A stretch of 64,000 nucleotides of DNA, from NCBI GenBank assembly GCA_016223165.1, contig JACRPO010000012.1:434001-498000 (forward strand). Reading direction: 5' to 3'. Source of the stretch: Burkholderiales bacterium. GTDB lineage: Bacteria; Pseudomonadota; Gammaproteobacteria; Burkholderiales; Burkholderiaceae_C. Below are positions 1 through 64,000 of this stretch, piece by piece (position 1 is the first letter of the stretch; each line of letters begins with the position of its first letter). Both the position numbers and the translations under genes were made by a program. The notes beneath the pieces were generated by a model. It did not search any database. It saw nothing but the letters and a program-made list of their open reading frames with translations, and was not told the origin of the DNA.

Positions 1-294
1 GGCGGTGTAGGTCGGTGCGCCGCCGGCGCCGAGCTCGACCGATCCCGAGGCGAGCGCCGCGGTGCGGTCGCCGATCTCCCAGTAGAAGGGGCGGATGGGG
101 TTGCAGGCGTTGGTGGCGCTCTGGGCAGTGGCGGTGGCCGCGGCAATGCGCTGGCTTTCGGTGAGTGAGGGTGGGGTGGGCGCGGGCGGCGCCCCGGAGT
201 CGCCACCACACGCCGTCAGCAGCAGTGACGTGGCCACGGCGCAAACGCTCTCGAGCCAGCCGAAGCGGTGTCGTTCGATGTTCGGACTGTTCAT
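1..294 (-). CDS. Putative lipoprotein, 3' end outside the window
   Basis: The N-terminal 98 residues of a secreted lipoprotein are visible; the rest lies beyond the left edge. The ATG at 294 opens a charged N-region, a hydrophobic stretch and a lipobox L-T-A-C with Cys29, followed by Gly-Gly-Asp and a Pro-rich linker typical of a mature lipoprotein tail. The Asp three residues after the Cys gives no firm clue about inner or outer membrane. The part after residue 60 contains a segment reading FYWEIGD. I do not recognise the family. It is transcribed away from the thiolase at 439, so the 144-bp gap between them should hold two divergent promoters. Confidence 0.7.
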   Translation of the reverse strand, partial: MNSPNIERHRFGWLESVCAVATSLLLTACGGDSGAPPAPTPPSLTESQRIAAATATAQSATNACNPIRPFYWEIGDRTAALASGSVELGAGGAPTYTA

Positions 295-438
295 CGCGCG
301 GGAGCATATCTTCCACCGGCCGCCTGCCCATGTCGCGATCTGCCGGCTCAATGCAAACATTCGTGACGCCGTGGGGCGGCGCGGCCGGACAATCTGCGCA
401 TCGACAACACACCCCCGGCCGACCGCCGCCGTCCTTCC

Positions 439-1638
439 ATGAGCTTCACCGACATCGTTCTCGCCGCCGGCGCCCGCACCCCCTTCGGCGACTTCGGCAA
501 GTCGCTGCGCGACCTGCCGCTCACCCAACTCGGCGTGCATGTCGTCAAGGCCAGCCTGGGGCGTGCCGGCATCAGCGCCACGCAGGCCGATCACCTCGTC
601 TTCGGCAACACCGCGCCGGTCGATCACGACGGCCTGTTCGTCAGTCGCAAGGTCGCTCTGCTCGCGGGCCTGCCGGAGGAGAGCTCGGCGCTCGGCGTCA
701 TCCGCGCCTGCGGCACCGGCTCGCAGGCGATCGTCAGCGCCGCGCAGCAGATCCAGAGCGGCCACAGCCGCATCGCCATCGCCGCTGGCGGCGAGAACTT
801 CTCGCGCATTCCCTACCTCGCCCCGCAAATGCGCTGGGGTGCGGTGCGCGGGCCGGTCGAGTTCGTCGACGGGCTGGACCACGTCTATCGCTGCCCCTTC
901 ACCCAGGAGCTGATGGGCGAGACGGCCGAAAGCCTCACCGCGCGCTTCGGCTATGCGCGCGAGGCCATGGACGCCTGGGGCCTGATGAGCCAGCAACGCG
1001 CCGGCGCCGCGATGGCAAGCGGCTTCCTCGCCCGGCAGATCGTGCCGATCGACGTGCCGCAGGGCGGCAAGGGCGGCGCGCGCCGCTTCGAGCACGACGA
1101 GTTTCCGCGGCCGCAGGTCACGGCCGAGAAGCTGGCCTCCCTGAAGCCCGTGTTCCGCAAGGACGGCAAGGGCAGCGTCACCGCGGGCAACTCGAGCGGC
1201 GTCACCGACGGTGCGGCTGCCCTTGTCGTGGCCAGCGGCGACGCGGCCCGTGCCGCCGGCATCCGGCCCGAGGCAATGCTGGTGGACTGGGCCGTGGTCG
1301 GCGTCGCGCCCGAGATCATGGGCGCGGGGCCGGTGCCGGCGATCCGCAAGCTGCTTGAGCGCAACCGCCTGCGCGTCGACGACATCGACTACTTCGAGAT
1401 CAACGAGGCGTTCGCGGTGGTGAACCTGCACGCCGAGAGCGAACTGGGCACGCCGCGCGACCGCACCAACCTGTACGGCGGCGGCATCAGCATCGGCCAT
1501 CCTCCGGGCGCGACAGGCCTGCGCATGACCATCACCGCGATGCACCACCTGGCCGACACGCGCGGCCGCTACGCGGTGATCAGCATGTGTCTCGGTTCGG
1601 GCATGGGCATGGCGACGCTGATCGAGCGCGCCGGCTGA
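439..1638 (+). CDS. Thiolase (acetyl-CoA acetyltransferase family)
   Basis: This 399-residue protein matches the length of classical biosynthetic or degradative thiolases, which condense or cleave 3-ketoacyl-CoA with CoA. The nucleophilic Cys91 sits in R-A-C-G-T-G-S. The later motifs N-E-A-F-A, G-G-I-S-I-G-H-P and C-L-G-S-G near the C-terminus give the Asn, His and second Cys of the active site. The last motif is usually C-x-G-G-G, so one Gly is Ser here. It stands alone on the plus strand and converges with a TRAP transporter operon. No good ribosome-binding site precedes the ATG, but the N-terminus fits the family and no better start follows. The substrate is not shown by the sequence. Confidence 0.9.
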   Translation: MSFTDIVLAAGARTPFGDFGKSLRDLPLTQLGVHVVKASLGRAGISATQADHLVFGNTAPVDHDGLFVSRKVALLAGLPEESSALGVIRACGTGSQAIVSAAQQIQSGHSRIAIAAGGENFSRIPYLAPQMRWGAVRGPVEFVDGLDHVYRCPFTQELMGETAESLTARFGYAREAMDAWGLMSQQRAGAAMASGFLARQIVPIDVPQGGKGGARRFEHDEFPRPQVTAEKLASLKPVFRKDGKGSVTAGNSSGVTDGAAALVVASGDAARAAGIRPEAMLVDWAVVGVAPEIMGAGPVPAIRKLLERNRLRVDDIDYFEINEAFAVVNLHAESELGTPRDRTNLYGGGISIGHPPGATGLRMTITAMHHLADTRGRYAVISMCLGSGMGMATLIERAG

Positions 1639-1696
1639 GCGAGGAGGCTGCGCCCGCGACACGCCGCCGCCCCTCGGCGACAACAACGCCAGCGCG

Positions 1697-2965
1697 CTAC
1701 AGCAGCGCCAGCGAGATCGCCGGCACGTAGCTGATCAGCGCCAGCGCGACCAGCCGCACGCCGTAGAACGGCGCGACGCCGCGCACCACCTCGTGCACCG
1801 GCAGCTTGGTCACGCCGCTCATGACGAACAGGTTCAGCCCGACCGGCGGTGTCAGCGTCGCGATCTCGACGTTGGCGACCATGATCACCGCGAAGTGGAC
1901 CGGGTTGATCCCGAGCGAGGTCGCCACCGGAAACAGCAGCGGCGAGGTCAGCACGATCATCGCCACGCCGTCGATGAACATGCCGAGGATCAGCAGGATC
2001 ACGTTGGCCAGCAGCAGGAACTGCCACGGCGTCATCCTGGCCTCGACGATCGCGTCGACGATCGCCGCCGAGACGCCCATGCGCGCCATCATGAAGCCGA
2101 CCAGGCTGCCGCCCATGACGATGGCGAAGATCATGGTCGTCTGCAGCAGCGACTCCTGCACCACGCTCCAGGCGCCGCGCAGGTTCACGCTGCGGTAGAC
2201 CAGCAGGCACAGCAGCGCCGCATAGGCAGCCGCGAAGGCCGACACCTCGGTCGGCGTGAGGTAGCCGGTGTAGATGCTGCCGATCACCAGCACCGGCATC
2301 ACGATCACCGGTGCGGCCTTGGGCACACGCGCCGCGAACCCGCGCCAGTCGGGGCGGGCGATCGTGCGGCCGTAGCCGTGCCGCCGCGTCAGGTAGGCCA
2401 CCGCCAGCATCAGCATGGCCGCCTCCATCAAGCCGGGCAGCACACCGGCGATGAACAGCCGGTCCACCGGCAGGCCGACGATCGAGCCGATGAGGATGAA
2501 GCCGAGCGACGGCGGGATCATCAGGCCGAGCGTGCCGCCCACCGCGACGATGCCCGCGGCGAAGCGCGCGGGATAGCCGTCATCCTTCAGGCCGCTGACC
2601 ACTGCCGAGCCGATCGCCGCCGCCGAGCCGACGCTCGAGCCGGAGATCGCGGCGAAGAACACGGAGGCGATCATCACCGTCAGCGCAAGCCCGCCGCGCG
2701 CCGCGCGCACCAGCGTGCCGATCAGGTCGATCAGCATGCCGGCGATGTTGCCGCGCATCATCAGGTTGCCGGCCAGCACGAACAGCGGAATCGCCATCAG
2801 CGCATAGCTGTTGACCGACTTGAACGCGGTCTGCGCGATCACCGCCATCGGCACGCCCTGCACCAGCAGCACGAGCGCGGTGGTGACGATGCCCATCGCC
2901 ACCGCCACGTGCGAGCCCACCGCCAGCAGCGCCAGCATGGCGGCGAAGGTGAAGAACATCAGCAT
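1697..2965 (-). CDS. dctM: TRAP transporter large permease (DctM family)
   Basis: The 422-residue, very hydrophobic protein has the 11 to 12 membrane segments and usual length of DctM, the channel subunit that moves a carboxylate solute with sodium across the inner membrane. Family landmarks include P-L-F-V-L-A-G-N near residue 60, G-S-A-A-A-I-G and the late T-P-P-V-G-L-N-L segment. It is the last gene of a DctP-DctQ-DctM operon read toward the left. It starts 19 bp after the small permease gene. The divergent GntR gene and the B12 mutase operon suggest, as inference, that this transporter feeds the mutase pathway. Confidence 0.93.
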   Translation of the reverse strand: MLMFFTFAAMLALLAVGSHVAVAMGIVTTALVLLVQGVPMAVIAQTAFKSVNSYALMAIPLFVLAGNLMMRGNIAGMLIDLIGTLVRAARGGLALTVMIASVFFAAISGSSVGSAAAIGSAVVSGLKDDGYPARFAAGIVAVGGTLGLMIPPSLGFILIGSIVGLPVDRLFIAGVLPGLMEAAMLMLAVAYLTRRHGYGRTIARPDWRGFAARVPKAAPVIVMPVLVIGSIYTGYLTPTEVSAFAAAYAALLCLLVYRSVNLRGAWSVVQESLLQTTMIFAIVMGGSLVGFMMARMGVSAAIVDAIVEARMTPWQFLLLANVILLILGMFIDGVAMIVLTSPLLFPVATSLGINPVHFAVIMVANVEIATLTPPVGLNLFVMSGVTKLPVHEVVRGVAPFYGVRLVALALISYVPAISLALL

Positions 2966-2984
2966 CGGGCTCTTTTCACGCCGC

Positions 2985-3545
2985 TCAGACCTGCGCGCCG
3001 GAGGAGGCGTCCGGCGGCGCCGCGGCGAACGCGTCGCCGCCGCGGGCCCAGACCACCAGGCACTGCGCGTAGTAGCCGAACCATGCGACCGCGCCGAGCG
3101 GCATCGCCAGGAAGACCACCCACTGCGGAATGTCGAGCGACGACTCCGACATCATGCCCATCGAGTGGTAGCGCAGCAGCTGTGGCAACGAGGCACCGAA
3201 CAGCACCGCCGCGAACGCGAGCCCGGCGATGAGCGCCACCAGGTGCATCGCGCGCCGCACCCGCGGCGGCATCGCATCGACGAGCAGTTCCGTGCGGATG
3301 TGCAGCCCGCGGCGCCCGGCCAGGCCGAGCGTGAGGAAGAAGGCCCAGATCATCAGGAAGCGCACCGCCTCCTCGGCCCAGAAGTAGCTCACACCGGCGA
3401 GCGAGCGGCTGAAGCCCTCGAACAGCATCACCAGTGCGGAGGCTAGGAACAGCGCCGACGAGACGGTCAGCAGAGGCCCCGATTCGAAGCGCGACCACCA
3501 CGACACGCGCCGGGATTTGCCAGCGCGCTCAGGATCGGGGCGCAC
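2985..3545 (-). CDS. dctQ: TRAP transporter small permease (DctQ family)
   Basis: A 186-residue inner-membrane protein with four predicted membrane helices, the fold of DctQ. DctQ clamps DctM and docks the periplasmic binding protein. The segment around residues 55 to 70 has the usual W-A-E-E and F-L-M-I-W signature. The start is a GTG only three bases after the stop of the binding-protein gene, so translation is probably coupled. The C-terminal 20 residues are polar and Ala/Pro-rich. Family assignment is strong from position and topology; sequence identity in DctQ is always weak. Confidence 0.85.
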   Translation of the reverse strand: MRPDPERAGKSRRVSWWSRFESGPLLTVSSALFLASALVMLFEGFSRSLAGVSYFWAEEAVRFLMIWAFFLTLGLAGRRGLHIRTELLVDAMPPRVRRAMHLVALIAGLAFAAVLFGASLPQLLRYHSMGMMSESSLDIPQWVVFLAMPLGAVAWFGYYAQCLVVWARGGDAFAAAPPDASSGAQV

Positions 3546-3548
3546 CGG

Positions 3549-4559
3549 CTACTTCTTCGCGCCGCAGCGCGCCCCCAGCGCCGACAGCGCCTGCGCCGCG
3601 TCCGGGTGCTTGTCGACGAACGCCTTGTTGCCGACGGCGGCGCGGTCCTTCCAGCGGCGTGTCTCGTCGGCCGACGCGGTGCGGAACACCGCGCCCTGGG
3701 CCTTCATCTTCTCGACGATCTGCGCGTCGGCGTCGATGGCCTCCTTCCATTGCCGCGAGGCGATCGCGTCGATCGCGTCGACCACGGCCTTGCGCTGGGC
3801 CTCGGGCAGCGCGTCGAACCACTTGCCGTCCACCAGCACCGCGTAGGTGCCGAGCGACATGCCCGGCACGTACCAGGCGTACTTCGCCGAGATGCCGATG
3901 TTCTCGGACCAGCCGGCGGGCGACGTGAACACGCCGTCGATCGCGCCCTGCGAAAGCGCCGTGCCCATCTCGGAGGCGGGCATCGACACCGCGCTGGCGT
4001 CCAGCGCCTTGACCATGTCGAGCAGCACGCGGCCGCCGGTCACGCGCACCTTCATGCCCTTCATGTCCTCGAGCTTCTGCACGTCCTTGCTCTTGAACAC
4101 GAACAGGAGGTCGGCGGTGCGCAGCAGGCCAAGCATGCGCAGCCCGCGCGGCGCGAGGTAACCCGACAGCAGGTCGGTCATGCCCCGGGAGAAGCAGCGG
4201 TCCTGCATCTGCGCGTCGGCCAGCGTGAACGGCAAGGTGACGATGCCGGCGCGCGGGTCGATGGTCTCCAGCCGCGCAGCCAGCGGCCACACCATGTGCA
4301 CGGCGCCGGTGCCGAGCGCGGCCACCGCGTCCTGGTCGTTGTAGAGCTGGCTGGCGGGGAACAGCTTGCCGGTGAGCGCGCCGCCGCTGCGCTTCTTGAT
4401 GTCTTCGGCGAACTCGGCCATGTAGCGCGTCTTCCAGTGGGTGACGGCGATTTCGCTCGTCAGCACCATCTCGGCGGCACGGGTGGGCAGGGCAAGGGCG
4501 ATCAGCGCCGCCACGAAGGTCCATGCGGCCGCCCGGCGGCCGGTAAGGAAAGCAGGCAC
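3549..4559 (-). CDS. dctP: TRAP transporter substrate-binding protein (DctP family)
   Basis: Periplasmic solute receptor of 336 residues. I chose the GTG at 4559 because GAGGAGA lies about seven bases upstream and a clean signal peptide follows, ending A-L-P-T-R-A before A-E-M-V-L. Opening the frame further upstream only adds basic residues that would precede the signal. The conserved DctP region with the carboxylate-binding Arg is seen in M-K-V-R-V-T-G-G near residue 165, followed by the alternating pattern ending in Q-G-A-I-D-G. It opens the operon, divergent from the GntR gene. The ligand is unknown; organic mono- or dicarboxylates are typical. Confidence 0.9.
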   Translation of the reverse strand: MPAFLTGRRAAAWTFVAALIALALPTRAAEMVLTSEIAVTHWKTRYMAEFAEDIKKRSGGALTGKLFPASQLYNDQDAVAALGTGAVHMVWPLAARLETIDPRAGIVTLPFTLADAQMQDRCFSRGMTDLLSGYLAPRGLRMLGLLRTADLLFVFKSKDVQKLEDMKGMKVRVTGGRVLLDMVKALDASAVSMPASEMGTALSQGAIDGVFTSPAGWSENIGISAKYAWYVPGMSLGTYAVLVDGKWFDALPEAQRKAVVDAIDAIASRQWKEAIDADAQIVEKMKAQGAVFRTASADETRRWKDRAAVGNKAFVDKHPDAAQALSALGARCGAKK

Positions 4560-4640
4560 GACAGGTCTCCTCGCGGTTCGTTCGGAAAGCCGGGGCTCGC
4601 GAGCCGGCGATGCCCGGCACTCGGCCCGCTCCAGGCCATT

Positions 4641-4662
4641 TGTTATGATATTACATCCTATG
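4641..4662 (+). promoter_or_regulatory. Candidate promoter and near-leaderless start of the GntR gene
   Basis: TG-T-TATGAT at 4641 to 4649 is an extended -10 element. Transcription from it would begin about seven bases later, only a few bases before the ATG at 4660, and no ribosome-binding site precedes that ATG. The segment is AT-rich in an otherwise GC-rich window and contains imperfectly symmetric ATG and CAT triplets, so it may also carry the regulator's operator for the divergent TRAP operon. Not tested. Confidence 0.4.
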
Positions 4663-5454
4663 ATCGGAGATCTGTCCAGCACTGCCATTCCCGGCGCGAG
4701 CCCGTTGCCCCGGCACGCCCTCGTGGCGCGCGCGCTCGTCGAGCAGATCGGCGCCGAGCGCTATCGCGTCGGCGAGTTGTTGCCGACCGAAGCCCAGCTC
4801 TGCCGGCAGTTCGGCGTGTCGCGCACCACGCTGCGCGAGGCGGTGAGATGGCTGCGCGCCCACGGCATGGTGTCGGCGCGTGCCGGCGTAGGCACCAAGG
4901 TGCTCGCCCGCGAGCCGAATGTGCGTTACGTGCACGCCATCAACTCCATCGCCGACGTGTTCCAGTACGCCAAGGACTCGCGCGCGCCGGTGGTGCTGGC
5001 CAGCCAGGAGTTCGACACCGGCCCGCAGGATGCCGAACTCCTGCGCTGCCCTCCCGGCCAGCGCTGGCTGCGCATCGAGCTGACGCGTGCGTTTCGCGGT
5101 GACGACACGCCGATCCTGCACGCCGTGGCCTGGGTTCCGCAGGCCTACCAGGGTATCGCCCGGCTGGTGCCGCTGCGCAGCAGCCCGATCTACAAGCTGC
5201 TCGAATCCGAGTATCAGGAGCCGGTGCTCCGCGTCGATCAGGAGTTCAAGGCCGCACGCCTGAGCGCCCGGATCGCACGCCTGCTCGGCGCGGCGCGCGC
5301 CGGGGCACCGGCGCTGTGCGTTGTGCGGCACTACTACGGCCGCGGCGAGCGGTTGCTGTTGGTGACGCAGAGCCACTACCGAGCCGACCGCTACAGCTAT
5401 CGCATCGGGCTGCGCTTCGACGCGAGCGGCACCGAGGCGGCGGCGCGCAGGTAG
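4660..5454 (+). CDS. GntR-family transcriptional regulator (HutC/UTRA type)
   Basis: The 264-residue protein has an N-terminal winged helix (residues about 15 to 85) with the GntR hallmark L-P-T-E-A-Q-L-C and F-G-V-S-R-T-T-L-R-E-A. A UTRA ligand domain follows from about residue 100 to 255. UTRA domains bind small effectors, often the substrate of the controlled pathway. It lies between the TRAP operon, divergent with about 100 bp between, and the B12 mutase operon 18 bp downstream on the same strand. The simplest inference is that it controls both. The start is the first ATG after the AT-rich promoter; there is no Shine-Dalgarno sequence. Confidence 0.88.
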   Translation: MIGDLSSTAIPGASPLPRHALVARALVEQIGAERYRVGELLPTEAQLCRQFGVSRTTLREAVRWLRAHGMVSARAGVGTKVLAREPNVRYVHAINSIADVFQYAKDSRAPVVLASQEFDTGPQDAELLRCPPGQRWLRIELTRAFRGDDTPILHAVAWVPQAYQGIARLVPLRSSPIYKLLESEYQEPVLRVDQEFKAARLSARIARLLGAARAGAPALCVVRHYYGRGERLLLVTQSHYRADRYSYRIGLRFDASGTEAAARR

Positions 5455-5472
5455 CCGCAGGAGCGCGCATCG

Positions 5473-6891
5473 ATGCCGATCACCCTCGCCGTGGACTTCG
5501 GCAGCACCTACACCAAGCTGGTCGCCATCGACGCCGAGGGCGAAACGCTGGTGGGCACCGCGCAGTCGCCGACGACGGTGCAGGAAGGCATCGACGTCGG
5601 GCTCGACCGGGCGCTCGAGGCGCTGCGGTCGTCGTGCGGCGTGCGGCGCAGCGACATCGCGCGCACCTTCGCCTCGTCGAGCGCGGCCGGCGGGCTGCGC
5701 ATGGTGGCCATCGGTCTGGTGCCCGACCTCACCGCCGAGGCCGCGCGACGCGCGGCGCTCGGTGCCGGCGCGAAGGTGCTGCGCGTGTGCTCCTACGACC
5801 TTTCGCAGCGCGACCTGGCCGAACTGGCCGCCCTCGCGCCCGACATGCTCCTGCTGTGCGGCGGCACCGACGGCGGCGAGCGCCGCACGATCCTGCGCAA
5901 CGCCGCGGCACTGGCCGGCTCGACGCTGCGCGTGCCGGTGGTGGTGGCCGGCAACCGCGCGGTGCAAGACGAGGTCGAGGCCACGCTGCGCGGCGCCGGC
6001 GTCGAGTGCGTGGTCGTCGGCAACGTGCTGCCCGAGCTCGACCGGCTCGATGTCGAGCCGGCACGCAGCGCCATCCGCGCGATCTTCATGCAGCGCATCA
6101 CGCAGGCCAAGGGGCTGGACCGGGCGCGCGCCTTCGTCGGCGACATCGTGATGCCGACACCGATGGCGGTGCTCGAAGGCGCGCGGCTGTTGGCCTCGCC
6201 CGAAGGCGGCGGGCTCGGCGAGCTGCTCGTGGTCGACGTCGGCGGCGCGACGACCGACGTGCATTCGGTGGCGAGCGGCGCGCCGTCGTCGCCCGGACTG
6301 GTGCCGCGTGGCCTGCCGGAGCCGCACGCCAAGCGCACCGTCGAAGGCGATCTCGGCATCCGCGTCAACGCCGCCACCATCCTGGAGTCCGTCGGCGCGG
6401 CGCGCGTTGCCGCCGCGTTGGGTGCGGGCGCGGGCGAGGCCGACATGGCCGCGGTCGCCGAGCGCGTGCGCGCGCTCGCCGCCGACGTGACGCGCGTGCC
6501 CCCCGACGCCGCCGCGCACGCGCTGGACGCCGCGCTGGCCGCATTGGCGGTCGACACCGCACTCGAGCGCCATGCCGGGCAGGTGAGCACCGCCTACACC
6601 CCCACCGGCGCGGTGCAGCTGCTGCACGGCAAGGACCTGTCGAACGTCTCGATGGTCATCGGCACCGGCGGCGTGTTCGCGCACGGCCGCCATCCGCGGC
6701 GCATCCTCGAGGCGGCCTGCCGCAGCGAACGCTCGCCGACCTCGCTGCGCCCGCGTGCGCCGGCGCTGCGCGTCGATTCGCGCTACACGCTGTTCGCCGC
6801 CGGCCTGCTGGCGCCTTCAGCCCCTCGCGCGGCGGCCGCGGTCGCTGCGCGCCATCTCCAACCCGCGGAGGACGACGCCCATGACGTCTGA
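5473..6891 (+). CDS. glmL: MutL/GlmL-type accessory protein of a B12-dependent mutase
   Basis: The 472-residue protein has the actin/hexokinase-type nucleotide-binding fold of the MutL family. The phosphate loop is V-D-F-G-S-T-Y-T-K near residue 10, and [12 protein letters not shown] near residue 255 is the second one. In clostridial clusters this gene sits with the two glutamate mutase subunits and is thought to be a reactivating chaperone for the cobalamin enzyme. GGAG precedes the ATG by about ten bases. Its last 11 bases overlap the small-subunit gene in another frame, so the three genes form a tight operon. Assignment to the family is strong; the chaperone role is by analogy. Confidence 0.88.
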
Positions 6892-7330
6892 CGACCCCAC
6901 CCTCGTGCTCGGTGTGATCGGCGCCGACATCCACAACATCGGCATCACGATCCTCGGCTCGGCGCTGCGCGCAGCCGGGTTCCGCGTGGTGAGCCTGGGC
7001 ATCCTGGTGTCGCAGGAGGAGTTCGTGAAGGCCGCCGTGGAGACGGCCGCCGACGCGATCCTCGTGTCCTCGCTGTGCGGCCACGGCGAGCTCGACTGCC
7101 CCGGCCTGCGCGCCCGCTGCATCGAAGCCGGCATCGGCGGCATCGTGCTCTACGCCGGCGGCAACCTCGTCGTCGGCAAGCAGGACTGGGCGCCGGTCGA
7201 GGCGCGCTTCGTCGCGATGGGCTACGACCGCGCCTACCCGCCGGGCACGACGCCGCAGCAGGTGATCGCCGCGCTGCGCGCCGACATCGCCGCGCGCGCC
7301 GACGCGGCCCGCACCGGAGCCGACGCATGA
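6881..7330 (+). CDS. glmS: Glutamate mutase-like small subunit (B12-binding, GlmS/MutS type)
   Basis: The 149-residue protein is a cobalamin-binding Rossmann domain. It carries G-A-D-I-H-N-I-G near residue 15, the D-x-H-x-x-G motif whose His replaces dimethylbenzimidazole as the lower cobalt ligand. S-S-L-C-G-H-G-E near residue 65 and [11 protein letters not shown] near residue 90 follow the clostridial GlmS pattern closely. The stop overlaps the ATG of the large subunit as ATGA. A GGAGG stands about ten bases before the ATG. With the large subunit it should form the active dimer with adenosylcobalamin at the interface. Confidence 0.93.
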
Positions 7331-8784
7331 GCCGCGCCGACGCCAGCCCGCCCTCGATGCGACGCTGGAGCGACGACCGCTTCGATGCGATGCGCCGGCA
7401 GGTGCTCGCCGCCTGGCCCACCGGCGCCGAGGTGGATCTCGACGAGGCCGCCGCCTATCACCGCGCACAGCCGCCGGGCAAGAACACGGCCCACGTGCTG
7501 GCGCAGGCGCGCGAGCAGCGCCGCACGCTGGTGCAGCCGCGCGCCGGCGTGGCCGAGATCGAGCCGCAGATCGCGCTGCTGTCGAGGCTGCGCGCGGCGG
7601 GCGCCGACCTGCTGCCGACCACCGTCGACTCCTACACGCGCGAATGCCGCTACGCCGAAGCCGAGCGCGGCCTCGCGCAAAGCCGCGAGGCTGGCCGTTC
7701 GATGCTCAACGGCCTGCCGGCGGTGAACCACGGCGTGCGCGGCTGCCGCCGCATCGCCGACGCCGTCGACGCGCCGCTGTTCGCGCGCACCGCCTCGCCC
7801 GACTGCCGGCTGACGCACGAGGTGATGTACGCCGGCGGCTACACCTCGTGCACCGCCGGGCCCGTCGTCTTCTCCCTCGGCTACGCCAAGGACTACCCGC
7901 TCGCGCGCGCCATCGAGTGCTGGCAGTACTCCTACCGCATGATGGGCGCCTACCACGAGCGCGGCGTGACGCTGAGCGTCGAGCACTACCTGCCGATCTC
8001 GACGCTCGTGCCGCAGTCGATGTCGATGGCCTGCGTGATCCTCGACTCGCTGATCGCCGCGGCGCAGGGCGTGCGCTGCATCTCGCTGGGCATCGGCCAG
8101 CAGTGCCAGCTGGCACAGGACGCGGCGGCGCTGCGTGCCTATCCGCGGCTGGGCCGCCACTACCTCGACCGCTTCGGCTTCCGCGACGTGGCGCTGTCGA
8201 CCGTAATGTCGCAATGGATGGGCGGCTTCCCGCCCGACGAGGGCCAGGCCTTCGGCGTGATCTGCATGGCCGCGCTCGCCGGCTACCTGGGCGGCGTGAC
8301 CTACATGATTTCCAAGTCGCCGCACGAGGCCTTCGGCGTGCCCACCGCGGAGGCCAACATCCACGGCCTGACCGCCTCGAAGATGGTGCTGCGCATGCTG
8401 GCCGACCAGCGCCTCGCGCCGATCGCCGAGATCGCCGCCGAGCAGGAGATCGTCGAAGCCGAAGTGCGCGCGATCGTCGACGCCGCGCTCGACCTCGGCG
8501 ACGGCGACGCCGCCGCGGCGGCGGTGCGCGCCGTCGAGGCCGGCGTGATCGACGTGCCGTTCTCGCCGCACCGCTCGAACGCGAACCGCGCGCTGCCGGC
8601 GCGCGACTGGCGCGGCGCGGTGCGCTTGGCCGAGTTCGGCAACGTGCCGATCCCTGAGCCGGTGCGCGCCTACCACCGCGAGCAGCTCGCGCGGCGCAGC
8701 GCCGGGCGCGCGCCGCGCGAGCCGTGGGAGCTACTGCTGGCCGACGTGAACGCGATCGCCGACGGGGTGCTGTTGCCGGAGTGA
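7327..8784 (+). CDS. glmE: Glutamate mutase-like large subunit (GlmE/MutE type), altered active site
   Basis: This 485-residue TIM barrel matches clostridial GlmE along its length. GlmE with GlmS rearranges L-glutamate to (2S,3S)-3-methylaspartate by radical chemistry. Compared with the Clostridium cochlearium enzyme as I remember it, Arg66, Arg100, Arg149 and Tyr181 are kept here as Arg72, Arg105, Arg154 and Tyr186. His150 has become Thr155, Glu171 has become Thr176 and Tyr177 has become Phe182. The GYGECGN stretch is GIGQQCQ, and the region before L-V-P is one residue shorter. A dicarboxylate is therefore still plausible as substrate, but binding of an alpha-amino group is doubtful. No methylaspartate ammonia-lyase gene is in the window. 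Confidence 0.9.
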
Positions 8785-8821
8785 GCCGGCGGGGCGCCGC
8801 CGTGAGGCGACGCGCAGGGGC

Positions 8822-9067
8822 TCAGACGGCCTTCGTGTGCGAGCCGTCGCACAGCGGCGCCTTGCCGCTGGCCTTGCAGCCGCAGAAGTAGACGGTGGTG
8901 CTCTCGGCAGCGGTGTACTTAACCGGCGTGAACTGGCCGGCGGCCTTGTGCGAACCGTCGCAGAAGGGCTGGTTCTTGCTGGCGCCGCAGGAACACCACC
9001 AGTAGTCCTTGCCGGCCTCGACGGCGACGGGATACGGTGCGTTGCTGGCGCGAACGGGGGTGGGCAT
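8822..9067 (-). CDS. CDGSH-type iron-sulfur protein with two domains
   Basis: An 81-residue soluble protein with two CDGSH [2Fe-2S] sites. The first ligand set is Cys25, Cys27, Cys36 and His40, the second Cys62, Cys64, Cys73 and His77, each with the three-Cys one-His pattern of mitoNEET-like proteins. There is no membrane anchor, as usual for bacterial members. AAGGAGG lies seven bases before the ATG. It is the last gene of the minus-strand acyl-CoA operon, 98 bp after the DUF35 gene, so it could also have its own promoter. A role in electron transfer to a neighbouring oxidoreductase is possible but not shown. Confidence 0.88.
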   Translation of the reverse strand: MPTPVRASNAPYPVAVEAGKDYWWCSCGASKNQPFCDGSHKAAGQFTPVKYTAAESTTVYFCGCKASGKAPLCDGSHTKAV

Positions 9068-9165
9068 GCAATCCTCCTTGCGATTCGGTCGATTCACGAA
9101 CCCCGCGACCTGTCGCGCAAGCCCCACCGGGGGACCCGCTCGCACGGCGGGGGCCTGCGCTGCGC

Positions 9166-9564
9166 TCAGGCCGGCACGAACACCGGCAACGGCGGCCCGC
9201 CGTCGCTCGGCTGGAAGCGCACCACCACGCGCTGGCCGATGCGGATCGTGTCCGCATCCGCATCGACGATGTTGGTCATCATCGTCGGCCCCTCGGCGAG
9301 CGTCACGTAGGCCACGACGTACGGCACCTCGGCGCGGCGCATGATGCTGAAGCTGTAGACGTTGCCCTCGCCCTTGGCGGGCCGCCACTGCGTGTTCAGG
9401 CTGCCGCAGAACGGGCAGCCGTCGCGCGGGTAGTGGTGGTGCTCGCCGCAGTCGTCGCAGCGCTTGACGAGCAGCTTGCCCTCGGCGGCGGCGTCCCAGA
9501 ACGGCTTGGCCTCGGGGTAGACGGTGGGCGCCGGCATCTGGCGCCGGCCAATGGTGAGACTCAT
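9166..9564 (-). CDS. DUF35 zinc-ribbon/OB-fold acyl-CoA-associated protein
   Basis: The 132-residue protein has an N-terminal helix, a rubredoxin-like zinc ribbon with Cys36, Cys39, Cys50 and Cys53, and a C-terminal OB fold. DUF35 proteins are partners of thiolase-fold enzymes: the archaeal HMG-CoA synthase/thiolase complex and the ChsH2 DUF35 domain with the Ltp2 aldolase are the known cases. The ATG overlaps the stop of the thiolase-fold gene as ATGA, which fits obligate partners. It is one of four such pairs in the window. Confidence 0.88.
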   Translation of the reverse strand: MSLTIGRRQMPAPTVYPEAKPFWDAAAEGKLLVKRCDDCGEHHHYPRDGCPFCGSLNTQWRPAKGEGNVYSFSIMRRAEVPYVVAYVTLAEGPTMMTNIVDADADTIRIGQRVVVRFQPSDGGPPLPVFVPA

Positions 9565-10727
9565 GCGCGCTCCAGGATGAGGGTGGCACTGCCGTGCCGG
9601 GTGCCCAGCGATCCGCCGGTGCCATGTGCCAGCGCCAGCCGGCAGTTCGGCACCTGCACCTTCGGATGAGCTTCGCCGCGCAGCTGGCGCACGGCCTCGA
9701 TGACCTTGGTCATGCCGCCGCGATTGCCCGGGTGGTTGTTGCACAGGCCGCCGCCGTCGGTGTTGAACGGCAGCTTGCCGGTGCCGGCGATCAGGTTGCC
9801 GTCGCTGACGAAGCGCCCGCCCTGGCCCTTGGCGCAGAAGCCCAGGTCCTCCAGCGTCAGCAGCACGGTGATCGTGAAGCTGTCGTAGATCGACGCGTAC
9901 TGGATGTCCGCCGGCTTCACGCCGGCCTCGGCGAACGCCGCCTTGCCGGTCCAGGCGGCGCCGGTGGTCAGCAGGTCGACCTTGCCGCCGCTCTGGTTGC
10001 GCAGGTACTCGCCGGTGCCGATGACGTTGACCACCGGGCGCTTCAGGCTGCGCGCGATCTCCGGCCGCACGACGACCAGCGCGCCGCCGCCGTCGCTGAT
10101 GACGCAGCAGTCCAGGCGGTGAAGCGGGTCGGCGATCATCGGCGAGCCGACCACGTCCTTCACCGTGACCACCTCGCGCACCATCGCGTGCGGGTTGTGC
10201 TGCGCATGGTGCGACGCCGCGACGCGGATCCACGCCAGCTGCTCGCTCGTCGTGCCGTGCTCGTGCATGTGGCGCATCGCCGCCATGCCGTACATGTTCA
10301 CCGTGGTCGGCGCGTACGGCAGCTCGAAGGGCACGTCGGGCGCGGCGCCGTAGTTGCGCGGCGCGGTGCCGGTGGCCATGCCCTCGGCCTTGGGCCGGCC
10401 GGCCAGCGTGATCAGCGCCACGTTGCAGCGCCCGGCGGCGATGGCGGCCGCGGCGTGCGCGACGTGCACGACGTACGAGGAGCCGCCGGTCTCGGTGCTG
10501 TCGACATGGCGCAGCTTGAGCCCCAGGTAGTCGACCATCGACATCGCGCCCAGCCCCGGCGCGTCGCCGGCACAGAAGTAGCCGTCGACGTCCTTGATCG
10601 TCAGCCCGGCATCGGCGAGCGCGCCGCGCGCGACCTCGGCGTGCAGCTGCGCCACCGACTTGTCGTCGGCGCGGCGGATCGGGTGCTCGTAGGCGCCGGC
10701 GATGCAGGCGGTGTTCTTCAAGCTCAT
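9561..10727 (-). CDS. Thiolase-fold protein of the SCP-x/Ltp type, nucleophilic Cys missing
   Basis: A 388-residue member of the SCP-x-like thiolase family. Where a thiolase would have its nucleophilic Cys the sequence reads S-T-E-T-G-G-S-S, with no Cys. Later landmarks include N-N-H-P-G-N-R-G-G near residue 330 and a C-terminal H-G-T-G-G segment. Loss of the Cys argues against thiolysis and fits Ltp2-like aldolases, which break a beta-hydroxyacyl-CoA by retro-aldol cleavage with a DUF35 partner. The partner gene follows with a 4-bp overlap, and a MaoC gene precedes it by one base. The aldolase role is an inference. Confidence 0.82.
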   Translation of the reverse strand: MSLKNTACIAGAYEHPIRRADDKSVAQLHAEVARGALADAGLTIKDVDGYFCAGDAPGLGAMSMVDYLGLKLRHVDSTETGGSSYVVHVAHAAAAIAAGRCNVALITLAGRPKAEGMATGTAPRNYGAAPDVPFELPYAPTTVNMYGMAAMRHMHEHGTTSEQLAWIRVAASHHAQHNPHAMVREVVTVKDVVGSPMIADPLHRLDCCVISDGGGALVVVRPEIARSLKRPVVNVIGTGEYLRNQSGGKVDLLTTGAAWTGKAAFAEAGVKPADIQYASIYDSFTITVLLTLEDLGFCAKGQGGRFVSDGNLIAGTGKLPFNTDGGGLCNNHPGNRGGMTKVIEAVRQLRGEAHPKVQVPNCRLALAHGTGGSLGTRHGSATLILERA

Positions 10728-10728
10728 G

Positions 10729-11112
10729 TCAGCTTCCTTGCGGCTTCAGGGTCGCCGTGCCCTTGATGACGTCCTGGCCCTTGGCATTGCGCACCCAGAC
10801 CTCGTAGACCGGCGGCTCGCTGCCCATGCGCAACTCGCCGCCGCCGGTGACGTCGTCGTCGATCCGCACCGGCTGCACGAACTTGATCTCCAGGTGGATT
10901 CGATTCAGCGCCTGCACGCCGAGCGTGTTCTTCAGCGCCTGCCAGATGAGCGCCACCGACATCGTGCCGTGGGCGATGATGCCGCCCATCGGGCTCTTGG
11001 CGGCGAAGGCCTTGTCGACGTGGATCGGGTTGTAGTCGTTCGTCACCGCCGCGTACTTCATGATGGTGTCGAAGTCGACGTGCTTGGTCGACGGCTTGAG
11101 CTGGGCATGCAT
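10729..11112 (-). CDS. MaoC-type enoyl-CoA hydratase, small subunit with intact motif (ChsH1-like)
   Basis: A 127-residue single hot-dog protein. The hydratase-2 motif D-x-N-P-x-H is complete as Asp26, Asn28, Pro29 and His31, so it should be the catalytic half. Its size equals ChsH1, which pairs with a motif-less MaoC domain in ChsH2 to hydrate bulky 2-enoyl-CoAs. The motif-less partner is the gene immediately before it in the operon, with 14 bp between. The ATG at 11112 is preferred because the frame upstream is only readthrough. Confidence 0.86.
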   Translation of the reverse strand: MHAQLKPSTKHVDFDTIMKYAAVTNDYNPIHVDKAFAAKSPMGGIIAHGTMSVALIWQALKNTLGVQALNRIHLEIKFVQPVRIDDDVTGGGELRMGSEPPVYEVWVRNAKGQDVIKGTATLKPQGS

Positions 11113-11126
11113 CGCGCGCTCCTTGG

Positions 11127-11528
11127 TCACTGTGCGACGAGCGTCGTCATCACGCCGGCAAACAGCAGTTCGTTCGAACCGGCGGCGCGGGTTTCGCTGC
11201 GCACGCGCACCCATTTGCGGTCCTTCTTGATTTCCTTGTCGAGGCACCACACGTCGGTGCGGATCGTCTCGCCGATGCGCGGCATGCGCTTGACGTCGAA
11301 GGTCTGGCCGCCGTGCACGCCGCCGGGCGGGCGCGGCGAGTTGAGCGTCAGCACGGCATCGATGACGATCATCGCAAGCATGCCGGCCGGCATCACGCCG
11401 GGGTCGTCGTCGTCGGGGTAGACGCTGCGCCACTTCGAGACGGTGGATTCGTCGACCACGAAGTCACGCGCACCGTAGTGCCTGCCGGGCTCGTAGTGAG
11501 CGTAGTCGAAGACCGGTCCTTCGCTCAT
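11127..11528 (-). CDS. MaoC-like hot-dog protein without the catalytic motif (ChsH2 N-domain-like)
   Basis: The 133-residue protein has the N-terminal MaoC-like dehydratase fold. It begins F-D-Y-A-H-Y-E-P-G and later shows the G-G-Q-T-F and G-E-T-I segments typical of acyl-CoA hot-dog domains. The D-x-N-P-x-H signature is absent, with P-D-D-D-D-P-G near that region. In ChsH2 such a domain is fused to a DUF35 domain; here the DUF35 part is a separate gene that overlaps its ATG by four bases. I infer a heteromeric hydratase with the neighbouring 127-residue protein. Confidence 0.8.
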   Translation of the reverse strand: MSEGPVFDYAHYEPGRHYGARDFVVDESTVSKWRSVYPDDDDPGVMPAGMLAMIVIDAVLTLNSPRPPGGVHGGQTFDVKRMPRIGETIRTDVWCLDKEIKKDRKWVRVRSETRAAGSNELLFAGVMTTLVAQ

Positions 11529-11938
11529 GCGGGCTCCACTTGAGGAATCGTCTGCTCGCTGCCGGGGCGCGACTCGAAACACACGCGCACCGGCATGCCG
11601 ATGCGCACCTGCGCCGGGTCGCAGCGCAGCACGTTGCACATGAAGCGCAAGCCCTCGTCCAGATCGACCAGCGCCAGCACGTAGGGCACGTCGCCGGCGA
11701 ACGCGGGCAGCGGCGCGCGGTGGATGACGGAGAAGCTGGCGATCCGGCCGCCGCCGCCGGCCTTCTGCCATTGCAATTGCGTCGCGTGGCAATGCACGCA
11801 GGCCGAGCGGGCGTAGAACTGCGCCTTGCCGCAGGCGCCGCAGCGTTGGTAGCGGAACTCGCCGAGGTTGGCGCCTTCCCAATAGTGGCGGCTGATGCCG
11901 TCGGGCACCGGCACCGGCTTGGCGCGCACGTCGGCCAT
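11525..11938 (-). CDS. DUF35 zinc-ribbon/OB-fold protein (ChsH2 C-domain-like)
   Basis: The 137-residue protein has zinc ligands Cys33, Cys36, Cys47 and Cys50, then an OB-fold region with the V-L-A-L-V-D-L-D-E-G strand. It begins two bases after the stop of the thiolase-fold gene at 11941 and its own stop overlaps the next ATG. Its place between the thiolase-fold gene and the motif-less MaoC gene matches the two contacts that the ChsH2 DUF35 domain makes, to the hydratase on one side and to the aldolase on the other. A start further upstream would overlap the thiolase gene. Confidence 0.87.
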   Translation of the reverse strand: MADVRAKPVPVPDGISRHYWEGANLGEFRYQRCGACGKAQFYARSACVHCHATQLQWQKAGGGGRIASFSVIHRAPLPAFAGDVPYVLALVDLDEGLRFMCNVLRCDPAQVRIGMPVRVCFESRPGSEQTIPQVEPA

Positions 11939-11940
11939 CG

Positions 11941-13092
11941 TCAGGCCCTCCCCAGCAGGATCGAGCAGTGGCCCGAGAAGATGCCGCCCAGCGTGTGTGC
12001 GAACGCCACTTCGGCGTCCTTCACCTGGCGTGGCCCGCATTCGCCGCGCAGCTGGCGCACCGCCTCGACGACGTGGAACATGCCGCCGGCCGCGCCCGAC
12101 GAGCCGTAGGACAGCAAGCCACCGTTGGTGTTGACCGGGAACTTGCCGCCGATGGCGAACTCGCCGGCCAGCGCCGCCGGCCCGGCGGCGCCGCGCTCGT
12201 AGAAGCCCATCGACTCGAGCTGGATCAGCAGCGTGCTCGTGAAGCAGTCGTAGATGTGGGCGCAGTCGACGTCGGCATGCTTCAGCCCGGCGCGGCCCAG
12301 CGCGTCGGCCACCGACTCGCGGCAGCCGAAGTCCACCAGCGAGGGCGCGGCGAAGATGTGCTCGTGGGTGTGGCCCTCGCCGGTGGCGAGCAACTCGACG
12401 GCGCGCTTCGGCCGGTCGCGCCCGGTCTCGGCGGCGCTCACGATGACCGCGGCCGCGCCGTCGGAGACGAGGCAGCAGTCGAGCATGCGCAGCGGCGAGG
12501 CGATCACCTTGGACTTGCGCACGTCGTCAATCGTGATCGGCTTCTTCATGTGCGACTGCGGGTGCAGCGCCGCGTTGGCGCGCTGGTTCACCGCCACCGC
12601 CGCGAGGTGGTCGCCGTTCAGCCAGCCCTCGTGGAAGTAGACCTGCGCGGCCATCGCGAACGCCGCGGGCACGCTCATGCCGTAGGGCTGCTCGTACTGC
12701 GCGTGGCCCACGTCGGCCAGCGCCGCCTGCACCTTCTCGCCCATGCCGCTCAAGCGGTTGTCGCCCGTCACGCACAGCACATGGCGGCACATGCCCGAGC
12801 GCACCAGCGACTCGGCATGCCGCACCAGCAGCCCGCCGGTCATGCCGCCCATGCAGATGGAGGCGTTGACCTTCGGGCGGATGCCGAGGTATTCGGCGAG
12901 CACGCCGCCGAGCATCAGCTGCGGCGACGCGAACGAGTAGGCGGTGAGCAGGCCGTCGATGTCCGACAGCTTCAGGCCCGCATCGGCGAGCGCGCCGAGG
13001 CTGGCCTCGGTGTGCAGCGACATGCAGGTGCTCTCGGGCAGCGCGCCGACCTGGGTGTCGTGAACGCCGCTGACGATGGCTTTGCTGGCCAT
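11941..13092 (-). CDS. Thiolase-fold protein of the SCP-x/Ltp type
   Basis: The 383-residue protein belongs to the lipid-transfer-protein thiolase family. Cys80 in A-S-I-C-M-G-G-M-T-G lies about where the thiolase nucleophile is expected, so unlike the 9561 gene product it could still be a thiolase. The C-terminal part has the N-T-N-G-G and Q-L-R-G-E-C segments shared by the DUF35-associated members. The partner DUF35 gene follows after two bases. It stands directly before the split MaoC genes, so a hydratase-cleavage complex is likely. Thiolase versus aldolase cannot be settled from sequence alone. Confidence 0.83.
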   Translation of the reverse strand: MASKAIVSGVHDTQVGALPESTCMSLHTEASLGALADAGLKLSDIDGLLTAYSFASPQLMLGGVLAEYLGIRPKVNASICMGGMTGGLLVRHAESLVRSGMCRHVLCVTGDNRLSGMGEKVQAALADVGHAQYEQPYGMSVPAAFAMAAQVYFHEGWLNGDHLAAVAVNQRANAALHPQSHMKKPITIDDVRKSKVIASPLRMLDCCLVSDGAAAVIVSAAETGRDRPKRAVELLATGEGHTHEHIFAAPSLVDFGCRESVADALGRAGLKHADVDCAHIYDCFTSTLLIQLESMGFYERGAAGPAALAGEFAIGGKFPVNTNGGLLSYGSSGAAGGMFHVVEAVRQLRGECGPRQVKDAEVAFAHTLGGIFSGHCSILLGRA

Positions 13093-13113
13093 GCTTCTCC
13101 TCGATGATCCGTT

Positions 13114-14241
13114 TCAGGGCAGGCTGACGACGAGGTCGCGCTGCAAGCGGCGCATCTGCTCGACGGCGCCGTCGACCAGCTCGGCCATGATGTCCTTCGC
13201 CGGCCGCCGCGCCTTGACCAGGCCGCCCGCCTGGCCGGCGATGTTGTAGAAGAGGTCGTGGCGCCCGGCCGCCAGCGCCGCGGCGAGGAAGTCCTCCATC
13301 AGGATGCGCTGGTGCGGCGTCTCCAGCGTCGGCAGCCCCGACTCGGCCCAGGCCTGCGAAATCTCGCCGTGGAAGGCGCGCACCGTCTTGCCCGTCCAGA
13401 CCTTGCTGATGCGGAAGGCCTCCGAGTCGGAGGCGACGATCTGGTCCTTGCAGGCGCTGAACAACTGCCCTTCGTCGGCGACGAGGAAGGCGGTGCCGAT
13501 CCACACCGCCTGCGCCCCGAGCGCGAGCGCGGCGACGATGCCGCGGCCGTCGGCGATGCCGCCCGCGGCGAGCACCGGCGTCGGGCTCACCGCGTCGACC
13601 ACCTGCGGGATCAGCGGCAGCGACGCCACCGTGCCGGTGTGGCCGCCGGCCTCGGTGCCCTGCGCCACGATGGCATCGACGCCGCTCTTCTTCTGCCGCA
13701 CCGCGTTGCGCACCGAGCCCGACAGGCCGATCAGCTTCATGCCCTGCGCACGGGCGCGCTCGAGCAGGAAGTCGGGGTCGCCGAGGCCGGCGGCGAAGAC
13801 CGGCACGCGCTCGTCGAAGATGACTTCGAGGACCGACTTCGCGTACTCGAGGTTGACCACCGTCTCGTCGGCCGGCTTCACGTCGGGCAGGCCGTGGCGG
13901 CGAATCAGCTCCTGCACGAACGCGGCATGCTTCGGGAAGCGCGCGCGGATCTCCTCGCGCACCGCCGTGCGGGTGGGCGGCGCGTCGGCGATGCGCGCCG
14001 GCAGCAGCAGGTCGACGCCGAAGGGCTTGTCGGTCAGCGTGCGTACCTCGCGGATGCGCCGGCGCGTCTCCTCCGGCGACAGCCCCGAGCAGCCGAGCAC
14101 GCCCAGGCCACCCGCCTGCGACACCGCGGCCACCAGCGCCGGCGGCGTGGCGCGGCCGCCGACGCCCATGCCGGCCAGGAAGATCGGCACCTCGATGCCC
14201 CAGGCATCGGAGAAGGCGTTGTGCAGCAAGGCCCGGCTCAC
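13114..14241 (-). CDS. FMN-dependent nitronate monooxygenase/2-nitropropane dioxygenase-like protein
   Basis: A 375-residue TIM-barrel flavoprotein. A-Q-G-T-E-A-G-G-H-T-G near residue 190 and A-A-G-G-I-A-D-G-R-G near residue 220 are the FMN-phosphate motifs of the family, and the N-terminus P-I-F-L-A-G-M-G fits as well. The family contains nitronate monooxygenases and the FabK enoyl-ACP reductases. Set between an enoyl-CoA hydratase and a thiolase-fold gene (10 and 21 bp gaps), a redox step on an acyl-CoA is more plausible than nitronate oxidation, but this is inference. Confidence 0.85.
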   Translation of the reverse strand: MSRALLHNAFSDAWGIEVPIFLAGMGVGGRATPPALVAAVSQAGGLGVLGCSGLSPEETRRRIREVRTLTDKPFGVDLLLPARIADAPPTRTAVREEIRARFPKHAAFVQELIRRHGLPDVKPADETVVNLEYAKSVLEVIFDERVPVFAAGLGDPDFLLERARAQGMKLIGLSGSVRNAVRQKKSGVDAIVAQGTEAGGHTGTVASLPLIPQVVDAVSPTPVLAAGGIADGRGIVAALALGAQAVWIGTAFLVADEGQLFSACKDQIVASDSEAFRISKVWTGKTVRAFHGEISQAWAESGLPTLETPHQRILMEDFLAAALAAGRHDLFYNIAGQAGGLVKARRPAKDIMAELVDGAVEQMRRLQRDLVVSLP

Positions 14242-14251
14242 GGCGCCGCGG

Positions 14252-15013
14252 TCACCTGAAGACCGGCTTGCGCTTGGCTCGGAAGGCGGCGACGCCTTCC
14301 TTCACGTCGTCGGTCTGAAACAGGAACGGAAAGGCGTCGATCGCATAGCGCATGTCGTCGCCGCCGATGCCCTTGTTGTAGAACGACTTGGCCATCTGCA
14401 GCGCCATCTGCGGCTTGCCCGCGAGCTTCTCGGCGAAGGCCGTTGCTTCGTCCATCAGCTTCTCGGGTGGCACCGTGCGCAGCGCGATGCCCAGGCTCAC
14501 CGCCTCGGCGGCCGGGATGGGCTCGCCGAGCATGCTCATCTCCTTGGCCTTGGGGCGGCCAACGATCTGGTGCAGCCTCAGCAGCGCGAAGCCGGGCAGC
14601 AGCCCGAGCTGGATCTCGGGTACGCCGAACTTGGCGCGTTCGGAGGCGAGGATGAAGTCGCAGGCGATCGCCAGCTCGAAGCCGCCGCCGAAGGCGATGC
14701 CGTTGACCGCCGCGATCAGCGGCTTGCGGCAGCGCTCGGGCGCCTCCAGAACCGGCAGCACGCTGGCGATGAAGTCGCGTGCCTGCTCCGGCGTCTCGGG
14801 AAAGCTGCTGATGTCGGCGCCGGCGCAGAAAGCCTTGTCGCCGCGCCCGGTGAGGATGCCGACGCGAAGCTCCGGGTCGGCATCGACCATCGCGAGGCCT
14901 TCGGTGACACCCTGGCGGATGCCGACGGAGATGGCGTTGAGCTTGGTGGGCTCGTCCAGGGTCAGGACCGCGACGCGGCCCTTCTTCTCGAATTCGACGC
15001 TGCCGATGCGCAT
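14252..15013 (-). CDS. Enoyl-CoA hydratase (crotonase family)
   Basis: A 253-residue crotonase. The oxyanion-hole region A-G-A-D-I near residue 65 and both catalytic glutamates are present, in G-G-G-F-E-L and V-P-E-I-Q-L-G. It should therefore hydrate a trans-2-enoyl-CoA to the 3-hydroxy form. It is the first gene of the nine-gene minus-strand operon that ends with the CDGSH gene at 8822. About 160 bp upstream lies a CTAACAAAC palindromic site that recurs elsewhere in the window. A-rich TCGAGGAGCATCCC precedes the ATG, giving GAGGAG as ribosome-binding site. Confidence 0.9.
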   Translation of the reverse strand: MRIGSVEFEKKGRVAVLTLDEPTKLNAISVGIRQGVTEGLAMVDADPELRVGILTGRGDKAFCAGADISSFPETPEQARDFIASVLPVLEAPERCRKPLIAAVNGIAFGGGFELAIACDFILASERAKFGVPEIQLGLLPGFALLRLHQIVGRPKAKEMSMLGEPIPAAEAVSLGIALRTVPPEKLMDEATAFAEKLAGKPQMALQMAKSFYNKGIGGDDMRYAIDAFPFLFQTDDVKEGVAAFRAKRKPVFR

Positions 15014-15171
15014 GGGATGCTCCTCGATGAACGGTGGTGATCGCGCGAAGCTTCGCCTGCGCGCCGGGCCACTCTGCTCGGGGGAGTGGGCGCGCCGCGG
15101 GCCGCACAGCCAGACTGATCACCGTGGCGGTCGTCAGCGTCGGGCAGCCACCCATCTCCGGCATCGGAAGC

Positions 15172-15185
15172 CTAACAAACGTTTG
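15172..15185. promoter_or_regulatory. Palindromic candidate operator, CTAACAAACGTTTG
   Basis: The 10-bp core CAAACGTTTG is a perfect palindrome, about the size of a TetR-family site. It lies in the 273-bp gap 15014 to 15286, between the end of the DctM gene and the enoyl-CoA hydratase start, and would serve the 15.0 kb minus-strand operon. The left half CTAACAAAC is repeated at 24414 and 24534 upstream of two other acyl-CoA operons. The rest of the gap is GC-rich and shows nothing I can name. Confidence 0.5.
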
Positions 15186-15286
15186 GCTGCCGGTCAACGA
15201 GCAATGAGCCAGAGCGACAAGCCAGCCGTTCGGCGGCTCGTCGGCGGCGCGAGGATCGCGCCGGGTCATCCGGCGCGCGCCCGCAT

Positions 15287-16564
15287 TCAACGCCCGTACA
15301 CCAGCCCCGGCAGCCACAGCGACAGCGCCGGCACGTAGGTCACGGCCGCCAGCAGCAGCAGCAGCAGCACGAGGAACGGCGTCGTGCCGCGGATCGCCTC
15401 GCCGATCGGCGCCTTGGCGACGCCGGCGATCACGTACAGGTTCAGCCCGACCGGCGGCGTGATCAGCGCGATTTCCATGTTGATCGTCATCACCACGGCG
15501 AAGTGCACCGGGTCGATGCCCAGCGGCCCGAGCAACGGCACCAGGATCGGCAGCGTGATGAGCATGATCGACGCCACCTCGAGGAACATGCCCAGCACCA
15601 GCAGCACGACGTTGATGATCAGCAGGAACTGCCACGCCGTCAGCCCGAGTCCGCTCATGGCTTCGACGAGCCGGGCGGGCAGCCCGGATTCGGTGACCCA
15701 CTGACCGAAGGCCAGGGCGGTGGCCACGATGAGCATGACGACGGCGGCATTCTTGACCGAGTCGCCGACGACGCCGAACACCTCGCCCCAGCCGAAGCCG
15801 CGGTAGACGAGCAGCGATACCGCCAGCGCGACGAGCGCGGCCAGCGCGGCCGCCTCCGTGACTGTCACCAGCCCGCCGTAGATGCCGACGGCGATGACCA
15901 GCGGCACGGCCAGCGCCGGCAGCGCGATGAGGTTGACGCGCACGAACTGCGCGCGCGGCGCGGCGGCCTGGCGCGGATAGCCGTGGCTGCGTGCGTGCCA
16001 CATGACCCACAGCGCGAAGATCAGCGCCTGCAGCAGCCCGGGAACGACGCCGGCCAGGAACAGCCGCGGAATCGACTGCTCGGCGAGGATGCCGTAGAGG
16101 ATCAGCGGCAGGCTCGGCGGGATGAGGATGCCCAGCGTGCCCGCGGCGCCGACGAGGCCGAGCGCGAACGGGCGCGCGTAGCCCTTGTCGACCATCGCCG
16201 GAATCATGATCGTGCCGATGGCCAGCGCGGTGGCGACGCTGGAGCCGCAGATCGCCGCGAACAGCATGCACGCGGCGACGGTCACCACGCCCAGGCCGCC
16301 GTGCAGGCGCCCGAGCCAGGCGTTGGAAACGTCGATCAGCGCCTTCGAGATGCCGCCGCGCAGCATGAAGTTGGCCGCCATCACGAAGAACGGCACGGCC
16401 ACCAGCGTCGGCGAATTCAGCTCGTCGAGGATCTTCTGCGCGATGCCGACCAGCGGCCGCCCTTCGGCGGCCGTCAGCACACCGGCCGAGATGCCCAGCA
16501 CGAGGAAGATCGGCAGCCCCGCCGCCAGCAGGACGAGGAAGACGAGCAGCAGCAGCGTGCCCAC
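15287..16564 (-). CDS. dctM: TRAP transporter large permease (DctM family), second copy
   Basis: A 425-residue polytopic protein with the DctM motifs P-F-F-V-M-A-A-N-F, G-S-S-V-A-T-A and T-P-P-V-G-L-N-L-Y. It is clearly related to, but different from, the DctM at 1697. The start is a GTG four bases after the DctQ stop. It is the last gene of the ten-gene operon that begins with the MmgE/PrpD gene at 24268. In the Pseudomonas aeruginosa itaconate locus a DctPQM set likewise closes the operon, so uptake of a C5 dicarboxylate is the best guess. Confidence 0.92.
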   Translation of the reverse strand: MGTLLLLVFLVLLAAGLPIFLVLGISAGVLTAAEGRPLVGIAQKILDELNSPTLVAVPFFVMAANFMLRGGISKALIDVSNAWLGRLHGGLGVVTVAACMLFAAICGSSVATALAIGTIMIPAMVDKGYARPFALGLVGAAGTLGILIPPSLPLILYGILAEQSIPRLFLAGVVPGLLQALIFALWVMWHARSHGYPRQAAAPRAQFVRVNLIALPALAVPLVIAVGIYGGLVTVTEAAALAALVALAVSLLVYRGFGWGEVFGVVGDSVKNAAVVMLIVATALAFGQWVTESGLPARLVEAMSGLGLTAWQFLLIINVVLLVLGMFLEVASIMLITLPILVPLLGPLGIDPVHFAVVMTINMEIALITPPVGLNLYVIAGVAKAPIGEAIRGTTPFLVLLLLLLAAVTYVPALSLWLPGLVYGR

Positions 16565-16568
16565 GCGT

Positions 16569-17099
16569 TCAGCTCTCGTGGCCGCTGCGCGGCGCCATCG
16601 TCGCGGCGTCGTAGTGCCACAGCCAGCGCGCGAGGCGCCGCAGGTAGCGCAGGGTCATCAGAGCGGCACCCAGCGGCAGGCTGGCGTAGTACAGCCACAT
16701 CGGAAACGCCAGCGGCGTCAGGCTGCGTTCGTTGAGCCGCCAGGCATCGCGCGCCACCTCGAAGCCGAACCATGCCAGCAGCGCGCAGAAGACGATCGCC
16801 AGCGTGCAGTTGAGCACCTCCACCGCCCGCACGGCGGCGGGCGGCAGCAGACGCAGCACGAGGTCGGCGCGCACGTGGGAGTCCTCCTCGACGAGCAGGC
16901 TGCCCGCGACGAAGGTCGCGCCGATCAGTCCGTAGACGAGCACCTCGTCGGACCACGTCACCGCCCAATCGGTGGCGACGTAGCGCGTGAGGATGCGATG
17001 CGCGGCCAGCGCCAGCGCGAGCAGGCCGAGCGCGCCGATGAACCCGCGTTCGAGCCGGTCCCACCAATGCAGGCCGCGATGGCCCGGTCGGGCTTGCAT
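16569..17099 (-). CDS. dctQ: TRAP transporter small permease (DctQ family), second copy
   Basis: A 176-residue protein with four membrane helices. The family region W-S-D-E-V-L-V-Y-G-L-I-G and the acidic V-E-E-D-S-H-V-R-A-D-L segment around residues 65 to 80 are typical of DctQ. It lies 21 bp after the DctP gene and four bases before the DctM gene. It has no enzymatic role; it scaffolds the large permease in the inner membrane. Confidence 0.87.
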   Translation of the reverse strand: MQARPGHRGLHWWDRLERGFIGALGLLALALAAHRILTRYVATDWAVTWSDEVLVYGLIGATFVAGSLLVEEDSHVRADLVLRLLPPAAVRAVEVLNCTLAIVFCALLAWFGFEVARDAWRLNERSLTPLAFPMWLYYASLPLGAALMTLRYLRRLARWLWHYDAATMAPRSGHES

Positions 17100-17120
17100 G
17101 TGCCGGGTGGCCGGTTTGCG

Positions 17121-18158
17121 CTACTTGGCGGCCAGCAGCGCGGCGGTCTTCTCCACCATCACCGGGTCGACGTTCATCTGCCGTGCCAGTTCGGCCTGGT
17201 TGGGCAGCAGGCGCGCGCGGATCTCAGCCAGCGTCTCGGGCCTCGGCGTGACGAAGGCGACGCCGTGGCTGGCCAGCGTGGCCTTGGCCTCTGCCTGCGC
17301 GCGCGCGCCCTCGGCGCGCATGCCGGGCAGCATCTCGGCCCAGGTCTGCTCGACGATGCGGCGCTGCTCGGCCGAGAGCTTGCTCCAGAACGCCTCGGAG
17401 ACCATCGGGATGTACTGGCCGAAGAACTGGTTGTCCTCGAACGCGTGGCGCACGCCGGCGTCCCACAGCTTGGCGCTCGTCAGGCTTTCGTTGGTCGAGA
17501 CCAGGGCGTCGAAGTTGCCCTGCGACAGCGCCAGCGGCACGTCCGGCCAGGCGGTCATGTTGGGCACGCCGCCGAGCTGTTGGATGCGCGCGATCAGCCC
17601 CTTGCCGCCGGGCGTGCGCACGGTGAGCCTGGCCATGTCGGCCACGCCGTTGATCGGGCGCTTGGTGGTGAAGGTGTTGGCCGGGCCGAGGTCGAGCCAG
17701 GCGCCGAGCACCTTGACGCCGGCCTTGGCCTCGAGCGACTTCGCCAAGGCCTGCCCGACCTCGCCGTCGGCCACCCTGTGCACCGCCGCCGCCGACAGGC
17801 CATAAAACATCGGCAGCTGGAACAGGTCGAGCCCGGGCTCCACCGCGGCCAGCTGCCAGGTGCCCGGCACCGCCATCTCGACCCCGCCCTGGCGCAGCGC
17901 CTTGAGCACGTCGCGGTCGCGGAACAGCTGCGCGCTGTGGTAGAGCGTCGGCTCGATCTGGCCCTTGGAGCGTTCCTTCACGGCCTCGAGGAAGCGCTCG
18001 ATGGCCTTGGTGCGGAAGTGCGCCGCCGTGGTGTCGAGCGAGACGCGCATTTTCACCGGCTGCGCCTGCGCCCGCGCCGCCGCAACCGCGGCAAGGCAGC
18101 CGAGCGCTAGGCCGGCGCGGATGAGGAGCCTGCGGCTTGCGCTCGCGATCGTCTGCAT
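17121..18158 (-). CDS. dctP: TRAP transporter substrate-binding protein (DctP family), second copy
   Basis: A 345-residue periplasmic receptor. The N-terminus has two arginines, a hydrophobic core and a cleavage region ending A-R-A-Q-A before Q-P-V-K-M. The carboxylate-anchoring Arg is seen in L-T-V-R-T-P-G-G near residue 178, and A-L-S-Q-G-N-F-D-A follows at the family position. AGGAGA stands eight bases before the ATG. The gene comes 46 bp after the malyl-CoA-type lyase gene and belongs to the same operon. Ligand is likely the acid activated by the CoA-transferase upstream. Confidence 0.92.
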   Translation of the reverse strand: MQTIASASRRLLIRAGLALGCLAAVAAARAQAQPVKMRVSLDTTAAHFRTKAIERFLEAVKERSKGQIEPTLYHSAQLFRDRDVLKALRQGGVEMAVPGTWQLAAVEPGLDLFQLPMFYGLSAAAVHRVADGEVGQALAKSLEAKAGVKVLGAWLDLGPANTFTTKRPINGVADMARLTVRTPGGKGLIARIQQLGGVPNMTAWPDVPLALSQGNFDALVSTNESLTSAKLWDAGVRHAFEDNQFFGQYIPMVSEAFWSKLSAEQRRIVEQTWAEMLPGMRAEGARAQAEAKATLASHGVAFVTPRPETLAEIRARLLPNQAELARQMNVDPVMVEKTAALLAAK

Positions 18159-18204
18159 GTTCGTCTCCTGTTGTTCGTGTCGCTCGTGTCGGTCGGGTCC
18201 GTCC

Positions 18205-19116
18205 TCAGAGCTCGAGGATCTCGGCGCGCTTGAGGATGTTGCCCACCAGCCGCACCGAAGCGGCGTCGACGAGGTTGCCGTCGACGTTGATCGCCCCCAG
18301 GCCTTGCCTTTCGGCCTCGGCGTAGGCGGCGGCGAGCTTGCGCGCCGCGAGCACGTCTTCCATCTTCGGCGTGAAGGCTTCGCGCGCGATCTCGATCTGC
18401 GAGGGATGGATCGCCCACTTGCCGACGCAGCCGAGGATGCGCGCGCGCTCGCACTCGACGCGGTAGCCCTCGGCGTCGCGGAAGTTGCCGAAGGGCCCGT
18501 CGATGGCCTCGATGCCGGCGGCGCGGCAGGCGATGATCATCTTGAAGCGGCAGTAGTGCCACAGGTCGCCCGGGTAGCTGCTGCTGCCGCCGATGGCCTT
18601 CAGGTCGATGCCCTGCGAGGCCGAGTAGTCGCCCATGCCGAGGATGAGCGCCTCGAGCCGGTCGCTGGAGCGGGCGATCTCCTCGACGTTGATCATCGCC
18701 TCGACTTCCTCGATCAGCGCCTCGAGGCCGACGCGGCGAGTGAGCTTCTTCTTCTTCTCGATCTGCGTCAGCAGCGTGTCGACGAAGTACACGTCGCGCG
18801 CCGCCATCACCTTGGGCACGATGATCACGTCGACGTATTCGGCGGCGTGCTCCATGACGTGGATGATGTCCTCGTAGGCGTAGGGCGTGGTCAGGTCGTT
18901 GATGCGCACGGCGCGCGTCTTGCCGGTCCAGTCGAGGTGCTTCAGCGCATCGACGATGCGGCTGCGCGCCTCGACCTTGGCGCTCGGCGCCACCGCATCC
19001 TCGAGGTCGAGGAACACCAGGTCGGCGGCGCTCTGCGCGGCCTTGGCCATCATCTTCTCGCTGTTGCCGGGCACGGCAAGTTCCACCCGGCGGGCGCGCT
19101 GCGGACGAGTCTTCAT
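18205..19116 (-). CDS. HpcH/HpaI (CitE)-type lyase, malyl-/methylmalyl-/citramalyl-CoA lyase-like
   Basis: The 303-residue TIM barrel cleaves a 3-hydroxyacyl-CoA dicarboxylate in a magnesium-dependent retro-Claisen step. It has V-F-L-D-L-E-D-A-V-A near residue 35, the carboxylate-binding V-R-I-N-D-L near residue 70, metal-ligand candidates in G-L-E-A-L-I-E and G-M-G-D-Y, and V-G-K-W-A-I-H-P near residue 240. It looks closest to the malyl-CoA/beta-methylmalyl-CoA lyase Mcl1 and to citramalyl-CoA lyases. I chose the ATG at 19116, with AGGAAG seven bases upstream, over the in-frame ATG at 19155, which would overlap the previous gene. Products would be glyoxylate plus propionyl-CoA or pyruvate plus acetyl-CoA. 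Confidence 0.88.
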   Translation of the reverse strand: MKTRPQRARRVELAVPGNSEKMMAKAAQSAADLVFLDLEDAVAPSAKVEARSRIVDALKHLDWTGKTRAVRINDLTTPYAYEDIIHVMEHAAEYVDVIIVPKVMAARDVYFVDTLLTQIEKKKKLTRRVGLEALIEEVEAMINVEEIARSSDRLEALILGMGDYSASQGIDLKAIGGSSSYPGDLWHYCRFKMIIACRAAGIEAIDGPFGNFRDAEGYRVECERARILGCVGKWAIHPSQIEIAREAFTPKMEDVLAARKLAAAYAEAERQGLGAINVDGNLVDAASVRLVGNILKRAEILEL

Positions 19117-19147
19117 CTTTGCTTCCTGGGAAAGGTTGGCTGTGGTG

Positions 19148-19465
19148 TCATGCATTGCCGCCGCGCACGCGTGCGAAGTGCCAGGCCAGGCCGAGCCCGG
19201 CCAGCACCGCGCCGAGCCACAGGGCGATAAAGCCGGCGCTGTCGTCGAGGCCCAGCCCGTCGGCGAGGCGCAGCAGCGCCCAGCCGATGGCCAGGTTCAC
19301 GCCGCCCCACAGCACGTTGACGATCGGCGACGATTCGCCGACGCCCGGCGGGCGCGCGAACGGGCTCTGGAAGCGCCGCCCGCCGATGCCGGCGACCCAG
19401 TGCGGCACGGCGTTGGCGAGGAACACTCCGGCGAGGAACAGCCACAGCAGGCGCATCGGGTCCAT
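19148..19465 (-). CDS. Small membrane protein of unknown function
   Basis: A 105-residue hydrophobic protein with three to four predicted membrane segments: residues about 3 to 25, 46 to 68 and 74 to 97. The loop between the first two is Gly/Pro/Arg-rich. It ends with a short basic tail. I do not recognise the family. It lies 18 bp after the CoA-transferase gene and 31 bp before the lyase gene, all on one strand, so it is part of the C5-dicarboxylate-type operon. It could be a minor transport or membrane-association factor. Base composition is like its neighbours. Confidence 0.68.
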   Translation of the reverse strand: MDPMRLLWLFLAGVFLANAVPHWVAGIGGRRFQSPFARPPGVGESSPIVNVLWGGVNLAIGWALLRLADGLGLDDSAGFIALWLGAVLAGLGLAWHFARVRGGNA

Positions 19466-19483
19466 CGGCGTTGTCCTCCGCTT

Positions 19484-20707
19484 TCACTTCACCAGGCCGG
19501 CATCGCGCCAGCGGCGCACTTCGTCGGCCGCCGCGCCGAAGCCGGCGAGCACGTCATCGGTGTCCTCGCCGAGCAGCGGCGCGCGCCGCCGCACCGCGCC
19601 CGGCGTGCCGGTCATGCGCACGGCGATGCCGGCGATCTGCACCGGCGTCGCGCTGCCCGGCTGCTCGACCGCGGGCAGCATGTCGTGCGCGGCGAAGTGC
19701 GGGTCGGCGTAGACGTCGCGCACGTCGTAGACCGGGCCGAAGGGGATGCGCCCGCCGAGCGCCTCGGTTAGCTCGCGCTTGGTGCGCGGCCGCGTGAAGG
19801 CATGGATCGCCTCGTCGACGCGGTCGTGCTGGCGCTGGCGGCCGTCGTTGCCGCGGAAGGCCGGGTCGGTGCCGAGCTCGGTGCGGCCGATCAGCTCGCA
19901 CAGCTGCTTCCAGAACGCGTCGGTCGGGCAGGCGATGGTCACCCAGCCGTCCTTGCAGGCGAACATGCCGAAGGGGCACAGGATCGGATGGCGGTTGCCT
20001 TCGGGCCCCGGCACCTTGCCCTCGTAGGAGTGCTGGTAGACCATGCGCTCGCACAGCGACAGCACGGCATCGACCATCGGCACGTCGACGAACTGCCCGC
20101 GCCCGGTCTTCTGCGCGCGGTAGATGCCGGCCATGATGCCGAAGGCCATGTGCACCGCCGGCACCAGGTCGCCGACGCCCGGCCCCACCTTCAGCGGCGT
20201 GTGCGCGTCCGGCCCGGTGATGGCCATGATGCCGCCCATCGCCTGCGCAACGACGTCGAAAGCGGGCCATTCCTGATACGGCGTGGCGCCGCCGCGCGGA
20301 TCGCCGAAGCCGCGCAGCGCGGCGTAGACGAGCCGCGGATTGCGCTCGGCCAATGTCTCGTAGCCGAGCCCGAGGCGGTCCATCGCGCCGACGCGCATGT
20401 TCTCGACCACCACGTCGGCACCCTCGACCAGGCGCAGGAAGATGGCTTTCGCCTGCGGCTGCTTGAGGTCGATGCACAGGCTCTTCTTGTTGCGGTTGAT
20501 GCTCTGGAAGTAGCCCCCCCACAGGCGCCGGCCGTCGTCGGCGCGGAACGGGCCCATCGCGCGCGTCATGTCGCCTTCGGGCGGCTCGATCTTCACCACC
20601 TCGGCGCCCTGGTCGGCGAGCAGCTGGGTGCAGTACGGGCCGGCGAGCATCTGCGTCAGGTCGAGGACCTTCAGCCCTTCGAGCGCGCCGGGGGAGATGC
20701 CGCTCAT
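19484..20707 (-). CDS. CaiB/BaiF family (class III) CoA-transferase
   Basis: The 407-residue protein moves CoA between acids. The N-terminus L-K-V-L-D-L-T-Q-M-L-A-G-P and the N-R-N-K-K-S-L segment near residue 72 are standard. Asp180 in G-V-G-D-L-V is the catalytic residue that forms the aspartyl-CoA anhydride. The ATG at 20707 lies just after the MaoC gene stop; ten more codons upstream are open but would overlap that gene. Together with the MaoC and CitE-type genes it matches the transferase-hydratase-lyase trio for itaconate or mesaconate. The CoA donor, perhaps succinyl-CoA, is not shown. Confidence 0.9.
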   Translation of the reverse strand: MSGISPGALEGLKVLDLTQMLAGPYCTQLLADQGAEVVKIEPPEGDMTRAMGPFRADDGRRLWGGYFQSINRNKKSLCIDLKQPQAKAIFLRLVEGADVVVENMRVGAMDRLGLGYETLAERNPRLVYAALRGFGDPRGGATPYQEWPAFDVVAQAMGGIMAITGPDAHTPLKVGPGVGDLVPAVHMAFGIMAGIYRAQKTGRGQFVDVPMVDAVLSLCERMVYQHSYEGKVPGPEGNRHPILCPFGMFACKDGWVTIACPTDAFWKQLCELIGRTELGTDPAFRGNDGRQRQHDRVDEAIHAFTRPRTKRELTEALGGRIPFGPVYDVRDVYADPHFAAHDMLPAVEQPGSATPVQIAGIAVRMTGTPGAVRRRAPLLGEDTDDVLAGFGAAADEVRRWRDAGLVK

Positions 20708-20721
20708 CGCGTCGTCCCGAC

Positions 20722-21201
20722 CTAGCGGTCGCCCCAATGGCTGCGGCGCTTGACGAGCACCGTGCGCTCGCCTTCGAAGACGACCTTGTCGGACTGGTTC
20801 ACGCCCCAGTGCTTGAAGCGCACGACGCCGGCGTCGGCGCGCCCGGCGTCGGCCACCGACAGCACCTCGGTGTAGGCGGTGAGCGTGTCACCGTGCAGCA
20901 CCGGCGCCTTGAAGCGGATCTTGTCCAGACCCAGCTCGGCGAGGCTGTTCTCGGCCGTGTCCTGGCTCGCCAGCCCGATGACGAGCGAGGCGGTGATTCC
21001 GCCGAAGGTGATGCGGTGCCCGAACGGCGTGGCGCGCATTGCCTCCTCGTTGAAGTGGCCCTCGGCGGTGTTCATCACCAGGTTGGTGAGGATGACGTTC
21101 TCGATCGCCTCGACCGTCTTGCCGCGCGCGTGGCGGTAGACCGCGCCGACGGCGAAGTCCTCGAAGTAGTTGTCGCGCCCGGTGCGCTCGCTGATCTTCA
21201 T
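20722..21201 (-). CDS. MaoC-family hydratase, mesaconyl-CoA hydratase-like
   Basis: The 159-residue protein begins N-Y-F-E-D-F-A-V-G and keeps His49 of the hydratase motif in N-T-A-E-G-H, while the usual Asp is Asn44. The H-G-D-T-L-T segment near residue 105 is typical. This single-domain type includes mesaconyl-CoA and itaconyl-CoA hydratases. Its ATG overlaps the acyl-CoA dehydrogenase stop by four bases. With the lyase two genes downstream, it would supply the hydroxyacyl-CoA that is cleaved. Confidence 0.85.
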   Translation of the reverse strand: MKISERTGRDNYFEDFAVGAVYRHARGKTVEAIENVILTNLVMNTAEGHFNEEAMRATPFGHRITFGGITASLVIGLASQDTAENSLAELGLDKIRFKAPVLHGDTLTAYTEVLSVADAGRADAGVVRFKHWGVNQSDKVVFEGERTVLVKRRSHWGDR

Positions 21202-22364
21202 GCCTCGCTCCTGCCTAGCAGGTGGTCGGAGATGATGCGCTGCTGGATCTCCGAGGTGCCCTCGAAGATCTTGGTCAGCCGCGCGTCGCGCCAGTGGCGC
21301 TCCACCGCGTACAGCTTGGTGTAGCCGGCGCCGCCGTGGATCTGCAGCGCCTCGCTGGTGACGCGCTCGGCCATCTCGCTGGCGAAGAGCTTGCACATCG
21401 CCGCCTCCTGGTCGCAGCGGCGCCCGCAGTCGATGGCGTCGCAGACGAAGTACATCAGCTGGCGCGCCGCCTCGATCTCGGTGGCCATCTGCGCGATCTT
21501 GAAGCGGATCGCCTGGAACTCGCCGATCGGCCGGCCGAACTGCTCGCGCTGCTTGGCGTACGCGATGGCGTCCTCCAGCGCGCCGCGGGCCAGCCCGATG
21601 GCACGCGCCGCCGTGTGCGCGCGCGCCTTCTCCAGGCCCTGCGAGACCATGTAGAAGGCCTTGCCCTCTTCGCCGACCATGCAGGAAGCCGGCACGCGGC
21701 AGTCGTCGAAGGCGAGTTCGTAGGTGCGCCAGCCGAAGTAGCCGATCTTCGGGATCGGGTTGCCGCGCACGCCCGGCGGCAGCTGGCCGCGCGGCTTCTC
21801 GATCAGGAAGGCGCTGATGCCCAGGTGCTTGCGCGCCGGGTCGATCGTCTCGCCCGTGCGCACCAGCACCATGATGAAGTCGGCCCCGTCGGCGAAGGTG
21901 CACCAGTACTTCGAGCCGTTGAGCACCCAGTGCTCGCCGTCGCGGCGCGCGCGGCAGGTGATGTTGGCGACGTCGGAGCCGGCATTCGGCTCCGACAGCG
22001 AGAACGCGCCCAGGAACTCGCCGCGCGCCATGCGCCGCAGCCACTGCTCGCGCTGCGCCGCGTTCATGTTGCGGCTCGAGCCGATCAGGCCGTTGCCGCG
22101 CGCGATCAGGCTGGCCACGCTCATCCAGCAGCGCGCCAGCTCCTCGGTGACCAGGCAGTACTCGAAGCAGCCGAGCCCCATGCCGCCGAATTCCTCGGGG
22201 ATCATGATGCCGAAGTAGCCCATCGCGGCGAGCTTGTCGCGCAGCGCCATCGGCATGTCGCCCTGCACCGGGTCGAGCTCGTTGGCGACCGGCAGCACCT
22301 CCTTCATCGCGAACTTGCGCGCCGTGTCCTGGATCAGGCGGCGCTCCTCGGTCAGGTAGGTCAT
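21198..22364 (-). CDS. Acyl-CoA dehydrogenase, canonical catalytic Glu
   Basis: A 388-residue FAD enzyme that makes a 2,3-double bond and passes electrons to ETF. Landmarks are S-E-P-N-A-G-S-D near residue 125, the Arg-Gln-containing R-E-Q-F-G-R-P-I segment near residue 275 and H-G-G-A-G-Y near residue 350. F-E-G-T-S-E-I-Q near residue 370 places the catalytic base at the medium-chain dehydrogenase position (Glu376 there). Of five dehydrogenases in the window it is the only one with this Glu. Both ends overlap MaoC genes by ATGA. A saturated C5 diacyl-CoA such as methylsuccinyl-CoA is a possible substrate. Confidence 0.92.
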   Translation of the reverse strand: MTYLTEERRLIQDTARKFAMKEVLPVANELDPVQGDMPMALRDKLAAMGYFGIMIPEEFGGMGLGCFEYCLVTEELARCWMSVASLIARGNGLIGSSRNMNAAQREQWLRRMARGEFLGAFSLSEPNAGSDVANITCRARRDGEHWVLNGSKYWCTFADGADFIMVLVRTGETIDPARKHLGISAFLIEKPRGQLPPGVRGNPIPKIGYFGWRTYELAFDDCRVPASCMVGEEGKAFYMVSQGLEKARAHTAARAIGLARGALEDAIAYAKQREQFGRPIGEFQAIRFKIAQMATEIEAARQLMYFVCDAIDCGRRCDQEAAMCKLFASEMAERVTSEALQIHGGAGYTKLYAVERHWRDARLTKIFEGTSEIQQRIISDHLLGRSEA

Positions 22365-22852
22365 GACTGGTGCTCCCGCCGCGCGATCATGTTGGTGCGC
22401 TTGAAGTCGACGACCTTTTCGCCGCGCTGGTTGAAGCCGCGCGTGTGCCAGGTGGCGATGCCCATGCCGGCGTGCGTCGACGACGGGCGCCGGTCGACCA
22501 CCGTGCTGCGCGCCTCGAGCGTGTCGCCGGGGTAGACGGGCACGCCGAACTCCAGCCCCTCGACGCCGAGGAAGGCACCGCCGCTTTCGGAGAGGTCCTG
22601 CACCGACAGCCCGAACACGGTGGTGAACACCAGGAACGGGTTGACGACGACGCCGGCATGCCCGTGCGCCTTCGCGAACTCGGCGTTGAAGCACAGCGGG
22701 TTGAAGTACATCGTCAGCGTCGTGAACAGCGAGTTGTCGCCCTCGTTGATCGTGCGGCCCCAGTGGTGCACGAACTCGCGACCGGGCTCGAAGTCCTCGT
22801 AGTAGCGGCACTTGGGGCGCGCGACGGCGCGCTGCACGAACTCGGGTGGCAT
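22361..22852 (-). CDS. MaoC-like hot-dog protein with degenerate motif
   Basis: A 163-residue protein beginning with Y-Y-E-D-F-E-P-G-R, typical of the MaoC family. The hydratase motif position reads Y-F-N-P-L-C, so Asn51 and Pro52 remain but the catalytic Asp and His are Tyr49 and Cys54. It may be the non-catalytic half of a hydratase with the 20722 gene product, or bind acyl-CoA without hydrating it. The two genes flank the acyl-CoA dehydrogenase gene in one operon. Confidence 0.82.
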   Translation of the reverse strand: MPPEFVQRAVARPKCRYYEDFEPGREFVHHWGRTINEGDNSLFTTLTMYFNPLCFNAEFAKAHGHAGVVVNPFLVFTTVFGLSVQDLSESGGAFLGVEGLEFGVPVYPGDTLEARSTVVDRRPSSTHAGMGIATWHTRGFNQRGEKVVDFKRTNMIARREHQS

Positions 22853-22900
22853 CGCAGGGACTCTCGAAGGGTGCGGTGAAGGACGTGACGCGCGCGGCCG

Positions 22901-24268
22901 TCAGCCGAGCAGCCGGGCGAATTCGCCGACGTCGCGCAACCCGTCGAGGCGCTGCACGCGTTCGAGCACCTCGCGCGCGCGCGCGGCGCCGAGCGCCGGC
23001 GACGCAAGGCTCGTGAACTTGGCCTCCAGCAGCCGGCCCTGCTCGCGCAGGTCGGACGCCGGCACGCCGGCGTCGTGGCGTTGCAGGTGTCGCGCGCCGC
23101 CCGCGATCTCGACCTCGACTTCCGATTCGGTAATCGAGAAGCCGCGCCCGCCGGCGAGGTCGATGCGGATCTTCTCGCGCAGGGCGACCAGCCGCGGGGC
23201 GACGGCGTTGGCATCGCTGTAGGACTCGAGCCCGGCGGTATCGACACCGGCCAGCGCCATCGCCACCGTCTGCCGCAGGCTGAATTTCGACTCCAGCCCG
23301 GTGCGCGGATCGCCGATGTTGCACACCTTGTCGCTGGCCGGATCGACGCGCACGGTGACGCCGCGGATGGCGTCGTCGTCGAGGCGGTGCGCGCGGCGCA
23401 GGCGGCGCGCGGCCTCGATGGCGGCGTGCGTGCCGTAGCACGCGGCGTGGTACTTGAACAGATTGCCGCGCAGGTGATAGCCGCCGGGCGGCTCGGCAAG
23501 CGCGGCCTCGGGGTGGAAGTCGTCGCTCTGCGTGGCGGCGAAACCCTGCGCGCATTCGAGCACGTCGGTGCGCGCCGTGAAGCCGCGCTGCGCCAGGCGC
23601 GCGGCCAGCAGCCCGTTGGCGCACGCCTTGCCGGCGTGCAACGGCTTGCACATCGTGCCGAACTGCGACTTCAGCCCGGCCGCCTGCGTGCCGGCGATGC
23701 CGAGCGCGGTGGCCAGCGTCGCCGCGTCGGCGCCGAGCAGGTGCGCGCACGCGGTGGCCGCGCCGAAGGTGCCGATGGTGGCGGTCGAATGGAAGCCGCG
23801 CTCGTAGTGCCCGGGAGCGACCAAGAGGCCGATGCGGCAGATCGTCTCGCAGCCGGCGACGAACGCCGCCACGAACTGCCGCCCGCTCGCACCGCGCGCT
23901 TGCGCCAGCGCCAGCAGCGCGCCGACGACGGCCACCGTCGGATGACCGGTGAAGGCGATATTGACGTCGTCGTAGTCGAGCGCGTGCGAGGCCGCGCCGT
24001 TGACCAGCGCCGCCTGCAGCACCGAGGCCTCGAAGCCGTGGCCGACGACGGTGGCCTGCGGCCGCGACGCCTCTTCGCGCACCTCGTCGACGAGCATGCG
24101 CGTCAGCGGCTCGCGCGCGCCGGCCACGGTCACGGCGGCCCAGTCGAGCACGCACTGGCGCGCGAGCAGGCCGATGTCGTCGGGCAGGTCCTCCCAGCGC
24201 AGCCGCGCGGCGCGCTCGGCCAGGCGCAGCGTGAGCCCGGCGGAGGATGGATGCTTTGCTTCGGTCAT
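22901..24268 (-). CDS. MmgE/PrpD family protein
   Basis: The 455-residue protein has the all-helical domain and lid of the family that contains 2-methylcitrate dehydratase and cis-aconitate decarboxylase. Landmarks are the H-A-L-D-Y-D-D segment near residue 95, G-F-H-S-T-A-T-I-G near residue 160 and K-P-L-H-A-G-K near residue 205. I chose the ATG at 24268 since it gives the usual length; 63 further open codons upstream look like non-coding sequence. It is the first gene of the ten-gene operon. A PrpD-like gene of unknown role is also present in the Pseudomonas itaconate locus. Substrate is probably a tricarboxylate or branched diacid. Confidence 0.86.
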   Translation of the reverse strand: MTEAKHPSSAGLTLRLAERAARLRWEDLPDDIGLLARQCVLDWAAVTVAGAREPLTRMLVDEVREEASRPQATVVGHGFEASVLQAALVNGAASHALDYDDVNIAFTGHPTVAVVGALLALAQARGASGRQFVAAFVAGCETICRIGLLVAPGHYERGFHSTATIGTFGAATACAHLLGADAATLATALGIAGTQAAGLKSQFGTMCKPLHAGKACANGLLAARLAQRGFTARTDVLECAQGFAATQSDDFHPEAALAEPPGGYHLRGNLFKYHAACYGTHAAIEAARRLRRAHRLDDDAIRGVTVRVDPASDKVCNIGDPRTGLESKFSLRQTVAMALAGVDTAGLESYSDANAVAPRLVALREKIRIDLAGGRGFSITESEVEVEIAGGARHLQRHDAGVPASDLREQGRLLEAKFTSLASPALGAARAREVLERVQRLDGLRDVGEFARLLG

Positions 24269-24413
24269 CGGCTCGGGGTCTGCATGTCGCGGCGCCGCAG
24301 GCCGGACGCACGCGCAGAGCACGAACAGTACGCAGCAGCGAGAAGGGACATGGCCGGACGGTGATGGCGTGCTTGTGGTCGCGCCCGGGAATTCGCCCGG
24401 CGACCGAGCTACG

Positions 24414-24427
24414 CTAACAAACGCTCG
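24414..24427. promoter_or_regulatory. Candidate operator CTAACAAACGCTCG
   Basis: This shares its first ten bases, CTAACAAACG, with the palindromic site at 15172, and the right arm is degenerate. It lies about 146 bp before the MmgE/PrpD start and 107 bp before the second copy of the motif at 24534. The likely binder is a TetR-type repressor of acyl-CoA genes, which is inferred from the site shape only. Confidence 0.42.
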
Positions 24428-24533
24428 ATAGTGCGTCAAGGCGCGCGGCCATGCCACGTGCCGGCCCCGCCGCCTCTGCGCAGCGGCGGGTTGCCGGGGG
24501 GCGCCTCAGCGGCTACGATGCAGCGGTCATCTT

Positions 24534-24547
24534 CTAACAAACATTCG
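24534..24547. promoter_or_regulatory. Candidate operator CTAACAAACATTCG
   Basis: The first nine bases match the other two sites exactly. It sits 53 to 66 bp before the ATG of the CaiB gene at 24600, a normal place for a repressor site over a promoter. The two copies in one divergent gap could let one regulator control both operons. Confidence 0.45.
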
Positions 24548-24599
24548 GCAGCGGGCCGCCCGCGAGCGCGCCCCGCCTGACGAACCAGACCCCGACCGC

Positions 24600-25838
24600 A
24601 TGACCGCGCCCTCCCCGCTGCCGCTCGAAGGCCTGCGCGTCCTCGACCTGTCGCGCGTGCTCGCCGGGCCGTTGTGCACGCAGTACCTCGGCGACATGGG
24701 CGCCGAAGTGATCAAGGTCGAGGCGCCCGAAGGCGGCGACGAGACCCGCGGCTGGCCGGTGCTGCTGCGCTCACCCGAGGGCCGGCGCACGTCTTCGGGC
24801 TTCCTCAGCGTCAACCGCAACAAGCGCAGCATCGCGCTGGACATGAAGTCGCCCGAAGGCCGCGACGTCGTCCTGCGCCTGGCGCGGCGCGCCGACGTCG
24901 TCGTCGAAAGCTTCGCGCCCGGCGTGGCCGCCAAGCTCGGCATCGATGCGGCCACGCTGCGCGCGCTCGAGCCGCGGCTGGTGTACTGCAGCATCAGCGG
25001 CTTCGGCAGCGTCGGCCCGCTGGCCCACGGCAAGGGCTACGACGTCATCCTGCAGGCCTTCAGCGGCATGCTCGAGATCACCGGCGACCCCGGCAGCCCG
25101 CCGATGCGCAGCCCGTTCTCGCCGGTCGACCAGGGCACCGGGCTGCATGCGCTCATCGGCATCCTCGCCGCGCTGCAGGCGCGCGAGCGCAGCGGCACCG
25201 GCTGCAGCGTCGAGGCCTCGCTGTTCGACACCGCCGCGGGCTTTCTCGGCAACTTCCTGCAGACCTACTGGGAGACCTCGACCGAGCCGGTCAAGGCCGG
25301 CGTCGGCCACAGCGCGCTGTGCCCCTACGGCATCTTCGAGACGGCCGACAAGCCGATCATCATCGGTGTGGCCAACGACGCGCTGTGGCAGCGCTTCTGC
25401 GCCGTCGCCGGGCTCGGCGAGCTGCCCGATCCGGCGCGTTTCGCGACCACCGCGCAGCGCGTCGCGCAGCGCGGCGAGGTCGAGGCGATCGTGCAGGCGG
25501 TGCTGCGCCGCAAGCCGCGCGCCCACTGGTTCACCGTGCTCGACGATGCCGGCATCCCGGTCTCGCCGGTGCACACGCTCGGCGAGTTCGCCGCGCATCC
25601 GCACAGCGCGGCCTCGGGCATGCTCACGCACTACGACGATCCGCACTTCGGCGCCCTGCGCGGCGTCGCGCAGCCGCTGCGCTTCGACGGCCGGCGCACG
25701 CCGCAGCGGCGCCCGCCGCCGCTGCTGGGCGAGCACAGCGTCGAGGTGCTGCGCGAGGCCGGCCTCGATGCCGCGGCCATCACGCGGCTGCTCGAGCGCG
25801 GCGTCGTGCTCGCCGCGGCGCCGACGCCGCTCCCCTGA
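24600..25838 (+). CDS. CaiB/BaiF family (class III) CoA-transferase, second copy
   Basis: The 412-residue protein has L-R-V-L-D-L-S-R-V-L-A-G-P at the N-terminus, N-R-N-K-R-S-I near residue 73 and catalytic Asp177 in S-P-V-D-Q-G-T-G. It is a paralogue of the 19484 gene product, not a close duplicate. It opens a short plus-strand operon with an acyl-CoA dehydrogenase 27 bp downstream and a Bug protein beyond. Activation of an imported acid followed by alpha,beta-oxidation is the plain reading. No strong ribosome-binding site precedes the ATG. Confidence 0.9.
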   Translation: MTAPSPLPLEGLRVLDLSRVLAGPLCTQYLGDMGAEVIKVEAPEGGDETRGWPVLLRSPEGRRTSSGFLSVNRNKRSIALDMKSPEGRDVVLRLARRADVVVESFAPGVAAKLGIDAATLRALEPRLVYCSISGFGSVGPLAHGKGYDVILQAFSGMLEITGDPGSPPMRSPFSPVDQGTGLHALIGILAALQARERSGTGCSVEASLFDTAAGFLGNFLQTYWETSTEPVKAGVGHSALCPYGIFETADKPIIIGVANDALWQRFCAVAGLGELPDPARFATTAQRVAQRGEVEAIVQAVLRRKPRAHWFTVLDDAGIPVSPVHTLGEFAAHPHSAASGMLTHYDDPHFGALRGVAQPLRFDGRRTPQRRPPPLLGEHSVEVLREAGLDAAAITRLLERGVVLAAAPTPLP

Positions 25839-25865
25839 CCCTCCCTCTCCCCCGGAGTCCCCGCG

Positions 25866-27032
25866 ATGAATTTCGACCTCAGCGACGACCAGCGCGCCAT
25901 CCGCGAGGCGGTGGCGGCGATCTGCAGGCCCTTCGACAAGACCTACTGGCTGCGCCGCGACTCCGAGGGCGGCTTCCCACACGAGTTCCACGCCGCCATC
26001 GCCAAGGCGGGCTGGCTCGGCGTGGCCATGCCCCAGCAGTACGGCGGCGCGGGCCTGGGCATCACCGAGGCGGCGATCATGCTCGAGACGGTGAGCGCCT
26101 CGGGCGCGGGGCTCTCGGGCTGCTCGTCGATCCACATGAACATCTTCGGCTTGAACCCGGTGGTGGTGTTCGGCAGCGAGGAGCAGAAGGGGCAGTGGCT
26201 GCCGCCGCTGATCCGCGGCGAGCACAAGGCCTGCTTCGGCGTCACCGAGCCGAACACCGGCCTCAACACGCTCAAGCTGAAGACGCGCGCGGTGCGCCAG
26301 GGCGACCGCTACGTCGTGCATGGCCAGAAGATCTGGATCTCGACGGCGCAGGTCGCCAACAAGATCCTGCTGCTGGCGCGCACCACCCCGGCCGAGCAGG
26401 TCAAGCGCAAGACCGAGGGCTTGAGCCTGTTCTACACCGACCTCGACCGCAGCAAGGTCGAGGTGCGCGAGATCGAGAAGATGGGGCGCAAGGCGGTGGA
26501 CTCCAACCAGCTCTTCATCGACGGCCTGGAGATCCCGGTCGAGAACCGCGTCGGCGAGGAAGGCCGCGGCTTCGAATACATCCTGCACGGCATGAACCCC
26601 GAGCGCGTGTTCGGCGCCGCGGCCGCCGTCGGCCTGGGCAAGGTGGCGCTGAAGACCGCGGCCGAGTACGCCAAGGAGCGCATCGTCTTCGAGCGGCCGA
26701 TCGGCCAGAACCAGGGCATCCAGCACCCGCTGTCCAAGGCCTGGATCGACCTCGAGGCGGCCACGCTGCTGTACACCAAGGCGGCCTGGCTGTACGACAG
26801 CAACCGGCCCTGCGGGGCCGAGGCCGACGCCGCCAAGTACTTCGCCGGCGAGGCCGCGTTCCGCGCCTGCGAGACCGCGGTGCTCACGCACGGCGGCATG
26901 GGCTACGCGAAGGACTTCCACGTCGAGCGCTACTTCCGCGAGTCGATGCTGCCGCGCATCGCCCCGGTCTCGCGCGAGCTGGTGCTGTGCTTCATCGCCG
27001 AGAAGGTGCTGGGGCTGCCCAAGTCGTATTGA
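25866..27032 (+). CDS. Acyl-CoA dehydrogenase, catalytic Glu in the isovaleryl-type position
   Basis: A 388-residue FAD dehydrogenase with V-T-E-P-N-T-G near residue 122, E-R-P-I-G-Q-N-Q near residue 275 and H-G-G-M-G-Y near residue 342. The C-terminus reads R-I-A-P-V-S-R-E in place of E-G-T-x-E-I-Q, so the medium-chain-type base is missing. N-P-E-R-V-F-G near residue 240 supplies a Glu at the helix-G position used by isovaleryl-CoA dehydrogenase. It closely resembles the 42533 gene product in this respect. GGAG precedes the ATG. It follows the CoA-transferase and is read toward the Bug protein gene. Confidence 0.9.
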   Translation: MNFDLSDDQRAIREAVAAICRPFDKTYWLRRDSEGGFPHEFHAAIAKAGWLGVAMPQQYGGAGLGITEAAIMLETVSASGAGLSGCSSIHMNIFGLNPVVVFGSEEQKGQWLPPLIRGEHKACFGVTEPNTGLNTLKLKTRAVRQGDRYVVHGQKIWISTAQVANKILLLARTTPAEQVKRKTEGLSLFYTDLDRSKVEVREIEKMGRKAVDSNQLFIDGLEIPVENRVGEEGRGFEYILHGMNPERVFGAAAAVGLGKVALKTAAEYAKERIVFERPIGQNQGIQHPLSKAWIDLEAATLLYTKAAWLYDSNRPCGAEADAAKYFAGEAAFRACETAVLTHGGMGYAKDFHVERYFRESMLPRIAPVSRELVLCFIAEKVLGLPKSY

Positions 27033-27038
27033 CCGCCC

Positions 27039-27094
27039 ACCCCGATACCCCGATACCCCGATACCCCGAGACCCCGAGACCCCGAGACCCCGAA
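27039..27094. repeat. Octamer tandem repeat ACCCCGA(T/G/A), seven copies
   Basis: Seven perfect head-to-tail 8-bp units: three end in T, three in G and the last in A. The block fills most of the 87-bp gap between the acyl-CoA dehydrogenase stop and the Bug gene. It is non-coding and its unit is not a multiple of three. Copy-number change would alter the spacing ahead of the Bug gene. It may simply be a slippage product. Confidence 0.9.
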
Positions 27095-27119
27095 CACCGC
27101 AGCAACAGGCATCCACTCC

Positions 27120-28094
27120 ATGAACACCCTCCTTCGAGCAGCGCACAGGGCGCGCCTCATTGCGTTCACCTGCCTCGTCGCGCTTGCCGCCCCGGGCGCG
27201 CTGGCGCAGCCGGCCGCCACCCGGGTCGTGCTGCCGTTCGGCCCGGGCAGCGGCACCGACACGATCGCGCGCGCGCTGTTCGAAATTCTTGCGCGCGACC
27301 TGAACCAGACCTTCGTCATCGAAAGCAAGCCCGGCGCCAGCGGCTCCCTGGCCGCGGCGGAGGTGGCGCGCTCGGCCCCCGACGGCAAGACGCTGCTGTT
27401 CACGGCCACCACCACCCACTCGCTGAACCCGCTGCTGTTCAAGAAGCTGCCCTACGACCCGGTGAAGGACTTCCGGCCGGTCAGCTCGCTGACCACGGCG
27501 TTCTACTTCCTCGCCGTGCGCAAGGAGCTGCCGGTCAACACCGTGCCCGAGCTGATCGCCTGGCTCAAGGCCAACCAGGCCGGTGCCTCCTACGGCTGGG
27601 GCGCGGCGGTGGCCCAGATGGCCGGGGCCGACTTCGTCAAGCGCATCGGCGTTCCCGTCGTCGGCGTGCCATACAAGAGCAGCCCGCCCGCGATGACCGA
27701 CCTGGTCGGCGGGCAGCTGACGTTCATGTTCGTCGACATGGTGGCCGGCATGCCGCTGCTCCAGAGTGGCCGCCTGAAGGCGCTGGCCACCACAGCGCCG
27801 CAGCGGGTGGCCCTGTTCCCCGATGTGCCGACCATGGCCGAGATCGGCATGGCCGACATCGACGTGTTTGCCTGGACGGGCCTCTTCGCGCCCGCCGGCA
27901 CGCCCGACGACGTGGTCAGGCGCCTGGCCGAAGCCGTCAAGCGCGCCGCCGCCACGCCGGAGATGCAAAAGCGCCTCGAGCAGTGCTGCACGCCGATGCC
28001 CATCGTCACCGGTGCCGAGTTCGAGGCCTACCTGGCCCGCGACAAGGCCGCATGGGCCCGGCGTGCCGCCATCGCGGGCATCGTTCCCGAGTAG
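27120..28094 (+). CDS. Bug/TctC-type periplasmic solute-binding protein
   Basis: The 324-residue protein has a signal peptide ending G-A-L-A before Q-P-A-A, then the Bug N-terminus V-V-L-P-F-G-P-G-S-G-T-D and a V-I-E-S-K-P-G-A-S-G motif near residue 65. These proteins bind carboxylates in a deep cleft through a Gly-rich loop. No TctA or TctB membrane gene accompanies it, which is usual for solo Bug proteins in Burkholderiales. It is probably in one operon with the CoA-transferase and dehydrogenase genes, separated by the octamer repeat. Confidence 0.9.
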   Translation: MNTLLRAAHRARLIAFTCLVALAAPGALAQPAATRVVLPFGPGSGTDTIARALFEILARDLNQTFVIESKPGASGSLAAAEVARSAPDGKTLLFTATTTHSLNPLLFKKLPYDPVKDFRPVSSLTTAFYFLAVRKELPVNTVPELIAWLKANQAGASYGWGAAVAQMAGADFVKRIGVPVVGVPYKSSPPAMTDLVGGQLTFMFVDMVAGMPLLQSGRLKALATTAPQRVALFPDVPTMAEIGMADIDVFAWTGLFAPAGTPDDVVRRLAEAVKRAAATPEMQKRLEQCCTPMPIVTGAEFEAYLARDKAAWARRAAIAGIVPE

Positions 28095-28165
28095 CGGGCC
28101 CGACGCGGGAGCTGCCCGGCCGGCCTCACCGAGCGGGAGCCGGTGCGGGCAAAGGCCGCGCTGCC

Positions 28166-29026
28166 CTACTGCGCGCCCGCATAGCGCGCAGCCCGCTTCG
28201 CGCGGAACGCGGCAACACCCTCCTGCATGTACGGGCCGAAGCACAGGACCTGCCCGCGGTCTTCCAATGCAATGGCGGCCTCCAGGCTGGGGGCGTCGGC
28301 GGCGAGGGCGATACCCTCCTTGGTCAATCGCAACCCGAGCGGCGACATGCCGATCATCTCGCCGGACAGCGCGTCGGCCTTCGCCTCGAGCGCATCGAAG
28401 GCAACGACATCCGAGACCAGCCCGATGCGAAGCGCGCGCTCGGCGTCGATGAATCTTCCGCTCATCATCAGCTCGGCGGCGTTGGAACCTCCCACCGACC
28501 GCGTCAGGAAGTAGCTGATGCCCATGTCGCATCCGGTCAAGCCGATGCGAGCCATCGCCACGTTTATCCGGGCATCGGGAGCCGCATAGCGCACGTCTGC
28601 GGCGAGCACGAGCGCGAAGCCGGCCCCGCAGGCAGCACCGTGCACCAAGGCGACGATCGGCTGCGGGCAGCGGCGCATCCTGAGCACGATCTGCGACATC
28701 TGCCGCTGAATCCTGAGGCCGTCGGGAACGTTGGCCGACAAGGCGTCGGCCGTGGCCAAGTCGATGCCGGCACAGAAGTGCCGCCCTGCCGCCCGCATGA
28801 CCACGACCCTGACTTCGTCGCGCACCGAAAGGCGCCCGAAGTAGTCGAGCAGCTCGTCCGCCATGACGGGGTCGATGGCATTGAGTTGCCGCGGCCGATC
28901 GAGAGTGAGCCACTCCACGCCGCCGCGGCGATGGAGCGCCAGTGAGCGATAGGGCCGCTGGCCGCCGGCCCCCTGCCGGCCGGCCGCCTTGCGCGCGGTG
29001 CGCCCGGTCAACGCCTTCTTCTGCAT
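28166..29026 (-). CDS. Crotonase-family protein lacking both hydratase glutamates
   Basis: A 286-residue crotonase with an unusually basic 25-residue N-terminal extension. C-A-G-I-D-L near residue 85 forms the oxyanion hole. The positions of the two catalytic glutamates read G-F-A-L and A-M-A-R-I-G-L, so both are absent. It may be an isomerase or other crotonase-fold enzyme rather than a hydratase. It is the last gene of the operon that begins with the NDP-forming synthetase at 33934, 52 bp after the Bug gene. Confidence 0.84.
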   Translation of the reverse strand: MQKKALTGRTARKAAGRQGAGGQRPYRSLALHRRGGVEWLTLDRPRQLNAIDPVMADELLDYFGRLSVRDEVRVVVMRAAGRHFCAGIDLATADALSANVPDGLRIQRQMSQIVLRMRRCPQPIVALVHGAACGAGFALVLAADVRYAAPDARINVAMARIGLTGCDMGISYFLTRSVGGSNAAELMMSGRFIDAERALRIGLVSDVVAFDALEAKADALSGEMIGMSPLGLRLTKEGIALAADAPSLEAAIALEDRGQVLCFGPYMQEGVAAFRAKRAARYAGAQ

Positions 29027-29078
29027 GACGCAGTGCCCCTCGATCGCTCGATGTCGGTCAACGGGTATGAATCGGAGA

Positions 29079-30032
29079 TCAAACCGGATTGAGGCCCAGA
29101 TTGCGCATGGTCTTGCGCAGGCTCTCGTTGCTGCTGCGGATGTACTCGAGGAATTGCTCCGGGGTGTCGTCGAGGATTGGAAGCAATCCGTTGTTCACGA
29201 TGCGCTGGTTCACCGCGGGATCGCGCAGAGCCGCCTGCACTGCGGTCCAGACCTGTTTCGCCAGCGGTGCCGGCGTCCCCAGCGGCAGAAAGACGCCGCC
29301 CCAGGTGCTGAACACGAGATGGGGGTATCCGGACGCCGCAACCGTCGGAACCCCTTGAATCGTGGAGGTGGCCCCGAACCCGGCCAATATCCTGACTCGT
29401 CCATTTTCGGCCTGCTGCTTGGCAAGAAGTGTGGAAACCACTGCGGCATCGAGACGGCCACCGATCAGGTCGGGGAGGATCGGCGTCTCGCCCTGGTAGG
29501 CCACCGGGACCATGTCGAAGCCGGCGCGGTGTTTGAGTTCCTCGAACGCGAGGTGCAGGACTCCGTTCGCGCCGGTGTGGCCGAAAGCGCCGCCCTTTTG
29601 CTTGGCCCCTGCAACCAGGTCGGCGAGCGTCTTGTACGGCGAGTCCGCCGCCACGATGATCATCGGCATCAACTCGTATGCGCGTGTCACCGGAATGACG
29701 TTGTCCACCGTATACGTCTGCTTGGTCGTGGACGGACTCGTGAACGTGCTGCAAAAGCAGATCGTGTAGCCGTCCGGCGCAGAGGTGGCGACGACGCCGG
29801 CACCGAGCACGCCGTTCGCGCCGGTCTTGTTCTCGACGGTGATCGTCTGTCCGAGCGCCGTCGACATGGATTGTGCGAGCGCGCGCGCCACCTGATCGGT
29901 CGCGCCTGCGACCGAGGCGGAAACGACGATCTTGATGGGTTTCGATGGATAGGCGCTCTGAGCCAGCGCCCCCGCGGCGGTCGTGACGCCGACAGCAAGC
30001 GCGGTTGCCATGAGGCGCAACGAATGTTTCAT
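29079..30032 (-). CDS. Bug/TctC-type periplasmic solute-binding protein
   Basis: The 317-residue protein starts at the ATG 30032, which has GAGGGA nine bases upstream and opens a signal peptide ending G-A-L-A before Q-S-A-Y. The Bug motifs P-S-K-P-I-K-I-V-V near residue 28 and V-E-N-K-T-G-A-N-G near residue 68 follow. It lies 95 bp after an acyl-CoA dehydrogenase gene and before a crotonase gene. No membrane partner is nearby. The ligand is likely the acid degraded by this operon, which is inference. Confidence 0.9.
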   Translation of the reverse strand: MKHSLRLMATALAVGVTTAAGALAQSAYPSKPIKIVVSASVAGATDQVARALAQSMSTALGQTITVENKTGANGVLGAGVVATSAPDGYTICFCSTFTSPSTTKQTYTVDNVIPVTRAYELMPMIIVAADSPYKTLADLVAGAKQKGGAFGHTGANGVLHLAFEELKHRAGFDMVPVAYQGETPILPDLIGGRLDAAVVSTLLAKQQAENGRVRILAGFGATSTIQGVPTVAASGYPHLVFSTWGGVFLPLGTPAPLAKQVWTAVQAALRDPAVNQRIVNNGLLPILDDTPEQFLEYIRSSNESLRKTMRNLGLNPV

Positions 30033-30127
30033 GATGGATTCCCTCGCGATGTGGATCGATCGAATCGGCCGCTCCGGGGAGGCCGGGTTGAATGCATCAC
30101 TTTCATGCCGGGTTCGATGCCCTCGGA

Positions 30128-31279
30128 TCAACAATCGAGCAGCTTGGCCATGATGTTTCTCTGGATCTCGTTCGATCCGCCGCCGATCGGGCCGACCCGC
30201 GCATCACGGAAGAACATCTCCATGTCGTACGCGCAGGTGTAGCCGGCGCCGCCCATGATCTGCAGCCCGAGATTGGCGCAATTGAAATTGGCATCGGTGG
30301 CGACGATCTTGGCCATCGACGTCTCCAGCACGCAGGGCTGGCCGTTGTCGATGAGTTCGGCGACACGGTAGGTCAGCAGCCTCGCGTTCTCGGCCATGAT
30401 GCGCATGTCGGCCAGCTTGTGCTGGATCGACTGGAGCTTGGAGATCGGCTTGCCGAATGCCGACCGGTTCCTTGCGTAGTCGAGCGTGTAGTCGAGCACC
30501 TTGAAGGAGTTGCCGGTTCCCACGGCCGCCATCCCCAGCCGCTCGACGTTCAGACAAGCCATCAGGCAGTGCCAGCCCTTGTTCTCCTCGCCGATCAGCC
30601 AATCGGCAGGCGTCGTCACGTTGTCGAGGAAGACCTCGTTCGTGTGTGACGTGTGGCGCCCGAGCATGTCCATCGGCCGTATCGTCACGCCCGGCTGGCG
30701 CGCGTCGACGATGAAGATGGAGATTCCCGCCTGACCGGCATCGGGGCGGGTCTTGGCCACGACGATCAGATAGTCGGCGACATGGGCACAGGTGGTGTAG
30801 AGCTTCTGCCCCGTGATGACGTACTCGGCGCCTCGCCGGACGGCGCGCGTTTCGATGGATGCCACATCGGAGCCCGCCCCGGGCTCGGAGATGCCGAGCG
30901 CGAACTTCGCTTCACCACGGATGACCCGCGGCAGGAACTGCGCGCGCTGAGCCTCGTTGCCGTTCTTGAAGATGTGACTCGCGCAGTAGATGGCACTGAC
31001 CAGATAGGCCTGCGCGACCCCTGCATAGTGGTAGGCGATCGCTTCGACGAGGACCGCGAAGTCCTTGTAGCTGCCACCCATGCCGCCGTACTTCTCCGGG
31101 TACAGCAAGCCCATCCAGCCGCCATCGGCCAACGCCCGGTAGGCTTCGGCGGGGTACTCGCAGGCCTTGTCCATCGCCTTGATCCTCTCGCGCGGCAACA
31201 CGCGGCCGAGGAGGTCGAGGATGCTCTCGCGAATCATCCTTTGCTCGGGCGTCAGCCCGAAGAGGTTGACTGTCTCCAA
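30128..31279 (-). CDS. Acyl-CoA dehydrogenase, isovaleryl-type catalytic Glu
   Basis: The 383-residue FAD enzyme has S-E-P-G-A-G-S-D near residue 130 and S-A-F-G-K-P-I near residue 272. The position of the canonical base reads I-G-G-G-S-N-E-I-Q, without Glu, whereas N-V-E-R-L-G-M near residue 238 matches the catalytic Glu254 region of isovaleryl-CoA dehydrogenase. A short-branched acyl-CoA is therefore a reasonable substrate. It lies 13 bp after the MaoC gene in the same operon. Confidence 0.92.
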   Translation of the reverse strand: METVNLFGLTPEQRMIRESILDLLGRVLPRERIKAMDKACEYPAEAYRALADGGWMGLLYPEKYGGMGGSYKDFAVLVEAIAYHYAGVAQAYLVSAIYCASHIFKNGNEAQRAQFLPRVIRGEAKFALGISEPGAGSDVASIETRAVRRGAEYVITGQKLYTTCAHVADYLIVVAKTRPDAGQAGISIFIVDARQPGVTIRPMDMLGRHTSHTNEVFLDNVTTPADWLIGEENKGWHCLMACLNVERLGMAAVGTGNSFKVLDYTLDYARNRSAFGKPISKLQSIQHKLADMRIMAENARLLTYRVAELIDNGQPCVLETSMAKIVATDANFNCANLGLQIMGGAGYTCAYDMEMFFRDARVGPIGGGSNEIQRNIMAKLLDC

Positions 31280-31292
31280 TTCGAACTCCTCG

Positions 31293-31748
31293 TTATCCGT
31301 GGTGGCTGCCGCGGGAGCGGACCATGGTCGTGAGGATCCCGGTCTGGACGACGACTCCGTCCTGGTTGACGAGCTCCATGCGGCGCTTGAGCACCCCCCG
31401 ATCAGGCTTGGCGCTCACACGCGCTTCGAGCACGGTGGTGCGAAGGTGCACCGTATCGCCGATGAACACCGGCGCAGGAAAGCGCCATTCGTCCAGGCCC
31501 AGCAAAGCCATGCCCGTGCCGTCGACCTGGCCGATGCGGTGGCTCATGCCGGTCACGACCGACAGGCCCAGCGCCCCGTGGGCCAGCCGCTTGCCGAACG
31601 GCGACTGTTCGGCGAACACCGCGTCGGTATGCGCCTGATTGGTGTCGCCCGACACCCAGGAGAACATCACCACATCGGTCTCGGTGATGGTCCGCCCGGG
31701 ACTGACGGCCTGCTCGCCCACCGCAAAGTCCTCGATGTACTTGCCCAT
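31293..31748 (-). CDS. MaoC-family enoyl-CoA hydratase with intact motif
   Basis: A 151-residue hot-dog protein beginning Y-I-E-D-F-A-V-G-E. Asp35, Asn37 and His40 in G-D-T-N-Q-A-H form the D-x-N-x-x-H hydratase motif. H-G-A-L-G-L-S-V follows at the CoA-binding position. It should hydrate the enoyl-CoA made by the dehydrogenase encoded next. It is 20 bp after the synthetase gene. Confidence 0.88.
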   Translation of the reverse strand: MGKYIEDFAVGEQAVSPGRTITETDVVMFSWVSGDTNQAHTDAVFAEQSPFGKRLAHGALGLSVVTGMSHRIGQVDGTGMALLGLDEWRFPAPVFIGDTVHLRTTVLEARVSAKPDRGVLKRRMELVNQDGVVVQTGILTTMVRSRGSHHG

Positions 31749-31768
31749 GTCGCTTCGGCCCTTGTCGA

Positions 31769-33934
31769 TCAGTGGGCCGGAACGATCAGCGCATCGACGC
31801 AGATGCAGCTGGAACCGTCGACGACGAGCGGGTTGACATCCACCTCGCGCAGCAGCGAGGCGTTGTCGGCAACGAACTCCGAGAACCGCGCAATGGCCTG
31901 TGCAAGGGCGCCCAGGTCCGCCTTCGCGCCGCCGCGGTAGCCCTGGAGCAGCCTGAACCCCTCCAGCGACTCCAGCATCTCCCTGGCTTCGGCCGCCTGC
32001 ACCGGCGCCAGGCGCACAACCGTGTCGCGCAGGAGCTCGACCAGCACGCCGCCGAAGCCGACGAGCAGCAGCGGCCCGAAGTGCGGATCGATGCGCGCAC
32101 CCAGCACCAGCTCGACGCCGCGCGCGATCATCTGCTGCACGACGACTCCCTCCAATCGGGCGCCGGGATCATGGCGGTTGGCATTGGCCATCACACGGTC
32201 GAATGCGGCACGCACGGCCTGCGCATCGGCCAGCTGAAGCGCCACACCGCCGGCCTCGGTCTTGTGCGCGATGTCGGGCGAGACGATCTTCAGCGCCACC
32301 GGGAAGCCGATGGCCTCGGCAGCCTGCACCGCCTGGGCGGCGGTGGCAGCCCGCCGCTCCTTGGGCGTGCCCAGGCCATACCCGGAAAGGATCTGCTTCG
32401 AGGCCACTTCGTCGAGGCCGGGTCCGCGGGGCGGCCGCTCCCGCAGCAGGGCCCGCGCGCCGCTGAGGGCGGCGGGGTCGCTCAGCCTGACGGCCGGCAC
32501 ACGCGCTGCGCGCCGCTTCGTTCGCTCATGCCAGCGCATCCAGTGCGAGATGGCCTCGAAACAATGATCCGCCGATCGAAACAGCGAAGCGTGCGAGTCG
32601 CCATCGAGCACTTCGCTGCCCGGCCCCGAGAGCCATTCGGTCAGCCACACACCCACGATCGGCAGGCCGGTGCGCCGGGCCACCTCGCAGATCAAGGGTG
32701 CGCGCGGGCGCGTCGATTCCGGGCCGGCCAGCACGAAAGGGACGACGAGGGCGTCGAACGATGGATCCTGCGCAAACGCCTCCAGGCAGCCGACGAACGA
32801 TTCCTTGGTCTTCAGGACCTCGGCGGTCAGGTCGGCGGGATTGGCGATCGAGCCGAAATCCGGGATGCTGGCGTGCAGGCGCCGGGACGTCTCCTCGGCC
32901 AGCGCCGGCAGCCGCACCCCGTGCTGCTCGGCCTTGTCGGCCATGGACACGGCCGCCCCACCCGACGTGGCCATCACCCCCACGCCCTTCCCGGCCCGGG
33001 GCGCGCCCGAGCGCGCCAGGAGATTCGCCGTGTCGAGCAGCCCGTCCATGTGGTCGAGCGCGATCACGTCGGCACGCTCGAACGCGGCCGTGAAGGCCGC
33101 CTTCGAGCCGACCAGGGTGCCCGTGTGCGACAGCGCCGCCTGCCTTGCGGTTTCGCTGCTGCCGACCTTGTAGACGACCAGGGGCTTGCCGTGGTCACGA
33201 GCGAGCTCGGCCGCCTGCAGGAAGCGCTCGCCGTCGCGCACGCCCTCGAACATGCAGGCGATCGCGCCCACCTGTGGATCCTCGGCCAGATAGGCGATGA
33301 AGTCGCAGATGTCGACATCTGCCGAATTGCCGGGCGACAGGAAGTGACCGATGCCGATGCCCCGCTCCATGCCCTGCATCAGCGCGTAGCCGAAACCACC
33401 GCCCTGGGAAACGATGGACACCGGCCCGTCGATGAGTTTCATCTGGGCAAAGCCGGGTATGAAGAGCATGCCCGCGCCGAGCCGCGTATTGACGAGCCCG
33501 ATGCTGTTGGGGCCGACGATGGGCATGCCGCCGGCCCGCCCGATCGCCGCGATGCGCTCCTGGGACGCCAGGCCCTCGGCGGTGCCGAGCTCGGCGAAAC
33601 CCGAGGCGTAGACGATCGCCCCTCCGACCCCCCGCTCGGCGCACTCCTCCAGCACTTGCGGGATCAGATCGGCTCCCACGGCCAGGATGGCGCAATCGGG
33701 CGTCTCGGGCAGATCGCGCACCGTCGGGAAGCACGGCACGCCGCCCAGATCGCCCTGGTGCTTGACGTTGACCGCGTAGGTGCGCCCACCGTAGCGGCCG
33801 AGGTTGTCCAGGGTTCGCCGACCGAAGGAACCGGCCCTGGTGGAAGCCCCGACAACGGCCACGACTTGCGGCTCGACGAGGCGTCGCAGCTCAGCGTGGC
33901 GATAAATCTGACCGGCCTGGCGGGAGCAAGCCAT
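31769..33934 (-). CDS. NDP-forming acyl-CoA synthetase (fused alpha-beta, ATP-grasp)
   Basis: This 721-residue protein has a CoA-binding Rossmann domain at the N-terminus (V-V-A-V-V-G-A-S near residue 25), two succinyl-CoA-synthetase-like flavodoxin domains and a C-terminal ATP-grasp domain from about residue 490. A-L-S-H-T-G-T-L-V-G near residue 260 holds the His that becomes phosphorylated. It activates an acid to its CoA ester with ADP release, unlike the AMP-forming ligases elsewhere in the window. It is the first gene of its operon and divergent from the thiolase gene at 34205. Confidence 0.9.
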   Translation of the reverse strand: MACSRQAGQIYRHAELRRLVEPQVVAVVGASTRAGSFGRRTLDNLGRYGGRTYAVNVKHQGDLGGVPCFPTVRDLPETPDCAILAVGADLIPQVLEECAERGVGGAIVYASGFAELGTAEGLASQERIAAIGRAGGMPIVGPNSIGLVNTRLGAGMLFIPGFAQMKLIDGPVSIVSQGGGFGYALMQGMERGIGIGHFLSPGNSADVDICDFIAYLAEDPQVGAIACMFEGVRDGERFLQAAELARDHGKPLVVYKVGSSETARQAALSHTGTLVGSKAAFTAAFERADVIALDHMDGLLDTANLLARSGAPRAGKGVGVMATSGGAAVSMADKAEQHGVRLPALAEETSRRLHASIPDFGSIANPADLTAEVLKTKESFVGCLEAFAQDPSFDALVVPFVLAGPESTRPRAPLICEVARRTGLPIVGVWLTEWLSGPGSEVLDGDSHASLFRSADHCFEAISHWMRWHERTKRRAARVPAVRLSDPAALSGARALLRERPPRGPGLDEVASKQILSGYGLGTPKERRAATAAQAVQAAEAIGFPVALKIVSPDIAHKTEAGGVALQLADAQAVRAAFDRVMANANRHDPGARLEGVVVQQMIARGVELVLGARIDPHFGPLLLVGFGGVLVELLRDTVVRLAPVQAAEAREMLESLEGFRLLQGYRGGAKADLGALAQAIARFSEFVADNASLLREVDVNPLVVDGSSCICVDALIVPAH

Positions 33935-34098
33935 GGTGCGTTCGTGCCCTCGATGTCCTTCTTGACTGAATGATCAGCCACTGGCCCCACGGCTGTCAAC
34001 AGGAACGGGCCGAAGCCCTCGGCGCCAAGCTCCTTCCCTCAACACTTCAGGAAGTGATAGTCTCCGCCGGCGAAGGCCGATCACCAACCTGCCTTGCT

Positions 34099-34112
34099 TG
34101 AACCATGGTTCA
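34099..34112. promoter_or_regulatory. Perfect 14-bp palindrome TGAACCATGGTTCA, candidate TetR operator
   Basis: The palindrome lies in the 270-bp divergent gap 33935 to 34204, about 95 bp before the thiolase ATG. A second short symmetric element, CTGA-ATGA-TCAG, stands at 33966 to 33977 close to the synthetase start. A TetR gene lies two genes downstream in the plus operon, so autoregulation of both divergent operons is plausible. The remainder is AT-richer than average near 34110 to 34150, as expected for promoters. Confidence 0.5.
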
Positions 34113-34204
34113 TCATTTGTCATCTTGGTTGATGGTTGTCAAGTTCTCTGAATTGCGGATCAATCACTTCCGCGACCACAAGCGAGCTTGCCGGTGGAGG
34201 TGTC

Positions 34205-35398
34205 ATGGGTAGCGTGCCCGTTCTCCTGGGGGTCAGCGCGATACCGGTCGGCAGGCACCAGAGCCGTGCCGATGCCGAACAGCATGTGCTCGAGCACGAG
34301 GTGCTGGCGCGCCTGGTCGTGCAGGCGGTGGAGCAGGCAGGCATCACCAAGCACGACGTGCACAGCCTCGTGCTGGCTCAGTGCCGCCCCTACACGATGC
34401 AGAAGTACTTCTGCACCTTCATGGCCCACTACCTGCGCCTGCCGTCATCGGCCACGGTCATGGAGGTTCTCGGAAACGGCTGCACCGGAGGCCTCGCGCT
34501 CGAGCACGCGATTCGCGATGTCGAAAGCGGTCGCGCGCGGGCCGCGCTCGCGCTGGGCGTCAACTTCGAGACCGCCACTGCCTCGGCGGAGCACATGAAC
34601 AGCAGCATGCGCGCCACGGGAGATGTCGACTTCCATGTTCCTTTCGGGCTCACGCCGATCTCGTGGTACGCCATGGACGCCACGCGCTACATGCATGAAT
34701 TCGGCGTCACGCGCGACATGCTGGCCAGCGTCGCCGTGAAGAACCGCTCTCATGCGTCGCTCAACCCATTGGCCCAGTATCGCCAGCCCATCACGTTGCA
34801 CGACGTGCTCGCGCAGCGGCCCATCGTGGAACCCCTCGGCCTGTACGAGGTCTCGCCGCGCGGCGACGGCGCCGCCTGCGTGGTCGTCGCATCCGAAGAT
34901 GTCGCGAAGGCGACGGGGCAACCCTATGTGCGCATTCGCGGGCGCGGCTTCCACCACGAGGGCGCCCATCAGATCAGCGAGATTCCGAACGACATGATCG
35001 CGCTCGGCGCGCTGCAGGCCGCAAGTCGCACCGCCTACGAGACCGCCGGCATCGGGCCGGGCGACCTGGACTTCGCGGAGATCTATGCCCCCTGCACCAT
35101 CGTCGAGGTGCTGGCAGGCGAGGCCATGGGCTTGACGCCGCGCGGCCAGGGTGCGCGGCAGGCCGTCGAAGGCCAGACCACGCTGGGCGGACGCATCCCG
35201 ATCTCGACCTCCGGCAGCTTGCTCTCCCGCGGCCACCCGGCCTACGTGACGCCCCTTTACAACGTCATCGAGGCGTTCGAGCAACTCGTCGGCCGTGCCG
35301 GCGCGCGGCAGGTCGGGAGTGCCCGGCTCGGCGCATCCAGCTGCGAGCTCGGCAACTACAACGCCGCGCTGGTGCACATCCTGGAGGCCGCGCGATGA
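34205..35398 (+). CDS. Thiolase-fold protein of the SCP-x type
   Basis: The 397-residue protein starts at the ATG 34205, which has GGAGG five bases upstream; an upstream TTG in frame lacks a ribosome-binding site. Cys near residue 90 in G-N-G-C-T-G-G is a candidate nucleophile. The S-T-S-G-S-L-L-S-R-G-H-P segment near residue 345 carries the His-Pro pair seen in true thiolases. The stop overlaps the DUF35 gene ATG by four bases. Among the four DUF35-linked members, this one looks most like a functional thiolase. Confidence 0.87.
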   Translation: MGSVPVLLGVSAIPVGRHQSRADAEQHVLEHEVLARLVVQAVEQAGITKHDVHSLVLAQCRPYTMQKYFCTFMAHYLRLPSSATVMEVLGNGCTGGLALEHAIRDVESGRARAALALGVNFETATASAEHMNSSMRATGDVDFHVPFGLTPISWYAMDATRYMHEFGVTRDMLASVAVKNRSHASLNPLAQYRQPITLHDVLAQRPIVEPLGLYEVSPRGDGAACVVVASEDVAKATGQPYVRIRGRGFHHEGAHQISEIPNDMIALGALQAASRTAYETAGIGPGDLDFAEIYAPCTIVEVLAGEAMGLTPRGQGARQAVEGQTTLGGRIPISTSGSLLSRGHPAYVTPLYNVIEAFEQLVGRAGARQVGSARLGASSCELGNYNAALVHILEAAR

Positions 35399-35856
35399 GC
35401 ATGGACATCATCCCGGTCGGTCGCCGACGCGCCTGGCCTCCCCGGGTGACCGAAGCGACCCGGCCGTTCTGGGGTGCACTCGCGCTCGGCCGCATGACGA
35501 CGACGCGGTGCGACAACTGCGCGCGATACACGTTCCCGCCCAAGCCGATTTGCCCGCACTGCTGGTCGAGCAAGCTGGCGTGGACCGACCTTGGCGGCCG
35601 GGGCATGCTCTATTCGCGGACCGTGATCCACGCACCACCCAAGGTGTTCGAAGGAGTGGGCCCGCTTCACGTGGGGATCGTCGATCTCGACGAAGGCGTG
35701 CGGATCTGCTGCGGGCTCCTCGAGGACGACGCGCCGATCCCGCTGGACAGCCGCGTCGAGCTGGTCACGCTGCTGTACGCCGATGGCCCGCTCTTCTCGG
35801 CGCGCCGCCAGGTCAGCGCGCGCGAAGCAAGCGGCGCCCACACCCAGACCCGGTAG
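35395..35856 (+). CDS. DUF35 zinc-ribbon/OB-fold protein
   Basis: The 153-residue protein has zinc ligands Cys39, Cys42, Cys53 and Cys56, then an OB fold with V-G-I-V-D-L-D-E-G near residue 98. It overlaps the thiolase stop by four bases, the same coupling as the pairs at 9.5 and 51.8 kb. It should form a complex with that thiolase. The TetR gene follows 17 bp later. Confidence 0.88.
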   Translation: MSMDIIPVGRRRAWPPRVTEATRPFWGALALGRMTTTRCDNCARYTFPPKPICPHCWSSKLAWTDLGGRGMLYSRTVIHAPPKVFEGVGPLHVGIVDLDEGVRICCGLLEDDAPIPLDSRVELVTLLYADGPLFSARRQVSAREASGAHTQTR

Positions 35857-35873
35857 CCGGTGCGAAGACCGCG

Positions 35874-36581
35874 ATGGCAAGCAAGACCCGTGGAGCATCG
35901 GATCCGCCGCGCCTGGAAGGCAGGGCCCGGAACGACGAAGCCGAGTTCGCGGCCGGCCGCAGAGCTGCGATCCTCGATGTGGCCACCGATCTCTTCGGCC
36001 GCAACGGCTACCACGAAACGACCATCAAGGACATCGCTGCCGCGGCCGGCATCAGTTCGGGGCTCGTCTACTCCTATGTCCAGAACAAGGACGATCTGCT
36101 GTTCCAGATCATCGCGCGCAGCCTCGAGGGCTACTGCACCGAGATGACCCGCGCCATGGCCGGGGTTCGCGATCCGGTGAACCGGTTCAAGGTCGCCTAC
36201 CGAACCTACTGCCTGGGCGTGCTGAACAATACCCACCAGACACTGCTCGCCTTCAGGCACGTGGTGTCGTTGCCGAAGGATGTCCGCGACAGGATCAAGG
36301 CCCTGGACGCCAAGTCCATCGTCACGCTCGAGGCCGAGATCCGCGCGTGCATCGACGCGGGGCACTTTCGCGAGGTCGATCCGTTCACCGCCGGGGCGAT
36401 GGCTGCGCATCTGGCTCAGGCGTGGCCGCTGAAGAAGTGGCTGCTGTCGACTCACACCAGCGCGACGGAGTTCGTCGAGCTGGCACTGGACATGGTGCTC
36501 GGCAGTCTGAGCGCCCACAAGGTCGGCCCTGCAGGCCCTGCCGCTGCGACCCGCGGGCGCGCGCGCGCCCGCAGACCGTAG
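35874..36581 (+). CDS. TetR-family transcriptional regulator
   Basis: A 235-residue repressor. After about 25 basic, disordered residues comes the helix-turn-helix, T-T-I-K-D-I-A-A-A-A-G-I-S-S-G and the family signature Y-V-Q-N-K-D-D-L-L near residue 65. The C-terminal ligand domain is typical in size, and the tail is Arg/Ala-rich. Its position inside the acyl-CoA operon suggests an acyl-CoA effector. The perfect palindrome at 34099 is a candidate target. Confidence 0.9.
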   Translation: MASKTRGASDPPRLEGRARNDEAEFAAGRRAAILDVATDLFGRNGYHETTIKDIAAAAGISSGLVYSYVQNKDDLLFQIIARSLEGYCTEMTRAMAGVRDPVNRFKVAYRTYCLGVLNNTHQTLLAFRHVVSLPKDVRDRIKALDAKSIVTLEAEIRACIDAGHFREVDPFTAGAMAAHLAQAWPLKKWLLSTHTSATEFVELALDMVLGSLSAHKVGPAGPAAATRGRARARRP

Positions 36582-36602
36582 CATCGATCAAGGAGGCTCG
36601 AG

Positions 36603-37382
36603 ATGCGTGTTCTCGTCACCGGCGCCAGCCGCGGCATCGGCGCTGCGATCTGCGTTCGGCTCGCGCACTCGGGCGCCGAGATCGCCGCGTGCGGCTCTTC
36701 GCATCGGGCGGAACTTCAAGCGGTGGTGGCGCAGATCGCGTCCGCCGGCGGCAAGGCGCACGCCCTGCACGGTGACCTGTCCGAGCCGGCGGTGCCGGCA
36801 CAACTGGTCGACGCGGCCGTCTCGGCCATGGGCGGGCTCGATGCGCTCGTCAGCAACGCGGGCATCGCCTTCCCCGGATCGCTCGCGCAAACGCAGGTGC
36901 AGGATTGGGACCGGGTGCACGCCGTCAACGTGCGCGCGCCCTGGCTGCTCGCCAAGGCGGCCTATCCGCACCTGCGGGCCACCCAGGGCTGCGTCGCCGT
37001 CGTGGCGTCGATCTCGGGCATGCATCCCTATGCCGGCGCCGGCGGCTACTCCGCGTCCAAGGCCGCGCTGCTGATGCTGGTGCGCCAGCTGGCGCAGGAG
37101 TGGGCCGCCGACGGCCTGCGCGTGAACGCCGTCTCGCCGGGCATGGTGCGCACGCCGCTGACCGAGGCCATCTATGCCGACGAGGCATCCCGGCGGCAGC
37201 GCGAAGCGCTCGTGCCGATGCACCGCATCGGCACACCCGAGGAGATCGCGCGCATCGTCGAGTTCCTCCTCAGCCCCGCCGGCGCCTACATGACCGGCCA
37301 GAACATCGCGGTGGACGGCGGCGTCGGCGATGCCATCCACGGGCTCTTCTCCGGCCGACCGGATACGGGGTCCAAGACGTGA
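36603..37382 (+). CDS. Short-chain dehydrogenase/reductase (SDR)
   Basis: A 259-residue classical SDR. T-G-A-S-R-G-I-G near residue 6 is the cofactor loop, N-A-G near residue 84 supports the fold, and Y-S-A-S-K near residue 150 gives the catalytic Tyr and Lys. It probably oxidises a 3-hydroxyacyl-CoA or reduces a ketone in this pathway. GGAGG stands about seven bases before the ATG. The stop overlaps the GTG of the ligase gene by four bases. Confidence 0.9.
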   Translation: MRVLVTGASRGIGAAICVRLAHSGAEIAACGSSHRAELQAVVAQIASAGGKAHALHGDLSEPAVPAQLVDAAVSAMGGLDALVSNAGIAFPGSLAQTQVQDWDRVHAVNVRAPWLLAKAAYPHLRATQGCVAVVASISGMHPYAGAGGYSASKAALLMLVRQLAQEWAADGLRVNAVSPGMVRTPLTEAIYADEASRRQREALVPMHRIGTPEEIARIVEFLLSPAGAYMTGQNIAVDGGVGDAIHGLFSGRPDTGSKT

Positions 37383-39037
37383 TCGCGCTTCGACCCCGGC
37401 CCGAGTGGGCGGCGCGCTGGCACGCCGCCGGACATTGGCGGGAGCAATCGATACTCGACCGGGTCGCGGACAGGATCGCCGCCACGCCGGGCAAGAGCGC
37501 CGTCATCGACGCACGCGGTACCCGCCTGAGCTACGCAGAGCTGGATCACCAGTCATCACGACTTGCGGGGTACCTGCGCTCGCAGGGCTTCGCCGAAGGC
37601 GACGTGCTCACGCTGCACCTGCCGAACTGGTGCTGCACCGCCGTCGTGATGCTCGCGGTCTACAAGCTGGGCGGGGTGCTGCACACCGCGCCGCCGACCT
37701 ACGGCTGGAGCGACCTCGCGTACGTGCTGGCCAGGTGCAGCTCCAAGGCCATCGTGGCGGCCGGCCGCTTCCGCAGCACCGACTACGGCCGCCACCTCGA
37801 GGCGATTCGCCGGCAGCAGGCGCTGCCGCCGATCTGCCTGCTCGTCGGCGACGGCGGCGCCGCGGGCGGGACGGCGGTCGGCACGGCGTTCGAGCGCGCA
37901 CTCGAAGCCGAGCCCCTCGCAGCGGCCGCACGCTGCGACCCCGACGCGCCGGCGGCCGTCCTCTTCACCTCGGGCACCGAGAGCAAGCCCAAGGGCGTTG
38001 TCCACACGCACAACACGCTGCTTTTCGGCGAGCGCGTGTTCGCCGAGCGGCTCGGGCTCGGCGCCGACGACGCCTGCTTCATCGCGACCCCCGTCTCGCA
38101 CGCCACCGGGCTGCTGCACGGGCTCGTGCTGAACCTCACGCTGGGCTGCACGCTCGTGCTGCAGGACATCTTCGACGCCCGGCGTGCGGTGCAGGTGATG
38201 CGTCTAGAGGGGGTCACCTGGACGGTCGGTGCGACGCCCTTCCTGCACGACACGATCGAGGCCCTCGAGGCCGCGGGGGCCGGCCTGCCGGCGTTGAAGT
38301 TCTTCGTCTGCGGCGGCGCGCCCTTGCCGGAAGCAACCGTCCGGCGGGCCCATGCTGCCGGCGTGACGGTGCTACCGCTGTACGGCTCGACCGAGAGCCC
38401 GCCGCACGCGCTGCTGCGCCCCGACGCACCGTTGCAGCAACGCTGGGAGACCGACGGCGAGGCCCTGCCCCACATCGAGATCGGCGTCATCGGCGCCGAC
38501 GGTGCTCTGCTCGGGCCGGGCATCGAAGGCGAGGAAGTGTCGCGCGGCCCGAACCTGTTCATCGGCTATCTCGACGAACCCGGGCTGACGGCGCGCGCGA
38601 TCGACGACCAGGGCTGGTATCGCTCGGGCGACCTCGCCGTGGTGCGCTCCGACCGCACGCTCGAGATCAGCGGGCGCATCAAGGACATCATCATCCGTGG
38701 CGGGCAGAACGTTTCCGCGCGCGAGGTGGAAGACCTGCTGGTCGAGCACCCGGCCGTGCGCCGCGTCGCCCTCGTCGGGCAGCCGCACGAGCGCCTGGGC
38801 GAAACCGCCGTGGCCGTGGTCGTCTTGCACGACGGTGCGCAACTGAGCCTGGCCGACATCGTCGAGTTTCTCGCTCAGCGGGGCGTGAGCCGCTACAAGC
38901 TGCCCGAGAGGCTCGTCATCCGGCCCGAGCTGCCCCAGACACCCAGCGGCAAGATCCAGAAGTACCTGATTCGCGAATCCCTCTCCCATGCCGCGCCTGA
39001 CGGCATCGAACGCCCACTCGGCAGCGGGACGACATGA
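37379..39037 (+). CDS. AMP-forming acyl-CoA synthetase (ANL superfamily)
   Basis: The 552-residue ligase starts with the GTG that overlaps the SDR stop (GTGA). The motifs are in order: F-T-S-G-T-E-S-K-P-K-G near residue 200, Y-G-S-T-E-S near residue 338, Y-R-S-G-D-L-A near residue 418 and the C-terminal catalytic Lys in P-S-G-K-I-Q-K near residue 528. It resembles cyclohexane-carboxylate and medium-chain ligases in layout, but the acid cannot be read from the sequence. It supplies CoA esters to the dehydrogenase encoded downstream. Confidence 0.9.
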   Translation: MIALRPRPEWAARWHAAGHWREQSILDRVADRIAATPGKSAVIDARGTRLSYAELDHQSSRLAGYLRSQGFAEGDVLTLHLPNWCCTAVVMLAVYKLGGVLHTAPPTYGWSDLAYVLARCSSKAIVAAGRFRSTDYGRHLEAIRRQQALPPICLLVGDGGAAGGTAVGTAFERALEAEPLAAAARCDPDAPAAVLFTSGTESKPKGVVHTHNTLLFGERVFAERLGLGADDACFIATPVSHATGLLHGLVLNLTLGCTLVLQDIFDARRAVQVMRLEGVTWTVGATPFLHDTIEALEAAGAGLPALKFFVCGGAPLPEATVRRAHAAGVTVLPLYGSTESPPHALLRPDAPLQQRWETDGEALPHIEIGVIGADGALLGPGIEGEEVSRGPNLFIGYLDEPGLTARAIDDQGWYRSGDLAVVRSDRTLEISGRIKDIIIRGGQNVSAREVEDLLVEHPAVRRVALVGQPHERLGETAVAVVVLHDGAQLSLADIVEFLAQRGVSRYKLPERLVIRPELPQTPSGKIQKYLIRESLSHAAPDGIERPLGSGTT

Positions 39038-40191
39038 ACGAGATCTACTTCGACGCCGACATCCTCGCCATCCGGGAATCGGTCCGCCAATTCCGCGACA
39101 AGCACGTCGCGCCGCTGGTCGAGGATTGCGACGCGAATGAGCGCTTTCCGATCGAACTGCTGGAGCCTTTGCTGGAGGCGGGCATCCTGCGCATGCCCTT
39201 GCCCCAGGAATACGGCGGCATGGACGCCAATTGCCAGACCCTCTCGGTCGTGATCGAGGAAATATCCGTCGCGATGCCCGCGCTGGGCTCCGTGCTGTTG
39301 TCGTGCTTCTCGCCGATGCGCATCGTCGGCGCGGTGGCCAAGCCGCATCAACGCGAGGCCTTCCATCGCCTGATCACGAGCAAACCGATGGTGCTGGCGT
39401 TCTGCCTGTCCGAGCCGGAGGTCGGCTCGGACGCACGCGCGATGCACACGCGTGCCCACCGGCGCGGCGGCGGCTGGGTGCTCAACGGGCGCAAGCGCTG
39501 GATCTCCAGCGCCACGGTCTCGGGCTGCTACCTGGTCTTCGCGCGCACGGGCGCGGGGCGGGAAGACATCTCGTGCTTCGTGGTTCCCGGTGATGCCAAG
39601 GGCCTGAGTTTCGGCAAGCCGGAGCGCAAGATGGGCTTCAGGGCCCAGGTGCTGGCCGACGTCGTCTTCGACGAGGTCGAGATCGCCGACGACTGCCTGA
39701 TCGGCAACGTGGGCGAGGGCTGGCGGGCGCTGACGATGGTCGCCAACACGATGCGCTGCTGGGGCGCGGCCGCCATCGCCACGGGCCTGGCGCGCGCGGC
39801 GCTCGACGCCGCCACGCTCTATGCCAACCAGCGCGAGGCCTTCGGCCGCAAGATCGGCAAGTTCCAGGGCGTGAGCTTCAAGCTCGCCGACATGGCCATC
39901 GCGCTCAGGCAGTCCCAGCTGCTGCTGCGCGACACCAACTGGCGCGTCGACAACGAGCTGCCCGACGTGAGCGCCCGGACGCAGGCCCAGGTCTCGATGG
40001 CCAAGTGCCACGCCGCCGATGCAGCCATGCGGGTGACCACGGAGGCGGTCCAGATCCTCGGCGGCTGCGGCTACATGCGCGAGTACCAAGTGGAGCGAAT
40101 GATGCGCGACGCCAAGGCGATCCAGATCTTCGACGGCTCCAACGAGATCCAGCGCGTGATCATCGGCAAGTACCTCCTGGACACCTCTTGA
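39034..40191 (+). CDS. Acyl-CoA dehydrogenase with Asp at the usual catalytic Glu position
   Basis: The 385-residue FAD enzyme has L-S-E-P-E-V-G-S-D near residue 127 and E-A-F-G-R-K-I-G-K near residue 270. The position of the canonical base reads I-F-D-G-S-N-E-I-Q, with Asp instead of Glu. The isovaleryl-type Glu position reads N-T-M-R-C-W-G and has Met. So neither known Glu base is present. It overlaps the ligase stop by ATGA and ends the plus-strand operon. Confidence 0.9.
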   Translation: MNEIYFDADILAIRESVRQFRDKHVAPLVEDCDANERFPIELLEPLLEAGILRMPLPQEYGGMDANCQTLSVVIEEISVAMPALGSVLLSCFSPMRIVGAVAKPHQREAFHRLITSKPMVLAFCLSEPEVGSDARAMHTRAHRRGGGWVLNGRKRWISSATVSGCYLVFARTGAGREDISCFVVPGDAKGLSFGKPERKMGFRAQVLADVVFDEVEIADDCLIGNVGEGWRALTMVANTMRCWGAAAIATGLARAALDAATLYANQREAFGRKIGKFQGVSFKLADMAIALRQSQLLLRDTNWRVDNELPDVSARTQAQVSMAKCHAADAAMRVTTEAVQILGGCGYMREYQVERMMRDAKAIQIFDGSNEIQRVIIGKYLLDTS

Positions 40192-40215
40192 CCGGCCACA
40201 AGCCGGTGCCCGGCC

Positions 40216-40998
40216 TCAACCCGCCTGCCGCAGCCCACCGTAGCTGGCCCAGGGCGTGGCCACGAGGCAGCCCGCATCGACCGGCAGGTTGATGCCGGTG
40301 ATCGCCGAAGCCTGCGTCGAGGCCAGAAAGGCCACCGCATGGGCGATCTCGCGCGGCTGGATCAGCCGGCCGAGCGCGCTGTTGCCCGCCATGTCGTCCG
40401 CGGCGAGCGTGCGCGTGGTGATGCCCTTCTCGAGCGCCGGCGTGTGCGTGAACCCGGGCGACACGGCGTTCACGCGCACGCCCTTCGACCCCCATTCGGC
40501 CGCCAGGCACTCGGTGAGGTTGATGACGCCGGCCTTGGCCGGACCGTACGAATGCAGCGGGCCAGAGCCCATCCCGGCCACCGACGCGATGTTGACGATG
40601 GCCCCGCCGCCTGCGCGCGCCATCGCCGCGCCGAAACGCGCGCAGCACAGGTAGGTACCGCGCAGGTCGATGCGCGCGACGAAGTCCCACTCGCGCAGCG
40701 TCAGCTCCTCGGGCGGCAGCGTGCGCTGCAGCACGCCGGCGCTGTTGACGAGCACCTGCGGCACGCCGCACTGCGCCTCGACGGCCGCCACGGCGGCGTC
40801 GACCGACGCGTCATCTCCCACGTCGAGCGCGACCGCGATGCCGCCCGTGGCCGCTGCCACCGCCTGCGCGGCAGCGAGGTTGCGGTCGGCCACCACCACG
40901 CGCGCCCCGGCCGCGGCCAGCACCTGCGCGCAGGCCTCGCCGATGCCGCTGGCGCCGCCGGTCACCACGGCCACCTGGCCGGAGAAGTCGAGCTTCAT
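40216..40998 (-). CDS. Short-chain dehydrogenase/reductase (SDR)
   Basis: A 260-residue classical SDR with T-G-G-A-S-G-I-G near residue 13, N-S-A-G near residue 87 and Y-G-P-A-K near residue 150 with catalytic Tyr and Lys. It is the last gene of the nine-gene operon that begins with the IclR gene. A 3-hydroxyacyl-CoA dehydrogenase role would complete a beta-oxidation set with the crotonases upstream. It converges with the plus-strand dehydrogenase gene; a short ACCGGC/GCCGGT hairpin between them lacks a T-run. Confidence 0.9.
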   Translation of the reverse strand: MKLDFSGQVAVVTGGASGIGEACAQVLAAAGARVVVADRNLAAAQAVAAATGGIAVALDVGDDASVDAAVAAVEAQCGVPQVLVNSAGVLQRTLPPEELTLREWDFVARIDLRGTYLCCARFGAAMARAGGGAIVNIASVAGMGSGPLHSYGPAKAGVINLTECLAAEWGSKGVRVNAVSPGFTHTPALEKGITTRTLAADDMAGNSALGRLIQPREIAHAVAFLASTQASAITGINLPVDAGCLVATPWASYGGLRQAG

Positions 40999-40999
40999 T

Positions 41000-42514
41000 T
41001 CAGTTCTCCGTTGGATGGGCCGCCAGTTCCGCGCGCAGCACCCGCTTGAGCACCTTGCCCGAAGGCAGACGCGGCAGCGACTCGCGCAGCACGAGCTGGC
41101 GCGGCAGCTTGAAGCCGCCGAGCTTGCCGCGGCAGAACGCCTGCACTTCCTGCAGCAAGAGCGTCGTGCCGGGCCGCAGCACGACCACGGCCGCAACGCG
41201 CTCGCCCCACTGCGCGTCGGGCAGGCCGACGGCCGCGGCCTCGAGCACTTGCGGCAGTTGATAGAGCACACGCTCGACCTCGCTCGAGGCGATGTTCTCG
41301 CCGCCGCTGATGATCATGTCCTTCTTGCGGTCGGTGAGGAACAGGAAACCCTCGGCGTCGAGGTGGCCGACATCGCCGGTGCGGAACCAGCAGCCGGCAT
41401 GGAAGCTCGCCGCCGTCTTGCCCGCGTCGCGCCAGTAGCCGGACGTGACCTTGGGCCCGCGCAAGCAGATCTCGCCGGCCTCCCCGGCTGGCAGCGGCCG
41501 GCCGTCGTCGTCGCACACACGCAGTTCCACGTGCGGCAGCGCGCGCCCGGTCGAGCCGATCTTCTCGATCTCGCGGCCGGCCTCCATCAGCGTGTCGCCC
41601 GAGCAGCTTTCGGTCAGGCCGTAGCCGTCGATGTAGCGCCCGTTGGGGAACAGCGAGCGGAACTCGCGGATGCGCTCCTCGGGCGTGCGCTCGCCTCCGC
41701 CGATCTGCCAGCGCAGGCTGCTCAGGTCGAAGCGCTCGCGCCCGGGCAGCGCGAGCAAGCGGTTCAGCATCACCGGCGCCATCCAGGCGGCGGTGAGCCT
41801 CTCGCGCTCGATCAACGCCAGCGTCGCCTCCGGCTCGAACTCGCGCATCACCGCGAGCAGGCCGCCCATCTGCAGCACCGCAAGCCCGGGCAGGTCGAAC
41901 GCGCCCACGTGGTAGAGCGGCCCGACGACGAGCAGCCGCTCGTTGCCGTGCAGGCCGAGCACGGCGATGTGGTCGAGGCACTTCCAGTGGTAGTTGGCGT
42001 AGCTGTGGATCACGCCCTTGGGCCGGTCGGTGGTGCCCGACGTGTACATCAGGCGGAACAGGTCGTCGGGCCGCCGCACGCAGGGCTCGGGCAAGGGCTC
42101 GGCCGCGGGCCCGATGCGGCGACTGTCCGACTGCGCCGCCTCGTCCACGACCACCACGCCCGCGAAATCACCGGCCAGCGCGCGCAGCTCGTCGTCAACG
42201 AGCAGCAGCTTCACGCCCGCGTGGCCGACGATGTAGGCCACCTCGTCGGCGCCGAGCCGGTAGTTGATCGGCAGCAGCACCGCGCCGAGGTGGCTCACCG
42301 CGAGCGCGATCTCGATGAAGGCGGCGCTGTTCTTCATCAGCAGCGCGACGTTGTCGCCCTCGCCGATGCCGCGCGCGCGCAGGCTGCCGGCGGTGGCGGC
42401 CAGGCGCGCGGCGAGATCGCCGTAGCTCAGTCGCTGATCGCCGTAGAGCAGTGCCGACCGCGCCGGCTCGGCGCGCGCCCAGCGCAGCACGGCGGCACTC
42501 AGGTTCACCATCAC
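41000..42514 (-). CDS. AMP-forming acyl-CoA synthetase (ANL superfamily)
   Basis: The 504-residue ligase shows Y-T-S-G-T-T-D-R-P-K-G near residue 160, Y-G-L-T-E-S near residue 300, F-R-T-G-D-V-G near residue 382 and the catalytic Lys in P-S-G-K-V-L-K near residue 488. It lies between an acyl-CoA dehydrogenase gene (18 bp upstream) and the SDR gene (one base downstream). It activates the acid entering the IclR-controlled pathway; the acid is not identifiable. Confidence 0.91.
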   Translation of the reverse strand: MMVNLSAAVLRWARAEPARSALLYGDQRLSYGDLAARLAATAGSLRARGIGEGDNVALLMKNSAAFIEIALAVSHLGAVLLPINYRLGADEVAYIVGHAGVKLLLVDDELRALAGDFAGVVVVDEAAQSDSRRIGPAAEPLPEPCVRRPDDLFRLMYTSGTTDRPKGVIHSYANYHWKCLDHIAVLGLHGNERLLVVGPLYHVGAFDLPGLAVLQMGGLLAVMREFEPEATLALIERERLTAAWMAPVMLNRLLALPGRERFDLSSLRWQIGGGERTPEERIREFRSLFPNGRYIDGYGLTESCSGDTLMEAGREIEKIGSTGRALPHVELRVCDDDGRPLPAGEAGEICLRGPKVTSGYWRDAGKTAASFHAGCWFRTGDVGHLDAEGFLFLTDRKKDMIISGGENIASSEVERVLYQLPQVLEAAAVGLPDAQWGERVAAVVVLRPGTTLLLQEVQAFCRGKLGGFKLPRQLVLRESLPRLPSGKVLKRVLRAELAAHPTEN

Positions 42515-42532
42515 AGGCTCCCTGGCGAGTCT

Positions 42533-43705
42533 TCAGTAGGACCGCGGCATGCCGAGGTCGTGGTTGGCCACGTAGTTGAGGATCATCTCCTCGGACACCG
42601 GCGCGAATCGGAACAGCCGCGCGTCACGCCACAACCGTTCGACGTGGAACTCGCTCGCGTAGCCCATGCCGCCCATGGTCTGCATCGCGCGCTCGGTGGC
42701 GCGCGCCACCGCCTGCGCGGCCAGCAGCTTGGCGGCGTTGGCCTCGCTGCCGTAGGGCAGGCCCATGTCGCAGTTGGTCGCGGCCTTCAGGTTGAGCAGC
42801 TTCGCTGCCTCGATCTCCACATGGCACTGCGCGAGCGGGAACTGCAGGCCCTGGTAGCTCGACACGGGCTTGTCGCCGAACACCTTGCGCTCGTTGGCGT
42901 AGTTCACGGCCAGCCGGATCGCCAGCGCGCCGGTTCCGGCGAGCGCTGCGGTGGTGACGATGCGCTCGGTGTTGAGCACGTCCAGCAGCTCGTGCCAGCC
43001 GCGATGCACGGTGCCCACCAGCTCGTCGGCACCGACGCGCACGTCGTCGAAGAACACACTGCTGGAGGCCAGCGTGCGCGTGCCGACCTTGTCGATCGCG
43101 GTGTGCGTGAGCCCCTGGCGCTCGACGTCGATCATGAACATCGACAGGCCGTCGCTGCGCGACTTGCACTCCGAGAGCTTCTTCGTGCGCGCGACGACGA
43201 GCATCTTGGCCGCGTCGGGCACGCCGGTGATCCAGATCTTGCGGCCGTTGAGCCGCCAGCCGTCACCGTCGGCTGCGGCGAAGCTGCGCAGCTCGAGCGT
43301 GTTGGTGCCGGCGTCGGGCTCGGTCAGCGCCATGCAGCAGTTGATCTCGCCGGAGACGATCTTCGGCAACAGCTCGGCCTTCATCGTCGGCGTGCCGAAC
43401 TTCGACAGCGCCACGCCGCCGAAGATCGGGTTGATCATGAACAGCTGGCCGACGGTGGCGCCACCGCCGCAGGCGGCGAGCGTCTCGACCACCAGCGCGA
43501 GTTCGAGCATGCCGAGCCCGGCGCCGCCCACCGCCACGGGCAGCGCCGCGCCGCACAGCCCGGCCTCGCAGACGGCGAGCCAGAACTCCTTCGGGAACTG
43601 TTTGGCCGCGTCCTGCTTGCGCCAGTACTCGGTGCCGAAACGGTCGCCCACCTTTCGGGCGGCTTCGATCATGAGGTTCTGTTCGTCGGTGAGTCTGAAG
43701 TCCAT
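42533..43705 (-). CDS. Acyl-CoA dehydrogenase, isovaleryl-type Glu
   Basis: A 390-residue FAD enzyme with A-L-T-E-P-D-A-G near residue 122 and M-G-G-M-G-Y near residue 342. Its C-terminus has F-A-P-V-S-E-E-M in place of E-G-T-x-E-I-Q, like the 25866 gene product. N-T-E-R-I-V-T near residue 240 supplies the alternative Glu. The two proteins are therefore paralogues of one subfamily. It lies 21 bp after the E2 gene. Confidence 0.91.
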   Translation of the reverse strand: MDFRLTDEQNLMIEAARKVGDRFGTEYWRKQDAAKQFPKEFWLAVCEAGLCGAALPVAVGGAGLGMLELALVVETLAACGGGATVGQLFMINPIFGGVALSKFGTPTMKAELLPKIVSGEINCCMALTEPDAGTNTLELRSFAAADGDGWRLNGRKIWITGVPDAAKMLVVARTKKLSECKSRSDGLSMFMIDVERQGLTHTAIDKVGTRTLASSSVFFDDVRVGADELVGTVHRGWHELLDVLNTERIVTTAALAGTGALAIRLAVNYANERKVFGDKPVSSYQGLQFPLAQCHVEIEAAKLLNLKAATNCDMGLPYGSEANAAKLLAAQAVARATERAMQTMGGMGYASEFHVERLWRDARLFRFAPVSEEMILNYVANHDLGMPRSY

Positions 43706-43726
43706 GGATGTGCTCTGTCGGCGGTG

Positions 43727-45100
43727 TCAGTCGAACAGCAGCCGCGTGGGGTGCGCCAGGGCATCGACCACGGCCGCCAGCAGCGCGGCGCCCTCCACGC
43801 CGTCGAGCACGCGGTGGTCCAGCGAGAGGGTCAGCACGATCTCGCGCCGCAGCGCCGGGGCGCCGGCGGCGTCGGGCCTGAAGAGCTCGCGCACGGCGCC
43901 CACGCCGAGGATCATCGACTGGCCCGGCACGATGATCGAGGCCATCGCGGCCAGGCCGTGCATGCCGGCGTTGGACACGGTGATGGCGGCGCCCGCCATC
44001 TCGTCCGCGGAGAGGCGGCCCTTGCATGCGCGCTCGACCAGCGCTCCGGCCTGCCGCGCCAGCGTGCCGACGCCCAGGCGGCCCGCGTTGCGCAGCACCG
44101 GCACGACGAGGCCGCGCTCGGTATGCACCGCGACGCCGACATCGGGTGCGTCGAGCCGCAGTGCGCCCTCCTCGCACCAGACGCGGTTGAGTTCCGGATG
44201 CGCGACGAGCGCCCGGCCGACCGCCGCGACGATGAAGTGGTTGAGCGTGAGGCGCGGCGCGGCCTCGGGATCCTTCAGCCGCTTGTGCAGGTCGAGCAGC
44301 GCCGAGACTTCCACCTCACGCGCGAGGTAGAAGTGGGGGATCTGCTGCTTGGCTGCGACGAGACGCCGCGCGACGGCGTGCCGGAGCGCGCTGAACGGCT
44401 GCACCGTGCCGCCGGGCAATGGCACGAGGGGCAGCGGCGTTGCGGGCAACACCCGCGCAGTCCCGGCGTCGGGCTGCGGCGCATACACGGGTGCCTGCAC
44501 GGGCGCATGCTCGGGCGCATGCTCGGGCGCATGCACAGGCGCATGCACAGGCGCACGCGCGGGCGCACCCGCGGGCGCATGCACGGCAGCACCGCCAGCC
44601 GCCGCCGGCATTGCCGATGCGGCCTTCTCGACGTCGCGCCCCCGCACACGCCCGCCGGGGCCCGAGCCGGCGACCGCAGCCAGATCGACGCCATGGCGGT
44701 TGGCCAGCTTGCGCGCCCACGGCGTGACCGGGCGGCGACCACCGGGCGGCGCAGCGTCGGACTGCCGCGCTTCGCTTCCCGCCCGGCGCCCGGCGGATGG
44801 CTCAGCCGCGGGCTGCCGCGCGCCGCTTCCCGCCGGTGCTGCCGCCGCGGGCGCGGCATCGAGCCCGTCGTCCCAATGCCCGATCACCGTGCCCACGGCC
44901 ACCGTGTCGCCCACCTGCACCAGCGGGGCTTCCATCACGCCGTCGTGCTCCGCCGCCACCTCGCTGGCGGCCTTGTCGTTCTCGACGACGAAGACGCAGT
45001 CGCCGGCCTTGAAGCGTGCGCCGGGCGCCACCGTCCACTCGGCCAGCACGCCCTCGGTCATCGTGAGGCCGAGCTTGGGCAACAGCCAGGCGTGGCGCAC
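43727..45100 (-). CDS. 2-oxoacid dehydrogenase E2 (dihydrolipoyl acyltransferase)
   Basis: The 457-residue E2 has one lipoyl domain (residues 1 to 78, lipoyl Lys43 in E-N-D-K-A), a peripheral-subunit-binding domain (about 126 to 160), a long Ala/Pro/His linker (about 170 to 212) and the catalytic domain to the end with H-R-V-L-D-G. It transfers an acyl group from the E1 active site to CoA. The start is GTG, four bases after the crotonase stop. E1beta and E1alpha genes lie upstream; no E3 gene is in the window, so a shared dihydrolipoamide dehydrogenase must serve. The layout fits branched-chain or acetoin-type complexes. Confidence 0.9.
   Translation of the reverse strand: MRHAWLLPKLGLTMTEGVLAEWTVAPGARFKAGDCVFVVENDKAASEVAAEHDGVMEAPLVQVGDTVAVGTVIGHWDDGLDAAPAAAAPAGSGARQPAAEPSAGRRAGSEARQSDAAPPGGRRPVTPWARKLANRHGVDLAAVAGSGPGGRVRGRDVEKAASAMPAAAGGAAVHAPAGAPARAPVHAPVHAPEHAPEHAPVQAPVYAPQPDAGTARVLPATPLPLVPLPGGTVQPFSALRHAVARRLVAAKQQIPHFYLAREVEVSALLDLHKRLKDPEAAPRLTLNHFIVAAVGRALVAHPELNRVWCEEGALRLDAPDVGVAVHTERGLVVPVLRNAGRLGVGTLARQAGALVERACKGRLSADEMAGAAITVSNAGMHGLAAMASIIVPGQSMILGVGAVRELFRPDAAGAPALRREIVLTLSLDHRVLDGVEGAALLAAVVDALAHPTRLLFD
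44477..44584. repeat. 12-bp tandem repeat inside the E2 gene, about nine units
   Basis: Units close to GGGCGCATGCNC repeat head to tail on the plus strand. Read on the coding strand they give a repeating His-Ala-Pro-(Val/Glu) linker between the subunit-binding and catalytic domains. Two units are identical and the others differ at one to four positions. Length variation would stay in frame and would change only the linker reach. Confidence 0.9.
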
Positions 45101-45104
45101 GCGC

Positions 45105-45884
45105 TCAGGCCCCGGTGAAGTTCGCCTTGCGCTTTTCGAGGAAGGCGCGGCAGCCCTCGTGCGCGTCGCGGCTGTCGAGTACCAGGCCGATCATGGCCTG
45201 CTCATGCGCCAGCGCCTGCGGCAGCGGCATCTCGAGGCCGTCGCGCAGCGTGCGCTTGAGCAGCTTGAGCACCAGCGGCGACTTCTCGGCGATGCGCGCG
45301 GCCAGCGCGAGCGTCTCGTCGAGCAGCCCGGCTCGCGGCACCGCGCGGTTCACGAGGCCGAGCGCCACCGCCTCGGCGGCGGTGATCTGGTCGCCGGTGA
45401 ACATCAGCTCCTTCGCGCGGCACAGCGGGATCTGCCGGATCAGCCGCTGCGTGCCGCCGGCGCCCGGGAACAGGCCGAGCGTGATCTCGGGCAGGCCGAG
45501 CTTCGCCTCCTCGGCCACGAGGCGGATGTCCAGCGCGAGCAGCAGCTCGGTGCCGCCGCCGAGCGCCCAGCCATTGATCGCGCCCAGCGTGGGTTTGTCG
45601 CAGCGTTCGAAGCGGCCGATCAGTTTGTGGATCACCTCGGCGAACTGCTGGTAGTGCGCCAGACCCTGGCGGCTGTCGAGGTCGGCGATGTCGCCGCCGG
45701 CGACGAACGCGCGCTCGCCCGCGCCGGTGACGACGATCGCGCGCACCGCGTCGTCGGCCTCGAACGCGGCGAGCGCCGCGTCGAGCTCGTGCATCGTCGC
45801 CACGTCGAGCGCGTTCAGCGTCTTCGGGCGGTTGATCGTCAGCAGGCCGACGGGGCCGCGCTTCTCGCTCAGGATGTTGGACAT
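45105..45884 (-). CDS. Enoyl-CoA hydratase (crotonase family)
   Basis: A 259-residue crotonase with both catalytic glutamates, in G-G-G-T-E-L and L-P-E-I-T-L-G, and the G-A-G-G-T-Q-R-L segment of true hydratases. V-A-G-G-D-I near residue 64 forms the oxyanion hole. It lies between the E1beta gene (19 bp upstream) and the E2 gene (four bases downstream). An enoyl-CoA hydratase set inside a 2-oxoacid dehydrogenase operon suggests that both act on one branched acyl chain. Confidence 0.92.
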   Translation of the reverse strand: MSNILSEKRGPVGLLTINRPKTLNALDVATMHELDAALAAFEADDAVRAIVVTGAGERAFVAGGDIADLDSRQGLAHYQQFAEVIHKLIGRFERCDKPTLGAINGWALGGGTELLLALDIRLVAEEAKLGLPEITLGLFPGAGGTQRLIRQIPLCRAKELMFTGDQITAAEAVALGLVNRAVPRAGLLDETLALAARIAEKSPLVLKLLKRTLRDGLEMPLPQALAHEQAMIGLVLDSRDAHEGCRAFLEKRKANFTGA

Positions 45885-45903
45885 GGCGTTCGCTTCCGCG
45901 GGT

Positions 45904-46905
45904 TCATTCGAGGGTGCGCCGCAGCGCGGCGACGATGCCGGCCGCGCCGACGTTGTAGCCCTGCTCCAGGGACTTGGCGAATGGCACCGGCATGAAGGGC
46001 GCGCCGACGCGCACCACCGGCGCGTCGAGATCGTCGAAACCCTCGTCGGCCAGCGTCGCAGCGATCTCGGCGCCGACGCCGAAGGCCTGCACCGCCTCGT
46101 GCACGACCACCGCGCGATGGGTGCGCGCGAGCGAGCCCAGCACGGTGGCGCGGTCCCACGGCTGCAGGCTGCGCAGGTCGATCACCTCGACCTCGACACC
46201 CTCGCCGGCAAGCTGGCGCGCAGCTTCGAGCGACGCGGCGACGGTGGCCCCGTAGGTCACGACGGTGGCGTCGCGGCCGGCACGCACGATGCGCGCCTTG
46301 CCGATCGGGTCGACGGCCGTGCGATCGACGAGGCCCTTGGCGCCGTACAGGCCCTTGTGCTCGACGAACACCACCGGGTCGGGGTCGCGGATCGCCGCGC
46401 GCAGCAGCGCGTAGGCATCGCCCGGCGTCGCCGCGCAGACGACCTTCAGCCCCGGCACGTGGGCGAGCCAGACTTCGAGGCACTGCGAGTGCTGCGGCCC
46501 GGCGTTGAGGCCGCCGCCGTGCGGCGTGCGCAGCACCATCGGCACGCTGCATTGGCCGCCGAACATGAAGCGCGCCTTGGCCGCCTGGTTCACAAGCGCG
46601 TCCATCGCCAGGGTGACGAAGTCCATGAACATGATCTCGACCACCGGGCGCAGCCCCGACAGCGCGGCGCCGACCGCGGCAGAGACGATCGAAGCCTCGG
46701 AGATCGGCGTGTCGATCACGCGCCGCGGGCCGAATTCGTCGAGCAGCCCGCGCGTGGCCCTGAACGAACCGCCGGGTGCGCCGATGTCCTCGCCCATCAC
46801 GACGACGCGCGGGTCGTCGGCCATCGCGTCGCGCAGCGCCATCGCCACGGCGGCCATGGTCTTCATCTCGACGGCCGGCGGGGTGGCCTGGGCAACGGCG
46901 TTCAT
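45904..46905 (-). CDS. 2-oxoacid dehydrogenase E1 beta subunit
   Basis: The 333-residue transketolase-like subunit has V-M-G-E-D-I-G near residue 37, T-P-I-S-E-A near residue 67 and H-S-Q-C-L-E near residue 138, the usual pattern of E1beta from pyruvate, acetoin and branched-chain complexes. With E1alpha it forms the thiamine-diphosphate heterotetramer. The ATG overlaps the E1alpha stop by four bases. I chose this ATG because the open frame further upstream runs through E1alpha. Confidence 0.93.
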   Translation of the reverse strand: MNAVAQATPPAVEMKTMAAVAMALRDAMADDPRVVVMGEDIGAPGGSFRATRGLLDEFGPRRVIDTPISEASIVSAAVGAALSGLRPVVEIMFMDFVTLAMDALVNQAAKARFMFGGQCSVPMVLRTPHGGGLNAGPQHSQCLEVWLAHVPGLKVVCAATPGDAYALLRAAIRDPDPVVFVEHKGLYGAKGLVDRTAVDPIGKARIVRAGRDATVVTYGATVAASLEAARQLAGEGVEVEVIDLRSLQPWDRATVLGSLARTHRAVVVHEAVQAFGVGAEIAATLADEGFDDLDAPVVRVGAPFMPVPFAKSLEQGYNVGAAGIVAALRRTLE

Positions 46906-47903
46906 CGCGCCTCCGCGGTGTGGACCGCGGCATAGACATCCGCCAGCGCCGGCTCCCAAGCCGGCGCCGCGTCGGCGCGCGCGGCCGCGATGGCAGCCTC
47001 GATTTGCGCCGCCACCGCCTGCGCGGCCGCGTCCAGCGTGGTGGGCGGCATGCCCGCGGCCGCGAGCGCGGCGCGCGCACGGTCGAGCGGATCGCCCTTC
47101 GCGCCGGGGTCGAGTTCGTCGGCGCTGCGGTACTTCTGCGGGTCGCCCTCGAAGTGGCCGCGCACGCGGTGCGTCATGCACTCGAGCACGCGCGGTCCGC
47201 CATCGCCGCGAATGGCCGCGACGGCGCGCGCCGCGGCGTCGGCCACCTCGAGCGCATCGTTGCCGTCGACGCGCTCGTGGGCGATGCCGAACGCCGCCGC
47301 GAGACCTTCGAGCCGCGCGGCGAACTGGCGCGCGGTGGGCGAGAACTCGCTCCAGCCGTTGTTCTCGCACACCAGCAGCAAGGGCGACTTCCACAGCGCG
47401 GCCATGTTCAGCGTCTCGTGTAGCACGCCTTCGGCCATGGCGCCGTCGCCGAAGAACACGACCGCCAGGCCATCGGTGCCGAGCACCGACTGCGCCATCG
47501 CGCTGCCGAGCGCGATCGGGATGCCTGCGCCGACGATGCCGTTGGCGCCCAGGATGCCCAGGCTCGTGTCTGCCACGTGCATCGAACCACCGCGCCCACC
47601 GCAGATGCCCCCGGCGCGGCCCATCACCTCCTTGAAGAAGGGGGCGAGCGCGAGGCCGCGCGCGAGCACATGGCCGTGGCCGCGGTGCGTGGTGGCCAGC
47701 GTGTCGGCCGGCCCGAGCGCCGAAGCGACACCCGCGGCGATCGCCTCCTGGCCGATGCTGAGGTGGATGAAGCCGGGAACCTCGCCGTCGGCGAAGAGGC
47801 GCGCGAGCGCCGTCTCGGCGTGGCGCACCAGCAGCATGGTCCGGTACAGCGCGAGGAGCCGGTCGCGCTCGGCCGGCGCGATCGGCGCGATCGGCGCGCT
47901 CAC
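46902..47903 (-). CDS. 2-oxoacid dehydrogenase E1 alpha subunit
   Basis: The 333-residue subunit carries the thiamine-diphosphate motif, G-D-G-A-M-A-E-G near residue 157 with the closing Asn pair in C-E-N-N about 25 residues later. R-G-H-G-H near residue 75 and G-G-R-G-G-S-M-H near residue 105 are family landmarks with the active-site histidines. The start is a GTG overlapping the crotonase stop (GTGA); another in-frame GTG 11 codons upstream is possible. The substrate, pyruvate, acetoin or a branched 2-oxoacid, is not decided by these motifs. Confidence 0.92.
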   Translation of the reverse strand: MSAPIAPIAPAERDRLLALYRTMLLVRHAETALARLFADGEVPGFIHLSIGQEAIAAGVASALGPADTLATTHRGHGHVLARGLALAPFFKEVMGRAGGICGGRGGSMHVADTSLGILGANGIVGAGIPIALGSAMAQSVLGTDGLAVVFFGDGAMAEGVLHETLNMAALWKSPLLLVCENNGWSEFSPTARQFAARLEGLAAAFGIAHERVDGNDALEVADAAARAVAAIRGDGGPRVLECMTHRVRGHFEGDPQKYRSADELDPGAKGDPLDRARAALAAAGMPPTTLDAAAQAVAAQIEAAIAAARADAAPAWEPALADVYAAVHTAEAR

Positions 47904-48718
47904 CGGTCCGCGCCCGGGCTGCGCTTGGCCGGCCACTCGAAGGCGCGCGGCCGCTTGTTCAGAAACCGCGACACCGCGTCGTGGTGATACTCGGTCTTCA
48001 TCACCATCGCCTGCGCGGCGGCTTCCAGCTCGGCCAGCGTGTCCTGGTCGAGGTTGAACGAGCGATTGAGGATGTTCTTCGAGATGCCGATCGCCTGCGT
48101 GGCGGCGCTGTGGAAGCGCGCCGCCATCGCGAGCGCCTCGTCGAGCAGGCTCTCTTCGGGAACGACCTCGTAGACGATGCCGAGCGACTGCGCCTCGCTG
48201 GCGTCCACCTCGCGCGCCGAGAACACGAGCTCTTTCGCCCGCTGCAGGCCGATGATGCGCGGCAGCAGGAAGTACGCGCCGAGGTCCGGCACCAGGCCGA
48301 CGCGGGTGAACACCGCGCAGAAGCGCGCGCTCGGCGCGGCGAGCACGAAGTCGCTCGCCAGCGCGAGGATGAAGCCCGCGCCGTAGGCGGGGCCGTGCAC
48401 CGCGGCGATGACGGGCTTCTCGAGGTTGGTCAGCTCGCGGAACCAGACGTGCAGCCGGCGGATGCGGTCGCGGTCGGCGAACACCGGGCGCTGCTCCGAC
48501 GACAGCGACTTCAGGTCGCCGCCGGCGCAGAAGGCCTTGCCCGACCCGGTGATGACGACGGCGCGCACATCGGCGCTGTCGCGCGCCTCGTAGACCGCCT
48601 CGGCGATGCCCTGGCGCATCTCCAGGTCGAACGCATTGCGCAGTTCGGGCTTGTTCAGGCGGATCACGAGCGTGGCGCCGTGGCGCTCGCGCAGGACGGA
48701 GGTTGCGCTGGTCGTCAT
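47900..48718 (-). CDS. Crotonase-family protein, isomerase-like active site
   Basis: A 272-residue crotonase whose two hydratase Glu positions read G-F-I-L and F-T-R-V-G-L. The segment V-G-L-V-P-D-L-G followed by L-L-P-R resembles PaaG-type isomerases, in which the Asp of V-P-D is catalytic. So an enoyl-CoA isomerase is more likely than a hydratase. C-A-G-G-D-L near residue 63 is intact. Its ATG overlaps the IclR gene stop by ATGA. Confidence 0.86.
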   Translation of the reverse strand: MTTSATSVLRERHGATLVIRLNKPELRNAFDLEMRQGIAEAVYEARDSADVRAVVITGSGKAFCAGGDLKSLSSEQRPVFADRDRIRRLHVWFRELTNLEKPVIAAVHGPAYGAGFILALASDFVLAAPSARFCAVFTRVGLVPDLGAYFLLPRIIGLQRAKELVFSAREVDASEAQSLGIVYEVVPEESLLDEALAMAARFHSAATQAIGISKNILNRSFNLDQDTLAELEAAAQAMVMKTEYHHDAVSRFLNKRPRAFEWPAKRSPGADR

Positions 48719-49539
48719 GTCTTGAAGTCCGGATGCCGCGGATGGTCCGTCACGCCGCCGCCCGACAGAGCGCGCGACACGAGCTGCGCGCGCTCGCGAA
48801 GGCTCTCGCCGAGCAGCTTGACCTTGGCGCGCGGGAGCTGTGCGGTGAAACCGGTCCCGCTGATCGCCATCACCGGCCGGCCGGACGAGTCGAGCACGGC
48901 CGAGGAGACGCTCGTCACGCCCCTGACATAACAACCGCCATCGACGCCATAGCCCCTTCGCCCGGCTTCATCGACGCTGCGCAGATAGGCCTCGAAGTCG
49001 GGAGGATCGTCCCAGCGCAGTGCGTCGAAGCGGCGGCGCAACTCCGTGCGCGGCAGGCCCGCGTGCGCCGCGATCGTGCGGCCGAGAGCGGAAACGAACA
49101 TCGGAAGGCGCTGCCCGATGTTCATGTGCACACGCATCGTCGCGTCGTTATCGGCACGATCGACGAGCACCACGCGATCGTCGGAAGCGCGCTGCCAGAG
49201 GGTTGCCGTGACCTTGTGGCCGACCGCCACCGCTTCCAGATGCGGATGCACCAGGCGCGCGTACGAGGCACTCTCGAGCGCACCCTTGGCGAGTTCGACC
49301 AGCCCGAGCCCGATGCGGTAGGTCTTGGTCGACTCGTCGAACTCGACCAGTCGCTCATGCACCAGCGTCTTGAGCAGATTGAAGCAGGTGCTCGAGTTCA
49401 AGTCCAAATGACGTGCGATGCGGCTGACGCCGACCGGCGCTCCGGCGATCGAAAGGTAGCGCACGACAGCCAGTCCGCTGGCAAGCGCACCAACGACCTT
49501 TCCTGCCGTGACCGGCAAGTCATCGACGTCCGACTGCAT
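48715..49539 (-). CDS. IclR-family transcriptional regulator
   Basis: A 274-residue regulator. The winged helix occupies about residues 15 to 80, with V-S-R-I-A-R-H-L and T-C-F-N-L-L-K-T-L. The IclR effector domain follows, with R-R-G-Y-G-V-D near residue 195 and V-S-S-A-V-L-D near residue 212. It is the first gene of the 9.3-kb operon and overlaps the next gene, so it is made with the enzymes and probably autoregulated. A 31-bp inverted repeat at 49611 lies 72 bp upstream. Confidence 0.9.
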   Translation of the reverse strand: MQSDVDDLPVTAGKVVGALASGLAVVRYLSIAGAPVGVSRIARHLDLNSSTCFNLLKTLVHERLVEFDESTKTYRIGLGLVELAKGALESASYARLVHPHLEAVAVGHKVTATLWQRASDDRVVLVDRADNDATMRVHMNIGQRLPMFVSALGRTIAAHAGLPRTELRRRFDALRWDDPPDFEAYLRSVDEAGRRGYGVDGGCYVRGVTSVSSAVLDSSGRPVMAISGTGFTAQLPRAKVKLLGESLRERAQLVSRALSGGGVTDHPRHPDFKT

Positions 49540-49610
49540 AGGATCAGGGCCTCCAACAAAGACCTGAAGTGCTGGCTCGAAGTCGAAGGCTTCGCGCCGT
49601 TTCCGGCCAT

Positions 49611-49641
49611 TCTCTATGAAGATGGGTCTTCTGCATAGAGA
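49611..49641. promoter_or_regulatory. 31-bp inverted repeat, candidate IclR operator
   Basis: Perfect 8-bp arms TCTCTATG (49611 to 49618) and CATAGAGA (49634 to 49641) are separated by 15 bases, which themselves contain AAGA and TCTT. It lies 72 bp before the IclR start and 240 bp before the porin. IclR-family sites are often such palindromes near the regulator's own promoter. As RNA it would form a hairpin without a T-run. Confidence 0.5.
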
Positions 49642-49776
49642 GAGTCGCGATGCCTCTGCTAAGCATTGCCGATGCCCCGCCCCGCCGCCGGGTGACTGGG
49701 TTGCGCGCCGACGCCCGATCGAGTCCGCGGCAGAGGCGCCCCCCTCGGGAAAACGCCCGATCCGCGTCGCCCCCCT

Positions 49777-49794
49777 CTAACTAACATCCGTTCG
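49777..49794. promoter_or_regulatory. Element CTAACTAACATCCGTTCG before the porin gene
   Basis: It resembles the CTAACAAAC sites at 15172, 24414 and 24534 but carries a CTAAC-TAAC direct repeat and a CGTTCG right part. It sits 86 to 103 bp before the porin ATG. The relation to the other sites is uncertain. Confidence 0.28.
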
Positions 49795-49879
49795 GCGCAC
49801 CTGCTGCCGGTCCGTTTGCCGGTCCGGCGCTCGCCAGCGTGTTGTTCACATCCTCAACAACCGAACGATGGAGGCAGCA

Positions 49880-50974
49880 ATGTCCCTACGCAACATCATC
49901 ATCGGCGCGCTGGCCACGATGGCAGGCGCCGCAGCACCGGCCCAGACGTCCGTCACCCTCTATGGTCTGCTCGACGTGGCTCCGGCGAGGTTCAGCCGAA
50001 CCGCCACCGCCGACGATCGCCTGTTCAAGCTGAACACCGACACCGGCAGTTCGTCTCGCTTCGGCCTGCGCGGCACCGAGGATCTTGGCGGCGGCCTGGC
50101 AGCGTTCTTCATTCTCGAGTCGCCAATCGACCCCAAGAGCGGGGCGGTTGCCGGCGGTGCCAGCTCTGGAGCCTGCAACGCGGCAGCCGGATGCGCCGCC
50201 GCGACAACGGCAGCTTTCTGGCGCCGCAACTCCTTCGTCGGGCTCAAGGGAGGGTTCGGCGAAGTGACGCTCGGCCGCAACTACACCGCGGCCGTCATCA
50301 AGCAGGCGGCCACGCTCAGCGCCACACCCTCGGGCATCAACACCGGCATGGGCCTGACCCTGTTGTCACAAGGCATCAGCAACGACTTCTGGAACAACAA
50401 CCAGATCCGCTACGACAGCCCCCGGTTCGGGCCCATCGACTTCTCCGTCCACGGGGCGCTCGGCGAAGGTGTCACGGGCCGGAACGTCGGCGGCAACCTT
50501 CGGTTCATCCAGGGGCCCGCAGCCGTTTCCGTGAGCATGCAGAAGGACAAGAATCTCGCCGGCCGCGCGGTCACCTGGACCATGGCATCAGGTTCGTACG
50601 ACTTCGGCAGCTTCAAGCTCCATGCCGGCGCCGACAAGGTCGACAACGGTGAAGGCGTCGTCGGGTTCGTCGACTCGACGTTGTGGACGGTCGGCGGCAG
50701 CTTCAAGGCGACACCGTTGCTGACCCTGGCGGTTCAGTACTGGACCGTGAAAGAGAAGGTCGGCACATCGACCTCCAGCAAGCTGCTCGTGCTGAACGCC
50801 GACTACGCCCTCTCAAAGAGGACGTTTCTCTACGCTCTGTTCGGCAGCGTCGACAACAAGGACCTCGGACTCGCGCCCCTGTGGGGCAACGGAAACTTCG
50901 CCGGCAGCGGCAACGTGATCGTGGCGAACGACAAGGCCAACGGGCTCGCGGTCGGCATGCGGCATTTGTTCTGA
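49880..50974 (+). CDS. Gram-negative porin (Burkholderiales general porin family)
   Basis: A 364-residue outer-membrane beta-barrel. The ATG at 49880 is chosen because GGAGG lies seven bases upstream; an ATG four codons earlier overlaps that site. The signal peptide ends A-A-P-A-Q and the mature part begins T-S-V-T-L-Y-G-L-L-D, the classic start of this family. The chain ends M-R-H-L-F with a C-terminal Phe needed for assembly. It is single-gene and followed by a strong terminator. It would let small acids enter the periplasm. Confidence 0.93.
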   Translation: MSLRNIIIGALATMAGAAAPAQTSVTLYGLLDVAPARFSRTATADDRLFKLNTDTGSSSRFGLRGTEDLGGGLAAFFILESPIDPKSGAVAGGASSGACNAAAGCAAATTAAFWRRNSFVGLKGGFGEVTLGRNYTAAVIKQAATLSATPSGINTGMGLTLLSQGISNDFWNNNQIRYDSPRFGPIDFSVHGALGEGVTGRNVGGNLRFIQGPAAVSVSMQKDKNLAGRAVTWTMASGSYDFGSFKLHAGADKVDNGEGVVGFVDSTLWTVGGSFKATPLLTLAVQYWTVKEKVGTSTSSKLLVLNADYALSKRTFLYALFGSVDNKDLGLAPLWGNGNFAGSGNVIVANDKANGLAVGMRHLF

Positions 50975-51020
50975 CATCGATCTCCTGGGTTGCCGGCCGT
51001 TCGGCCGGAGAACCCCTTCT

Positions 51021-51055
51021 CGCGGCGGGAGCCAACTCCCGCCGCGCTTCTTTCC
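51021..51055 (+). terminator. Rho-independent terminator of the porin gene
   Basis: An 11-bp perfect stem, CGCGGCGGGAG (51021 to 51031) with CTCCCGCCGCG (51036 to 51046), closes a CCAA loop and is followed by CTTCTTTCC. It starts 47 bases after the porin stop. Read from the other strand there is no T-run, so it should act on porin transcripts only. Confidence 0.85.
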
Positions 51056-51095
51056 AGGGCCGGCCTGCGCTCGCGCGCCGCCGACGTGAGCGCGG

Positions 51096-51395
51096 TCACC
51101 GTCGGGGCATCGCGGCGGCCTCGGACGCAGAACCGATGCGGACACATCCCTCCGATCGTTCACGGGCGAACCAGAACTCCGCCTGTCCCAACCTGGCCAG
51201 GGCGCGGGCGAACAAGTAGTCGCGGCGGGTCGCATCGTTCAGCGCATTGAGGTCGACGTGGCCGTGCGGGTCACAAGGGAACGAGACGGTGTCGCGCGGG
51301 AACGCTGCAGGCCGTCGAAACCGCACCTCGAGGGCGTAATCCGATGGCTGGCCGCCCTCTCCGGCGCGGCGGCCGTGGGCCAACAGCGTCGTCAT
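51096..51395 (-). CDS. Small protein of unknown function coupled to a DUF35 gene
   Basis: A 99-residue soluble protein that I do not recognise. It has no signal or membrane segment. The middle reads F-P-C-D-P-H-G-H-V-D-L-N with a Cys and two His, which could bind metal, and is followed by an amphipathic helix rich in Ala, Arg and Leu. The ATG overlaps the DUF35 stop as ATGA, and it is the third gene of the operon starting at 53019. The tight coupling supports a real gene. Confidence 0.65.
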   Translation of the reverse strand: MTTLLAHGRRAGEGGQPSDYALEVRFRRPAAFPRDTVSFPCDPHGHVDLNALNDATRRDYLFARALARLGQAEFWFARERSEGCVRIGSASEAAAMPRR

Positions 51396-51823
51396 CGCGT
51401 CGCCGGTCGGAAACGGGGCAGAACCGTGCCGCCGTCGATCGGATCACACACGAGTGCCACCGGCATGTCGAAGACGACGGACATCGGGTCCGCGTCCATG
51501 AGTGAGCTGATCATGCGCGGCCCTTCCTCCAGTTCCACGAGCAGTACCGCGTAGGGCGTGTCCTGCTTGAATGCGGGCCCCGGGGCGCGGTGCACGACGC
51601 TGAACGAGTGCACCGTGCCGCGGCCGCTGGCTGGCTCGAGCACCAGTTCTTCAGCGCCGCAATGGCGGCAGATCGCTTGCGGATAGACCTGCTTGTGGCC
51701 GCACGCGCGGCAGTGCTGGAGCATCAGGCGCCCTTCCTTCAAGGCATCCCAGTAGGCCTGGGAGTCCGCGTCGGGGGTGGGCAGCGGCTTGACGTGCGCT
51801 TCGCGCGGATCGATCCGTCTCAC
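51392..51823 (-). CDS. DUF35 zinc-ribbon/OB-fold protein
   Basis: The 143-residue protein has zinc ligands Cys38, Cys41, Cys52 and Cys55 and an OB fold with V-L-L-V-E-L-E-E-G near residue 95. It overlaps both neighbours by four bases: the thiolase-fold gene before it and the small unknown gene after it. This is the fourth DUF35/thiolase-fold pair in the window and, as elsewhere, the two proteins should form a complex. Confidence 0.88.
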   Translation of the reverse strand: MRRIDPREAHVKPLPTPDADSQAYWDALKEGRLMLQHCRACGHKQVYPQAICRHCGAEELVLEPASGRGTVHSFSVVHRAPGPAFKQDTPYAVLLVELEEGPRMISSLMDADPMSVVFDMPVALVCDPIDGGTVLPRFRPATR

Positions 51824-53019
51824 AGCGTGGCCTCCGTGCCGAGAATGGTGGTCGCCTGCGTCGCGAAGCCCGCACCCAGGCTGTGGACGAGGCCGAGTTC
51901 GGCACCCGCCACCTGACGCTCACCGCACTGCCCGCGCAACTGCTGCACGACCTCGAGGAAGTGGAGCAGCGAGCCCGGCATGCCCGGGTGCGCGTATGAC
52001 AGCAACCCTCCATGGGTGTTGCAGGGAATGCTGCCGCCGTAGGTGATCTGCCGATCATCGACGAAGCGCCCCCCCTCGCCCTTGGGGCAAAAGCCCAGAT
52101 CCTCGAGCATCATGATCACCGTACCGGTGAAGCAGTCGTAGACGCCCGCGACGTCGATGTCCTTCGGCGAGCACCCGGCCATCGCGTAGGCCTTGGCACT
52201 GGACTGCACCGCACCGGTGGTCGTCAATGAAGGCATCAGGAAGATGTGCTCGTGCGTGTAGCACTCTCCCGCCCCGAGGATGAACACCGGCTTGCTCTTG
52301 AACTCGCCGACGCGATCGGCGGCGCTGACGATGAACGCCGCGGCACCGTCGGAGATCAACGAGCAGTCGAGCTTGTGGTAGGGGGTCGTGACCCAACCGG
52401 AATTCAACACGTCGTCGACCGTGATCGGCTCGGTCATCTGCGCGCCGGGCGTGCGCAAGGCGTGTTCCCGATGGATCACCGCGACACGGGCGAACTGCTC
52501 GGCGGTGGTGCCGAACTCCTTCATGTGCCGATGCGCGGTCATCGCGAAGGTGTTGGCGACCGGGATCCCGAAAGGCATCTCGTACTGCTGGTCGCGGCTC
52601 TCGGTCATCGAACGCAGCGCGAGGTCGGGCGAGAGCCCGGTCAGCAGGCTGTCGGCGCCCAGCACGAGCACGTTTTCGGCCAGCCCGCCGGCGACCGCCG
52701 CCGCAGCGATGTTGAACATCGTCGCCGCCGTCGCGCCGGACACCTGCAGCGTGTTCGAGAACGTCGGCACGATGCCGAAGTACTCGCTGAACGCCACGCT
52801 GAACCGATGGAAGGGCGCGGCGAACGCGACGCTGGTGAGCACGCCGTCGATGGCTCCGCGCTCGAGGCCCGCATCCGCAAGCGCCGCCTTCGCGGCGTCG
52901 CTTGCGAGCGCCATCACACTGCGGCCCTGGACGCGGCCGACCGCCGATCGCCCCGCCCCGCTGATCGCGGCCCGGCCGCGCAACGTGCGCGCCGCCAACT
53001 TTGACCGACTTGAAGCCAT
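51820..53019 (-). CDS. Thiolase-fold protein of the SCP-x/Ltp type, nucleophilic Cys missing
   Basis: The 399-residue protein reads L-Q-V-S-G-A-T-A-A near residue 95, so Gln stands where a thiolase has its Cys. C-N-T-H-G-G-L near residue 335 and Q-L-R-G-Q-C follow the pattern of DUF35-linked members. An aldolase or other carbon-carbon lyase role is more likely than thiolysis. I chose the ATG at 53019, with GAGG ten bases upstream, over a GTG at 53034 that has no well-spaced site. Two 16-bp direct repeats lie upstream. Confidence 0.83.
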   Translation of the reverse strand: MASSRSKLAARTLRGRAAISGAGRSAVGRVQGRSVMALASDAAKAALADAGLERGAIDGVLTSVAFAAPFHRFSVAFSEYFGIVPTFSNTLQVSGATAATMFNIAAAAVAGGLAENVLVLGADSLLTGLSPDLALRSMTESRDQQYEMPFGIPVANTFAMTAHRHMKEFGTTAEQFARVAVIHREHALRTPGAQMTEPITVDDVLNSGWVTTPYHKLDCSLISDGAAAFIVSAADRVGEFKSKPVFILGAGECYTHEHIFLMPSLTTTGAVQSSAKAYAMAGCSPKDIDVAGVYDCFTGTVIMMLEDLGFCPKGEGGRFVDDRQITYGGSIPCNTHGGLLSYAHPGMPGSLLHFLEVVQQLRGQCGERQVAGAELGLVHSLGAGFATQATTILGTEATL

Positions 53020-53075
53020 GTCGTCGAACCTCACACTCCATCGATGGCGAACTGGAGCATTCTATACCTACCAAT

Positions 53076-53107
53076 CGTTCGTTCGACTGAGCGTTCGTTC
53101 GACTGAG
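53076..53107. promoter_or_regulatory. Tandem 16-bp direct repeat, candidate operator
   Basis: CGTTCGTTCGACTGAG occurs twice head to tail, at 53076 to 53091 and 53092 to 53107. Read on the minus strand, each unit contains AACGAACG, related to the AACAAACG of the other sites. A minus-strand TATAGAAT lies between the repeats and the gene, at about 53059 to 53066, and could be the -10 region. The rest of the 205-bp gap 53035 to 53239 shows nothing else. Confidence 0.5.
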
Positions 53108-53239
53108 CCGTTCGGCATGCGCGGCTCGGTCCGGGGTGGCCGCGCAGACACCGCCAGGATCCCTCGAGAGGCCGCGGGCGCAACCATCGTGGCGCGGAGA
53201 GTCACTCAGCACTGCGTCCAGACCATCACATGCCCGAGC

Positions 53240-53851
53240 TCAAAACCGCCATGCGTATCGAACCTGTCCAAAGTCCTCGCCAGGATTCGGCCTTCGCAGT
53301 CCGGCGTTGGAGAAGTGTTCGACGCGCACCTGCAACTCGTGACGCCCCCTTTCGCCGAACCTCACCCCCAACGCGATGTGGTCTCCGAAGTTCAAGCGAG
53401 TGCTGAACCGTCGATCACCACCGCGATAGCGGGGCGTCACGACGTTCAGCCCGATACCTGCCTCGAGAAACCACCCGGGCCCAAACGCCCATCGAGCCGA
53501 CGGCTTCAGCCCGAGCTGAAGGCTGAAATGCGGTTCGCCGGCTTGGGCCGACGCGAGCGAGCGCCAGGCGCCCACGGTTGCCTCGATCTGCCAGGTCAGC
53601 CGGCCGGGCCACAGAGGAGGCGCATCGATCCAGGGCCACAGCACGCCCGCCGCGAAGGCTTCCGAGCGGTTGGATCGCGACCACTGCCCGAATCCGTACG
53701 CGGGACACTCCCCAGGCGTCTGCTGCGCGCCTTCTTCGGCGCCGGGCCAGAGGCACAGCGCCCGCGCACCTGGGGCACAGATCAAGGCGAGCGCAAGCAG
53801 CGCCGCTGAAATTGCGGACGACCAGCGGCACCGCGCTGCACCGATCGACAT
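53240..53851 (-). CDS. pagL: PagL-like lipid A 3-O-deacylase
   Basis: A 203-residue outer-membrane enzyme. The signal peptide ends near A-R-A, and the chain ends R-Y-A-W-R-F with the C-terminal Phe of barrel proteins. The catalytic triad of PagL is recognisable in E-H-F-S-N-A-G-L-R-R-P-N-P-G-E, with His179, Ser181 and Glu192. The family removes the 3-linked acyl chain of lipid A at the outer membrane. The gene lies between the thiolase operon and an RND efflux operon, 81 bp from the latter, and may be cotranscribed with it. Confidence 0.88.
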   Translation of the reverse strand: MSIGAARCRWSSAISAALLALALICAPGARALCLWPGAEEGAQQTPGECPAYGFGQWSRSNRSEAFAAGVLWPWIDAPPLWPGRLTWQIEATVGAWRSLASAQAGEPHFSLQLGLKPSARWAFGPGWFLEAGIGLNVVTPRYRGGDRRFSTRLNFGDHIALGVRFGERGRHELQVRVEHFSNAGLRRPNPGEDFGQVRYAWRF

Positions 53852-53932
53852 CCCATCGGCCCCATCAGGGATGGCACATGCCTGTGGCGCCGCCCACAGC
53901 TGCTTGGCGACGCGCGGACGCCCTGCGTTGCG

Positions 53933-55312
53933 CTACTGCACGCCACCGCCCAGGGCGCGGTACATCGCGATGCGGCTTTGCTGCTCGGCCAGCCGCGTCT
54001 GCACTTCGGCCTGGGCGGCGGCGAACAGCGACCGCTCCGCGTCCAGCAATTCCAGCGTCGTGCCCACGCCGTTGTCCACGCGAACCTGAACGAGTTGCAG
54101 GCGCGCCGCTTCCGCCTGCCTTTGCAGCTCGAGGGCGCGCAGCTGATCCATCAGCGTCGCGCGGCCTGCCAGGGCATCTGCCACGTCGCGGAATGCGGCC
54201 TGGATGGCGCGCTCGTATTGGGCCAGCGCGATGTCGCGCTGCGCCATCGCTCCTTGGACAAGGGACTCGGTCCTGCCGGCATCGAAGATGGGCATCAGCA
54301 GCTGCGCCGCGAAGCTCCAGGCGCCGTCCTTGAACAGGTCGCCGAGCTGCGTACTTGCCGTCCCCAGACTGCCGGTCAGCGAGATGCGGGGCCAATAGGC
54401 GGCCCGCGCCGCGCCGATGTTGGCGTTGGCCGCAACGAGCAAATGCTCGGCCTGCCGGACGTCCGGGCGCTGCAGCAGCACCTCGGAAGGCAGCCCCGTC
54501 GGAACCTCCGCGAAAGCCAGGGACCGGATGCGGGGCAGCGTCGTCACCGCCTGCGGCTGGCCTACCAGCAAGGTCAGCGCGTTCAGATCCAGTTCACGCT
54601 GCCGGGTGAACTGTGCCAGCGCCGCCTGGGCGGAGGCCGCGAGGGATTGCGCCTGGCGCAGGTCCAGCTCCGAGGCAGTGCCGTGCTGGTAACGCAACTG
54701 CGTCAGCTGCAGCGACTGCTCGCGCGATGTCACGGTGTTGCGGGCGATCTCGAGCAGTTCGTCGTCCGCGCACAGTGCCAGCCAGGCCTGCGCGACGGAC
54801 GCCACGAGCGCGACCCGTGCGGCGCGACGCCCTTCCTCGCTGGCCGCCAGCTGCGCGGCCGCCGCGTCGCTGCCGGCGCGGATGCGGCCGAACAGATCCA
54901 GTTCCCAGGCCGGTACCGTCAACCCTGCGGTATAGGTGCCTGCGACATTGCCGTTGCTGCCGGTGCCGCGCGCGGCCGACGCGCCGGCATTCAGGGTGGG
55001 CCACAGGTCGGCGCCCCGCTGCCCCAGCACGGCCCTCGCCGCTTCGATGTTGAGAACGGCCGCGCGCAGATCGCGGTTGTTCGCAAGCGCCTGCGCGATG
55101 ACCTCGCGCAGCGACGGATCGGGGAAATACTCCTGCCAACCGGTGGCCGACGCTGCCTTGAGGTCGCTCGGCGGCGACGATGCCGCATTCGGGAAGGCCG
55201 GTGCCACCGGCGCCGCGGGAAGCGCCAGCGGCGGCGTCGGCGAGGCACAACCCCACAGGCCACCCACCGCTGTCGCCAGGAGACCCCATCGCCTGAATGT
55301 CGCGCCTTTCAT
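53933..55312 (-). CDS. RND efflux outer-membrane lipoprotein (NodT/OprM family)
   Basis: The 459-residue protein is the outer-membrane channel of a tripartite pump. A signal peptide with lipobox L-W-G-C places the lipidated Cys at 22. Two OEP repeats follow, at about residues 60 to 245 and 265 to 455, with the Ala-rich coiled coils of the TolC class. The ATG overlaps the RND gene stop as ATGA. It is the third gene of the pump operon, the common order being adaptor, pump, channel. Confidence 0.93.
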   Translation of the reverse strand: MKGATFRRWGLLATAVGGLWGCASPTPPLALPAAPVAPAFPNAASSPPSDLKAASATGWQEYFPDPSLREVIAQALANNRDLRAAVLNIEAARAVLGQRGADLWPTLNAGASAARGTGSNGNVAGTYTAGLTVPAWELDLFGRIRAGSDAAAAQLAASEEGRRAARVALVASVAQAWLALCADDELLEIARNTVTSREQSLQLTQLRYQHGTASELDLRQAQSLAASAQAALAQFTRQRELDLNALTLLVGQPQAVTTLPRIRSLAFAEVPTGLPSEVLLQRPDVRQAEHLLVAANANIGAARAAYWPRISLTGSLGTASTQLGDLFKDGAWSFAAQLLMPIFDAGRTESLVQGAMAQRDIALAQYERAIQAAFRDVADALAGRATLMDQLRALELQRQAEAARLQLVQVRVDNGVGTTLELLDAERSLFAAAQAEVQTRLAEQQSRIAMYRALGGGVQ

Positions 55313-58300
55313 GCCTGCTCTCCATGTCCCTTGGTCACAGGGGCCGCCGCATCGCCCAGTTCATGCGCATAGAACCTGCGCTGCCGCTCGCTGCCCTTGA
55401 ACAGGCGGCGCACCACCACGAAGAACACCGGCACGAACAGCACCGACAAGGCCACCGCGCTGACCATGCCCCCCATCACACCGGTGCCGATCGAGCGCTG
55501 GCTTGCCGACCCCGCCCCGGAAGCGATGGCCAGCGGCAGCACGCCCAGGATGAACGCCATCGACGTCATCACGATCGGTCGGAAGCGCAGGTGTGCCGCT
55601 TCGAGCACGGCCTGCAGCACGCTGCGGCCTTGGGCCTGCAGGTCCTTGGCGAACTCGATGATCAGCACCGCATTCTTGGCCGACAGCCCGATGATGGTGA
55701 TCAGGCCGATCTTGAAGTACACGTCGTTGGAGAAGCCCCGCCCCATCGTCGCCAGGACCACGCCGAGCACGCCGAGCGGCACGACCAGGATGACCGCCAG
55801 AGGGATCGACCAGCTCTCGTAGAGGGCAGCCAGGCACAGGAACACGGCCAGCAGCGAGAAGCCGAACAGGAACACGGCAGTGGCCCCTGCCAACCGCTCC
55901 TCGCGCGACTGGCCGGTCCACTCGAAGCCGAATCCCGGTGGCAACCGGGCCGCCAGACGCTCCATCTCGGCCATCGCCTCGCCGCTGCTGACGCCGGGCG
56001 CCGCGTCGCCGGCGATGCGCATGGTCGGGTAGCCGTTGTAGCGGATGGACTGCATGGCGCCGGTCACCCAGCGGGTGGTCGTGAAGGTGGTCAGCGGCAC
56101 GGGCTGTCCCCGAGAGTTCGGGGCGGTCAGCCGCAGCAGGTCCTCCGGCTGCATGCGAGCCTGCGCGTCGGCCTGCACCACGACCCGCTGCAGGCGCTCG
56201 CCGCTCTGGAAGTCGTTCACGTAGGCCGAACCGATCGCCGTCGAGATCGTCGCATTGATCACCTCGAAGCCGACGCCCAGGGCGCTGGCCTTGTCGCGGT
56301 CGATCACCAGTTGCAGCTGCGGCGCGTCTTCGAGTCCGTCGGGTCGGACGCCGGCCAGCAGCTTGCTCTGCGAGGCCATGCCCAGCATCTGGTTGCGCGC
56401 TGCGATGAGCGCCTCACGCCCGTTGCCGCCGCGGTCCTGCAGCCGGAATGCGAATCCGGTGGCCGAACCGAGTTCGGGAATCGGCGGCGGACTGAGCGGA
56501 AAGATGAAGGCGTCCTTCACTCCCATCAGCGCCCCGAAGGTGCGGCGGGCCAGCGCCTGGGCACTCTGGGCCTCCGCCTTGCGCTCGTCCCAGTCCTTCA
56601 GGGTGACGAAGGCAATCGCTGAATTCTGGCCCTGGCCCGAGAAGTTGAAGCCGAGCACGCCGACCATGCTGCGCACCTCCGGTTGCTGGAGCACGAAGCC
56701 CTCCACCTGCTGCATCACCTGCAAGGTGCGGTTGGCGGTAGCGCCCGGCGGCAGCTGGATGTTGACGAGGATGTAGCCCTGGTCCTCGTTGGGCAGGAAG
56801 GACGTAGGCAGCCGGTAGGTCAGCCAGCCCACACCTGCCACGATCGCCACGTAGACGATCAACATGCGGCCGGTGCGGTTGAGAAGGCGCACGAGGAACC
56901 CTTCGTAGCGCTTGGCCGTGCCGGCGAAGCCCCGGTTGAACCAGCCGTAGAAGCCGGTCTTGGCGTGCGCGTGACCGGCTTCGACCTGCTTGAGCAGCGT
57001 CGCGCACAGCGCCGGCGAAAGCGACAGCGCCATGAAGGCCGAGAAGGAGATCGAGGCCACCATCACGGCCGAGAACTGCCGGTAGATGTTGCCCACCGCG
57101 CCGGTGAAGAAGGCCAGCGGCACGAACACCGAGATCAGCACCACCGTCACGCCGATGATCGCACCGGAGATCTGCCCCATGGCCTTGCGCGTGGCCTCGC
57201 GCGGGGGCAGGCCCTCTTCGCTCATGATGCGCTCGACGTTCTCGACCACGACGATGGCGTCGTCCACCACGATGCCGACCACGAGCACCATGCCGAACAT
57301 GGTCAGCACGTTGATCGAGAACCCGAGCGTCAGCAGCACGCCGAAGGTGCCCAGCAGCGCCACGGGCACCACGATCGTGGGGATGACGGTAAAGCGCCAG
57401 TTCTGCAGGAACAGGAACATCACCAGGAAGACCAGCACCACCGCCTCGATCAGGGTCTCGACGACCTTGCCGATCGAGATGTCGACGAAGCGCGAGGTGT
57501 CATAGGGCACGGCGTAGCTCATGCCCTGGGGGAAGTAGCGCTTGAGTTCCTCCATGCGCGCATGCACGAGCCTGGCGGTCTCCAGCGCGTTGCCGCTCGG
57601 AGACAGCTGGATGCCGATGCCGGCGGACGGCTTGCCGTCGAGCCGCGCCGACGTGGCATAGGTCTGCGCGCCGAGCTCGATGCGCGCCACGTCGCGCAGG
57701 CGCACCGACGAGCCGTCGGTGTTGGCGCGCAGCACGATGCCGCCGAACTGCTCGATGCTCGCCAGCTGGCCCTCCACCTGCACGGTCGCCGAGATGGCCT
57801 GGTCCACCGGGTTGGGCAGGTCGCCGATCGTGCCGGAGGAGACCTGCGCGTTCTGTGCACGGATCGCGGCGTTCACGTCGTTGGCGGACAGGTTGAAGCT
57901 GCGCAGCTTCGCGGGGTCGATCCAGATGCGCATCGCGCGCTCGGTGCCGAACAGCTGCGCCGTGCCGACGCCCGGCACCCGCTGCAGTTCGGGCAGCACG
58001 TTGCGTGCCGCGTAGTCGCCGAGCGCGATCGGATCCCACTTCGGGTCGTCCGAACTGAGGATCGTGAACATCAGGAAGTTGGAGCGCGCCTTGTCGACCC
58101 GCACCCCCTGCTGGGTCACGGCCGCGGGCAGGCGCGGCGTGGCGCGCGACAGGCGGTTCTGCACGTCCACCTGCGCCAGGTCCGGATCGGTGTTCGGCGT
58201 AAAGGTCAGCGTGAGCGTGCCGGTGCCGTTGGCCTGCGCCACCGACTCCATGTAGGCCAGGCCCGGCGAGCCGTTCATCTCCTGCTCGATGACCGACAGC

Positions 58301-58482
58301 GTGCTGTTTTCCAGGGTCTTGGCCGACGCTCCGGGGTAGGTGGCGGTGACGACGATGGAGGGCGGCGCAACCGTGGGGTACTGTGCCACGGGCAACTGCG
58401 TGATGGACACGACACCTGCCACCACGACGAACAGCGCGATGACCCACGCGAAGATGGGCCGGTCGATGAAGAACTTGGCCAT
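55309..58482 (-). CDS. RND multidrug efflux pump, inner-membrane subunit (HAE1/AcrB family)
   Basis: A 1057-residue proton antiporter with 12 membrane segments and two large periplasmic loops, the normal size of AcrB homologues. The proton-relay aspartates are in V-V-D-D-A-I-V near residue 408. The N-terminus F-F-I-D-R-P-I-F-A-W is the family start. Drugs, detergents or hydrophobic acids are exported across both membranes with the adaptor and channel. The gene starts 13 bp after the adaptor gene. Substrate range cannot be read out. Confidence 0.95.
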   Translation of the reverse strand: MAKFFIDRPIFAWVIALFVVVAGVVSITQLPVAQYPTVAPPSIVVTATYPGASAKTLENSTLSVIEQEMNGSPGLAYMESVAQANGTGTLTLTFTPNTDPDLAQVDVQNRLSRATPRLPAAVTQQGVRVDKARSNFLMFTILSSDDPKWDPIALGDYAARNVLPELQRVPGVGTAQLFGTERAMRIWIDPAKLRSFNLSANDVNAAIRAQNAQVSSGTIGDLPNPVDQAISATVQVEGQLASIEQFGGIVLRANTDGSSVRLRDVARIELGAQTYATSARLDGKPSAGIGIQLSPSGNALETARLVHARMEELKRYFPQGMSYAVPYDTSRFVDISIGKVVETLIEAVVLVFLVMFLFLQNWRFTVIPTIVVPVALLGTFGVLLTLGFSINVLTMFGMVLVVGIVVDDAIVVVENVERIMSEEGLPPREATRKAMGQISGAIIGVTVVLISVFVPLAFFTGAVGNIYRQFSAVMVASISFSAFMALSLSPALCATLLKQVEAGHAHAKTGFYGWFNRGFAGTAKRYEGFLVRLLNRTGRMLIVYVAIVAGVGWLTYRLPTSFLPNEDQGYILVNIQLPPGATANRTLQVMQQVEGFVLQQPEVRSMVGVLGFNFSGQGQNSAIAFVTLKDWDERKAEAQSAQALARRTFGALMGVKDAFIFPLSPPPIPELGSATGFAFRLQDRGGNGREALIAARNQMLGMASQSKLLAGVRPDGLEDAPQLQLVIDRDKASALGVGFEVINATISTAIGSAYVNDFQSGERLQRVVVQADAQARMQPEDLLRLTAPNSRGQPVPLTTFTTTRWVTGAMQSIRYNGYPTMRIAGDAAPGVSSGEAMAEMERLAARLPPGFGFEWTGQSREERLAGATAVFLFGFSLLAVFLCLAALYESWSIPLAVILVVPLGVLGVVLATMGRGFSNDVYFKIGLITIIGLSAKNAVLIIEFAKDLQAQGRSVLQAVLEAAHLRFRPIVMTSMAFILGVLPLAIASGAGSASQRSIGTGVMGGMVSAVALSVLFVPVFFVVVRRLFKGSERQRRFYAHELGDAAAPVTKGHGEQA

Positions 58483-58495
58483 GGGCGCTGCACCC

Positions 58496-59758
58496 TCAGC
58501 GGCTGGCAGACGCAGCCGCCGGGGTGGCGGCGCTGGCAGGAGAGGCCGCGGCCGATGCCGGCGTGACCGGCGACCAGGGCACCGGCTTGACCGGCGCGTT
58601 CGGACGGATCTTCTGGAACCCTTCGACGATGACCTGCTCGCCGGCCGCCAAGCCCTGCGTCACGATCCACTGCTTGCCGGTGGATCCAGCCACCTTGACC
58701 GGGCGTGGTCCGGGCTTGCCTCCCTCGCCGACGACGAGCACGGTATCGCCCTGCGCCGTTCTCGTCACCGCTTGCTGAGGCAGCAGCACGGCTCCTGCGA
58801 TCTCGCCCTGGACGAGTCGGGCACGCACGTACATCCCGGGCAGCAGACGGCCCGATGGATTGGGCACTTCGGCGCGCAAGGTCACCTGCTCGGTGGTCGG
58901 ATCGACGCTCAGATCCGCAAACAGCAAGCGCCCCTTGTGCGGCAGTTCGCTGCCGTCGTCGAGTACCACCCGCACCGGGGTCGAGTCCGCGGGCGGCTTA
59001 CCGGCGACCGACAATTGCTGCCGCAACCGATCCACCTCGACGACGGATTGGGTGGCATTGACGAACACCGGATCGATCTGCTGGATCAGCGCCATCTGCG
59101 TTGCCTCGGCCTGCGATACCAGTGCACCCTCGGTGACCAGCGCGCGCCCGATGCGCCCGGCGATCGGCGCCGTCACCGTCGCATAGCCCAGGTTCAGCTC
59201 GGCCGTACGCAGGGCGGCCCTGGCGGCAGCCACGTCGGCCTCGGCCTGAGCCTGCGCCGCCTGCGCGTTCACGAAGTCCTGCTGGCTGACCGCGTTGGCC
59301 GCACGCAGCGGCGTGTAGCGCGCCACCGTTGCGCCGGCCTGCATCAGGTTGGCCTGGGCCCTGGCCAACGCCGCCTTGGCGCTGTCTGCGGCTGCCTCGT
59401 ACGGCGCGCGGTCGATCTCGAACAGCGCTTGGCCAGCCTTGACCTGAGAGCCTTCGTTGAACAGGCGCTTGTGCACGATGCCGCTGACTCGGGCCCGCAC
59501 CTGCGCCACGCGCACGGGCTCGACACGACCCGGCAACTCGGCCGTCAACGGCGCCGTCTGGAGTGCCACGGCCACCACCGAGACCTCAGGTGGCGGGGGC
59601 GCGGAGGGCGCCCCCGCGGGCGGCTTTCCCGTGCTGCCTCCGCCGCATCCGACCAGTTGCAGAGCCAAGGCGACCGAAGCGCCCGATACGGTCCAACGTC
59701 TCGCACGGCCCGCTGGTTCATGGCCGCGGTGCAGGAAGTTCGCGATGGCTCGATGCAT
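58496..59758 (-). CDS. RND efflux periplasmic adaptor (AcrA/MexA family)
   Basis: The 420-residue adaptor is a lipoprotein with Cys38 in L-V-G-C-G-G-G. A Pro-rich spacer follows, then the barrel-sandwich half-motifs around R-A-R-V-S-G-I-V near residue 85 and T-A-P-I-A-G-R-I-G near residue 205, the alpha-helical hairpin between them, and the beta-barrel. The last 30 residues are Ala/Ser/Pro-rich. AAGGT stands about eight bases before the ATG. It opens the pump operon, divergent from the TetR gene. Confidence 0.93.
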   Translation of the reverse strand: MHRAIANFLHRGHEPAGRARRWTVSGASVALALQLVGCGGGSTGKPPAGAPSAPPPPEVSVVAVALQTAPLTAELPGRVEPVRVAQVRARVSGIVHKRLFNEGSQVKAGQALFEIDRAPYEAAADSAKAALARAQANLMQAGATVARYTPLRAANAVSQQDFVNAQAAQAQAEADVAAARAALRTAELNLGYATVTAPIAGRIGRALVTEGALVSQAEATQMALIQQIDPVFVNATQSVVEVDRLRQQLSVAGKPPADSTPVRVVLDDGSELPHKGRLLFADLSVDPTTEQVTLRAEVPNPSGRLLPGMYVRARLVQGEIAGAVLLPQQAVTRTAQGDTVLVVGEGGKPGPRPVKVAGSTGKQWIVTQGLAAGEQVIVEGFQKIRPNAPVKPVPWSPVTPASAAASPASAATPAAASASR

Positions 59759-59790
59759 GGGGATACCTTCCGGCAACGGGTGCGCAAAGA

Positions 59791-59813
59791 ACATACAAGC
59801 GGGAATGTATAAT
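59791..59813. promoter_or_regulatory. AcrR-type operator overlapping the regulator's -10 box
   Basis: Inverted arms ATACA (59793 to 59797) and TGTAT (59806 to 59810), eight bases apart, resemble the ACATACA-type sites of AcrR/TtgR repressors. A perfect plus-strand TATAAT at 59808 to 59813 overlaps the right arm, so the repressor would block its own promoter. The 96-bp gap makes simultaneous control of the pump operon likely. No good -35 is seen. Confidence 0.62.
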
Positions 59814-59854
59814 AATCGGTGCACTGGGCAGGCACGGCCCGGATTCACGCCGCC

Positions 59855-60475
59855 ATGGTTCGCCGCACCAAGGAAGAAGCCCTCCAGACCCGCCAGGCGC
59901 TGCTCGATGCCGCGGAAGTCGTCTTCGACGCGCGCGGCGTCAGCGAGGCATCCTTGCAGGAGATCGCCGCGCTCGCCGGTGTGACGCGCGGCGCGGTGTA
60001 CTGGCACTTTCGCGACAAGGCCGATCTGTTCAACGCATTGATGGATCGCGCCATCCTGCCCTTCGAGCAGCGCTGGCTGGACGACCGGGCGACCCCGTTG
60101 GCGCCATTGGCCGAATTGGTCGCGATCGCGGCCGACATGCTGCGCGCGACCAGCCGGGACGGAAGGCTGCAACGCGCCGTGTCGATCTCGAGCCAGAAGA
60201 CGTCCTATGTCGGCGAACTGGGCGCGATCCGCGAACGACGGCTGGCAGTGCTGGCGCGAGCGCGCAAGCGCTTCGCGATGCTGCTGCGCCAAGCCCAGCG
60301 CGCGGGTGAGTTGCCGCAGGATGCCCGGCCCGCCGACGTGGCCCGTGCGCTGGTGGCCTTGATCGACGGCCTGGTCATCCACTGGCTGCTCGATGGCCGC
60401 CGCTTCAATCTGTGCAAGGTCGGGGGCGCAGCTGTGCGGCACCAGCTGGCCGGCATCTCGAAGTGTTCTGGTTGA
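59855..60475 (+). CDS. TetR-family repressor of the RND pump (AcrR/TtgR type)
   Basis: A 206-residue repressor with R-R-T-K-E-E-A at the N-terminus, the helix-turn-helix S-L-Q-E-I-A-A-L-A-G-V-T-R-G and A-V-Y-W-H-F-R-D-K near residue 45, the signature of the AcrR group. The C-terminal part is the ligand domain. I chose the ATG at 59855 since the 12 codons upstream are not conserved in style. It is divergent from the adaptor gene with the operator between them. Confidence 0.92.
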   Translation: MVRRTKEEALQTRQALLDAAEVVFDARGVSEASLQEIAALAGVTRGAVYWHFRDKADLFNALMDRAILPFEQRWLDDRATPLAPLAELVAIAADMLRATSRDGRLQRAVSISSQKTSYVGELGAIRERRLAVLARARKRFAMLLRQAQRAGELPQDARPADVARALVALIDGLVIHWLLDGRRFNLCKVGGAAVRHQLAGISKCSG

Positions 60476-60541
60476 CCCTCGATCCCGCTCCGGGGCTAGA
60501 CCTGGGCTAGGCTTGGCGGCCCGGCCCCGTGCAGGCCTGTG

Positions 60542-61402
60542 TCAAGCTTTCCGGAACGCCGCCGCGTGATCCTTGGCGAACTCGGCAAACGTGCGCGCCG
60601 GTCGCCCCGTGACCGTCTGCACCGTGTCGAGCACGCCGGCAAGGTGGCCCGGGGGCGCAAGGGCATACAGCTCGTTCATCGCATCGGCCAGCGATTCGGG
60701 CATGCCCATGCCGGTCATCGCCTGTTTGGCCTGCTGCAGCGTGATCGCGACATAGTGCACCGCTCGGCCCGCTGCCGCGCTCAGGGCTGCGGCGACCTCC
60801 GACCCGCTCAACGCCTGCGGCCCCGTCACCGGATAGGCCCGGTTCTCATGCCCCGGCATGGTGAGCGCCCGCGCGGCCACCGCGGCAATGTCGCGCGCAT
60901 CGATCCAGCCGACCTTGCCTTCGCCCAGCGGCATGTAGAACTCGCCCTTGTCGCGGATGGACTGTGCGTACATGAGCAGGTTCTGCATGAAGAAGCCGGG
61001 CTGGACGAAGGTCCACGCCATGCCGGACTCCTGCACCTGCTTCTGGTTCTCTCCGTGCCAGCGGCCGATCTGCACCGGCGAATCCGGGGCCGCGCCGATG
61101 CCGGTGGACATGACGAAATGCTTGACGCCAGCGGCCTTGGCCGCCGCGATGAGCGCGGAGCGCATCCGCACCTGGTCGGGCACGAGCGGCGTGACGACGA
61201 AGACCTTGTCGACGCCGCGCAGCGCAGCGGGCAGCGTCTGCGGCTCGCGCAGGTCGCCGGCGACGGTTTCCACCCCGCGTGCGCTCAACTCGCGCGCCTT
61301 GGCAGCGTCGCGCACCAATGCCTTGAGCGGCACCTTGGACTCCCGCAGCAGCCGCACCACTTCGCTGCCGATCGTTCCTGTTCCTCCGACCACCAGAATC
61401 AT
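60542..61402 (-). CDS. NmrA-like NAD(P)-binding oxidoreductase (atypical SDR)
   Basis: The 286-residue protein begins with the Rossmann loop V-V-G-G-T-G-T-I-G-S and has A-L-V-R-D at the end of the second strand, the NADPH-type pattern. It lacks the Y-x-x-x-K pair at the usual place, as in NmrA and quinone-oxidoreductase-like members. V-G-W-I-D-A-R-D-I-A near residue 165 is typical. It is divergent from an HxlR regulator, a common arrangement for electrophile- or quinone-responsive reductases. It converges with the TetR gene. Confidence 0.9.
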   Translation of the reverse strand: MILVVGGTGTIGSEVVRLLRESKVPLKALVRDAAKARELSARGVETVAGDLREPQTLPAALRGVDKVFVVTPLVPDQVRMRSALIAAAKAAGVKHFVMSTGIGAAPDSPVQIGRWHGENQKQVQESGMAWTFVQPGFFMQNLLMYAQSIRDKGEFYMPLGEGKVGWIDARDIAAVAARALTMPGHENRAYPVTGPQALSGSEVAAALSAAAGRAVHYVAITLQQAKQAMTGMGMPESLADAMNELYALAPPGHLAGVLDTVQTVTGRPARTFAEFAKDHAAAFRKA

Positions 61403-61494
61403 CTTTCATCCCCTTTCGATTGGATGTGCGACGCACGCCGTCGCGCCGACGGCCGGCCACGGCTGCGTCCGACCGGAGGCATTCTCGGATCACC

Positions 61495-61529
61495 GGTTAC
61501 CATGAGCAAGTAGCTACCTTGAGGTAACC
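61495..61529. promoter_or_regulatory. Candidate HxlR operator with nested inverted repeats
   Basis: GGTTACC (61495 to 61501) pairs with GGTAACC (61523 to 61529). Nested in the right part is TACCT-TG-AGGTA, a perfect palindrome at 61515 to 61526. HxlR-type regulators bind such short TAC/GTA palindromes. The site ends five bases before the HxlR ATG, so it overlaps the ribosome-binding region or start site of that gene. Confidence 0.62.
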
Positions 61530-61533
61530 ACCG

Positions 61534-61959
61534 ATGCCGCGCCAACCGCCGCCGCCCGTGTGCCCCGTCGACGCGCTGCTGCGCATGCTGATGGGGTCGT
61601 GGACCAGCTACATCCTCTGGCACCTGCGACGCGACGGACCGATGCGTTTCGGCGCGCTGCAGCGCGCCATTCCCGGCCTGTCGTCGAAGGTGCTGACGCA
61701 GCGGCTGCGCATGCTCGAGGAGCGCGGCATCGTGTATCGCGACCATGTGCCGTCGATCCCGCCGGCGGTCTCCTACGGCCTGACCGCGCAGGGCAGCGAA
61801 CTCGGGGGCGTCTTCGACGCCCTCGAAGACGTCTCGAGCCGCTGGCTGTCCAGGGCGCGCCGAGCCGGCGGACCGGCGCCTGCGCCTGAGCCCGCGCGGG
61901 CACCTGGCCGCCCCGCGGCCCGCTCGCAAGCGGGCTACTCGAGGATGCGGCGCTCCTGA
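61534..61959 (+). CDS. HxlR-family winged-helix regulator
   Basis: A 141-residue regulator. C-P-V-D-A-L-L near residue 10 supplies the N-terminal Cys common in redox-sensing members, followed by G-S-W-T-S-Y-I-L-W-H-L and R-F-G-A-L-Q-R-A-I-P-G-L-S, the typical winged-helix core, to about residue 105. The tail is Pro/Ala/Arg-rich. Its 3' end overlaps the convergent Bug gene by 25 bp. It likely controls the divergent NmrA-type gene. Confidence 0.9.
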   Translation: MPRQPPPPVCPVDALLRMLMGSWTSYILWHLRRDGPMRFGALQRAIPGLSSKVLTQRLRMLEERGIVYRDHVPSIPPAVSYGLTAQGSELGGVFDALEDVSSRWLSRARRAGGPAPAPEPARAPGRPAARSQAGYSRMRRS

Positions 61960-62894
61960 ATGAGCGTGGACCACAGCCTGGTTTCGCGCGCGAGCCAAGC
62001 CTGTGCCTCTTCGGCGGTGGAGTTCAAGACCACGAATCCGTTGGCCTGCAGGTGATTCTGGATCTGCGCCGCCTGCATGGCCTCGCGCACCAGCTTGGCC
62101 AGCGCGGCCCGGGTTTCCGGCGGCGTGGCCGCCGGCACCGCCAGCACCACGCCACCCACTGCAGAGAAGCCCGCATGGCCCGACTCCGCGACGGTCGGCA
62201 CGTCCGGCAGTTGCGGCAGGCGCTTCGCCGACGACACCGCAATGGGCACCAGCCTGCCGGCACGCACGTGAGGCAAGACGTTGCCGGCGATGATGAAGGC
62301 CGCATCGACCTGCCCGCCGATCACCGCGTTGATCGCGGGCGCGCCACCGGCAAAGGGCACATGCGTGAGCTTCATCCCCGGCACCACGCTGCCGAGGTAG
62401 CCGGTGGCCAGGTGGCTGGTCGAGCCGATGCCGGCCGACGAGTAGCTGACACCGCCACCGCGCGCCTTGCGCACGAAGTCTTCCAGCGTGCGCATGCCCG
62501 TTCCGGCGTGCGTGACGAGCACCGCCGCCTGTTCGCCGAGCAGCGAAATGGGCACTAGATCCGAAGGCTCGTAGCGCATCGCGGCCTTGAACAGCAGCGG
62601 ATTGACCGTGGCATAGGCCTCGGAGGTGATGAGCATCGTCTTGCCGTCGGCCGGCGCCCGTGCCGCAGCGGCGGTGCCGATGCTGCCGTTGGCGCCGACG
62701 ATGTTCTCGACGACGACCGTGTGGCCCGTCTGCTCGCGCAGCTTGTCGGCGATCATGCGCGCCAGCACGTCGGTGGCGCCCCCGGCGGCGAAGGGCATGA
62801 TGACGCGCCAGGTTTCGGCGGCGCGCGATGCAGCAGGCAGTCCGAGCCCCAGCAGGGCCGCGGCGAAGGCGAGGTGGCGTCGATTCAGATTCAT
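61935..62894 (-). CDS. Bug/TctC-type periplasmic solute-binding protein
   Basis: A 319-residue binding protein. AAGGAGA stands eight bases before the ATG. The signal peptide ends A-S-R-A before A-E-T-W, and the Bug signature V-I-M-P-F-A-A-G-G-A-T-D near residue 33 and V-V-E-N-I-V-G-A-N-G near residue 63 follow. It lies 31 bp after the sulfatase gene on the same strand, so the ligand could be a sulfate ester or its product. No membrane partner is present. Confidence 0.9.
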   Translation of the reverse strand: MNLNRRHLAFAAALLGLGLPAASRAAETWRVIMPFAAGGATDVLARMIADKLREQTGHTVVVENIVGANGSIGTAAAARAPADGKTMLITSEAYATVNPLLFKAAMRYEPSDLVPISLLGEQAAVLVTHAGTGMRTLEDFVRKARGGGVSYSSAGIGSTSHLATGYLGSVVPGMKLTHVPFAGGAPAINAVIGGQVDAAFIIAGNVLPHVRAGRLVPIAVSSAKRLPQLPDVPTVAESGHAGFSAVGGVVLAVPAATPPETRAALAKLVREAMQAAQIQNHLQANGFVVLNSTAEEAQAWLARETRLWSTLIQERRILE

Positions 62895-62925
62895 CCGGTG
62901 TCTCCTTGGCGGGTGGGGTCGCGTT

Positions 62926-64000
62926 TCAGGCAGCCGCGGCGGCGCGCGGCAGGCGGTAGCGTTCGAAGATCTCCTGCGGGGCGTCGTGCCGCGCCATCGC
63001 CACGCCGGCTGCCGCGAGCAGCCGCGCCACGACGTCGGGCCGCTCGATTGGGTGGTTCTGCGCGTAGTCGGCATCGAGGTCGAAGAGCATGCTGCGTGCA
63101 TCGAGAAAGCCGCCGTTCAGCTCGGGGCGCTCGCCTTCGCGCAGGGCCGGGATGCGCAACGGCCGCACGCCCTGGGTGAAGTCGAAGGCGCGGCCGAGCG
63201 TCGCGCCCAGCAGCTGCGAGACCGGGAACATGCGGTTCATGTGCGTGGGCATCAGCGTGTACTCGTACAGCCCCTCGCCCGACAGCTCGGCCGGATAGTG
63301 GAAAAAGGTGTAGCGGCCGTCGGTGACGTTGAGGCTGCCGCCGAAGATACCGTACAGGGCAACCTCGCGCAGCGCGCGGTCCTCGGCCAGCAGCGGCAGC
63401 AGCGAGCAGCCGGTGGTCTGCGCTTCGGGCTCCAGCCCGAAGCAGCCCAGCAGCGTCGGCGCCAGATCGATGGTCTGCGTCAGGCTCGCACAGCGCCGCC
63501 CGGCATACGCCCGCGAGGCCGGCGTGTGGATCATCAGCGGAATGTGCGCGACCTCGTTGTAGAACGGCATGCGGCACTTGCCCCACCAGTCGTGCTCCGA
63601 CAGCAGGAAGCCATGGTCGGTGCTCAGCACCAGCGCGGTGTCGTCCCACATCGCGTGCCGGTCCATGTAGTCGAGCAGTTCGCCGAAGTAGTGGTCGCAC
63701 ATGCGCACCAATGCGCCGAAATTGGCGCGCATCTGCTCGCAGGCCAACGCGTCCTCGACCACGGCGTCGTAGCGCGGCCAGTCGAGGATCGGGTGGCTGT
63801 CGTCCACGCCGGCGGCGTCGCGGAAGCGCCTGGGCGCGAAGAAGGGCTCGTGCGGATCGAAGCACTCGATCTGCAGCAGCCACTGGTCGGCGTGGCGGTT
63901 GCGGTCGAGGAACTCGAGCCCGCCGCGGAAGCACTTGACGCAGGGGAAGTCCTCTTCGTCCTTGATGAACTCGCGGGTGATGCAATGCATCATCCGCTTG
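62926..64000 (-). CDS. Sulfatase-family protein, N-terminus outside the window
   Basis: The C-terminal 358 or so residues of an alkaline-phosphatase-superfamily sulfatase. The segment D-P-H-E-P-F, then S-T-D-H-G-F-L-L-S-E-H-D-W-W-G-K, contains the metal ligands Asp and His and the sulfate-binding Lys of the family. The N-terminal C-x-P-S-R motif with the formylglycine Cys must lie to the right of the window, and the frame stays open to the last base. The C-terminal domain is complete, and the chain ends in five alanines. It is cotranscribed with the Bug gene. Confidence 0.85.
   Translation of the reverse strand, partial: KRMMHCITREFIKDEEDFPCVKCFRGGLEFLDRNRHADQWLLQIECFDPHEPFFAPRRFRDAAGVDDSHPILDWPRYDAVVEDALACEQMRANFGALVRMCDHYFGELLDYMDRHAMWDDTALVLSTDHGFLLSEHDWWGKCRMPFYNEVAHIPLMIHTPASRAYAGRRCASLTQTIDLAPTLLGCFGLEPEAQTTGCSLLPLLAEDRALREVALYGIFGGSLNVTDGRYTFFHYPAELSGEGLYEYTLMPTHMNRMFPVSQLLGATLGRAFDFTQGVRPLRIPALREGERPELNGGFLDARSMLFDLDADYAQNHPIERPDVVARLLAAAGVAMARHDAPQEIFERYRLPRAAAAA

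Follow-up and report, generated by a model that had tools for sequence, protein, structure and literature searches.

The glmLSE operon and its divergent transporter genes

The window, a 64,000-nucleotide stretch of a Burkholderiales genome, contains a complete glmL-glmS-glmE operon on the forward strand (positions 5473–8784), with a gene for a GntR-type regulator upstream of glmL. The regulator (4660–5454, + strand; alternative start 4645) carries HTH and UTRA domains (Pfam GntR and UTRA) and is separated from glmL by 18 bases, while GlmL and GlmS overlap by 11 bases and GlmS and GlmE by 4 bases. The first gene of the operon encodes a GlmL/MutL-type reactivase (5473–6891; NF040745, 558 bits, cut-off 475; PF13941, 535 bits). 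The GlmS-like B12-binding subunit (6881–7330) scores above the cut-offs of TIGR01501 (183.5 bits, cut-off 135.8) and NF002612, has the glutamate mutase sigma subunit 1i9c as its best PDB match (168 bits), and retains the D-x-H-x-x-G motif as DIHNIG. The GlmE-like catalytic subunit, which has an altered substrate pocket (7327–8784, 485 aa; PF06368, 521 bits; TIGR01503, 514 bits, cut-off 390), aligns over residues 12–483 with the epsilon subunit of the Clostridium cochlearium enzyme (6h9e and 1cb7, 452 and 448 bits).

Divergent from the regulator, on the reverse strand, are genes for a TRAP transporter: the solute-binding protein DctP (3549–4688, PF03480; its true start is probably downstream of the first ATG), the small permease DctQ (2985–3545, PF04290), and the large permease DctM (1697–2965, PF06808 and TIGR00786). 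The initial annotation had described a B12 mutase operon adjoined by a GntR regulator and divergent TRAP genes, which the Pfam and NCBIfam profile matches and the gene junctions bear out. Its term "dicarboxylate-type" holds for the adjoining transporter as the DctP family name but not as a statement about the ligand. None of the nearest solved relatives of DctP scores above 74 bits, some of them bind sialic acid, and the identification of DctP as a known dicarboxylate binder is unsupported. A search of window positions 1–32000 for Rfam RNAs, B12 riboswitches among them, gave nothing over the gathering score.

A clade of GlmE-like proteins with a changed pocket

The window proteins resemble C. 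cochlearium GlmES (1cb7, 1ccw, 1i9c, 6h9e, and 6h9f) in their two subunits, the DxHxxG motif, and residues Arg66, Arg100, Arg149, Tyr181, Lys326, and Glu330 (C. cochlearium numbering), and annotated glutamate-mutase operons in their GlmL partner and adjacent genes. The three arginines of the substrate claw correspond to Arg72, Arg105, and Arg154 of the window protein, and Tyr181 to Tyr186. The two GlmE proteins differ by the changes His150Thr (window Thr155), Asn170Cys, Glu171Thr (Thr176), Gly172Ala, Tyr177Phe (Phe182), Pro180Gly, and His291Ser; in addition, GYGECGN of the reference reads GIGQQCQ, and a one-residue gap falls at reference Gly221, preceding T-L-V-P. Alignment with characterised GlmE thus confirmed the arginines, the Tyr181 equivalent, the lost residues, the GIGQQCQ motif, and the deletion previously listed for this protein. 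An AlphaFold2 model of GlmE (five sequences) had a mean pLDDT of 33.5 and was discarded.

In a published crystal-structure analysis, Glu171 hydrogen-bonds the glycyl amine, Arg66 and Arg149 contact the glycyl part of the substrate, and Arg100 and Tyr177 contact the acrylate part (PMC10947579). The initial annotation had placed both Glu171 and Tyr177 near the amino group; this stands for Glu171, while Tyr177 belongs to the acrylate half in the same paper.

The window GlmE belongs to a distinct clade of five proteins (support 1.000; clade A), whose other members are 80–97% identical to it. All five have the arginine claw together with the Thr, Thr, and Phe replacements of His150, Glu171, and Tyr177. 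For comparison, a glutamate-type set of 18 rows was defined as all rows outside clades A and B (clade B is described below) except L026 (Fusobacterium; Tyr66, Lys149, Asp171, His177) and L043 (most pocket residues changed). L014, L020, and L037 were left out as fragments or weak matches, whereas L019, which lies outside the second alignment, retains Arg149, His150, Glu171, and Tyr177. Duplicates were counted once per locus (L006 with L005; L029 and L045 with L003; L001 with the window), and the short loci L007–L010, L013, L015, L016, L030–L036, and L038 were swapped for longer stretches of the same places. Of the 70 columns invariant in the glutamate-type set, 52 are conserved in the window clade (Arg66, Arg100, Arg149, and Tyr181 among them) and 16 are changed (among them His150, Glu171, and Tyr177). 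Thr171 or Phe177 was seen in 0 of 28 rows from outside the clade; this and the clade-wide pattern support the proposed loss of glutamate-linked residues in a GlmSE-type mutase. The C. cochlearium enzyme is the only proven glutamate mutase among the glutamate-type rows (solved structures and literature). A further change is found in GlmS, where the residue straight after DxHxxG is Ile in 5/5 clade members and Asn in 12/12 other aligned rows.

These proteins could still constitute a glutamate mutase in which other residues stand in for Glu171, with methylaspartate passing to an unknown deaminase, transaminase, or biosynthetic route. Such an enzyme would agree with the ~45% identity to the C. cochlearium protein, the intact claw, and the acceptance of the window proteins, over all cut-offs, by the curated NCBI equivalog models TIGR01503, NF002612, TIGR01501, and NF040745 as methylaspartate mutase E, S, and accessory protein. 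Metabolic reconstructions would consequently annotate them with an activity that they may lack. We nevertheless regard a retained glutamate mutase as unlikely, as His150, Glu171, and Tyr177 are intact in 18 of the 20 rows outside clades A and B, biosynthetic-looking rows included, but changed in every clade member. The same Glu, His, and Tyr are also present in 8/8 rows comprising C. cochlearium and seven ammonia-lyase-linked operons. A Glu171Gln variant of glutamate mutase is reported to retain some activity, and loss of Glu171 alone is thus no proof of a new substrate.

The clade looks to be under purifying selection, judging from sequence comparison: dN/dS relative to the window is ~0.17–0.31 for the three relatives of 80–83% identity, and about 0.13–0.31 between lineages. 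The residue changes are more than chance, being invariant in all five members, accompanied by low dN/dS, and absent from the 28 outside rows. Decay or repurposing of a glutamate mutase, without mutase activity, could be suspected from the sporadic distribution (no match in five listed congeners of the window genome, nor in five of six genomes of the genus of L005, three of those five being <90% complete) and from locus L003, where GlmL is reduced to a 47-residue match. We consider it very improbable, given the open frames, the dN/dS values between lineages, the intact cobalamin-binding motif and claw, and the presence of both reactivase and regulator in the window, L002, L004, and L005. Cobalamin adenosyltransferase PF01923 was detected in 5/5 clade genomes and the CobA-type PF02572 in 0/5. 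A pattern scan of viral contigs found no relative, and the 25 plasmid records were all <60% identical.

A second group of GlmE-like proteins from Burkholderiales, clade B (L039, L040, and L046–L051), has likewise lost His150 and Glu171 and has no ammonia-lyase match beside glmE. Unlike the window clade, it has Leu in place of Arg149 and keeps Tyr177, and its neighbours differ, being enolase-superfamily-like, alcohol-dehydrogenase-like, and TctABC genes (named by eye from sequence starts).

Ammonia-lyase and gene neighbourhoods

In the catabolic glutamate-mutase branch, the methylaspartate ammonia-lyase gene follows glmE in 7/7 operons with neighbours seen, and the positive control genome G1108 has a TIGR01502 match adjoining its glmE. 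TIGR01502 had no match in any of the five clade genomes, one of which is 87% complete while two have no completeness figure. They include the 99%-complete window genome, where the single PF07476 match (23.4 bits) lies under the cut-off of 27. The lyase is therefore missing as initially annotated, but this carries less weight than was given to it, since it is missing from all four genomes with a residue-keeping, biosynthetic-looking GlmE as well (G078, G261, G1155, and G1364). Its absence excludes the usual catabolic pathway only; as proof of a new substrate it was rejected for want of specificity, and it is equally what a biosynthetic glutamate mutase would show. Counting against a glutamate mutase, a scan of genes adjoining the window operon recognised none with an adenylation domain.

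Neighbourhoods were compared without L041, L042, L043, and part of L040. Homologues of the GntR regulator immediately precede glmL in L005 (58% identical) and PrpD-glmL in L004 (64%), and L005 also carries TRAP homologues beside glmLSE (DctP 70%, DctQ 70%, DctM 79% identical). A simple repeat and motif scan found no operator before the regulator common to the window, L002, L004, and L005. The neighbouring catabolic genes differ between window/L002, L003, L004, and L005. L004 has, on a single strand, the order GntR-PrpD-GlmL-GlmS-GlmE-hydratase-like-acyl-CoA dehydrogenase-CoA-transferase. In L003, and in no other clade locus, a gene of the isocitrate/isopropylmalate-dehydrogenase family lies ~3.3 kb downstream of glmE, with an opposite-strand gene between; the best PDB match of the dehydrogenase-family gene is isocitrate dehydrogenase. 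Some members of this family oxidise 3-alkylmalates. PrpD had no match on the L003 contig, while the L003 genome has 33 matches. The idea of one conserved PrpD gene next to the mutase in both the window and L005 was rejected, as the reciprocal best hit of the L005 gene is a different copy in the window genome (78.6–78.7% identical, against 60% for the window copy). The neighbour genes of the relatives fit branched C5 diacids, though they are not conserved.

Candidate substrate and fate of the product

The GlmE-type barrel, GlmS-type B12 subunit, and GlmL-type reactivase would form a mutase built like glutamate mutase. With the three-arginine claw and conserved cofactor-side residues kept, the enzyme is expected to bind a linear C5 dicarboxylate, which would be split and rejoined through an acrylate intermediate, as in glutamate mutase. 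With Glu171 replaced by Thr, and His150, Tyr177, and His291 by Thr, Phe, and Ser, the two-carbon fragment that migrates is expected to lack an amino group. The substrate is thus probably some dicarboxylate other than glutamate, an estimate that we lowered slightly because the ammonia-lyase is also missing alongside residue-keeping relatives. The "undescribed carbon-skeleton mutase" of the initial annotation is a fair inference. On balance, we favour an adenosylcobalamin-dependent carbon-skeleton mutase for which glutamate is no longer the main substrate, with 2-hydroxyglutarate as the leading candidate; activity, substrate, product, and product fate are all inferred.

The enzyme would convert 2-hydroxyglutarate, handled with the adjoining TRAP transporter, into 3-methylmalate for use as a C5 branched dicarboxylate. 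Roymoulik and others reportedly found in 2000 that glutamate mutase slowly turns L-2-hydroxyglutarate into threo-3-methylmalate. This substrate is plausible, and the evidence for it comes from gene neighbourhoods: the dehydrogenase-family gene of L003 and the PrpD, hydratase-like, and CoA-transferase genes of L004. The specific assignment to 2-hydroxyglutarate, giving 3-methylmalate, is a tentative one.

Another non-amino dicarboxylate might be used instead: 2-methyleneglutarate giving 3-methylitaconate, 2-oxoglutarate giving 3-methyloxaloacetate, or glutarate giving methylsuccinate. 2-Methyleneglutarate mutase, a single large polypeptide, catalyses a B12-dependent carbon-skeleton rearrangement of a C5 dicarboxylate that lacks an amino group, and the pocket of the window GlmE, less polar at 171, 177, and 291, would suit a methylene group; however, no typical breakdown gene for 2-methyleneglutarate was recognised among the annotated neighbours. 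Methylsuccinate could be handled by the acyl-CoA dehydrogenase, CoA-transferase, and hydratase-like genes of L004 and the window, but glutarate would, on chemical grounds, need an unstabilised acetate radical. We rate these substrates together as rather unlikely.

To our knowledge, B12 carbon-skeleton rearrangements number a mere handful. The clade may point to a new route by which C5 dicarboxylates enter metabolism, and, as a natural GlmE group with the amine contact gone and the claw kept, it offers a ready experiment on how the fold chooses its substrate. That it represents a new coenzyme-B12 reaction from 2-hydroxyglutarate to 3-methylmalate, opening an ammonia-free counterpart of the methylaspartate pathway, is a speculative proposal that we think has a modest chance of being correct. 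In such a pathway, 3-methylmalate would undergo PrpD-type dehydration to mesaconate, or conversion to 2-oxobutyrate by an isopropylmalate-dehydrogenase-like enzyme; a mesaconate CoA-transferase would then activate the mesaconate, and after hydration a beta-methylmalyl-CoA lyase would split the product into glyoxylate and propionyl-CoA.

Candidate genes for mesaconate activation, hydration, and cleavage lie at 18.2–24.5 kb of the window, all on the reverse strand and each possibly part of a downstream pathway. They encode an MmgE/PrpD-family protein (22904–24457; PF03972/PF19305; best PDB match IDS-epimerase, 178 bits), a mesaconyl-CoA-hydratase-like MaoC protein (22361–22852; PF19315 MC_hydratase, 108.5 bits, cut-off 26.5; NF041625, 116 bits, under its cut-off of 560), and an acyl-CoA dehydrogenase (21198–22364; four Pfam acyl-CoA dehydrogenase domains). 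The class III CoA-transferase (19484–20737) is closest to succinyl-CoA:mesaconate CoA-transferase (NF041294, 468 bits, under the cut-off of 700, against 274 bits for the next model), and its best PDB match is YfdE (239 bits). For the CitE/malyl-CoA-lyase-type lyase (18208–19155), the top PDB matches are malyl-CoA/beta-methylmalyl-CoA lyases (5ugr, 273 bits; 4l9y, 259 bits; next 162 bits), whereas the NCBIfam order is citE (174 bits), RipC_Ccl (174 bits), and haloarchaeal beta-methylmalyl-CoA lyase (98 bits), all under their cut-offs.

Plasmid methylaspartate clusters of Ensifer, Rhizobium, and Gemmobacter contain, besides glmS-(glmL)-glmE, genes for a class III CoA-transferase and a CoA-ester lyase. 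In these clusters glmE is immediately followed by a methylaspartate ammonia-lyase gene, and a fumarate hydratase gene lies close by; no ammonia-lyase was detected in the window clade. Distant relatives of their CoA-transferase and lyase (28–32% identical) lie 9–12 kb from glmE in the window.

The operon and its altered substrate pocket

Homologues of GlmL, GlmS and GlmE are encoded in a tight operon at positions 5473–8784 of the window, with a GntR/UTRA regulator gene upstream and, divergent from this regulator, the genes of a DctP-DctQ-DctM transporter. The GlmE protein can be aligned over residues 12–483 with the solved epsilon subunit of C. cochlearium, and GlmS over residues 7–137 with the sigma subunit. 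The 7.3-Mb window genome (99% complete) contains a single PF06368 match. The encoded enzyme is a genuine and conserved form of glutamate mutase, and an unusual one.

The alignments confirmed every residue assignment made in GlmE by the initial annotation (numbering here follows the C. cochlearium protein). In our 33-row alignment, Arg149, His150, Glu171 and Tyr177 are kept in 18 of the 20 rows outside the window clade (the window GlmE and four relatives) and a second altered group, clade B; the exceptions are loci L026 and L043. These 18 glutamate-type rows have 70 invariant columns, 52 of which are kept and 16 changed in all five window-clade members. The changed positions include His150, Thr152, Glu171, Gly172, Tyr177, Pro180, Arg213 and His291. 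Kept are Arg66, Arg100, Arg149, Tyr181, Gly68, Asn123, Lys326 and Glu330, the last two of which we take to have roles at the cofactor. According to PMC10947579, the glycyl part of glutamate is held by Arg66, Arg149 and Glu171, with Glu171 on the amine, the acrylate is held by Arg100 and Tyr177, and Gly68 and Asn123 bind the adenosyl group through their backbone amide carbonyls; a search of that paper found no cofactor role for Lys326 or Glu330. Read with these contacts, the kept and changed residues suggest that the carboxylate grip stays and the amine contact goes, and the substrate probably differs from glutamate.

Neither Thr171 nor Phe177 occurs in any of the 28 rows outside the window clade. 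The initial annotation had named a Thr/Phe pair common among proven glutamate mutases as evidence against its reading. The pair is absent from all eight rows that bear on this, namely C. cochlearium, whose enzyme alone is proven among those aligned, and seven operons in which glmE adjoins a gene for methylaspartate ammonia-lyase (L021, L022, L023, L024, L027, L028 and L054).

Distribution of the window clade

A pattern scan of genome contigs recovered four GlmE relatives with 82–94% identity to the window protein (L002–L005), from records titled Rubrivivax sp., Burkholderiaceae (two) and Betaproteobacteria. PF06368 was searched in family, class, phylum and order samples of 399, 369, 398 and 399 genomes, and matched above cut-off in 6, 5, 6 and 9 genomes, respectively. 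These matches make up 26 rows from 23 distinct genomes, as the window genome was counted in all four samples. The window type is present in three of the 23, each of a different genus: the window genome (G000), G199 (which carries L005) and G1219 (which carries L003). In the 33-row tree, all five proteins of the window type group together on a long stem as a single clade (FastTree support 1.000), separate from catabolic glutamate mutases, biosynthetic-looking groups and clade B. The dN/dS ratios of ~0.17–0.31 (window versus L003–L005) and 0.13 (L004 versus L005) argue for a working protein. At L003 (1450–2400), only 47 residues still match GlmL, and glmS is preceded by an enoyl-CoA-hydratase-like gene of opposite orientation.

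Ammonia-lyase, cofactor supply and the candidate reaction

The model for methylaspartate ammonia-lyase, TIGR01502, had no match in any of the five window-clade genomes (completeness is given for three of them: G000 99%, G199 98% and G1219 87%), and the same search placed a match directly behind glmE in G1108. Among clade-B genomes, G1177 has a match away from glmE and G1256 has two pieces, both below cut-off. PF07476 has one match in the window genome, below cut-off; in controls it matched in 11 of 14 genomes, over cut-off in two. TIGR01502 is also absent from all four searched genomes whose GlmE keeps the pocket residues and looks biosynthetic (G078, G261, G1155 and G1364), so its absence from the window clade excludes only the usual catabolic pathway. 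These four genomes fit a modified enzyme that still is a glutamate mutase, a reading that they made slightly more credible and that we consider unlikely given the altered pocket. They slightly lowered our confidence, which remains moderate, in the best overall explanation: an altered B12 mutase for which glutamate is no longer the main substrate and 2-hydroxyglutarate is the likeliest one. Cobalamin adenosyltransferase (PF01923) is found in all five window-clade genomes, and the cofactor can thus be made from cobalamin.

Under the mechanism proposed for glutamate mutase in PMC10947579, the Co-C bond of adenosylcobalamin would split together with substrate binding, the adenosyl radical would take a hydrogen from the substrate chain, and a stabilised two-carbon radical fragment would part from the acrylate unit and rejoin at the neighbouring carbon. 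With Thr at position 171, the best-suited fragment would carry a hydroxyl, or no polar group, where the amine was. With 2-hydroxyglutarate, which is no more than a good first guess, the fragment would be a stabilised hydroxy-acetate radical and the product 3-methylmalate. Glutamate mutase itself reportedly converts 2-hydroxyglutarate slowly to 3-methylmalate. Mesaconase participates in L-threo-beta-methylmalate metabolism in a soil Bacillus, according to PMC4682846, so a 3-methylmalate-type product would have a known way into metabolism; glutamate pathways are treated in PMC8473912. Among the open-licence papers searched, we found no mention of 'hydroxyglutarate mutase' and none that linked glutamate mutase to Glu171, methylaspartate mutase to Burkholderiales, or 3-methylmalate to dehydrogenase and 2-oxobutyrate; methylmalate, hydroxyglutarate and glutamate mutase occurred together only in a review of fermentations.

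Neighbouring genes and other GlmE groups

Homologues of the regulator and transporter also lie beside glmLSE in L005 (identity to the window GntR 58%, DctP 70%, DctQ 70% and DctM 79%). L004 carries, on one strand, TctC, GntR, PrpD, GlmL, GlmS, GlmE, a hydratase-like gene, an acyl-CoA dehydrogenase and a class III CoA-transferase, with gaps of -20 to 180 bases from GntR to the CoA-transferase (the hydratase start is uncertain). The best model for the hydratase-like protein is itaconyl-CoA hydratase RipB/Ich at 210 bits, below the cut-off of 340, and Pfam MC_hydratase scores 92 bits. In L003, glmE is followed by TctC and an isocitrate/isopropylmalate-dehydrogenase-family gene, with one opposite-strand gene between glmE and the dehydrogenase gene (for the latter, best model LEU3_arch, 278 bits, below cut-off; best PDB match isocitrate dehydrogenase). 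On the strand opposite the operon, a separate gene set at 18.2–24.5 kb of the window comprises genes for PrpD, a protein resembling mesaconyl-CoA hydratase, an acyl-CoA dehydrogenase, a CoA-transferase closest to succinyl-CoA:mesaconate CoA-transferase, and a lyase. The lyase has malyl-CoA/beta-methylmalyl-CoA lyases as its best PDB matches, and its top NCBIfam ranks are citE and RipC_Ccl. The products look like enzymes of methyl-branched C5 dicarboxylates; what ties this set to the mutase is proximity alone. PrpD is a common gene, with 7, 8, 33, 8 and 7 matches in G000, G199, G1219, G1500 and G1501, and the copy close to glmE in L005 is no orthologue of the window copy.

A long minus-strand run at 8822–15013 converges on glmE and includes thiolase-like, nitronate-monooxygenase-like, enoyl-CoA-hydratase, DUF35-like, CDGSH-like and MaoC-like genes; the last three were named by eye, and family scans covered some of the run. 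A second DctP-DctQ-DctM TRAP-like set (15290–18158, minus strand) adjoins the lyase gene; its DctP was recognised by Pfam, its DctM through relatives of the first DctM, with which it shares 42% identity, and its DctQ by position and weak similarity.

Clade B comprises eight rows (L039, L040, L046, L047, L048, L049, L050 and L051), with Arg149 and Glu171 changed to Leu, His150 to Thr or Ser, Glu214 to Arg and His291 to Leu. This group may represent an additional mutase that acts on a different substrate again, and G1219 carries both this and the window type. Some of its loci adjoin, by eye, enolase-superfamily-like, alcohol-dehydrogenase/quinone-oxidoreductase-like and TctABC genes. A group keeping Arg149, His150, Glu171 and Tyr177 (L041, L042, L052 and L053) has no methylaspartate ammonia-lyase match in any of its four genomes; L052 and L053 lie beside genes that by eye are AMP-ligase-like and decarboxylase-like. 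The GlmE relatives of L025, L044 and L017 occupy unusually long frames of ~640–880 codons. That of L044 starts in a stretch resembling a B12-binding domain, which suggests a fusion of the two subunits, and that of L025, which adjoins annotated amino-acid adenylation genes, is probably biosynthetic. The L026 relative (4998–6452 of a Fusobacterium vincentii record) sits on a very long branch and carries Tyr66, Lys149, Asp171 and His177. The L043 relative (G412:C25), with ~31% identity to the window protein, has Gln for Arg66 and Val for Arg149 and has lost most pocket residues.
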